Shown here in pieces: positions 1 to 38,774 of a stretch of 38,774 nt of DNA (position 1 is its first letter; every line of letters starts with the position of its first letter). Source of the stretch: Planctomycetales bacterium. Lineage in GTDB: Bacteria; Planctomycetota; Planctomycetia; Isosphaerales; Isosphaeraceae. Made by a program: the position numbers and the translations under genes. The stretch covers positions 1 to 38,774 of the forward strand of contig DAIDKV010000207.1 in assembly GCA_027449865.1 (NCBI GenBank), given 5' to 3'. A model generated the notes under the pieces. It did no database searches. It was not told where the DNA came from and worked only from the letters and a program-made list of their open reading frames with translations.

Positions 1-2
1 AC

Positions 3-116
3 GAGGTGCAGCCGACCGAGTTCCGCGAACTGCTCTACTACCTGGTCGATACGGTGCTCGAAAAGCCCGAGCTGCCGACCCGCGGGGTCACGCAGGTCGT
101 ACAACTCGGGCGCTGA
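3..116 (+). CDS. C-terminal end of an unidentified protein (partial)
   Basis: Only the last 37 codons are present, in frame 3, ending with TGA at 114-116. The composition is balanced and nearly every codon ends in G or C, whereas frame 2 over the same bases gives an arginine-rich shadow. I therefore read this as the real coding frame. The peptide contains FRELLYYLVDTVLEKPELP and ends in VVQLGR. It has no motif I recognise. The next gene follows within 50 bases on the same strand. Confidence 0.5.
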   Translation, partial: EVQPTEFRELLYYLVDTVLEKPELPTRGVTQVVQLGR

Positions 117-163
117 GGACTCCCCCGTTTAGCGGCGGACCCGGCGGGTCGGGCCAGTACGCG

Positions 164-3100
164 ATGAATCCCGGCCTGACCGGCTTCACCCTGGTCGGTG
201 GTGGCGGCGGTGGCGGCGGCGGTGGCGGCGGTGGCGGCGGCGGCTTCGATGGCGATGGATACTACTACGACCAATCGGGCTCGACGGGCAGGCCGGGCTA
301 TGGCGGGTCCCATGGCGGTACAGGGGGGAACGGCGGGACCGGCGGCGGCGGTGGCGCCGGTGGCGGAGCCCTGAAGATCGAGGCGATGGGGAGCTTCGTC
401 TCCGAAGGCGCCTTGACCATCAAGGCGGAGGGGGCTTCGGGACTGCCAAACCTGCCGGGGGGCCAGGGCCGATCCGGTTACAAGAACACCTCTACAAGCT
501 CCGTGATCGGCACCCGGACGCACGGCGGCACGGCGGGCAAGGCCGGGCCTGGCGGCAAGGGGGGCAAGGGCGCCTCCGGGGGCAACGGCGGGATGGGTGG
601 CGGAGGCGGCGGCGGCACCATCTGGGTCGCGGCCAGCGCCCTGGATCTCAGCACCGCGACCCTCAATGTGTCGGGCGGCGGGGGTAACTACAGCGGCTCC
701 TCTGGCACCTCTCCCGTTCACAACAGCGGGGGACAGGTCCTCATGCAGTACAACGCCCTCGGCGCCCCTCTCCAGGTGGGGGTGGGCCAAAGTCAGGGGA
801 AGTATGTCCATTCGCTGACGGGGGCCCAGCCCCTTGGCCAGAATCCGTACAACACCGCCGGCGCCTCCACCCCTCAGATACCGGGCCCGGACCAGACGCT
901 CCCCTCGTCGAAGAGCGTCGGCCTGGCGGCGGGCGCCGACACCTTCGGGCTGCTCAACGTCAGCCTCTCGCAGCTCGAGGCCGCGGACCCGCAAATCGCG
1001 ACGGCTCTCTCCCAGGAGCCGTCCAACGCCCTGGTCGGGGTGCTCGCCGTCTCGGGGCTGGTCGACAGCAACAACCAGCCGCTGCTGTCGTTGTTCCCGG
1101 GCTACGATGTCCTGCTCGTCGCGAATCTCACGAGCGTCACCCTCGCCAACCCGGCGTTGAGCGTGGGGATCGGCGGTTCGGCCGGCACCCCGATCGGCCT
1201 GGAGGAGGGCGGGCTCTCCACCAACGCCCAGGTCGGCGAGACCGGTAGCGAGCAGAAGATCACCGGCCTCGGGGCTGGCGATGTCTGGATCACCCTGATC
1301 CCCGCCGGGCAGTCGTCGGCGTCGATCGCCGCGTCGATCGCCGGCCGCTTCACGCCTTCCGGCACGACGCTGGCGACCGGCTCGGCCGTCACCGGCGCGA
1401 ACCCCATCTACCTGCTTTCGCCGGAGTCGGCCCCGAGCTTCGGCGCCGCGGTGCCCGGCCTGAACGCGGTCGCCGTCAGCCCCGACGGCCAGAACCTCTA
1501 CGCCGTCAACACGGCGCAGGGCCTGCTGGTCGGCGTCGACGCCGGCAGCCTCGCCCAGCGGCAGACATTCCAGTACGGCCAGCCCTATGCGGGCACCGCG
1601 CCGAACATCGCCGGCCTGGCCGGCGCCGTCGCGGTCGGCGTGAGCCCCTCCGACGGCCACGCCGTCTATGTCCTCGGATCCTCGACCCTGAGCGTCTTCT
1701 CGCGAAACGCCAACGGCGACCTGACCTATCTGCCCGCGGCGCTGGCGACGTTCTCAACCCAGCTCGTGGGGACGCCGACGAGCCTGGCGGTCGCACCCGA
1801 CGCCGCGAACACCACCAACGACCAGGTCGACCTGGTCTTCATCGGCGGCACGGCCGGGGTCGCGGAGTTCCAGGTCGACGCCACCACCCAGACGTCCACG
1901 TTCATCGCGCAGGAGCCGTTCGCCGGATCTCCCATCAGCGGGCTCGCCGTTAGCCAGGACGGCACGCTGCTCTACGGCACCGTACCAACCGCCGGGGTGC
2001 TGCTCGTCTGGCAGACGAGCCCCTTCGGGCTGGTGCAGGTCTACGGGGCGCCGTCCTTCGCCGGGGCTCCGTCCACGACGCTGGCCGGAGCCAGCTCGCT
2101 GGCGGTCGGCCCCCACGACGCGTACGTCTACGTCCTCGGCGCCGGCTCCGGCTCCGGCGCCGGCGCCGGGACTCTCACGGTCCTGGCCCGAGAGAAGGAC
2201 AGTCAGGGGCATCTCACCGACCAGTTCTCCTGGGTGCAGACGTTGCAGGACGGATCCGCCGGGGCGAGGGGCCTGACCGGCGCGACCGGGGTCGCGGCCT
2301 CCACCGATGGGAAGTACGTGTACGTCACGAGCGCCACGACCGACACTCTGGCGATCTACGCCACCCAGCCCGGTGGCGGTCTGGTGCTCGACCAGGTGAT
2401 CAGCGGCACCGCCGGTCTGGGTCAGCCCTCGGCCGTGGTGGTCAACCCGGCCAGCGACGTGGTCGAGGTCGCCTCGGCGGCGGGCACCGGGGTCGGCGGG
2501 GGCGGGCTGGCCACCTTCGTGCCGATCGCGAGTGGCGGGGCGCCGCCGCGGTCGCTCTCGGTGAGTTACCAGTCGATGCAGTCGCTCTCGCTGACCCTGG
2601 GCGATGCCCAGAACACCGTCAGCGAGGTGAACTATCCCACCATCAGCTCGACCAACCCCGCGCCGGCGGCTCTCACCATCAACCCGGGCGACGGTGCCAG
2701 CTCGATCGACCTGGCCAGCGTTCAGGGCACGACGACGGTGAACGACTCGACCGGGATCGGGCCCATGACGGTCTCGGTGAACGCGACGTCTCCCAGCACC
2801 GAGTTGAACATCCTGGGTGGCGCCGGGAACAACGAGGTCAACCTCTACGCCGGGAACGGAAGCATCAACATCAGCCTCGGGAGCGGCAATAGCACGGCCC
2901 TCATCGAGGGGACGGCCCTGGCGGGCTTCACCCCGGTCACGCTCACCGGCGGCGCCGGGAACGATGTCCTCGTGTTCGACTCCCAGGGCAATCCGGTCGA
3001 CACCTATTATTCGAATGGCACCCCGGTCATCGGGAACGCGCCCCAGATCCCCAACGGCGAAATCGGGGTTCAGGGGTACAACCTGGTGGACTACACGGGG

Positions 3101-6100
3101 ATCAGCAGCATCCCGGGCTACGCCGGCGCGGTCGTGAACCTGACTGGCAACGTTTTCGTCACCGAGGGCGGCAACGTCTCGCTCTCGGCCACGGCGACCC
3201 CCGCGACCAATTCGCGCATCCTGTCGGCGGCGTTCGACCTGGCGGGCAACGACAGCTATGCGTTCCCCGCGATCGTCGGAGGGGCGTCGGGCTCGTCGTA
3301 TCCGATCTCCGCGACCCTGACGTGGGCCCAGTTGGTCTCGGCGGGGATCACGGCCCCCGGCACGTATCCGATCGCCCTGCGCGTGATCAGCGACACCAAC
3401 ACGGTGACCGTTTTCGGGCAGCTTCAGGTCCAACCCGCGGCTCCGAGCGTCTCCATCACGACCATGACGAGCGCCGTCGTCGGCGTGCCGTTCATGATCG
3501 GCCTGGTCGGCGGCGAGCCGGCCGGCGTCGGTTATGGGATCGCCGGCTGGATCGTCAACTGGGGCGACGGCTCCGCCATCAGTCTGCCGAGCGGGGCGAC
3601 CTCGGCGACGCACATCTACTCGGACGCCGGGACACGCCAGATCACCGCGACGGCCATCGATCCGTACGGCACCAACGCCGTGAGCAAGACCATCAACGTC
3701 TCGTACAGTTCGGCGGTCTCGGTGTCCGCCGATGGACCCTACACGATCCTTCCCGGCCAGTCGCTAACGCTCACCGCCACGGCCTCCGGCGTTCCGGCCG
3801 CGGCCTCCGGCCCGCCCACCCAGTTCGTCTGGTACCTCAAGGGCCAGGGCAACGGCCCCTCCATCGCGAGCGCCCCGGCGAGCCGCTCGGCCATCGGCGT
3901 GTGGAACGGCCAGGTCACGCTCACCTGGGCCCAGCTCGTCGCACTGGGGATTCAGGAGACCGCCTATCCCGACCTCCAGGTCGAGGTCGACTACCCGACC
4001 GGCGGCGGGACCATCACCGAGTTCGCCTCGACGACGCTGACCGTCGAGCCGACCGCGACACTCCAGGCCACCGCCACCCTCGGCGGCGCCGGGACCGTCA
4101 CATTCGTGAATCCCAACCCGTCCCTGACGCAAACCCCCGCGCCCACTTACAGCTACGACTTCCTGGACAACGGGCAATTCGAGATCGCGGGCACCGCGAG
4201 CCCATCCGAGCCGATCCCGGCGGCCCTGCTGGCGCAGCCGGGATCGTTCGTCATCCACGGCCGGTTGACCGCCCCAGACGGAACCTATACCGACGAATAC
4301 GTTGATGTTACCGTTGCCGACAGGCCGCCCGCGGTCACGGTCGGCCCGATTCAGACCATTGCCGCGGGCGCGGCCTGCTCGCTCGGTGGAGTCGGCTTCA
4401 CCGACCCGGGCTTCGCGCTCCCGAATTCGCCGTGGGGCCTCACCGCGACGATCAACTGGGGCGACGGCTCCACGACCGCCGGCGTGCTCGACGTGACCAG
4501 CCCGGCGGGCCAGTCGACCGCCGGGACGATCGCGGGGAGCCACGTTTTCGCGGCCAATCAGACCTATACCGTGACCGTGACGGTCACCGATCCGTACGGA
4601 CTCTCGGGCTCCAGCTCGTTCCAGGTGAAGGTCGGCCCGCCGACGATCACGGTCTCGGCCGGCCCGAATCGGTCCATCGGCGAGGGGGCGAACTTCACGC
4701 TCGACCAGACCACCTTCACCGACACCGGCGCCCCCATCGGCGAGACGGCACGTATCAACTGGGGGGACGGCACGGCCTCGCAGTCGGTCCCGGCCGCCGA
4801 CCTGTTCGCGCCGGCCACGCCCGGCGACCCGGGCTCGATCGCGCTGGGGCACGTCTATGGATATCCGGGCACCTTTACCGTCACCGTCAACGTTGGCGAC
4901 GCCTCCGGCGTCTCGTCGAGCGGCTCGTTCCTGCTCACGGTGACGGACGTGGCGCCGACGGTCGTCGGCGGCCCGGCCGTCCCGCAGACACCGGGCGTTC
5001 CGGTCAACCTCTCGGCGGCGTTCACCGACCCGGGTTTCCCGGTGGGCGGCTTGGCCAAGACCTACGCGGCGACGATCGACTGGGGCGACGGCACCACGAC
5101 CAACGGCACGGTCACGCTGGCCCCCGGCGGCCCCGGCGTGCCGACCGCCGGCACGGTCATCGGCACCCATGCCTACGCCAGGCACGGCGACTTCACGGCG
5201 ACGGTCAAGGTTCTGGACAGCCTGGGCGGCCAGGGGACCGGCTCGGTTCTGGTCCTCGACGTCCCCCCGACCGTCACCGCCGGCCCCGACCAGACGGTCA
5301 ATCAGGGGAGCCCGGTCGCGGTCGACGCCACGTTCGAGGACTTCGGCCACGTTCCGGGCGTCTCGGCGTCCAGCTACACCGCGGTGATCCACTGGGGCGA
5401 CGGCCATACCAGCGCCGGCACGGTCGCGATCGCGTCGGCGCCAGCGGGCGGGCCGGTCATCGGGACGGTCACCGGTAGCTATACCTACTCCGACCAGGGC
5501 CAGTATCCGGTCAGCATCTCGGTGACGGACGCCGGAGGCGGCGTCGGCACCGGCACATTCCAGGCGACGGTCGTCGATGTCGGCCCGACGCTGGCTTCGC
5601 TGCCCGCCGGCATCCCCGTTCTCGGCCAGGCGTTCACCCTCAACGAATCCTTCATCGAGCCAGGCATCGCCCCGCACGACTCCGTCGCCATCAACTGGGG
5701 CGATGGCACCACCGTCTCGTTCGACGCCAACTCGTTGTTCATCGAGCCGGACGGGACGGAGGTCCCGTTCATCACCGAGCCGAACGGAAACAACCCCGGC
5801 TCGATCATCCTCAGCCACACTTACAACAACTTCGGCCCGTACACGCTCACCGTCACGCTGACGGACAGGGATGGCAAGTCGAGCACGGTCAGCGAGGTGC
5901 TCAGGCCGGCGGCGGCGACCGCCATCTCGACGCCCACCTCGTCCACCCAGGGGGTCTCGGTCTACGGCCAGCCGGTGACCTTCACCGCCACGGTCAGCGC
6001 CCTTTCCCCGGGCATGGGCACCCCGACGGGGACGGTGGAGTTCCTCGACACGACCAACAGCCAGAACATCGGCGAGGTTCCGCTCTCGTCCTCCGGCGTC

Positions 6101-7570
6101 GCCACGCTGAACATCACATCGCTGTCGGTGGGCGTTCACTCGATCGAGGCCGTCTACCTCGGCGACGCCTCGTTCCATGCTGGCCACTCCGCCACAATCC
6201 CGCAGACGGTAGGCCGGGCTTCCACCACGACGACGGCCTCGACCCCGCCACCGTCGGTGAGCTTCGGCCAGGCCGTGAACCTCTCGGCCTCGGTCTCGGT
6301 CAACGCGCCGAGCACCCAGCCGGCCCAGTCCCCGACGGGCACCGTCGACTTCTACGACTCGACGACGGGCGTCGATCTTACGCCGGGCGGCGTGCCCCTC
6401 TCGGGCGGGTCGGCCTCGCTGAGCACCACCACGCTGCCCGTCGGCCTCCAGACGATCGTCGAGACGTATTCCGGCGACGGGAATTTCCTGACAAGCTTCT
6501 CGACGCAGTCGGAATCGATCGTCGAGGCGATCTACGTTCTCAACGCGACGCGGCCGGCGCCGAGCCTCAGCGGAACGATGTACCTGTCGGGCGCCGCCTC
6601 GATCAACATCCCGGGGCGGATCATCGTCGACTCGCCCGCGTCGCCGGCGTTGACGCTGGTCGGGAACTCGCGCGTCACGGCGGGGAGCGTCGGGGTGGTC
6701 GGCAAGGTGAACGTGGCCGGAAACGCGAGCATCAGTCCCACGACAACGGGGATCGCGGCCGTTCCCGACCCGCTGGCGACGATCCCGGTCCCGTCCGTCG
6801 CCGGAACGCCGACGACGGTCCGCGTCTCGTCCGGCTCGCGAGAGATCGCGCCGGGGGTCTACGGCTCGATCGAGGTCTCCGGCACGGGGAGCCTGACGAT
6901 GCAGCCGGGGGTCTACGTCATCGCGGGCGGCGGCCTCTCGGTGACGAACAAGGCGACGCTCACCGGGCTGGGTGTGATGATCTACCTCGCGAGCCCGGAT
7001 GACCCGTCGGCCGAGGGGACGGACAGGGGCGTCACGTTGAGCACGAGCGGGGCGGTCAGGCTGTCGGCCCCGACGACCGGGCCCGATGCCGGCCTGCTGT
7101 TCTTCGAGTCCCGGACCAACCCGTCGGTCATCGCGCTCCGCGGGGGCGATGTGAACCTCTCGGGGACGATCTACGCCGCGGACGCCCTGCTGTCGATGAG
7201 CGGCACGGCGCAGGTCTCCGGGGCGCTGGTGGTCAACCGCCTCCAGATGAGCGGTCGCGCGGCCGAGACGGCGACGGCGGGCAACTCCACGACCCCCATC
7301 CCGGTCGATCCGCGAGGATTGGTGCGAGTCGCGACGGCCTTCGCCGGCTCGACGGTCGTGGCCCCGCACGTGCTCGGCGCGCTCGAACCGGCCCCCGACA
7401 GGCCGACCGTCGTTCTCCGGTCGAAGTCGGCCTCGGCGCCGGCGGCGGCGATCGTCGCGGTCTCCCGGGCCCCCCGGGTTCGCCCCTCGGCGATCGTTGG
7501 GGCGCGTCCCTTGGGGGGCCGAATCCTCGATCGGGCGTTCGACGCCGGCGACGATTTCTGGCGGGCCTGA
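164..7570 (+). CDS. giant PKD-repeat, beta-propeller surface protein, N-terminus apparently missing
   Basis: This 2468-residue protein is built from extracellular modules. Residues 1-225 are glycine-rich. About 420-830 carry beta-propeller repeats of the SPDGQNLYAVN type. About 880-960 have GGAGND stretches like calcium-binding hemolysin repeats. Six PKD domains show WGDG motifs near residues 1131, 1431, 1531, 1640, 1743 and 1844. Two bacterial Ig-like domains follow at about 1920-2110 (GTVEFLDT and GTVDFYDS). About 2140-2390 is a right-handed repeat region resembling domains beside TadG/pilus-type proteins. The likely role is a secreted or cell-surface adhesin; this is inference from the domains. 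No signal peptide follows the ATG at 164, and no clear ribosome site precedes it. The frame is open back to base 1, but the bases before about 120 look coding in another frame. The start is therefore uncertain and the true N-terminus may be lost. Confidence 0.8.
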   Translation: MNPGLTGFTLVGGGGGGGGGGGGGGGGFDGDGYYYDQSGSTGRPGYGGSHGGTGGNGGTGGGGGAGGGALKIEAMGSFVSEGALTIKAEGASGLPNLPGGQGRSGYKNTSTSSVIGTRTHGGTAGKAGPGGKGGKGASGGNGGMGGGGGGGTIWVAASALDLSTATLNVSGGGGNYSGSSGTSPVHNSGGQVLMQYNALGAPLQVGVGQSQGKYVHSLTGAQPLGQNPYNTAGASTPQIPGPDQTLPSSKSVGLAAGADTFGLLNVSLSQLEAADPQIATALSQEPSNALVGVLAVSGLVDSNNQPLLSLFPGYDVLLVANLTSVTLANPALSVGIGGSAGTPIGLEEGGLSTNAQVGETGSEQKITGLGAGDVWITLIPAGQSSASIAASIAGRFTPSGTTLATGSAVTGANPIYLLSPESAPSFGAAVPGLNAVAVSPDGQNLYAVNTAQGLLVGVDAGSLAQRQTFQYGQPYAGTAPNIAGLAGAVAVGVSPSDGHAVYVLGSSTLSVFSRNANGDLTYLPAALATFSTQLVGTPTSLAVAPDAANTTNDQVDLVFIGGTAGVAEFQVDATTQTSTFIAQEPFAGSPISGLAVSQDGTLLYGTVPTAGVLLVWQTSPFGLVQVYGAPSFAGAPSTTLAGASSLAVGPHDAYVYVLGAGSGSGAGAGTLTVLAREKDSQGHLTDQFSWVQTLQDGSAGARGLTGATGVAASTDGKYVYVTSATTDTLAIYATQPGGGLVLDQVISGTAGLGQPSAVVVNPASDVVEVASAAGTGVGGGGLATFVPIASGGAPPRSLSVSYQSMQSLSLTLGDAQNTVSEVNYPTISSTNPAPAALTINPGDGASSIDLASVQGTTTVNDSTGIGPMTVSVNATSPSTELNILGGAGNNEVNLYAGNGSINISLGSGNSTALIEGTALAGFTPVTLTGGAGNDVLVFDSQGNPVDTYYSNGTPVIGNAPQIPNGEIGVQGYNLVDYTGISSIPGYAGAVVNLTGNVFVTEGGNVSLSATATPATNSRILSAAFDLAGNDSYAFPAIVGGASGSSYPISATLTWAQLVSAGITAPGTYPIALRVISDTNTVTVFGQLQVQPAAPSVSITTMTSAVVGVPFMIGLVGGEPAGVGYGIAGWIVNWGDGSAISLPSGATSATHIYSDAGTRQITATAIDPYGTNAVSKTINVSYSSAVSVSADGPYTILPGQSLTLTATASGVPAAASGPPTQFVWYLKGQGNGPSIASAPASRSAIGVWNGQVTLTWAQLVALGIQETAYPDLQVEVDYPTGGGTITEFASTTLTVEPTATLQATATLGGAGTVTFVNPNPSLTQTPAPTYSYDFLDNGQFEIAGTASPSEPIPAALLAQPGSFVIHGRLTAPDGTYTDEYVDVTVADRPPAVTVGPIQTIAAGAACSLGGVGFTDPGFALPNSPWGLTATINWGDGSTTAGVLDVTSPAGQSTAGTIAGSHVFAANQTYTVTVTVTDPYGLSGSSSFQVKVGPPTITVSAGPNRSIGEGANFTLDQTTFTDTGAPIGETARINWGDGTASQSVPAADLFAPATPGDPGSIALGHVYGYPGTFTVTVNVGDASGVSSSGSFLLTVTDVAPTVVGGPAVPQTPGVPVNLSAAFTDPGFPVGGLAKTYAATIDWGDGTTTNGTVTLAPGGPGVPTAGTVIGTHAYARHGDFTATVKVLDSLGGQGTGSVLVLDVPPTVTAGPDQTVNQGSPVAVDATFEDFGHVPGVSASSYTAVIHWGDGHTSAGTVAIASAPAGGPVIGTVTGSYTYSDQGQYPVSISVTDAGGGVGTGTFQATVVDVGPTLASLPAGIPVLGQAFTLNESFIEPGIAPHDSVAINWGDGTTVSFDANSLFIEPDGTEVPFITEPNGNNPGSIILSHTYNNFGPYTLTVTLTDRDGKSSTVSEVLRPAAATAISTPTSSTQGVSVYGQPVTFTATVSALSPGMGTPTGTVEFLDTTNSQNIGEVPLSSSGVATLNITSLSVGVHSIEAVYLGDASFHAGHSATIPQTVGRASTTTTASTPPPSVSFGQAVNLSASVSVNAPSTQPAQSPTGTVDFYDSTTGVDLTPGGVPLSGGSASLSTTTLPVGLQTIVETYSGDGNFLTSFSTQSESIVEAIYVLNATRPAPSLSGTMYLSGAASINIPGRIIVDSPASPALTLVGNSRVTAGSVGVVGKVNVAGNASISPTTTGIAAVPDPLATIPVPSVAGTPTTVRVSSGSREIAPGVYGSIEVSGTGSLTMQPGVYVIAGGGLSVTNKATLTGLGVMIYLASPDDPSAEGTDRGVTLSTSGAVRLSAPTTGPDAGLLFFESRTNPSVIALRGGDVNLSGTIYAADALLSMSGTAQVSGALVVNRLQMSGRAAETATAGNSTTPIPVDPRGLVRVATAFAGSTVVAPHVLGALEPAPDRPTVVLRSKSASAPAAAIVAVSRAPRVRPSAIVGARPLGGRILDRAFDAGDDFWRA

Positions 7571-7602
7571 TCCCTGGCTGCCGGCGCGAGGGCCGGGCGT
7601 GT

Positions 7603-7633
7603 CGGCCGCCGGTAGGGCCTTACCCGGCGGCCG
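7603..7633 (+). terminator. GC-rich hairpin after the PKD protein gene
   Basis: CGGCCGCCGG at 7603-7612 pairs perfectly with CCGGCGGCCG at 7624-7633 around an 11-base loop, 33 bases past the stop codon. Only three T residues follow, so a Rho-independent terminator is plausible but weak. It could also act as an mRNA 3'-end stabiliser. Confidence 0.4.
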
Positions 7634-7769
7634 GCTTTGCGATCGATCCGGCCCCGGAGAAGCGAGGGCACCGGGATTCTGATGTGCGAAGCGATTGTAT
7701 GGTATCCATGGATTTTATTCAAACTATAAGCAACGATTCGAGTAGACTCTCGACGACGAGGATTCATCG

Positions 7770-8567
7770 ATGACGACGCGTCTGTTCCGTGCGACGGCCG
7801 GTCTTTGGCGGACCGGCCTGGTCGTGGTGGTTCTTTGCCTGGAGTCGGCCCCCGGCGCGAGCCGGGCCGGCACGCTCTGGTACAATGGCTCTCCCGACGG
7901 TAGCAATGCGGCCTACAACGCCGTCGTGCCGGCGGTCCAGCAGGGCCTGGTTTACGGCGAGTTCATCGTCCCGACGAGTCAGACCTGGACGATCACCGGC
8001 GTGTTCTCGAACGATGCGATGAACACAACGACCACTTCGGCCTACTGGGAGATCCGCCAGGGTGTCTCGGCCGGCCAGGGCGGGACGCTGCTCGATTCGG
8101 GGACCGACCCCGCGACGCAACAGGATCTGAACAACACCGTGTTCGGCTACGAGGAGTATGAGGTCTCCGTTTCCGGCCTCAGCGGCATCACCCTGGGCCC
8201 CGGCACATACTGGCTGGCCGTGGCCCCGATCGTGGCGGGAGACCAGTCTGTCTCGGACATCCTCACCACCAGCGGGACGAACGCGATCGGGATGCCGCGG
8301 GGCAATGACGGCAACTCATACGTGGACGGATCGTTTTACACCAGCCAGAATGGCGGTATCCACTTCGAGCCCGCCGGGGATTATGCGACGAACAACAACG
8401 GACTGGCCGATTTTTCGATGGGCGTGGTGGGATACGCGACCCCCGAACCGTCCTCCCGGGACATGGTTCTGGGAGCGCTGGCGTTGCTCGCGGCGCGATA
8501 CGGGGTTTCCCGATGGAGTCGAAGGCCCCTGGCGGTTGAAGGTCAGCACCCCGGTCGTTCGGGCTAA
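7770..8567 (+). CDS. PEP-CTERM sorting-domain exported protein
   Basis: The 265-residue product begins with a signal peptide: Arg at residue 4, hydrophobic core LVVVVLCL at about 17-24, probable cleavage after ASRA near 33. Its C-terminus has PEPSS at 225-229, a hydrophobic segment (VLGALALLAARYGV, 233-246) and the basic cluster SRWSRRP. That is the PEP-CTERM layout recognised by an exosortase, which removes the tail and sends the protein to the outer surface. The body (33-220) is rich in Thr, Gly, Ser and Asn and probably forms beta structure; I do not recognise its fold. GAGGA about ten bases before the ATG fits a ribosome site. A 12-residue extension after the basic cluster is slightly unusual. 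It stands alone, with 200 bases of AT-richer DNA upstream that could hold its promoter. Confidence 0.75.
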   Translation: MTTRLFRATAGLWRTGLVVVVLCLESAPGASRAGTLWYNGSPDGSNAAYNAVVPAVQQGLVYGEFIVPTSQTWTITGVFSNDAMNTTTTSAYWEIRQGVSAGQGGTLLDSGTDPATQQDLNNTVFGYEEYEVSVSGLSGITLGPGTYWLAVAPIVAGDQSVSDILTTSGTNAIGMPRGNDGNSYVDGSFYTSQNGGIHFEPAGDYATNNNGLADFSMGVVGYATPEPSSRDMVLGALALLAARYGVSRWSRRPLAVEGQHPGRSG

Positions 8568-9073
8568 AGGACGGCGGCGGGCGGCGCCATGTCGTCGCGA
8601 TTGTATTCCGCCGATTTCTGAAGCGCACCCAGGAGAGACTCGAACCGGGTGCTCATGGGAACGGGACCTCGAGCGCTTAACGGTTGCATGGACGATGCCG
8701 GTGGGAGCGGACTCTTCATACCAACCCGACGCGCCAGTGAGGGTTCCGACACGAAGACCCTCGCTGGCGCGTCGGGTTGGTAGGAGACATCGGCCATCCA
8801 ATATGTTCGACTCATGACGATCTTCTCGACGAAATCGCCCGCGAAGCCGAGCTTGCAACGAGACCGGGCAGGCCCGGTCCGTTCGGCATTCGGAAGCAGC
8901 GTCCAATCTGATCAGGACGCTAGCAAAAATGGATCGTCATCGACCCAGTAGAGGCAGGTTACAGGCCCGAAAACCGGACGGGGTTACAACCGAATTTCTA
9001 ACCCATCCGATACCGCCGAGTTGCAACCTCTTGCCTGTTGCCGTAAGTCCTTGCGATTTCTCGGCTTTCTTAG
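8568..9073. other. non-coding stretch between PEP-CTERM gene and tRNA fragment
   Basis: Apart from the palindromic repeat at 8719-8782 I see no gene here. Open frames on both strands are short, overlap the palindrome and have no ribosome site. Because it lies left of the tRNA scar, it should be ancestral chromosome. Confidence 0.5.
8719..8782. repeat. REP-like palindromic repeat (spurious YQPDAPA peptide type)
   Basis: Two 26-base arms (8719-8744 and 8757-8782) are inverted copies with one mismatch, separated by 12 bases. The arm core is ACCAACCCGACGCGCC. Read on either strand it yields peptides such as SYQPDAPARV and SLARRVG. I recall these as recurrent spurious peptides in planctomycete annotations, consistent with a dispersed REP or MITE-like element. 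Only one copy is visible in this window. Confidence 0.7.
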
Positions 9074-9120
9074 TGGAGGATAGGGGATTTGAACCCCTGA
9101 CCTCTTGCATGCCATGGAAG
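9074..9120 (-). other. 3' part of tRNA-Ala(GGC): attachment-site scar
   Basis: Read on the minus strand this gives an anticodon arm with loop ATGGCAT (anticodon GGC at 9113-9111), a 5-base variable loop, a perfect T arm (AGGGG-TTCAAAT-CCCCT), the 3' acceptor strand ATCCTCC and the discriminator A at 9074. The anticodon stem has one mismatch (CTTCC against GCAAG), and no D arm or 5' acceptor strand exists at higher coordinates. It is therefore not a functional tRNA. Such 3' fragments are left when an element integrates into a tRNA gene. The orientation places the element to the right, with the intact tRNA at its far end outside the window. No integrase gene is visible next to it. Confidence 0.7.
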
Positions 9121-9302
9121 CGAGCGAACCCGCGATTTGCCGCAAATACGAGCGGTTTCCGGCACTTACGTCATCGCATATTTTACAGGAATCCCAGGAA
9201 TCGGCAAGGTTTCCAGGGCTTCTGCTGCAACTTTTGCTGCAAGTCGAGGGCGTGGGCAGCGTCGCGCCCATCTCAATGGATGGCCTCGCCTCCCCCTTCC
9301 GT

Positions 9303-9423
9303 CTACTCCTCGTTCATCTCCTCGGCAAGGCTTCGCTGCGACGAGTGCCGCACCGTCAGCACATGGACCGAGTCGCCGCGGGTCGCAAACAGCACGCGGC
9401 TGGATGGCGACGCGGTAGGTCAT
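9303..9423 (-). pseudogene. internally deleted ParE/RelE-family toxin
   Basis: The ATG at 9423 overlaps the antitoxin stop codon (ATGA), the normal layout of a Phd-ParE pair. The first residues, MTYRVAIQPRA, match the usual start of ParE-like toxins. The frame then shifts. In the next frame the remainder reads RVLFATRGDSVHVLTVRHSS and ends EEMNEE, which is the typical C-terminus of the same family. The whole remnant is only 121 bases, not a multiple of three, against roughly 95 codons for an intact toxin. A central deletion of about 150 or more bases is the simplest explanation. The product cannot be an active ribonuclease or gyrase inhibitor. Confidence 0.7.
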
Positions 9424-9716
9424 TTCCGGGCTTTGGACCCGCTGAAATCCTTCTCCAGCGCGTCGAAGACGTCATCCATCAGCCGACCCTCGCCCCGATC
9501 GGCCGAGTTAAGGCTCTCCTTGACGGCCTGGACCGTCTCCAGCCGTTCGGCGGGCTCGAAAAGCCGCTGGTAGGACGCGGCGTCCTGAACCACCAGCTCC
9601 GCCTTGCCGTTGATGGTCAGCACGACGGGATGGCCGGTTTTCTTGAGCTGACGCAGGAACTCCGGGGTCTTCCGTCTGAAATCGGTCAGGGAGTGGATGT
9701 CCTGGCTAAGATTCAT
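9420..9716 (-). CDS. Phd/YefM-family antitoxin
   Basis: This 98-residue protein has the Phd/YefM signature: SLTDFRRKTPEFLRQLKKTG, followed by PVVLTINGKAELVVQDAASY at about 30-49. That is the DNA-binding N-terminal fold. A charged C-terminal helix (ERLETVQAVKESL) would wrap the toxin. Family members bind their own promoter and neutralise a ParE, RelE or Doc toxin. I chose the ATG at 9716 because the protein then starts at the conserved MNLSQDIHSLTDF; an upstream Met adds 36 residues of unrelated composition. The toxin downstream is broken, so this is now an orphan antitoxin. It may still repress transcription or counter related toxins. Confidence 0.85.
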   Translation of the reverse strand: MNLSQDIHSLTDFRRKTPEFLRQLKKTGHPVVLTINGKAELVVQDAASYQRLFEPAERLETVQAVKESLNSADRGEGRLMDDVFDALEKDFSGSKARK

Positions 9717-9936
9717 GAGAGCCCCCGTTGTCCGCATCGATAACGCACCGAATTCGATGATGCACGATCCCGGACCGTTCAGCAAGCGAAAACGCACGCC
9801 GGCAACGTGCATGAATCGGTGCATTTCATTGCGGCGGCCTGAACCTGCGTTACGATGGCCGGGTCAGAAGCAGATCTCGTAATCCGATACTCAGGTTCGG
9901 CCTCTCGCACCGCGGATCTCAAGTCCCGGGGGATTC

Positions 9937-10830
9937 ATGGACATCATCGATTATGCGACGGCCCGGCGGCTGCTGGCCGCCATTCCCCCTCTCCATGACG
10001 CGGTTGCCGCCTTCTTCAACGACCATCTTGGCCGACCCTTCCCCCTCGCCCCCATGGCGGCGGAAATTGCCGCGTGCCGCGACCCTGAAATCATCCGGAC
10101 CGCCTATAGCCAGGGCAGCATCCTCGTCGAGGTTGCGGCCGATCACCTCGTCGCCTTCTCGAAGACCTTGACCGAACCGGTCGAAGCGTTCGCGCCGTGG
10201 GTGTCGGTCCGGGCGGTGATGGAGACGGCCGCACTTGCCGCCTGGTTCATGGATCCGGCCATCACCGTCGACGAACGCGCCAATCGCAGTTTTGCCTTCC
10301 GCTACGAGGGCCTGATCGAGCAGGCGAAGTTCCTCCGTGCGTCCAAATCCAAGCAGAGCGATCTCGATACGGTCAATGAGCGGATCGAGGACCTGGAAGC
10401 GAAGGCCAACCGGCTCGGGATTCCGAAGCTGCGTGGCAAGGACCACAAGCGCAGCGGCGTTGGGATGCGGATGCCTTCGGTGACGGAGCTCGTTAGCCAG
10501 GTCCACGACGACGAGGCGGGCTATCGCCTGGCCTCGGCCGTGACGCACGGCCACCATTGGGCCGTGCAGCAGATGGGCTATACGTTCTACGAACGGGATG
10601 ACGGGACGTCGGATTACGTCAGGCTCAAGAAGCATATCTCGCCGGGGGTGGTCGGTTACCTCGCGGCGCGCACCGTCCGCGCCTTCGTCAAGCCGGTCTG
10701 GTATAAGAGCCTCCAGCAGGGCTGGGATCTGGAGCGGCTGACGGGCATTCTCGAGGCGACCTACGACGCGATGGCGATTGTCGAGCGGGTGCGCTTCTGG
10801 AGGAACGACATGGCGTCGCCCGGTTCTTGA
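9937..10830 (+). CDS. helical protein of unknown function
   Basis: The 297-residue product is mostly helical and soluble, without a signal peptide or membrane segment. Visible features are SVRAVMETAALAAWFMDP at about 90-107, a charged segment at about 125-165 that may be coiled coil, and ASAVTHGHHWAVQQMGYTFY at about 203-222. The layout (a helix bundle with a conserved-looking HG pair, and an early segment sorting members by neighbours) reminds me of DUF5677-like proteins, but I cannot confirm it. The start at 9937 has GGGGGA seven bases upstream. A possible promoter, TTGCGG-16-TACGAT, ends near 9856. It lies between the orphan antitoxin and the origin, so it is part of the plasmid-like backbone or its cargo. 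Confidence 0.65.
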   Translation: MDIIDYATARRLLAAIPPLHDAVAAFFNDHLGRPFPLAPMAAEIAACRDPEIIRTAYSQGSILVEVAADHLVAFSKTLTEPVEAFAPWVSVRAVMETAALAAWFMDPAITVDERANRSFAFRYEGLIEQAKFLRASKSKQSDLDTVNERIEDLEAKANRLGIPKLRGKDHKRSGVGMRMPSVTELVSQVHDDEAGYRLASAVTHGHHWAVQQMGYTFYERDDGTSDYVRLKKHISPGVVGYLAARTVRAFVKPVWYKSLQQGWDLERLTGILEATYDAMAIVERVRFWRNDMASPGS

Positions 10831-11058
10831 CGTGGGAAGCCGCGAGAGGCGATCTCGGCATCAGGACTTCCAGCGATAAGCAGAATGGCGGATTAGAAGG
10901 CCATAGCGTGCTGATTGGCATCTCGGACAGGATGAGACCTCCGCAGCGTTTCAACGCTCCCTGCGCCTTCCGGTGCGGTCCTCACCTCAGCCCCTCCTCC
11001 CCTCCCCTTGCATGCAATTTTGCGGCTTCTCTTGGCACCGTCGGATCGCGTTTCGCCG

Positions 11059-11462
11059 TTATCCACAGCGCTTACCCGACAGCTACAGGTTAAGTATATA
11101 GGTCTTATATAGGTTTGTGCGACCAACTGACCGTGATGTAGCCCGCAGTTTCCCGTGAGGCGCTGCGACCAACTGACCGTGACACGCGCGACCAACTGAC
11201 CGTGGATAACTTGGAGATTCCGCGGAGTTATCCACAGGAACCCCTGAAAACCCGCGACCAACTGACCGTGGAGTGCTTCCAGGGCGGCGGAATGCGCCTC
11301 TTTCAGGCGTCCCACGCGAGCGAACCCGTGGCGGACGCTGCTCTCCCGCGACCAAGTGACCGCGGAGAGGCGCGACCAAGTGACCGTGCCCTCCCCCGCG
11401 ACCAACTGACCGTGGAGAGGCGCGACCAACTGATCGTGGAGAGGCGCGACCAACTGATCGTG
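11059..11462. other. iteron-type plasmid origin of replication
   Basis: The region combines the parts of a Rep-controlled origin. Two consensus DnaA boxes (TTATCCACA) lie at 11059-11067 and 11228-11236. An AT-rich stretch at about 11088-11117, containing TATATAGG and TTATATAGG, is suited to strand opening. Nine iterons follow at 11119-11462. The repA gene ends 12 bases away at 11474 and reads toward the origin. The 230 bases before it, from 10831, hold nothing I can identify beyond the end of the preceding gene. Confidence 0.85.
11119..11462 (+). repeat. nine iterons, consensus GCGACCAACTGACCGTG
   Basis: Copies start at 11119, 11165, 11188, 11254, 11348, 11372, 11398, 11422 and 11446, all in the same orientation. 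The first four and the one at 11398 are exact. Those at 11348 and 11372 carry CAAG for CAAC, with CCGCG ending the former. The last two have GATCG for GACCG. Spacing in the second cluster is 24, 26, 24 and 24 bases, slightly over two helical turns. That suits Rep monomers bound in a row on one face. The second cluster could also serve copy-number control by handcuffing. Confidence 0.9.
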
Positions 11463-11473
11463 GACAAAGGAAC

Positions 11474-12391
11474 CTATTCCAGCAGGGAGAACTGTTGCGT
11501 CTTGGCGGCTACCGGCGGCCGGCTGTTACGCAGGGTCACCCCCTTCTCGTCGGCCTCCAGCTTGGCGTCCGGATAGGCGGCCTGGACTTGGCGGAGGGTA
11601 TGCAGGAAGCGGCGGCGGAAGTCGCGGACGCGAGCGAACCCCTGGCCGAACTGCTGGTGCAGGGAGTTCCAGGCGATGAATTGATCCTTCTTCGGGGAGA
11701 TCCGGTGGAGGCGCTGCGCCAGCCACACGTAGACGTCGAGCGCCATCGAGGAGCCCGAAAGCGCCGCGATGGCCCGGTGATCGAGCGGGACGGCGTGACG
11801 CCCGAGGCTTTGGAAATACTCCTCGCTCAGGCGCACGGTCGAGGGCCAGAGGACACGCTGATCGGCCTGTTTGGGGAACCACAGGTCGAAGGCGCTGACG
11901 ATCTGGGTGTTGACTTGCACCGCCCTTCCCTCCTCGACGATGCCCATACGCAGCGTGGCCGAGGCCAGGCGGGCGAGCTGGTCCTTGAGCATCCGCAGGT
12001 GGTGGCCGTTGGTCTCGATCCGCAGCGACCGGGCGAAGGCCGTCATCGAGTCCTCGACGTCCACCACGGGCTGGCCGGTGCGGACGGCTTCGCTCGCGAG
12101 GTGGATGAGCACCAGCCGCGGCTTCTCGCCGTACGGCAAGCCCAGCCGGACGAACTCGCCTGTGCGGGGGTCGATGGCGGAGCCGGCCTCGATGCGCAGC
12201 ATCGCGTTGCCCTGCTTGCGGTCCCATTCCCGAACATCGTCGCCGGGATTGTTGTAGGGGATGCCGCACTGGCATTGGATGGTATGCAGGTAATCGATCC
12301 GGTCGGGGCGTTCGGCCTGGATCAGCCCCGAGGCCTCGACCAGCTTCTTCTGGTGGCGGGTGAGCGTGAGCTGTTCGGGTGGCTGGGTCAT
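11474..12391 (-). CDS. repA: plasmid replication initiator RepA
   Basis: The 305-residue product resembles plasmid-encoded RepA proteins (Pfam RepA_C type), common on alphaproteobacterial and planctomycete plasmids. Recognisable stretches include GNAMLRIEAGSAIDP near 80, LPYGEKPRLVLIHLASEAVR near 105-124, the winged-helix segment ITN-like IETNGHHLRMLKDQLARLAS near 150, and SMALDVYVWLAQRLHRI near 220. It should bind the iterons immediately downstream and open the origin with DnaA. The start at 12391 gives the family-like N-terminus MTQPPEQLTLTRHQKKLVEA. Placing the origin at the 3' end of its own gene is unusual but known. Expression is probably controlled from 12392-12539, where a perfect palindrome lies. 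Its presence argues that this island was, or still can be, a replicon. Confidence 0.85.
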   Translation of the reverse strand: MTQPPEQLTLTRHQKKLVEASGLIQAERPDRIDYLHTIQCQCGIPYNNPGDDVREWDRKQGNAMLRIEAGSAIDPRTGEFVRLGLPYGEKPRLVLIHLASEAVRTGQPVVDVEDSMTAFARSLRIETNGHHLRMLKDQLARLASATLRMGIVEEGRAVQVNTQIVSAFDLWFPKQADQRVLWPSTVRLSEEYFQSLGRHAVPLDHRAIAALSGSSMALDVYVWLAQRLHRISPKKDQFIAWNSLHQQFGQGFARVRDFRRRFLHTLRQVQAAYPDAKLEADEKGVTLRNSRPPVAAKTQQFSLLE

Positions 12392-12473
12392 ATCGGTCGG
12401 GCTATGTCGTTGAGACGGCGACCATAGCAGCGGGTCGGGGTGGGTGTCAAAGCCGGGTGACGGGGTATCACAC

Positions 12474-12485
12474 TGTCACGTGACA
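12474..12485. promoter_or_regulatory. perfect 12-bp palindrome upstream of repA
   Basis: TGTCACGTGACA lies 83 bases upstream of the repA start, between repA and the partition genes. Related pieces (CACGTGTCAC, CGTGTGACA) recur in the array upstream of parA. It could be an operator for RepA or for the ribbon-helix-helix partition protein. This is inference from position. Confidence 0.4.
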
Positions 12486-12539
12486 CGATGAAACCTTGAC
12501 CATTGAGCAAGGGGATGGCGTTATCGCACCGGCCGGACT

Positions 12540-12836
12540 TCATCCCTCTCCCCTCCCCTTGAGCTCGGCGATGGTGGGCAACCCCTTCTGGCGGAACACC
12601 AGATCGAGCCCGTCGAGAAGGTAGTCGTGCATCTTCCGGCGTTCATCGAAGGCCAGGCGGCGAAGCTGCTCATGCACGGGGATCGGCAGATAGGTCGAAT
12701 GCGCGACCGTCCCCTTGACGCGCTCGCGGCGGCGCGGCGGCTCCGGTTCGGACGGCGGCGCGGCGGGCGGCTCCGCCGGGGCGGTGTTCACCGTGCGGCT
12801 GAGGATCGCGTCAAGCGACGTTCGTTTCTTGCTCAT
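12540..12836 (-). CDS. ribbon-helix-helix partition partner of ParA
   Basis: This 98-residue protein follows parA with a 26-base overlap, the position of the small centromere-binding protein in type Ib partition loci. Residues 1-45 are a flexible Pro/Ala/Glu-rich and basic arm (APAEPPAAPPSEPEPPRRR). About 47-90 resemble a ribbon-helix-helix fold: a short strand AHSTYLPIPV, helix HEQLRRLAFDERRK, then helix MHDYLLDGLDLVFRQ. In such systems the dimer binds centromere repeats and stimulates the ParA ATPase through its flexible arm. I chose the ATG at 12836 because it opens MSKKRTSLDAIL, a common start for these proteins. The likely target is the 120-bp repeat array upstream of parA. Confidence 0.7.
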   Translation of the reverse strand: MSKKRTSLDAILSRTVNTAPAEPPAAPPSEPEPPRRRERVKGTVAHSTYLPIPVHEQLRRLAFDERRKMHDYLLDGLDLVFRQKGLPTIAELKGRGEG

Positions 12837-13455
12837 GCGTGACCTTCTCCATCTTGCGGACAATCCAGTGCCAGAGCTGGGCGATTTCGGCGGCGGCCTT
12901 GCCGCCGGGCTCGAATTCGGCGACGCCGAGACCCGCGCCGTGTGCGTCCTGATAGGCGGTGCGGGCGACGATGCGCACCGGGCAGACGATGCCGAGCATG
13001 CCCAGACCCATCTCGGCCTCGGTGATCCGCCCTCCCCTCGGCGGCGTCTGGGTCAGGACGAAGGCGGCGGGCTTGGCCAGGCGCTTGATCGCCTCGGCCG
13101 TGGGCAGCGTCGCCTTGAGATCGACAGGCGTCGGGCGGCAGGGGACGATACAGAAATCTGCGGCCCGGATGGCGGCGGTAGTCGAAGGCTCGTCGCGGCC
13201 GGGCGTGTCGATCAGGACATAGTCGAATCCGGCGGCCTTAGCATTGGACAGGGCCTCCGGCAATTGCCAGGAACCGACCTTGACCAGGCGCGGCGCCTCG
13301 GCCTCGCGGTCCTGATACCAGCCCTCGGCCGACGCCTGGGGGTCGAGGTCGAGGATCAGGGCCGCTTTCTTCTGACCGGCCAGGACGGCGCAGTTGAGGG
13401 CGAGAGTGGTCTTGCCGGCGCCGCCCTTTTGGGTGATGAACGTGATGATGCGCAT
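12811..13455 (-). CDS. parA: ParA-family partition ATPase
   Basis: The 214-residue product has the deviant Walker A box KGGAGKTT at residues 10-17, the A' motif LILDLDPQAS at about 33-42, and Walker B YVLIDTPG at about 79-86. It lacks the N-terminal DNA-binding extension of type Ia ParA, so it is a small type Ib enzyme. It should bind nucleoid DNA when ATP-bound and move the plasmid as the partner protein stimulates hydrolysis. The operon order is parA, then the ribbon-helix-helix gene, then repA, all on the minus strand. The array of 120-bp repeats starts about 100 bases upstream of its start codon and is the expected centromere and operator. Confidence 0.9.
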   Translation of the reverse strand: MRIITFITQKGGAGKTTLALNCAVLAGQKKAALILDLDPQASAEGWYQDREAEAPRLVKVGSWQLPEALSNAKAAGFDYVLIDTPGRDEPSTTAAIRAADFCIVPCRPTPVDLKATLPTAEAIKRLAKPAAFVLTQTPPRGGRITEAEMGLGMLGIVCPVRIVARTAYQDAHGAGLGVAEFEPGGKAAAEIAQLWHWIVRKMEKVTHEQETNVA

Positions 13456-13560
13456 ACGGAGGTCGTGCTGTGAGTGACACCGTCATCGCGGGACCAGAGT
13501 GCGCCCTTATCAAGGCGTCCCGGTACCACGCGAAACGGCTAAGGCCTGACCATAGGGTCG

Positions 13561-13980
13561 CATTATACTACTGTAAAGTGAAAAATGCCTCGTGTGACAA
13601 TGCCACACCATGGCGCAGGTGTCCCACTAACACGTGTCACCTGCACACAGTGAAAGTAATATTATGTGAAAGCGGGATACAGAGACGCGGTGATGCAGTG
13701 GAAATGGTAGAGCATGATCCCGTCAAGCGGTGGCCACGGTATCACGATACAGCGTGATACTCAGAAAACGTGACAACGGCATCATGAAATACAGCTATAG
13801 CAAGAGGCCGTGATACAGTGGGTACGGTGACGCGTGATCCCATCAAGGCGTGACCAAGGTGTATCGGCAGTGAGGGCTGCTAGTACACAGTGACAATATT
13901 GTCATGTGAAAGCGTTTCAACACTATACTATGATGCAGTGGAAACGGTAACGGATGATCCCGGTATGCCGTGGTCACGCC
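13561..13980. repeat. centromere-like array with exact 120-bp period
   Basis: Three 50-base blocks start at 13691, 13811 and 13931, exactly 120 bases apart. They share TGATRCAGTG, then GTGATCCC or ATGATCCC, then a TGGYCACG-like end. A more diverged copy sits one period upstream at 13571. Other pieces obey the same lattice. ACACAGTGA and ATGTGAAAGCG recur 240 bases apart (13645 and 13885 onward), and CAYTATACTA recurs 360 bases apart (13561 and 13921). GTGA and TCAC tetramers pepper the whole stretch. Its place directly upstream of parA suggests the partition site, bound by the ribbon-helix-helix protein, and probably also the parA operator. Confidence 0.7.
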
Positions 13981-14653
13981 GTGGCGCGGAAACCAAGGGT
14001 GAGAGCGGCTGTCCGGCTCGCCTTTCCCCCACGGCCACCCCCCGCTGTCCCCTCCCGGAGGGGAGGGGAAACGGGAAAGGGGAGGGGGAGTTCCCCCGCC
14101 GGGGGATAGGGGGACTGACCGACCATCGCCGCGTCAGCGGCCACCGCCGCACATCCTTTGCCGGAACCGGCCCCCCCAAGGCCGAATGGGGGCCGGGCCG
14201 AGCAAACACGATCACGCTTCCTTCAGCGAACCGACGGGCGATCCGGCATGAACGGCGGGAGGTCTTCCGAGCGCCGGGCGTGCCGGTCGCCGGTTCGCGA
14301 CCAGGAACCGGGGGTGGGCGGTCGACCGTGCCGGTCCGCAAGGGCGGAGGCGAAGCGATCAGCGGCGGAACCCGAGCATAGGCCTGGGACTGTCGACGAG
14401 ACGAGGGCTGCCAGAGAGTCCAGCCGTCGACCACGGCATGGCGCCTCCGGCTGTCGATGTTCCCGGTCATCGTGGTCCCGCTGGTTGCCGCGGGAGGTGG
14501 TGTCGACCGACTGGCTGTCGACGACGGGCGGAAGGAGCGGGGAGGGGGCTTTTCCGGCGTGCGGCCCCTGCGATTGATCAGGTGCTGTTGGGCTGCCATC
14601 CGTCGACGGGCCGCAGGGCGACCTGGCAAGGCTGTGCGGCGGTGGCCGCGGGC
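13981..14653. other. gene-free GC-rich stretch with a GTCGAC cluster
   Basis: I find no convincing gene in these 670 bases. Open frames on both strands are Arg/Pro/Gly-rich and lack ribosome sites. Seven GTCGAC hexamers lie between 14321 and 14695, the last just inside the small downstream gene, at 14321, 14392, 14426, 14502, 14517, 14602 and 14690. This is far denser than chance would give in DNA of this composition. The stretch may be part of the partition or transfer region, or degraded DNA. Confidence 0.4.
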
Positions 14654-14818
14654 CTATCCGGCCGCGGTCTTATTGATGCGGGTTTCCAGGTCGACCAGGG
14701 CCGCGAGTATGTCGCCGACGAAATTCCCCGGCACAAGCACGGACCTACGTCCGCGCCGCCGTACGCGCTTAAGTGTCTTTGAGTCAATACTTTGTGGCAC
14801 ATTACCGTCTAGGATCAT
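14654..14818 (-). CDS. 54-residue small protein, unknown
   Basis: The peptide starts MILDGNVPQS, has the basic run KRVRRRGRRS at about 17-26, and ends with an amphipathic helix (GDILAALVDLETRINKTAAG). Codon use in the second half is normal for the window. The ATG sits inside ATGA, overlapping the stop of the remnant frame upstream, and directly beside an 8-bp inverted repeat. No Shine-Dalgarno is evident. It could be a short DNA-binding or regulatory protein, or the surviving tail of a decayed gene. I recognise no family. Confidence 0.35.
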   Translation of the reverse strand: MILDGNVPQSIDSKTLKRVRRRGRRSVLVPGNFVGDILAALVDLETRINKTAAG

Positions 14819-14970
14819 GTAAGGAATCCTAGGTATTTTTCCTTACAAGCGCAAGGATTGTTGGGTGGGCCCGCCGTGGGACATGCCTGTCGCCGCTGGA
14901 GAGGCGGGCGGAAATGCTTGGCGGCGTGTATGACGGCCTCGTCCAGGTTCGGATGCTCAAACAGTCGCAT
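14815..14970 (-). pseudogene. N-terminal fragment resembling an AbiEii/AbiGii-type toxin
   Basis: The first 21 residues, MRLFEHPNLDEAVIHAAKHF plus Arg, resemble how I recall nucleotidyltransferase AbiEii-family toxins beginning (LFxHPxFxxAVxxAAxHF). The similarity then stops. The frame runs on with cysteine- and proline-rich sequence to a TGA at 14815, only 51 residues against about 250-300 for the family. The G/C-ending codons at the start fade in the tail. I read this as a truncated remnant of an abortive-infection gene. The assignment rests on memory of the N-terminal pattern and is tentative. Confidence 0.3.
14819..14846. promoter_or_regulatory. 8-bp inverted repeat next to a small gene
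   Basis: GTAAGGAA (14819-14826) and TTCCTTAC (14839-14846) are perfect inverted copies 12 bases apart, ending one base before the small gene's start codon. They could be an operator or an mRNA hairpin masking the start. Confidence 0.35.
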
Positions 14971-15069
14971 GCAAGCCACACGAGGACAATGGAGACCTTC
15001 AGGGCGCGCCGCCTGGGTATCTGCCCGGAAGCATTGAAACCTATTGATTGCTCTGGGACCGTCATCGCC

Positions 15070-15156
15070 TCACGGTAGGAGATGCCCGAGATACGCCGAC
15101 CGCAAAGTCAGAACCTGGAGACTCACCTCGAAGTGATCTGCGATTAACCGCCGCAT
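15070..15156 (-). pseudogene. short fragment resembling the C-terminus of an ImmA/IrrE-type protein
   Basis: A 28-codon frame reads MRRLIADHFEVSLQVLTLRS and then AYLGHLLP. The pattern of LA-x-x-F-x-VS followed by an RL-x-x-LG-like end is common at the C-terminal side of ImmA/IrrE metallopeptidases. Nothing upstream extends it. It may be a chance frame. The rest of 14971-15296 shows no gene. Confidence 0.2.
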
Positions 15157-15296
15157 GAGCCGCGACACTCGACCTTCGCCGGTTCCGGCATCCGCCGAGA
15201 CTTAACCGTTTTCGCCATCACCGTTTGTCTTGAAGCCGCTCCGATAGGTGGGGAGAGGGGAGGGTGGTGCACCCTTTTGGCGCGAGGAGGAGAAAC

Positions 15297-16796
15297 TCAC
15301 GGGCCTACGACCGGAATGGCGGCAAATCGACGTGCCCAGGCGGCGCACGCGATGGAGTCTGGTGCGCACATGGGACAGGCGGGGTCTCGAAGAAAAGAGG
15401 CAGCGCGATTCGAGCGCGCCAACGGAGAAAAGAACTGGAATGTAGCGCGTTGACGGGCTTCGGAGAGCGGTTCATTGTGAGGAAGACAATCCTTCAACAA
15501 CGCCGCCGCGAGCATGACGCCCGCCAGCACCGAAACGAATCCGACGGCGAATTCCGGCTCCCCCTCGACGCGGCGGAGCAACGGGAGCAGCCGTGCTCCG
15601 GCGAGGCCACAAGACCCGGTCGCAAGCCAGTCTTTCGCTTCGGCCAAGGAGATCCCGGCCGATTCGGCCAGTGTCGCGAGTTCGGCCTCGCCTGCGGTCT
15701 TGAGCCTCGACCGGAGTTCTTGGTCCGGGGGGATCTTCTCGGGCTGGTTGAAGCAGCGAAGACATGCCCCGACCCCGGGGGGGCCGCAACGGAGGACCTC
15801 AGCTCTCAGGTCGGATGTAGACCCAGAGAGGATCCGGGCGGGATACTGGTTCTGAATCGCTGCGCGGGCCGTGTTGCGGTCCACCGCGGAGACAACGCGG
15901 GGCGTCGACAGCCGGAAGGACTCGATCTCGCGATCATGCGCGCTAAATCGAATCGAGGAATCCGAGAGTGCCCCGGCAGCGGAAGTTGCTTTCGGCGAGC
16001 CTACCGACGTCCGACCGAAAATGGAGTAGCGGTTCAGATTCGTCATGTCCAGGCCCTTCGGGTCGTTGTCGATGAGCACCATCGCGCCCCGTAAGGCAGG
16101 ACACGCCCACAGCGAATGCAACACGCCTGAGCCGACGGCTCCGACGCCGACGAGCGAAGCGTCCAGGGTGAGTTCGATGTTAGACGGGCCGAGGCGAGCG
16201 GGGAGTTCTGCCGCAGAATGGCTCCAGCAGGAATAGAATGCCGATGGAGGGGCGGCGTATGTTCCAGGCTGCATTCTCGCTGCCTTGAACACCTCCGCGG
16301 CGGCGATGCAGGCTGCGATGTAGGGGCCGAACGGGAGCGGCGACTCGTAGTCCAGCCTCTCCATACCAGCCCCGGTCAGAGATACTCCGCCGCACCATCC
16401 TCCCCCGGCGGCAAAGAGGTCGGCCCCGCCGGACATCGGTCGGGCCGGGCCGACGACGATGGTTCGACCGAGTTCTAGCTCCTCAACGACCGGGACGATG
16501 CCGATCGCGTTCCCCCCTACGACCAGCGCCGACCTCAGATCGAGGTCTCGGGATGCGAGCGGGATCACGCGACCGCTCAGGCCGATGCCGGAGGGGCAAC
16601 GGACGGCGACCTTGTGGACGATGCCGTCGAGACGCGCCAGGAGGTTGATGAGCATCCAGGCCGCGTGCTGCGTTGAGGGTAGCGCTGCGGCCTCGCGGGG
16701 GATCGTGATCGTGATGCCGACCTGCTCAACGTTGCCAAAGGGTAAGAAGCGACCGCCAAGATCGCCCTCGTGCCGGCTCGATACGCGCTGGCTCAT
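15297..16796 (-). CDS. E1-like ubiquitin-activating enzyme (ThiF superfamily)
   Basis: This 499-residue protein is the last gene of the ubiquitin-like operon. The adenylation domain spans about 205-440. It has the nucleotide loop VGVGAVGSG (216-224), acidic LIDND (241-245), NLNRY (253-257), a Lys at 269 and VSAVDRN (302-308), all canonical E1/ThiF landmarks. Cys pairs CLRC (345-348) and CPMC (474-477) could bind zinc. Cys396 in GSCGLAG is a candidate for the thioester cysteine, though I cannot prove that. Residues 20-200 form a separate N-terminal domain. Its job would be to adenylate the Gly-Gly tail of the ubiquitin-like protein and pass it to the E2. The ATG at 16796 overlaps the JAMM gene by 71 bases, a long overlap, so the true start may be later. 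Confidence 0.88.
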   Translation of the reverse strand: MSQRVSSRHEGDLGGRFLPFGNVEQVGITITIPREAAALPSTQHAAWMLINLLARLDGIVHKVAVRCPSGIGLSGRVIPLASRDLDLRSALVVGGNAIGIVPVVEELELGRTIVVGPARPMSGGADLFAAGGGWCGGVSLTGAGMERLDYESPLPFGPYIAACIAAAEVFKAARMQPGTYAAPPSAFYSCWSHSAAELPARLGPSNIELTLDASLVGVGAVGSGVLHSLWACPALRGAMVLIDNDPKGLDMTNLNRYSIFGRTSVGSPKATSAAGALSDSSIRFSAHDREIESFRLSTPRVVSAVDRNTARAAIQNQYPARILSGSTSDLRAEVLRCGPPGVGACLRCFNQPEKIPPDQELRSRLKTAGEAELATLAESAGISLAEAKDWLATGSCGLAGARLLPLLRRVEGEPEFAVGFVSVLAGVMLAAALLKDCLPHNEPLSEARQRATFQFFSPLARSNRAASFLRDPACPMCAPDSIACAAWARRFAAIPVVGP

Positions 16797-17268
16797 TGAT
16801 CCTCCTGAAATCAAGTAGGCCGGGGACGAGCCGCACGTACAAGGCGACCTCCTCGGGTGAAAGCTGGCGCCAGCCAGTCCCGGATCGCAGATGGACGCCA
16901 GCTTGCTCGAGCCGCGGCTGCGAGCGGCCGAAATGCGGCAAGACGATCGAGAGCGAACCGGGTAACTGGGAGTAGGTCCACTCGTCGTCCCAGCGCGAAT
17001 GGCCGGTCCATTCCCCCGGATGAGTATGGACCTGTGCCAGACGCCGGAGCTTGAACCCACGCAGATGCTTGCCGGCCTGGCTCATCGCCTCCGGCGTCAC
17101 GTGGAATCGGCCAGCTTCGAGCAGCGCGCTCGGGATAGTGATGGTTGTGACGACACCCTCCTCGCCAATGAGTATGCCGTCGAAGTAACAGACCTGCTCG
17201 ACGGTCCGCTTCTCCTTTGCGAATTCCGCCAGCATGGCGGCCCAGAGGGAATCCGGAATGGTGATCAT
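16726..17268 (-). CDS. JAMM/JAB deubiquitinase-like metallopeptidase
   Basis: The 180-residue protein carries the JAMM zinc motif exactly: His81-Thr-His83, seven residues, Ser91, two residues, Asp94 (HTHPGEWTGHSRWD). Glu24 in the segment before CYFDGILIG is a candidate for the catalytic glutamate. Strands GVVTTITIPSALL and SLSIVLPHFG complete an MPN fold. In ubiquitin-like operons such enzymes trim the precursor after Gly-Gly and remove conjugates. Here the substrate would be the three-domain polyprotein two genes upstream. The start at 17268 overlaps the E2 stop in ATGA, indicating translational coupling. An upstream Met would add 29 residues of Arg/Pro-rich shadow. Confidence 0.9.
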   Translation of the reverse strand: MITIPDSLWAAMLAEFAKEKRTVEQVCYFDGILIGEEGVVTTITIPSALLEAGRFHVTPEAMSQAGKHLRGFKLRRLAQVHTHPGEWTGHSRWDDEWTYSQLPGSLSIVLPHFGRSQPRLEQAGVHLRSGTGWRQLSPEEVALYVRLVPGLLDFRRINEPARIEPARGRSWRSLLTLWQR

Positions 17269-17783
17269 CCCCCTGGCCCCCGGTAGTATTTGGGCGACAG
17301 CGCTTCGGCGAGGCGGTAGAGCGTAGCGGCCACCGTATGCCGGCCCTGCGTCCATACCTCCGAATCCTTGGGTGAATGGTCCGTCATGTAGAATTCAGCG
17401 GACAACGTGAAGCAGACCAATTGTCGTCGCGGCCCGCTCGGCCACGGGTACTCTGCGTGCAACCCAAACCATGAGGGCTTCGGATCGAGGGCAGGGAACC
17501 ACTTCGACTTTTCGGGAGGATGGGTAAGACCGTCCGGCTCGACAAGCGCCACCGTTGGCGGGGCCGCATCGTAGTATTCTGCGCCGAGACGGAAGTAGTA
17601 CGCGTCAATCTCCCCGCTCGACCTTGTCGCGGGCAGCGCAACGAGCGTGTGAAGTGGATCCAGGTCATGGCGAAGCCACCCGCGTCTACCGGGGCGGCCG
17701 GTGTTCCAGAGGCGGTCGAGATGCTCTTTGAAGATCGCTGCCGCGATCTCGGGATCGGCGAGCGCGAGGGCCTTCACCGGCAT
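17265..17783 (-). CDS. E2-like ubiquitin-conjugating protein
   Basis: This 172-residue protein lies between the ubiquitin-like gene and the JAMM gene. It follows the E2 order: an N-terminal helix (PEIAAAIFKEHLDRLW, 11-26), strands around AYYFRLGAEYYDAAPPTVAL (61-80) matching the usual beta meander with its PP turn, a WFPAL loop, then QLVCFTLS with Cys124 followed by helix RHTVAATLYRLAEAL (148-162). Cys124 is the only cysteine and falls where E2 enzymes hold the thioester cysteine. The similarity is structural pattern, not sequence identity, so I call it E2-like. The ATG at 17783 gives a 10-base overlap with the upstream gene. An upstream in-frame Met would reach into that gene's coding tail. 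Confidence 0.65.
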   Translation of the reverse strand: MPVKALALADPEIAAAIFKEHLDRLWNTGRPGRRGWLRHDLDPLHTLVALPATRSSGEIDAYYFRLGAEYYDAAPPTVALVEPDGLTHPPEKSKWFPALDPKPSWFGLHAEYPWPSGPRRQLVCFTLSAEFYMTDHSPKDSEVWTQGRHTVAATLYRLAEALSPKYYRGPGG

Positions 17784-18502
17784 GCCGCACCCCCGGTGCC
17801 GCCGACGAAGCACCAGACCAGGCAGGGGCAATGCCCGGCCTCCATATACTGGCCAAGCGTCAGGTTGGCGAAAACGAACACGTCCTCGCCCGTTTCTTCG
17901 CAGCGGAGGCGGTCGTCAGCGCGTCGAGGGACGCCGAGTTTCACATACATTTCGGCGAAGAGCGCTTCGAGTCTGGTGGCCTTGGACGCCTCAAGCCGAA
18001 ATTCCGCACCATTCTCCTCGTTGACGATCTCGACCGAGCATTCTCGTTCGACATAGAATCTTTCGATGCCGGGTGCCCCCAGATCGACCGATTCGCCGCG
18101 GTTGATCAAGCGGTCGGGCTCGCCCTCCCGCGCCATCCACACGCGAAAGCCGTCTCCCGCGCCGGCGAGCTTGAGGAGCGTCTCCTCGGTGATGGTGGGG
18201 CATCCCCAGTCCTCACGTTTGCCGTCGATCTCGAACCGGAACGACCGGTCGGCCTGGAAGGTGAGGAACCGTTCGACGCCGCGCTCGTGAAGATGGACCC
18301 TGCGATCCAGGCCTAAGTCTTCCAGTACGTTATCTTTCCCAAGCCAGTAGACCAGGTAATCGTCCGGCGGCAGCCTCTTCGCGGCCTCGAGCACCTCGCG
18401 ACCGCTCACGTGCCCCTGGGGAACCACGACGTCCTCGCCGTCAACGATGATAGTCAGCTCATGCCGCTCGGCCTCGCCGCGCGCAGTGTGATCGTCAGCC
18501 AT
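17774..18502 (-). CDS. tandem ubiquitin-like polyprotein with Gly-Gly tail
   Basis: The 242-residue product consists of three ubiquitin-like units. Unit 1 (about 14-84) and unit 2 (about 86-152) follow the multiubiquitin pattern, each opening with a strand such as HELTIIVDGEDVVVP or SFRFEIDGK and closing with ERFLTFQ or ERFYVER. Unit 3 (about 155-235) is a different branch, beginning CSVEIVNEENGAEF and ending CLVWCFVGGTGGAACR. The Gly pairs at 234-235 and 237-238, followed by only a few residues, are the expected JAMM cleavage point, leaving a Gly-Gly end for the E1. It is the first gene of the operon. GAGG about seven bases upstream supports the ATG at 18502. The mature modifier could be the whole trimer or unit 3 alone. 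Confidence 0.85.
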   Translation of the reverse strand: MADDHTARGEAERHELTIIVDGEDVVVPQGHVSGREVLEAAKRLPPDDYLVYWLGKDNVLEDLGLDRRVHLHERGVERFLTFQADRSFRFEIDGKREDWGCPTITEETLLKLAGAGDGFRVWMAREGEPDRLINRGESVDLGAPGIERFYVERECSVEIVNEENGAEFRLEASKATRLEALFAEMYVKLGVPRRADDRLRCEETGEDVFVFANLTLGQYMEAGHCPCLVWCFVGGTGGAACR

Positions 18503-18548
18503 TGATAGACCTCATGCCGGAAGGGAAGTTGGATCGAACCCTATTCGC

Positions 18549-18577
18549 ACTATAATCTCCTTTGCTCGAAAAATCAA
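18549..18577 (-). promoter_or_regulatory. predicted promoter of the ubiquitin-like operon
   Basis: On the minus strand TTGATT (18577-18572) and TATAGT (18554-18549) are separated by 17 bases, a good sigma-70 layout. Transcription would start near 18542, about 40 bases before the polyprotein start codon. One operator copy (18563-18580) covers the -35 box and part of the spacer. Confidence 0.6.
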
Positions 18578-18580
18578 GCA
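18563..18580. promoter_or_regulatory. operator 1, TGCTCG-N6-CAAGCA
   Basis: An imperfect 6-6-6 inverted repeat (TGCTCG, AAAAAT, CAAGCA) overlaps the -35 region of the leftward promoter. It is the same motif as operator 2, centred 47 bases away. Small XRE-family repressors typically bind sites of this size. Confidence 0.6.
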
Positions 18581-18609
18581 CGCGCATTTTTTCGTGCAAG
18601 GCGCCGGCC

Positions 18610-18627
18610 TGCTTGATTTCCCAAGCA
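18610..18627. promoter_or_regulatory. operator 2, TGCTTG-N6-CAAGCA
   Basis: A perfect 6-6-6 inverted repeat (TGCTTG, ATTTCC, CAAGCA) overlaps the -35 box of the rightward promoter. The divergent XRE gene starts 37 bases downstream and is the natural candidate to bind it. Confidence 0.65.
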
Positions 18628-18640
18628 ATTGCCGTAGACT
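18613..18640 (+). promoter_or_regulatory. predicted promoter of the regulator-ATPase-kinase operon
   Basis: TTGATT (18613-18618) and TAGACT (18635-18640) are 16 bases apart, with transcription expected near 18647. A strong ribosome site, AAGGAGG at 18652-18658, follows, and the GTG start comes five bases later. Operator 2 covers the -35 box, so the operon is probably autoregulated. Confidence 0.5.
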
Positions 18641-18663
18641 GGTCTTCCGAAAAGGAGGCCATC

Positions 18664-19080
18664 GTGGGAGTTCCGACTCCGATCCTGTCACCGTCCGAAC
18701 GCGGCCCCTTGGGGCAGTACCTATGGAGCCTGCGTAAAGCCGCGCAGATGACTCAGCGGGAGGTGGAAGAGGCTTCCGAACGGAAGGTATCAAATGCTTA
18801 TTTAAGTCAGATAGAAACAGGGGCCATCCCGAGCCCGTCCCCGGCGATCTTGCAGGAGCTTTCGAAGGTCTACGGTGCCCGGTTGCCGGCGAACGCGCCC
18901 GTTACCTGCTCGTACGAACGAATGATGGAACTCGCAGGTCACCTCTGCCCGGCACGTGAGGCGGCAGCCCAACCGACCCAGCGGCTTACCTCGTTCGCGG
19001 GCGAGCAACTCACTCCCGAAGAAGAGGACGAATTATTGAAATATCTAGCATTTATAAGAATGCGTAAAGGGAAAAAGTGA
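18664..19080 (+). CDS. XRE-family helix-turn-helix regulator
   Basis: The 138-residue product has a classic XRE domain at about 16-72: LGQYLWSLRKAAQMTQREVE, then recognition-helix region SNAYLSQIETGAIPSPSPA and LQELSKVYG. The C-terminal part (80-138) contains ERMMELAGHL and an acidic helix (TPEEEDELLKYLAFIRMRKG), probably for dimerisation or signal sensing. I chose GTG at 18664 because AAGGAGG lies five bases upstream; an ATG 102 bases earlier would overlap the operators and promoter. It faces the ubiquitin-like operon, and two copies of an inverted repeat lie between them. It most likely represses both arms until a trigger, perhaps infection, relieves it. The ATPase gene follows after 75 bases. 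Confidence 0.9.
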   Translation: MGVPTPILSPSERGPLGQYLWSLRKAAQMTQREVEEASERKVSNAYLSQIETGAIPSPSPAILQELSKVYGARLPANAPVTCSYERMMELAGHLCPAREAAAQPTQRLTSFAGEQLTPEEEDELLKYLAFIRMRKGKK

Positions 19081-19155
19081 AGTAATGAGTTTTTCATCTG
19101 GCTACGGGTCATGCCCGCCCATCGCAGCCTGTTCTCAAGGATGGAGGTTCCCACG

Positions 19156-21045
19156 ATGAAGTGGACGTTGCAGTCGCTAAGCACGACGAGCGGTTATCTC
19201 CAATCCTGTCCCATCGAGTTCAGGCCCGGCCTCAACTGCATCATCGGCGCCCGCGGGACGTGCAAGTCTACGGTGGTTGAAACGATCCGCTACGTCTTTG
19301 ACTGCGAGCCGGAGAAGATCGAGCCCATGATCTCCGGCGTCGCACCGGCCACCTCGAACGGGCCCTTTGCCCGGGCTGGCCTCCTGCTGGAGACCCTGGC
19401 GGGCGGCACGGCGAAATGCGCCATTGGCGCTGCCGACGACCCGACCCAATCGAAGTACGTCGTGGAAAGGAACGCGCCCGCCCCGTCCCGCGTGTACCGC
19501 GATGGCGTCCAGCAGATCGACGATTCCGCAGTACTCCATAGGATCGAGATCTTCTCGCAGGGTGACCTCCAGACGATTGCGGAGAGGCCCGAGCGGCGCC
19601 TTGCCCTGATCGACCGGCCTAACCAACGTCGCGTGGCGGAACTCGCCAGGCGCATGAAGGAAATCACCGAGGACTTGAAGGCAATTGGTCCGGTGATCCG
19701 CCAGGTGCGGTCGGAGATCGAGTCGCGACAAGCAAAGGTCCAGGCCCTCGAGCCGACTCGCAAGCAACTTTCCGAACTTCAGGCTAGTCGTCCCATGCTC
19801 TCTCCGGAACTGGAAGCCGAGCGGGCCGCCTACAACGACCGACGCCGCGCGTTCGAGCGCCTGAAAGTTGCCGAACAGTCCCACGCACGGGCGATGGATG
19901 CATGTCGTGCCTTGCTCGCCGAGGAAACCGCGATCCGCGATGCCTCAGCGTTCGCCGAAGGGCTCGGCAGCCCAGGCGCCCACAGGATCGCGGCGTTGCT
20001 GGCAGACTTCGCCGGTGCTGCCGCCGTGCTCCGCAAGGTTACGGAGAGGCCGGAGGCATTCGGGGATGCGCTCGCGGACGTGGGTGCCGACTTCGAGGCT
20101 TTGAACGTCAGGTATTACGAGCTTCGAAAGGACCAGCAAGCAGTCAACGAGGCCCTGAAGACCGAAGAGTCACTCCGCCAGAACATCGGGGCGATGGAGG
20201 CGGTGGAGGCCGAATTGGTCGAACAGAACGCGAAGTACGCCCGGGAACTGGCGCGCAGACGTGACCTACGAGCCCAGCGCGACGCCTTGGCGGACGAGCT
20301 CTACGCGTTGCGGCTGGCCCAGATCGAGAAGATCAATTCGGAGTTTGGCGAGCAGATCGTCCTCACGCTGGAGCCGGGCGTACTGACCGCGCGTCACAGG
20401 GAGCTGATGGAACAGCTCCTCCAGCGATCAAACCTCCGCAACCAGGCGGAGGTCGCCCGAGATCTCGCGGAGAAGGTGCGGCCTTCCGATCTGGTAGACA
20501 TCATCGAGGCGAGCGATGCCAGGCGCCTGGCCGACGCGTTGGGCCGGGACCTGGGGCAAATGACGCGTCTCGTGAGCCACCTGCTCGATAATATCCGGCT
20601 CTTCGAGCTGGAGACCATCGTCCCTGAGGACAGCCTTGAGATTACCATGCTGGTGCGGGGGGAGGCCAGGCCGATCGAACAGCTCTCCAAGGGGCAGATG
20701 GCCACGGCGCTGCTGCCGCTGATCCTCCGGGAGGCGGAGTATCCGCTCATCGTTGACCAGCCCGAGGACGACCTCGACAATGCATTCGTATCAGAGAAGC
20801 TCATTAAGCGGCTGAAGTCGCTGAGCCATAAGCGCCAGCTGATATTCGTCACGCACAACGCGAATATCCCGGTTCTCGGTGATGCCGACTGCGTCGTTGT
20901 GATGGAGATGGACGGTCCCCGGAAGGCCCAACCCTGCCGGCGCGGCTCGGTGGACGAAATGAGGGAGCCGATCATCACGCTGCTGGAGGGCGGCAAAGAG
21001 GCGTTCAGGAGTCGTCAGGAAAAATACGGCAATGCGCTGCGGTAA
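19156..21045 (+). CDS. SMC/ABC-type ATPase with coiled-coil arms
   Basis: The 629-residue protein has the head-coil-head layout of SMC-like ATPases. The P-loop is GARGTCKST (31-39), with Cys where Gly normally precedes Lys37. Long charged helices fill about 150-420 (RRMKEITEDLKAIGPVIRQV and onward). The signature IEQLSKGQMA is near 510, Walker B is LIVDQPEDDLDN (531-542), and the H-loop is FVTHNANIP near 564. The DQPEDDLD form recurs in ATPases of phage-defence and DNA-repair systems. The C-terminus (MREPIITLLEGGKEAFRSRQ) may contact a partner. I chose ATG 19156 because GGAGG lies eight bases before it; earlier Met codons lack a site. The kinase-like gene follows after six bases with its ribosome site in this gene's stop region. 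Role: a DNA- or particle-sensing motor, by inference. Confidence 0.85.
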   Translation: MKWTLQSLSTTSGYLQSCPIEFRPGLNCIIGARGTCKSTVVETIRYVFDCEPEKIEPMISGVAPATSNGPFARAGLLLETLAGGTAKCAIGAADDPTQSKYVVERNAPAPSRVYRDGVQQIDDSAVLHRIEIFSQGDLQTIAERPERRLALIDRPNQRRVAELARRMKEITEDLKAIGPVIRQVRSEIESRQAKVQALEPTRKQLSELQASRPMLSPELEAERAAYNDRRRAFERLKVAEQSHARAMDACRALLAEETAIRDASAFAEGLGSPGAHRIAALLADFAGAAAVLRKVTERPEAFGDALADVGADFEALNVRYYELRKDQQAVNEALKTEESLRQNIGAMEAVEAELVEQNAKYARELARRRDLRAQRDALADELYALRLAQIEKINSEFGEQIVLTLEPGVLTARHRELMEQLLQRSNLRNQAEVARDLAEKVRPSDLVDIIEASDARRLADALGRDLGQMTRLVSHLLDNIRLFELETIVPEDSLEITMLVRGEARPIEQLSKGQMATALLPLILREAEYPLIVDQPEDDLDNAFVSEKLIKRLKSLSHKRQLIFVTHNANIPVLGDADCVVVMEMDGPRKAQPCRRGSVDEMREPIITLLEGGKEAFRSRQEKYGNALR

Positions 21046-21051
21046 GGAATC

Positions 21052-23022
21052 ATGGAGACGTCGTTTGAATGGGACAGCGGATTCTTCTCGATCGACACGG
21101 CGGAGTTCGACCGCGCGCTCTCTCGGCTCAGACGCCAGAATTCTTCACAAGCACGCGACCCAGGGCGGATCGGCGATCTGGCCGGGGCGCTGAGGGATCA
21201 GCCTGGTATCCCGCGACGTGAATTCGACCGCCGGTTCCGCCTGATCGTCGGCACGATCGTGGAGGGGGCCCCGGCCGCCTTGCAGGCTATCGCAGGGCCT
21301 CTGCGGGAAGCCTCGCCCGAAGCGCTGAACGCGCTCCGCACGCTGCTCCCCGCGGATTTGAGGCATGTGGCGGCGCCACCTCGAACGACCACGCAAGACC
21401 AGGCGCCGTTACAGACCGCTGCAAGGTCCGTGGCACCGTCCGAGGTGGCTTCCACGAAGGAGCCTGCCCAAACGCTTGAGTTCAGCGCGTATTCCGCCGT
21501 CGCCCTGGTAGGGACGCCGGATGAGCACGTGCGGAATGAAGGATTGCTTCGCCGCCACGACCTCCAGCCGCTTCGTTTGCCGTCGTTGGACCATCTCTGG
21601 ACGATCGCCTCGACGGGACTGTGCGGATTCGTCATCGGCGGCTCGGTCTGGAGACAGTTGCAAGTATCGGAACATAATCGGGTTATTCGCCTCATCTGCC
21701 AATACTCGACCTTCCTATTCTCGCGGACCTGCATGGACGGACTCAGCGACGAGGCCGCCCGCAACTTCGCGCAGAAGGCCATCGAGGCGCGCTGCGGGCC
21801 TCTGGACGGTCGGAGATTCTGCCACGGGCAGGACTGCGAGTTATCGCTCTCCGACATCTCCGTCCTCCAGGATGCGGCGAGGCGTTTGGAGGCCGCCGGG
21901 GGCGTCGATTTCTTTCCCCTGGGGCTGTCCGAGTCTGATGCGGCCCTGCTCCGTCTGATCGCCGAGGAGCGGCGCCCTCCGCATCGTCCGGTGACGATTC
22001 GTAAATTAGAGACGCGTGAACTCGTGGGCGGTCGCTCGGGAGCCCGAATCTTCCTCCTCAACGACGGCAGTTCGCAGCCTTTCGTGGCAAAGGTCGGAGA
22101 GTTGGAGGAGCTGGGGGCGGAGATTCGGCGGTACCGTGATTGGGTCGCGGACTGGGAGCCGAACGGCACCAGTCCGACATTTCACGCGCATTCGGGCAGC
22201 GCGGCGATCACCTATCGCCTCCAGGCATCGCCCGATATTGAAGGTCATCCAGCTCCGACGCTCGAGGATCGGCTGGACAAGTTGCGTTCTGCGGAGTGGA
22301 TCGAGTCCCTCGAGAAATGCGATAGCATGGCGAATGACCTCTACCTCGCCGTGGAACGTGCCGCCGATCGTCTGGTCGAGTTGAATAGCAAGCGATCAGG
22401 GCGTGCCTCTCCCGACGAAGAATTCTGGCTGCACTGGCCAGTCCGAGACCTCGCCTCAAGAGGCATCGAGTTCACAGTAGTTAATAATGCTTGGCAGAGC
22501 ATTTCTCTCTGGGAACTCGTCCAGGAAGCGGTGCGCTGCGTGCAACCAAATCTAAGTCTCGCCATCACCCACGGCGACATCCACGGGCGTAATATTCTGT
22601 TGCTTGATCGGCTGCCGGCGTTCATCGACTTCGCACGGAGTGGGCCCGGCCACCCGTTCGCCGACCTGATTCGGCTCGACGCGGCGGTGAGGACATCGGC
22701 GATGCGGATGCTCCTGAGCAAGCAGTCCATGCACGACCTTTTTCATTCCGTCTACGTCGAGGGAGCCGACGCGAATTCAATCCTGCGCGAGAATCCGCTG
22801 GTGGCCGCGTCGCCGTTGGCCAAGCTGGCCATCCGTACGGCGGCCAAGGTCCGGGAGGCGGCGGACTCGGTAAGCGTCGCCCATCACCTCAGCTTCTCAG
22901 ACTTTTACGCGATGCACTGCCTCGTGTCCGCCCACATCCTCGCCAACCAAAACCCTGGCTCCGGAATCGAGAGGCTGATGCTGAGCGTGCACGGTTCGAA
23001 GTTTTTGTCAGACCGGAGTTGA
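21052..23022 (+). CDS. two-part protein with C-terminal kinase-like phosphotransferase domain
   Basis: In this 656-residue protein about 315-545 form a protein-kinase/aminoglycoside-phosphotransferase fold. It shows a Gly-rich loop GGRSGARIF (326-334), Lys347 in FVAKV, Glu357, a catalytic loop HGDIHGRNIL (507-516) with Asp509 and Asn514, and Asp526 in FIDFA, replacing the usual DFG. All catalytic positions are present, so it is probably active. It resembles the kinase-like TCAD9 class of conflict-system proteins, as far as I can recall. About 145-300 form a separate alpha/beta domain (SAYSAVALVGTPDEHVRNEG, then LCGFVIGGSVW) that looks receiver-like but is unassigned. Residues 1-110 are helical. 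The gene directly follows the ATPase, and its stop lies 23 bases from the convergent operon. The substrate is unknown; the ATPase, the ubiquitin-like system or a host factor are candidates. Confidence 0.75.
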   Translation: METSFEWDSGFFSIDTAEFDRALSRLRRQNSSQARDPGRIGDLAGALRDQPGIPRREFDRRFRLIVGTIVEGAPAALQAIAGPLREASPEALNALRTLLPADLRHVAAPPRTTTQDQAPLQTAARSVAPSEVASTKEPAQTLEFSAYSAVALVGTPDEHVRNEGLLRRHDLQPLRLPSLDHLWTIASTGLCGFVIGGSVWRQLQVSEHNRVIRLICQYSTFLFSRTCMDGLSDEAARNFAQKAIEARCGPLDGRRFCHGQDCELSLSDISVLQDAARRLEAAGGVDFFPLGLSESDAALLRLIAEERRPPHRPVTIRKLETRELVGGRSGARIFLLNDGSSQPFVAKVGELEELGAEIRRYRDWVADWEPNGTSPTFHAHSGSAAITYRLQASPDIEGHPAPTLEDRLDKLRSAEWIESLEKCDSMANDLYLAVERAADRLVELNSKRSGRASPDEEFWLHWPVRDLASRGIEFTVVNNAWQSISLWELVQEAVRCVQPNLSLAITHGDIHGRNILLLDRLPAFIDFARSGPGHPFADLIRLDAAVRTSAMRMLLSKQSMHDLFHSVYVEGADANSILRENPLVAASPLAKLAIRTAAKVREAADSVSVAHHLSFSDFYAMHCLVSAHILANQNPGSGIERLMLSVHGSKFLSDRS

Positions 23023-23045
23023 ATGTGGGGAGACATTAAGCTAAG

Positions 23046-26000
23046 TCACATGCGAAAAGAGGGACGCCTTACGGCCTCGGTGAGCCATGCGATGAGCACT
23101 CCTCTGGCCTCTTCCAGACCAAGGACGTTGAGGCCGAAGAGTTGCGGCAAGACCGTGATCAATGCCTGCACCAAGTCCAATCCTTCTTTGCGGCATGCCA
23201 GCTTTTCTGCGATCCGAATCAGGACTGAATGCCGAGTCATGGCGAGTACGGCTTGCCGGTAGACTCCGGCGATCGTCGCCGCTGCGAGGCCGCACGCGTT
23301 TCCGGCATCGAGCGACTCGTTCGCGACTTGCTCCAGGGTTTGCTTGAACGGCCATTTGTCCGGATTCCAGTCGGTGAGAACCCCGGCGCGGATCACGACG
23401 GCCTGATTGAACATGGTGCTCCGATAATCGAAGCCGAGAAGTTTCGCGCTGACGGTGGCGTAGGTCTGCTCATCGAAATACCCCCGCCTGCATCCATATT
23501 CGACCGCAACCTGCGTCCAGCCGTGCCGCGTACCGAACTCGCCCGCCGCCACCTTGGCCAACGCCAGATCATCCGCCCAGAGCACGTTCCCTGGCAAAGA
23601 ACCAAGAATCATGCTTTCAACTCCGTGCTGTCCTAAAACATTTGTCAGTTCCTCGCGCTTGTCGGGGTCCATCGATGCGAGTTCCTGGCAGCCCCGGATC
23701 TCACATTTCCCGAGCACGACGTCGATCCACGTGCTGAGCCCGTCCTGTTCCAGCTTCTCGGCCTCGGCATCGACTGGGATAAAGTGATACCCGCGCTCGG
23801 TCTTGCCAAATCGGCTGTGTGGCGGCGCATTCCTCCTGGCATCGTCGAGGAGAGAGCGCAGTTCCTGAGCGGTGTCCTGGGAGATGATCAGTTTCCCATC
23901 CCATCGTTCCAGAATCCTCTCCTCGCGGAAGAGGGAAAGCGTCGCGATGGCGCTCAGGTGGAGGACGATCGCCGTGCATCCCTCAAAGGAATCCATTGCC
24001 TGAACGCGCTCCTCCGGCGTTCCTTCACAGCAGCGGACTTCCAGCCCGGCGAGCAGCGCCGCGATTATAGACGCATCGTAATCTTTGCATCCCAACAAAT
24101 GGGCGAAGACGTGTATCGGTATCAGGCTGGTCTTGTACGTCTCTTCGGCCGTTTTTCTCTGCTGAAACTGGTTGTCGGCCACGAGCATTATGTCTGTTGG
24201 GTCAAACTCGACCTGGCCTGTCGCGGGATTTCGGCGTGTGGTCTGAAAGACTTGCATCCAGGGTATGTCCCGGAAGCGAACTTGCCAGCTATCGGCGATG
24301 TACCTCATCCTATAAACGTACTTGCTGAGAATATCCTTGATGACGCCCATCCTGTCCCGCGCGGTGCTCTTCCCGAGGAGAAAGGATTCTCCAATCCGCT
24401 TGCCCTTCAGCTCCTCAGCGAAGGGATCTTCCGGCGGGTATTCTCCGATCGCCCGGTTCGGATTGGGTGAGTCCTCTATGATGATCCACGTGTCGGTTCG
24501 GCCTTCTTCCGAGTAGCATACGGCGCAGCCCGGCTCAACCGCCGCGGGATGATGGATATTCGGTTGCGCGGAGTCCGGCGCCAGCACGGCCATGAAGAGC
24601 GCCTGGTTGGCCACCGGATCGTCGAAATTCCGACGGAACAACTCGTACGCATAGTGCATGGCTTCCGTGGCCCTGCCGCTCTTGCGGAGGACTTGCACCG
24701 CCAGCGCGCCGGTGTTCGGCGTGACGGTATCCAGATCGGGGATGGCCTCTGGCCGGGCATCGACCAAGTCGGCTCGCTCGCGGTGGAGCCCTATACCCGA
24801 GAGTCGGATACGGCTGACCCGATCGGCGGGGTGCGAGGCAAGGTATTCCTGGAGGACAGCGATGGCCTGGTCGATATCGTAAACTTCAAGGATGTCGAGT
24901 TCTCGATGCAATAGCCAAGGGTCGTCGATTCCTGACTCCCGTAGCCGTTTGCAAACCTTGAGAATCACATCGTGACGATTGACTCGGTCCGCGCATTTGA
25001 TGAGATGATAGACGTCCCCGGACATCTCGCCGGGTTCGTTCAATTTCTCCCAGAGCGGGAGGGCATCTTTGTGGCGTTCCAGCCTGACCAGTTGGATGGC
25101 CAGCGCGCGGAGGTCGTTGCGGGATGTCCGATCGGTGATGCCCGCTAGGCTTTCGTCCGCCGCCGTGAGCGCCTTGGCGCGATCTCCGGCGGCAAGTGAT
25201 TGTTTTGACCGGGCCGTGGCGGTGGCCACGCCCGAGAATCGCCCGTCCGAAACCGAGTCGAGGAACCCGCTGAGTTCATCCAAGCGAGATTCTTCGATGA
25301 GGCCCTCGATGGAGGCGTGGAATGCCTCCTCGCGGAGGAGAGACAGGCTCTCCGGGCTGAGCCGGTTGAGGCTTTGCTCCGGCGACAATGCCTGAAGCGA
25401 CGCCATGTTGATAAATAGATTGGTTGCTTCGCGCCTGTCGTCGCCCTCGTTTCGCTCCCTCAGGGCGCGTGCCAGATGATACTGCACGTCCATCCCGGCA
25501 TTCAGTGAGAGAACTTTCCTCAGGGCTCTGATCGCGCCGGCTATGTCGCCTCGGTCGTGCAGGTGAGCGGCGTAGCGGTAAAGGACGCCGGGTTCGTCGG
25601 GAGCGATGCGCACTGCCTCGCCGAAATCCTCATCGGCGCCGTCTTCGTTGCCCAAGAGCGCCTTCGCCACGGCCCGTCGGAGTAGTGGCTCGACCGTTTC
25701 GTGCGGCCGTTGCTGGTCACCTCCCAACTCGATCGCGCGGTCGAATGCAGCGATAGCCTCCTGGATTTTCGATCTGTCTACCGTTGGGCGGCTCACCCAG
25801 TATTCCCGGTCCGCTCTTGTGAGCTGGCCCGCGAGGCACGCTTGCCCCAGCAGAAAATGGGGGGCGATCCAGTCGTCCTTGGCATCAATCCCACGGCGCG
25901 CGAATTCCTCGGCTCGATCAAAAAGGGACTGGTCCATCGCCTTCATCGCAAGCGCGACGCACACCTCGGCGTCCTCAGCCGCTGCAAGCGGGACCCGATC

Positions 26001-26918
26001 TTCAAGATCCTCCAAGGTAAGAGACGGCGGCGCGTTACGAATGAGTGCAGCGGTGAGCTTGGAGGAGATAGGGTATGCCTTGAGCAGATCGGCCGCGAGC
26101 GTGTAGGCCCTCTGCCTGTCGCCAAGGAATTCGTAGGCCAGCGCCTCGTTTACTTGTGCGCGTTCGGTGTCGGGCTGGTGGTTCTTGGCTTCGAGCAGGA
26201 GTCTGGCTGCATCCGCCAGCTTCCCTTCGGAGTGGAGGACATTGGCGAGTGCGGCATCGACTCGATACTTCTGCTGGGCCGAGAGCGAGTCCCACTTCCT
26301 GCGCTTGATCTTCTGAAGGTGGAGCTTGGCCATCTGGTGGTCGTGGCTCGTGAGGAAGCTCAGTGCCTCGTCGATCTCCATATCGATCAGGTCGGTGGAA
26401 GTTGCGCCCAGCACGACCGCTTGGGCAGCCTGGATGGTTGAGAGTTTGCGGTCGATCTCAACAAGCTGTGAATTCGTTACCGACAGGAGCTCGTCCTTGA
26501 CTTCCGGGTATTGATCGAGAAGCCGCTCGATCTTCTCCCAAGAGAAAAGCTCGACCTTGAACAAGCCCGTTGCGGCGTGCTCCTGGTTGATCCTGATAAC
26601 CTCGTTATGTGCTTGTGTCGTTATTCTTCCTGTCGTGAGAATGGCATAGTGATCGAGCGGGGGGGTGAAGCCCTTCGCCTTCTCCACCTCATCGCGTATA
26701 TCCGCCGGTGGTAATGTCTTCTCTGGCTCGTGGTGCTTGCACTGGGCGGCTTTGAAGGGGCTGGAATACCCCAAGTCGATGATATCCACGCCGAACTGGC
26801 GCTCTCCCCGTTTGCCGTAAAGTTCGAGCGAAGGATTGCTCCAGTGCCGGATCAGCAGCTTGAGGCAGAATTGCTCGAATTCCTTTTCGTTGCCGGGGTG
26901 AGGATAGCGGTAGCTCAT
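23046..26918 (-). CDS. Mrr-like nuclease, TPR, GreAB-C and PIN-type fusion protein
   Basis: This 1290-residue protein is the last gene of the defence operon. Residues 1-110 form a PD-(D/E)XK nuclease of the Mrr type, with FGVDIIDLG (Asp45) and AAQCKHH (Gln59-Lys61). About 190-780 are tetratricopeptide repeats (for example QVNEALAYEFLGDRQRAYTL). About 830-880 match the C-terminal domain of GreA/GreB-like factors (KGKRIGESFLLGK). About 975-1150 look like the PIN domain known from TPR-GreAB-C-PIN proteins. In that domain the usual first Asp appears as His987 (IVLHLSAIATL), while the later Asp pair in VLWADDLALA is kept. I chose ATG 26918 because GAGGAGG lies ten bases upstream; a TTG nine bases earlier would overlap the preceding stop. 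The likely role is a nuclease effector scaffolded by repeats. Confidence 0.75.
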   Translation of the reverse strand: MSYRYPHPGNEKEFEQFCLKLLIRHWSNPSLELYGKRGERQFGVDIIDLGYSSPFKAAQCKHHEPEKTLPPADIRDEVEKAKGFTPPLDHYAILTTGRITTQAHNEVIRINQEHAATGLFKVELFSWEKIERLLDQYPEVKDELLSVTNSQLVEIDRKLSTIQAAQAVVLGATSTDLIDMEIDEALSFLTSHDHQMAKLHLQKIKRRKWDSLSAQQKYRVDAALANVLHSEGKLADAARLLLEAKNHQPDTERAQVNEALAYEFLGDRQRAYTLAADLLKAYPISSKLTAALIRNAPPSLTLEDLEDRVPLAAAEDAEVCVALAMKAMDQSLFDRAEEFARRGIDAKDDWIAPHFLLGQACLAGQLTRADREYWVSRPTVDRSKIQEAIAAFDRAIELGGDQQRPHETVEPLLRRAVAKALLGNEDGADEDFGEAVRIAPDEPGVLYRYAAHLHDRGDIAGAIRALRKVLSLNAGMDVQYHLARALRERNEGDDRREATNLFINMASLQALSPEQSLNRLSPESLSLLREEAFHASIEGLIEESRLDELSGFLDSVSDGRFSGVATATARSKQSLAAGDRAKALTAADESLAGITDRTSRNDLRALAIQLVRLERHKDALPLWEKLNEPGEMSGDVYHLIKCADRVNRHDVILKVCKRLRESGIDDPWLLHRELDILEVYDIDQAIAVLQEYLASHPADRVSRIRLSGIGLHRERADLVDARPEAIPDLDTVTPNTGALAVQVLRKSGRATEAMHYAYELFRRNFDDPVANQALFMAVLAPDSAQPNIHHPAAVEPGCAVCYSEEGRTDTWIIIEDSPNPNRAIGEYPPEDPFAEELKGKRIGESFLLGKSTARDRMGVIKDILSKYVYRMRYIADSWQVRFRDIPWMQVFQTTRRNPATGQVEFDPTDIMLVADNQFQQRKTAEETYKTSLIPIHVFAHLLGCKDYDASIIAALLAGLEVRCCEGTPEERVQAMDSFEGCTAIVLHLSAIATLSLFREERILERWDGKLIISQDTAQELRSLLDDARRNAPPHSRFGKTERGYHFIPVDAEAEKLEQDGLSTWIDVVLGKCEIRGCQELASMDPDKREELTNVLGQHGVESMILGSLPGNVLWADDLALAKVAAGEFGTRHGWTQVAVEYGCRRGYFDEQTYATVSAKLLGFDYRSTMFNQAVVIRAGVLTDWNPDKWPFKQTLEQVANESLDAGNACGLAAATIAGVYRQAVLAMTRHSVLIRIAEKLACRKEGLDLVQALITVLPQLFGLNVLGLEEARGVLIAWLTEAVRRPSFRM

Positions 26919-26923
26919 GGAAT

Positions 26924-29900
26924 TCAAGCCTCCTCGAACCCATAATCATCGAACTTCAGCGTCCGGCAGTTCTCCGTGACGTCGCGGACGAGCTTCTCGG
27001 AGGCGGCGGCCGGTAGCTCGACCTGGATATCGAGGGTGACCTGGACGTCGGCGCCGACGATGCTGGAGAGGTGCTGGACGACCTCCTCGGTGATCTTCGA
27101 GGCGTCACGGAGCAAACGCTGCGGGTCGAGCTTGACCGAGCCGTGGAATCGCCGGAGTTGCTGGACCGGGGGAGGGGTTACGGTGGTGCCGGACTGGCCA
27201 CCCGTGGCACCTGGCTGGCCAGTTGGAGAGTCGCCGGGGATGGGACCGGGTCCCCCGGTCGTCGATCCGGGAGTCGGCTGGGGCTGGCGTTCGGCGTCAA
27301 GCTGGGCGGCGGCTACGTCCGGCTTTACGATCAGGCTGCCGGCCTCGAACACGACGCGCCCCGCCTGGCCGGCTCGCAGGCCCGTGTAGCGGCCGTTCGT
27401 CTCGTCCCAACCTTCGGCGTAGCCGAACGAGTCGTCACGCCAGGTCAGGAGCCCCAGGCCGTCGCGCACGGCGGCCAGCAAGACGTCCTCGTCGCGAAGG
27501 CGGGGCAGGTACAGGTAGCGGGCCATGTCCTCGGCCAGTTGCTTGAGGCCGACATGATTGCCGCGCCATAGGGGGATGCGGTCCAATTCGAGACGTAGGG
27601 AAACCCCTCCCATGTCCACCTGGAGCAGCCCTTCGTTCTTGAGCTTCTTGACCGCGCGGGTGGCGAGGGCGTCATCTCCCTGGAGCCGGTATTCGTTCCA
27701 CTCCGGCTGGCCCTGGGGATCGGGCTGGACGGGGACGATCAGCCACTGATACGTCTCCGGGATGCGGGCATCGACCGTCTCGTCGGCGGACTTCCGCTTC
27801 GTGTCCGCCTGGCGAGCCTGAAACTGGTCGAGGTTGAGGGTCACGCGGTCGTCCCAGATCGACGACCAGGCCAGGTATTGCCGGGCGGCCTGCTCGAGCT
27901 CGCGGAGACGGGTCGCGTCGGGGGCTAGGAAGACCAGAGTATTCCGGTAGTTGCGCGGGCTGCCGCCGCGCGATTCGAGGATCGCGGCGGCTTCCTTCCG
28001 GGCCGCGCTCTGGCGGTCCCGAGCCGCGTGAGAATGGGCGGGTCCAAGGATGACCAGCCGGGCTTCGCGCTCGTCGGGGATGTCGCTGCTCTCGACGCAG
28101 GCATGTACCTTGGCGAAGTCGCCACGCGTGCGCGCCGCCTCGCGGAGACGCTTCGTGATCTCCTGCTCGACATCGTCCTCGGTGAGTTGACTGGCCCTGT
28201 CATCGGCCAGGCGGGTCACGGTCGGCACGGTCGAGTACCAGTAGCGCTTGCCGTCCACGTAGAGATAGGTGGCCCGGTCGGTGAGGCGACGGATCGCATC
28301 GCCGAAGGTGGCCACGGCCTCGCCCGGCTGGACGCATCCGAGCTTTACCTGCCGTTCGTCGATGCCACGGTTGGCTGCCCTTTGGGTCGGCGCGGAGCCC
28401 ATATAGATCGTGCGGGCCACGCGGCGGGCGGCGGAGTATCGGCCGAGGTTCGGGTTGTCGCGATCGATCGCCAGGGGGAGGGAGTTGGCCCCGTCCACGT
28501 CCTTCTCGATCACCGGTACCCAGTGGTCCTCCATGTAGCGGGTCAGCTCGAATTGCACACGCGGGTCGTCCACCGGGATTGTCGCGGGCAGGATCAGCAG
28601 ATTCGCGTCGTTCCGCTCCCACAGCGAGTGGATTACGGCGGCCATCAGCCGGAGCACGCCGCGGGTGCGCTGGAACTTGTCCAAGGTGGACCAGTCGGTA
28701 TAGAGGCGATCGAACATCTCGGGATGGATCGGGTAGGCCATCTTGATCCGCCGCTCGTAGTCAGCCTCGCGGCATTCCGGCGGGAAATCCTGCTGCTCTT
28801 GGCCGTACCATTCGGAGAAGGCGCGGGCGACGGCGTCACGGGTTACGAACTTGTCGCCGCTCAATGGCTGGAACAGCCGGCGGCGCACGATCTCGAAGCC
28901 TTCATCGGGACTGGCCGGCCGCCAGGATGCCTCGACGCGCCCAACGGCGTTCTTGAGCCGGGCCAGCGCCTCCCGCCCCCGTTCGCCGCCGACCTCGATA
29001 TCGGTGACGCCGTGATCCGCCCGCTGGTGCGGGCTCTCCGACGCCGGGATGCTGACTACGAGCAAGGTCTTCTTCGCGGCTTTCACCGCCTCGGAGAGCG
29101 CCTGCGCAAAGGTGAACTGCGTGTCGAACGTCCCGGCCGGGAGGTCGGCCGCACCGTGGAGTTGGCGGGCGTATGCGACCCACTCGTCAATCAGGATCAG
29201 GCAGGGCGCGTACTTGTTGAAGAGTTCCTTCAGCGCGTTGCCTGGGTTGGTCGCCCGCTCGTCGTCCTGGCGAACCATTTCGTAGCCTTCCTTGCCCCCG
29301 AGCTGCCAGGCAAGCTCGCCCCAGAGGGTACGGACGATCGTGCCATCGGGCTTTTGGTGCTCGCGCCCCGGCGAAATCTGGGTGCCGACGAAGACTGCCC
29401 GGCGCACGTCCTTGGCGATCGGGACACTGCTTTCCTTCACGAGCTCCTCGGCGCCGGGGAGGTTGCTCGCCGATGTCCCCGAGAAAAGATGCCACAGGGC
29501 CAGCATCGAGTGCGTCTTCCCGCCGCCGAAGTTCGTCTGCAACTCGACAACGGGGTCGCCGCCCTTGCCGGCGAGGCGGAGCAACGCTTGGGACAGCAGT
29601 CGGCCCAGGCCCTCGGTGATGAAGGTACGGCGGAAGAATTCGGTCGGGTGCTTATATTCGTCCGATCCCTCGCCCTGGTAGACCTGCCAGAGGTCGGCAG
29701 CGAATTCGGCCTGCTGGTAGCGGCCGGAGGCGACGTCGGGGTGTGGGGTGGCCACCTCCCGCCAGGGCTTGAGCCCGCCCTGGGGCTTGCCCTCGATCGG
29801 CTGGTAGGATTTCTTGCGCATCTCGGAGCGGCGCTGCTCGTCGAAGATGACGCGCATCAGGTCCATGCGCATCTGGCCAACCTCGGCGGCTGTGTCGCCG

Positions 29901-30250
29901 GCCGACACGGCGTTCAGCAACCGTTCGATCGAATCGAGGGCGCGGACCGCGTCGTTGCTGCTGAACTGCTCGTGGTGGGCCCACTGGTTGCGGACGACCT
30001 TGAGCTCGTTGACGAGGCTGCGTTCGGCCTGTCCCAGCGATTCGCGGAAGATCGCGTTCCAGTGGTCGAGCATGGCGCCGAGGAGCGTCTGCGGGTCGGC
30101 CCAATTAGGGTTCTGCGATGGCGATTCCCTACCGGTGGTCTCCCACGAGGCCCCGAGGCGAGCCTTCAGCTCGCGCTCCACGAAAGGGCGCAGACCGGCG
30201 GCGAGTAGCTCCAGACCCTTACCGACGCGTTCCCGATTTGACTGAGCCAT
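26924..30250 (-). CDS. HEPN (Swt1-type) and DUF499 ATPase of a defence operon
   Basis: The 1108-residue product starts with a Swt1-type HEPN domain (1-125) bearing the RNase-type motif RNQWAHH at 87-93. About 200-750 are the DUF499 ATPase, with P-loop TNFGGGKTHS (239-248, Lys245) and Walker B CLILIDEWVAY (350-360). The C-terminal third contains a low-complexity Pro/Gly linker (PGSTTGGPGPIPGD) before a final alpha/beta domain. DUF499 proteins are the ATPase partners of DUF1156 methyltransferases and helicases in phage-defence operons, and NCBI names some anti-phage-associated. It starts 14 bases after the methyltransferase gene. The HEPN motif suggests that RNA cleavage may be one output. Confidence 0.88.
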   Translation of the reverse strand: MAQSNRERVGKGLELLAAGLRPFVERELKARLGASWETTGRESPSQNPNWADPQTLLGAMLDHWNAIFRESLGQAERSLVNELKVVRNQWAHHEQFSSNDAVRALDSIERLLNAVSAGDTAAEVGQMRMDLMRVIFDEQRRSEMRKKSYQPIEGKPQGGLKPWREVATPHPDVASGRYQQAEFAADLWQVYQGEGSDEYKHPTEFFRRTFITEGLGRLLSQALLRLAGKGGDPVVELQTNFGGGKTHSMLALWHLFSGTSASNLPGAEELVKESSVPIAKDVRRAVFVGTQISPGREHQKPDGTIVRTLWGELAWQLGGKEGYEMVRQDDERATNPGNALKELFNKYAPCLILIDEWVAYARQLHGAADLPAGTFDTQFTFAQALSEAVKAAKKTLLVVSIPASESPHQRADHGVTDIEVGGERGREALARLKNAVGRVEASWRPASPDEGFEIVRRRLFQPLSGDKFVTRDAVARAFSEWYGQEQQDFPPECREADYERRIKMAYPIHPEMFDRLYTDWSTLDKFQRTRGVLRLMAAVIHSLWERNDANLLILPATIPVDDPRVQFELTRYMEDHWVPVIEKDVDGANSLPLAIDRDNPNLGRYSAARRVARTIYMGSAPTQRAANRGIDERQVKLGCVQPGEAVATFGDAIRRLTDRATYLYVDGKRYWYSTVPTVTRLADDRASQLTEDDVEQEITKRLREAARTRGDFAKVHACVESSDIPDEREARLVILGPAHSHAARDRQSAARKEAAAILESRGGSPRNYRNTLVFLAPDATRLRELEQAARQYLAWSSIWDDRVTLNLDQFQARQADTKRKSADETVDARIPETYQWLIVPVQPDPQGQPEWNEYRLQGDDALATRAVKKLKNEGLLQVDMGGVSLRLELDRIPLWRGNHVGLKQLAEDMARYLYLPRLRDEDVLLAAVRDGLGLLTWRDDSFGYAEGWDETNGRYTGLRAGQAGRVVFEAGSLIVKPDVAAAQLDAERQPQPTPGSTTGGPGPIPGDSPTGQPGATGGQSGTTVTPPPVQQLRRFHGSVKLDPQRLLRDASKITEEVVQHLSSIVGADVQVTLDIQVELPAAASEKLVRDVTENCRTLKFDDYGFEEA

Positions 30251-30264
30251 GGATCCTCACCACT

Positions 30265-33249
30265 TCAGAAGAGTTGACCTTGAGCGGCCGAGGGGCTGAC
30301 ACGCTCGGCGTGCGCCAGCTTGCTGAGTTCCGGCCAGGCGATGACGAGGCTGTTGTACGCCAGCGCTTCGTCCGCCCATTTCTTGCGCTCGCAGATGGAG
30401 TAGAGGCGATAAGCCAAGTCGCGGGCCGTATCGCCCAGGCCGCCAAGCTTGTTGAGCAGCGCTGCTGCTGCGGCCTCACCCTTGGTTTCAAGGATGCGGA
30501 TCAGGTGCTGGGTGGTTTCCCAGACGGTGAGCCGCTTGTCGGTCGCGGGGTCCCAATCGTCGGGGAGTTCAGCCCGGCTGACCAGTTTGACCTTGCCGCT
30601 CTTGGCCTTCACGATGCCGGCGTCTTCCAGTCCTTTCACGGCCGTATTCTTGGCCTTGCTCAGCGTCTCGGCTTCTCCGTAGGCCCCTTCTTGAATGCCA
30701 AATTGCTCGAACCACGCCAGCGCCCAGCGGGTATCGGCGTCGAATTCGCCCTCCTGCTCCGCCAGTACCTCGTCGAGGACCTGGTTGATGATGCCCAGGG
30801 CGATGCGAACGTTCATGGCAGAGCCATCAGACTCGATCACCTTGGCGTAACGGGTAAAAACACCCATGCCAGGACCGATCGCCGATTGGGCCATGTCCAC
30901 GGGGGCGATGTTGCCGTGCTGGAGGTTTCGCAGCGCCTCGGGGAGTTCTTGGCGCAACGCGTTCATGAACTCCGTGCGTGTGGCTCGCCGCGCGGTCGCG
31001 GGACGAGGGCGGCAAACGAGGACGATGGAGGACGCCAGCGCGTTGCTTGACATGCCGCGCATCCGCGTTGTTCCTTCGGTTCGCAACGGCCAGGTTCCGT
31101 CGATTTGCCAACCCGCGTCAACCAAGCCATGCAAGAATGTTTCCCAGCCCGTGGAGGTACGGGAGCTTTCCATGTCCTTGGCTTCGACATCCGCGTCATC
31201 GTCGTCTTCCGATTGCTTGAACGCATAATAGATGGTTGTCGGATAGCTGGAGTCACCCTGCTCGCGCAGCTCTCTTGTCACCTTTGCCATTCCACTTTCA
31301 AAGAATACGCGCGCTTGCTCTTTGCCACCCTGACGGAACGGATCGGCCACAAGCTCTTCGGCCTTCGGGACGAGTACAGTGCCAAGCAGGTCGGGGTAGA
31401 TCGGCTGCAACGATCGCCGCAGCCAGACATAGAAATAATCGGACAGATCAGCGTATGGAACATTGTCATAATATGGCGGGTCGGTACTGAATACCGCGTT
31501 GAGCCCCGAAGCGTTCATCCTTGCCGCATCTGCTTGAGAGGAGAAACCGGACGGCGCGGCTGGTAGGCTCAAAACTGTCTTATAGGCTCCATCAACGACT
31601 CCTCCGAAATCACCGCCAGCACCAGCGAAAGGGTTTACTTCCGTGAAATCCCACACCATTGCTAACGCCTGTCGCCCGAAAGCTGGAGCCGACTTGCCTT
31701 CTCCTGCTCTCCAACGAGCGAGCGTCGTGTTGAACACTGCCGATTTGCTGGAGCACAGGCCCAGATAAGTTGCCACAGCCTTGGCGTAAGCTTGGTCGCC
31801 GTTGGAATCCTTTAGCACCATCCTCCTGCTTTCGTCAACCAGACCACCGAGTATTCCCAGAAGCGTAAGTTGACGGCTGGTGAAAAGTTGGAAATATTTC
31901 GTCATTCCATAGGTGGTTGGAGTCAAATAGCGAGTGTCTCCAGTGATTTCCGTATCGGGGACATCGTCTGGTATGCGCAGACCTTTGGCTAGTAATTCGT
32001 GTCCTTCAATGGGAGAGAGGTAAATCCTTTCCTTGCGGCCTTGCGCCACAATCGCCATGAGGCGGATGCGCAGGCGACCAGCCCGGCCCTCACTTCGGAT
32101 GTGTTCGCGAGCGATGGGCTCGTCGGAGAGCAAACAGCGGTCGCCTCGCGTTCGATTGATCGTTCCAAGAGGCACTGGCCCTTCCTGTGTCCGGACCTCG
32201 AATTGATAAGACATGCTTGAGCGATCAACGATCGGCTCAACCCATGCTTTCTTGATTCCCGAAGAGAGTGCAAAGGACGTCACTAACGGGATGTGGGCTC
32301 CTCGACACGCAGGGTTGGGCGAAGCGACCGTTCTCGCCCACAGCCAGGCAATGACCGTCAACTCCTGCCCCACATACTCCTTCAGGTCCGGCCGATCTGC
32401 GGCCACCTCTGCCGTGATCTTCACCTTCGGGTACAGGTGCCCAATCCGCTTCTCGGCCTCGTCGCGCATCCACTTGCCGTAATAGCGGACATCCTCGGCG
32501 AGTCCCCGGGCGCGTTCCCAACGGGCAAGGGCCTTCTCCTGCTCGCTTTTGCCCTGCCACTCGGGATTGACCGGCGGGCGGCCAGCGAACTTGGGCGGGA
32601 TCTCAATTAGTGCCTTGTTGATGAGCACCGCCACCGGGTTCAGATCGCTGGCGAAAGCCCGCAGGCCAAGGCGCTGGGCTTCGAGGGGTATCGAGCCGCC
32701 GCCGGCGAACGGGTCGAGCACCGGCGGGGCGTGCTCGACCAGAAAGGCATTCACAACCTCCGGCCTCGCCTGCATCAGCAGGACTTCCCAGGCCGTGGTA
32801 CCGTCGCCGGAAACCGCTCCCTTGGGATGCGCCTCGCCCTTCTTCATGCCGAAGACGACGGTGTCCTTCTGTAGTTCTCCCAGCTCGATCTTTCGCGACG
32901 CCACGCACCGGGCGATCTCGGCCCGCGCCGCGTTGATGACGCGGGGGTTGTTCGAGTTCTCCCACTGGACGAGCTCTTCGATCAGGTTGAAGAGCTGAGC
33001 CCGCTTGAGGCCGGCGCGGTCCTCGTCGACCGTCCCGTCGGCCTTGCGATACGCCGGGTCGCTGTCCGGATCATCGACCAGCGAGGCGAACAGCACGGCA
33101 CGGCAGGCGGCGAGCGGCCGGCGTGCCCACCAGAGGTGCAGCGTGCTCGGGTGCCCGTGGCGGATCGACTTCTCCCGGGCCGACGCCTCGTTGATGGCCT
33201 TGAGCGGTAGGGCGACCTCGATGAGTTTTTTGCGGTAGGGGGCGGTCAT
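30265..33249 (-). CDS. DUF1156-type DNA methyltransferase
   Basis: This 994-residue protein opens with the DUF1156 segment (LIEVALPLKAINEASAREKS, then HPSTLHLWWARRPLAACRA, about 9-51). The S-adenosylmethionine site is DPFAGGGSIPLE (179-190) with acidic DLNP at 202-205. The catalytic motif is DPPYYDN (590-596), the form used by amino-methyltransferases that modify adenine N6 or cytosine N4. The order of motifs and the long insert between them fit the family of large adenine-specific methylases. Its role would be marking host DNA so the operon's nucleases spare it. I chose ATG 33249 because MTAPYRKKLIEVALPL is the family-like start; the longer frame upstream crosses a palindrome. A 456-base gap separates it from the upstream nuclease gene, so it may have its own promoter. 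Confidence 0.88.
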   Translation of the reverse strand: MTAPYRKKLIEVALPLKAINEASAREKSIRHGHPSTLHLWWARRPLAACRAVLFASLVDDPDSDPAYRKADGTVDEDRAGLKRAQLFNLIEELVQWENSNNPRVINAARAEIARCVASRKIELGELQKDTVVFGMKKGEAHPKGAVSGDGTTAWEVLLMQARPEVVNAFLVEHAPPVLDPFAGGGSIPLEAQRLGLRAFASDLNPVAVLINKALIEIPPKFAGRPPVNPEWQGKSEQEKALARWERARGLAEDVRYYGKWMRDEAEKRIGHLYPKVKITAEVAADRPDLKEYVGQELTVIAWLWARTVASPNPACRGAHIPLVTSFALSSGIKKAWVEPIVDRSSMSYQFEVRTQEGPVPLGTINRTRGDRCLLSDEPIAREHIRSEGRAGRLRIRLMAIVAQGRKERIYLSPIEGHELLAKGLRIPDDVPDTEITGDTRYLTPTTYGMTKYFQLFTSRQLTLLGILGGLVDESRRMVLKDSNGDQAYAKAVATYLGLCSSKSAVFNTTLARWRAGEGKSAPAFGRQALAMVWDFTEVNPFAGAGGDFGGVVDGAYKTVLSLPAAPSGFSSQADAARMNASGLNAVFSTDPPYYDNVPYADLSDYFYVWLRRSLQPIYPDLLGTVLVPKAEELVADPFRQGGKEQARVFFESGMAKVTRELREQGDSSYPTTIYYAFKQSEDDDDADVEAKDMESSRTSTGWETFLHGLVDAGWQIDGTWPLRTEGTTRMRGMSSNALASSIVLVCRPRPATARRATRTEFMNALRQELPEALRNLQHGNIAPVDMAQSAIGPGMGVFTRYAKVIESDGSAMNVRIALGIINQVLDEVLAEQEGEFDADTRWALAWFEQFGIQEGAYGEAETLSKAKNTAVKGLEDAGIVKAKSGKVKLVSRAELPDDWDPATDKRLTVWETTQHLIRILETKGEAAAAALLNKLGGLGDTARDLAYRLYSICERKKWADEALAYNSLVIAWPELSKLAHAERVSPSAAQGQLF

Positions 33250-33705
33250 GACGTCGTGCGTGCCTTTCGCGTCGAGGCAACGGCCAACAATTCTGTCACC
33301 GGTGGTGACATTTTTGACGGCGACGGGACGGTACGTTCGGCGAGAGAGGGGCCGATTCGGGTTTTGGAGCCGCAATCAGCAACGTCGCTCTGATAGTCGC
33401 AACTCATTGAATTAACGCGATTTGTGGCAATGGAACGACCTCTGGCATCTCGATGGATTTGGGTCAAAGCGCACTGCGAATTGGGTTTTTGCATCGCCGT
33501 GGTCATCAGGTGGTTTCTCCAGGATACTCCCTTTCGGGTCGGCTTTGGATCACGCCCCGAGAAATCTGAACCAAAGCGCATTCGCAGCAACCTATTGTCT
33601 ATCATAAACTTAGTCCAAAATGGCCAGCATTTTTCGGCTCGGCTCCAGCGACTTCTCGATAACAATCTGGACCATGCATGATGGCGAGTCTCCGAGAATC
33701 CAGAG
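33250..33705. other. 456-base intergenic gap within the defence operon
   Basis: No gene is supported. It holds the palindrome at 33294-33310 and a pair of related 15-base pieces beginning AAAGCGCA near 33469 and 33574. On the minus strand a short frame reads SKMSPPVTELLAV beside the palindrome. It resembles the AKLSPPVTVLH segment of the neighbouring nuclease and may be a duplicated scrap. A separate promoter for the methyltransferase gene could lie here. Confidence 0.4.
33294..33310. repeat. palindrome TGTCACC-GGT-GGTGACA
   Basis: Seven-base perfect arms flank three bases, 45 bases upstream of the methyltransferase start. The same GTCAC/GTGAC core appears twice within the adjacent nuclease gene. 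It could be an operator for the methyltransferase, which often needs separate control, or a mobile palindromic sequence. Confidence 0.45.
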
Positions 33706-34838
33706 TCATGTCGTCTTGCGGGCCTTTCGCTTTTTCGGGGTTGTGGGCAATCGTGCCGCGGGTTGCGGCACAATATCGGCCTCGGCATCCGCACCAGCCT
33801 GCGACTCCGCCAGGGCGTAGAACTCGTGCAGCTTGGCCTGGAGCAGCTTCTTGTCCGGCAGTTGGGTCTGGTAGGCTGCGACGAGCGCGGGCGACATCGA
33901 CCGGCTCAGGGCGTACTCGACGACCTCGTTATTCTTGGTGGCGCAGAGGAGCACGCCGATCGACGGTTGCTCGTGGGGCTTCCTCACGTCGCGGTCGAGG
34001 GCCTCCAGGTAGAACTGAAGCTTGCCCAGGTGCTCGGGCTGGAACTCGACGACCTTGAGTTCGAAGGCGATCAGGGCGTTGAGCGCCCGGTTGAAGAAGA
34101 GCAAGTCGAGCTCGAAATCCCGCCCGCCGACCTGGACTGGGTATTGGCTGCCGATATAGCAGAAGTCGCGGCCCAGCTCGAGCAGGAACTGCTTGAGCTG
34201 CTCGACTAAGGCACGCTGGAGGTCGGACTCGGAATGCCGAAGCGGAAGGTCAAGGAATTCAAGGAGATACGTGTCCTTGAAGATGGAGGCGGCCTCGGGG
34301 TGCAAAACTGTCACGGGCGGTGACAGTTTTGCCGGAGACAGGACGACTCGCTCGAACAGGGCGCCGTCGAGCTGCCGCTGGAGTTCGCGCTTGCCCCATT
34401 GCTCCCGGACGCACATCCGCAGGTAGAATTCGCGCTCCTCGGCGCGCTTGCAGCCGCTCATAATGATGAGGTTGTGCGTCCAGGACACTTGCGTCACCAG
34501 CGGTGACAGTTCCGGCTGATCGCGATAGGTTTCATAGAACTGCCTCATCCGCCAGAGGGTTCGAGCCGAAAAGCCGATCGCGTTAGGACGGCGCTGGGCG
34601 ATGTGCTCGGCCAGGGCATTCACCGTGCCCTGTCCCCAGCCAGCAGCGGCGGCGCGCCAACTGATGTATTCACCGAGCGTCCAGTGGAGTTCGAGAAGGG
34701 TGGTGTTGACGGCGGCCAGTGCCCGCGTCTTCGCGGCGTCGATGAGAGCCAGCACCTCGTCCAACTCGGCCTGCGACGGCGACGCGGTTTCACCTCGCTT
34801 TATGGCGGTTTTCCGGGAAGATTTCTTGGGCGCCTTGC

Positions 34839-34842
<4 letters not shown>
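33706..34842 (-). CDS. YhcG/DUF1016 family PD-(D/E)XK nuclease
   Basis: The 378-residue protein joins an N-terminal DUF1016 domain to a C-terminal nuclease. The first (about 25-160) includes WTLGEYISWR, FSARTLWRMRQFYETY and VSWTHNLIIMSG. The second (about 185-330) has Asp246 in FELDLLFFNR and the E-x-K pair in AFELKVVEF (Glu261, Lys263), then HLGKLQFYLEALD. YhcG proteins often travel with restriction and defence loci. ATG 34842 overlaps the helicase stop in ATGA, showing translational coupling; the frame continues upstream only as a shadow of the helicase gene. Two palindromes (34302-34332 and 34493-34507) lie inside the coding sequence. The Lys/Arg-rich tail TPKKRKARKTT suits DNA binding. 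Confidence 0.88.
34302..34332. repeat. 13-bp perfect inverted repeat inside the YhcG gene
   Basis: GCAAAACTGTCAC (34302-34314) and GTGACAGTTTTGC (34320-34332) flank five bases. The element encodes part of AKLSPPVTVLH, between the two domains of the protein. It would form a strong mRNA hairpin. A weaker related palindrome, GTCACC-AGC-GGTGAC, lies at 34493-34507. Confidence 0.6.
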
Positions 34843-38348
<3,506 letters not shown>

Positions 38349-38733
38349 GATATGTTTTTCTCTAAGATTCTCTTAACTAATGGAAGTCTCCGGAGATTGC
38401 ACGACAAATCATGGACTTTGCGGCCTCGTCCAGGCCCGCCCGGTCGGCGAAGAGGGATAAGCGAACGCGGCGGCGATGCGTCAGACTGTGGGTGATCCGC
38501 CTATCCATTATGGGCGATGGGGGATCAATGTGACCAATTTCGCCAGCTTAATATCTAGCTACCCTGGTCGCAAGCATGGGCATCACTCTCGGCGGAGGGG
38601 TTCGATGTCTAGGCGGAGAGGCTTTTCCAGCACCTCTAGCCCGGATTATTCAGCCCGGATCGAATAAGTAGACCTCGTTCGGCGTCTAAGCTCTTGTGCC
38701 ATGAGAACTTACACGTTCGCGCCGAGGTCTCCC
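38349..38733. other. upstream region of the defence operon
   Basis: No gene is supported here. Just upstream of the helicase start the DNA is AT-rich, with the small inverted repeat TAAGA-TTC-TCTTA at 38363-38375 that may be an operator for the leftward operon. Farther right, AGCCCGGAT occurs twice within 20 bases near 38640-38660, possibly the edge of another element. Promoter boxes are not clear enough to place. Confidence 0.4.
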
Positions 38734-38774
38734 ATGAGTTCACAGTCTGTCCCCGGAACGGCACTCGATTTCTT
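38734..38774 (+). CDS. start of a gene cut by the window edge
   Basis: An ATG at 38734 with GAGGT five bases before it opens the peptide MSSQSVPGTALDF before the sequence ends. Thirteen residues do not allow a family call. It diverges from the helicase operon. Confidence 0.35.
   Translation, partial: MSSQSVPGTALDF

Follow-up and report, generated by a model that had tools for sequence, protein, structure and literature searches.

Operons of the bilABCD (Bil) type encode a ubiquitin-like protein (UBL), an E2, a JAB isopeptidase and an E1, in that order. BilA has been described with two domains, and the CEHH of BilB, for which the Pfam family is Metal_CEHH, has been described as well (PMC11354881). 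The Bil systems that have been studied tag the central tail fibre of phages (PMC11364771, PMC12948488). A second group with similar UBLs consists of the polyUbl proteins, described in 2006 with two to three domains (PMC1779556), and the Bub operons, for which anti-phage activity is unproved and which may mediate stress responses (PMC13373217).

We analysed a window of 38,774 bases, comprising one entire contig, in which a first-pass annotation had proposed a complete UBL-E2-JAMM-E1 operon of the Bil type, made up of four overlapping minus-strand genes. Recomputation from the coordinates bore out this layout at positions 15297-18502, where the genes, in the order UBL, E2 candidate, JAMM and E1, overlap at their junctions by 10, 4 and 71 bases. 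Position-specific GC was coding-like in all four operon genes (4/4), and an AGGAGG ribosome site lies upstream of the E1 start. The genes of the operon are as follows:

17774..18502, minus strand: BilA-like UBL, 242 aa, three beta-grasp domains
17265..17783, minus strand: E2 candidate in the BilB position, 172 aa
16726..17268, minus strand: JAMM/JAB isopeptidase, BilC-like, 180 aa
15297..16796, minus strand: E1, BilD-like, 499 aa

The proposal of a complete Bil-type operon was backed by family, PDB and synteny evidence, with the E2 assignment being probable. We consider it likely that this is a divergent bilABCD-type operon for UBL conjugation, probably directed against phages; the locus represents a rare and divergent case of the described Bil kind, not a new system. 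The locus shares with Bil systems the UBL-E2-JAB-E1 order, a beta-grasp UBL with a C-terminal Gly-Gly, an intact BilC-type JAMM, a BilD-type E1 with its catalytic Cys (both enzymes matching the BilC and BilD models and structures) and a defence context. However, its UBL has three domains, where BilA has been described with two, and its E2 candidate gave no match to the Metal_CEHH model and has a Tyr for the first His.

The JAMM protein matched the PADLOC BilC model (2.5e-11) and the BilC structure 8tyx in the PDB (1.1e-5), and the exact JAMM box that had been claimed for it is indeed intact (H81-x-H83-x7-S91-x2-D94), with a conserved upstream Glu (E24). The E1 matched Pfam ThiF (2e-13), PADLOC BilD (3.8e-15, covering residues 24-317) and the BilD structure 8tyz (9.6e-16), so that both enzymes, by profile and by structure entry, belong to families known from Bil-type systems, as first suggested. 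The E1 comprises an N-terminal inactive-domain region, a Rossmann adenylation domain and the catalytic Cys396, and its zinc cysteines (345/348/474/477) form two CxxC pairs. Motif alignment recovered all of the adenylation motifs attributed to this protein (GxGAVGxG, D243/D245, NLNR, K269 and SAVD), together with Cys396. These motifs, including Cys396 and the CxxC pairs, are common to the other JAB-linked Bil-type E1s in the alignment, whereas the Bub-type E1s have no Cys corresponding to Cys396. In the E1 tree the window E1 took no firm placement, as the fork is open and the branches are long. The class 6e polyUbl (Iyer 2006) and Bub operons resemble the locus in having UBLs with two to three beta-grasp domains and a similar sequence and fold. 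However, the Bub-like operons that we examined (L018 and L019) contain a Prok-E2_E protein, an E1 without the Cys motif, and DUF6527 replacing the JAMM gene, and we rejected a Bub assignment because the window has a JAMM gene, an E1 that carries Cys396, and an E2 that does not match Prok-E2_E.

The UBL matched Pfam Multi_ubiq (2.6e-29) in two stretches, and its sequence matched the PDB entries 9cd2 (2e-20), 8u38 (named BilA; 1e-19), 9d5b and 9d59, all of which are bacterial multi-ubiquitin proteins. Its domains span approximately residues 13-84, 87-153 and 154-232. Structure prediction with AlphaFold (pLDDT 66) found the anticipated beta-grasp folds as three units, the third of them less certain. 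The top Foldseek matches of this model were the same PDB multi-ubiquitin structures that had been found by sequence (9cd2, 5e-15), and the lower ones were mostly linear ubiquitins, USP7 UBL domains and ISG15. The first-pass annotation had regarded the three-unit modifier as an unfamiliar layout, which did not hold: the layout is known, since it was described in 2006 and structures of multi-domain bacterial UBLs have been solved (9cd2, 8u38, 9d5b and 9d59/9d5a), and it also occurs in rhizobial loci. According to the PDB titles of 9d5b and 9d59, related three-domain bacterial UBLs form filaments; Gong et al. (2025) reportedly described calcium-dependent filaments of three-domain bacterial UBLs, in agreement with these titles. 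The protein does end, as had been stated, in Gly-Gly and a few further residues (FVGGTGGAACR), and both Gly-Gly pairs fall within the last nine residues (residues 234 and 237 of 242). The TGGA near this end is invariant across six loci (the window and its five closest relatives), and because the UBLs of all five relatives end in TGGA, the most likely trimming point would lie between TGG and A.

The E2 is the weakest and only mildly new part of the system, being a branch that matches no family model. The 172-aa protein contains the single Cys that had been reported (C124), as well as H136, a PP motif (P75-P76) and W144. It gave no match in Pfam, PADLOC, NCBIfam or the PDB, a profile search run besides the single sequence gave none in the PDB or Pfam, and the Metal_CEHH model was silent at the E2 gene in the genomes of the window, Devosia, R. 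phaseoli and R. esperanzae. Homology to the Devosia E2 was clear (BLASTP 2e-11). P75-P76, Cys124 and Trp144 were invariant across 11 loci, including loci with Pfam Metal_CEHH E2s, and His136 was conserved among close relatives. Of the CEHH residues, the Cys, the Glu and the last His are present, and the Tyr in place of the first His is common to the window E2 and its close relatives. When the E2 group was compared with the Metal_CEHH group by hhalign, a weak match was obtained (42% probability, E 2.6e-4) in which the catalytic Cys aligned; the E2 profile reached 7% probability over 27 columns against the Bub E2 family. An AlphaFold model from a shallow alignment of four sequences (pLDDT 37) was unusable, and its Foldseek matches were disregarded. 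The identification of this protein as a probable E2, which would adopt the UBC fold, is supported by synteny, by the PP motif, by the conservation of its only Cys and by the weak profile match to Metal_CEHH.

The search for homologous loci, in which an enzyme might have been consistently missing, instead found all four genes in identical order in each of five loci (Sinorhizobium fredii GR64, Rhizobium sp. WYJ-E13, Devosia submarina, R. phaseoli and R. esperanzae), which rules out a chance gene order. In all five, the UBL terminates in TGGA, the E2 has the Cys and the His, the JAMM box is present, and the E1 retains its catalytic Cys together with the zinc cysteines. They resemble the window further in the lengths of the UBL (about 240 aa) and the E2 (about 172 aa) and, in several cases, in a divergent HTH gene. 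They differ in that their UBL stops at the A where that of the window runs on to AACR, and in that several pair the HTH gene with an ImmA/IrrE protease gene. The same gene order was present in a more remote locus of R. leguminosarum pRLN3 and in loci where the UBL is shorter and the E2 belongs to Metal_CEHH (for example L006). Sequence identity between the window proteins and their relatives was 22-35%. Among 392 genomes of the same phylum, relatives of the UBL and E1 were confined to the window's own genome (1/392), which points to horizontal gain, and no relatives were found on the viral contigs searched. A locus of Mesorhizobium huakuii (L015, 3172-5808), perhaps another divergent E2 branch, combines a JAB and an E1 with a UBL-sized protein of 98 aa and a protein of 151 aa that weakly resembles DUF7665.

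The operon sits in a defence island to which HmaABC, a YhcG nuclease and an ATPase/TCAD9 module also belong. The other features of the window are:

164-7570: protein of 2468 aa with PKD/Ig-like repeats, within the high-GC flank
11474-13455: plasmid-type RepA_C replication protein and ParA partition ATPase, adjoining the operon
18563-18580 and 18610-18627, no strand assigned: two 18-bp palindromes (TGCTYG-N6-CAAGCA), in the region separating the UBL operon from the divergent HTH gene
18664..19080, plus strand: Xre/CapH-like HTH regulator, 138 aa from GTG (the listed ORF begins at 18562)
19111-23022, plus strand: SMC/TrlF-family ATPase and TCAD9/APH-kinase-like protein pair, downstream of the HTH gene
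23046-26927: protein of 1293 aa containing TPR repeats and a PIN-TPR-GreABC domain, with a weakly LmuA-like N terminus
26924-38348, minus strand: complete Hma defence system (PADLOC, E about 0)
26924-30250, minus strand: HmaC ATPase (PADLOC)
30265-33375, minus strand: HmaB methylase (PADLOC)
33706-35472: YhcG/DUF1016 nuclease ORF, between HmaA and HmaB
34839-38348, minus strand: HmaA helicase (PADLOC)

GC content is about 0.70 in the first 8 kb, where the 2468-aa repeat protein is probably an ordinary chromosomal surface protein, and about 0.63 thereafter. The island had been called integrated, which cannot be shown here because the window is a whole contig; no tRNA genes were found in the window and thus no obvious integration site. 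The SMC/TrlF-family ATPase was matched by an NCBIfam model at 1e-81, below its cut-off, and the ATPase/TCAD9 pair is possibly a separate conflict system that shares the HTH regulator.

The HTH protein, whose gene most likely starts at the GTG at 18664, matched Pfam HTH_31/HTH_3 and PADLOC capH (5.9e-5), and this divergent regulator likely controls the UBL operon. The palindrome pair at 18563-18627 is a putative, and likely, operator; within the window the pattern had zero-mismatch matches solely at these two sites, from which it was derived. A similar inverted repeat (TTGTCAAGCA/TGCTTGACAA) lies at the matching place in S. fredii (L004, 3053-3084), and HTH and ImmA/IrrE genes occupy the corresponding place in several related loci. 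In the window there is no protease gene adjacent to the HTH gene, and the three ImmA/IrrE genes of this genome are all on other contigs. CapH and CapP pairs release their repressor upon DNA damage (PMC13373217).

In the mechanism that we propose, the JAMM (BilC) would probably trim the AACR tail of the UBL to expose the TGG end, and the E1 (BilD) would adenylate the exposed glycine and then load the UBL on Cys396, from which it would be transferred to Cys124 of the E2-like protein. This protein would couple the UBL, with its three domains, to lysine residues on the targets, from which the JAMM could also detach it, and the divergent HTH repressor would control the operon. From the family and the neighbourhood, the role of this conjugation is likely anti-phage, by the tagging of phage structural proteins during assembly.

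The presence of three UBL domains per chain together with a JAMM protease in the operon could also suggest a tandem-UBL polyprotein that the JAMM cuts at internal Gly-Gly into single modifiers, as in eukaryotic polyubiquitin, and the first-pass annotation had expected cleavage after the Gly-Gly pairs. This is extremely improbable, since the only pairs (residues 234 and 237) lie at the extreme C terminus, contradicting that expectation, and the domain boundaries have no Gly-Gly in the window UBL and no conserved Gly-Gly in its relatives. Moreover, the domains were no more alike than shuffled sequence, and a repeat of near-identical units was therefore rejected. As judged by its sequence, the UBL is a single three-domain modifier and not a chain of modifiers for cutting apart, and because both pairs are at the C terminus, the JAMM should trim the last residues only. 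The 172-aa protein might alternatively be an adaptor or other partner, with the UBL passing straight from the E1 to its targets, which would fit its failure to match any family at any threshold, its unusable fold model and the silence of the Metal_CEHH model. We regard this as quite unlikely, given the conserved lone Cys and following His, the PP motif and Trp held in common with Metal_CEHH E2s, the hhalign match that aligned the Cys, and the E2 position that the gene occupies in a bilABCD order.

The conjugation that the operon is proposed to carry out could also serve a purpose other than phage defence. A stress response or self-assembly would be consistent with the filaments of related three-domain UBLs, with the stress responses proposed for Bub operons with similar UBLs, and with the HTH and ImmA/IrrE genes of several related loci, a kind of regulator pair (CapH and CapP) that responds to DNA damage. 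However, the E1, the JAMM and the gene order are of the Bil type and the operon is located in a defence island, and we think this purpose unlikely compared with the anti-phage conjugation favoured above. A broader proposal is that the E2 represents an uncatalogued branch with a Cys-Glu-Tyr-His site, that the UBL is conjugated with its three domains intact and serves as a bulky or filament-forming tag, and that the divergent HTH protein may co-regulate the adjoining ATPase/TCAD9 module, making both one composite defence unit; that all of this holds jointly is doubtful, and we offer it as speculation.

As a Bil-type operon, this locus extends UBL conjugation of that type to a phylum in which it is otherwise very rare (1/392 genomes), and it reveals a four-gene branch common to the window and rhizobia whose E2 is recognised by no public family model. 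Confirmation of the E2 would indicate how much variation the active site of BilB tolerates, and the compact three-domain UBL system would offer a means of testing tag size against defence.
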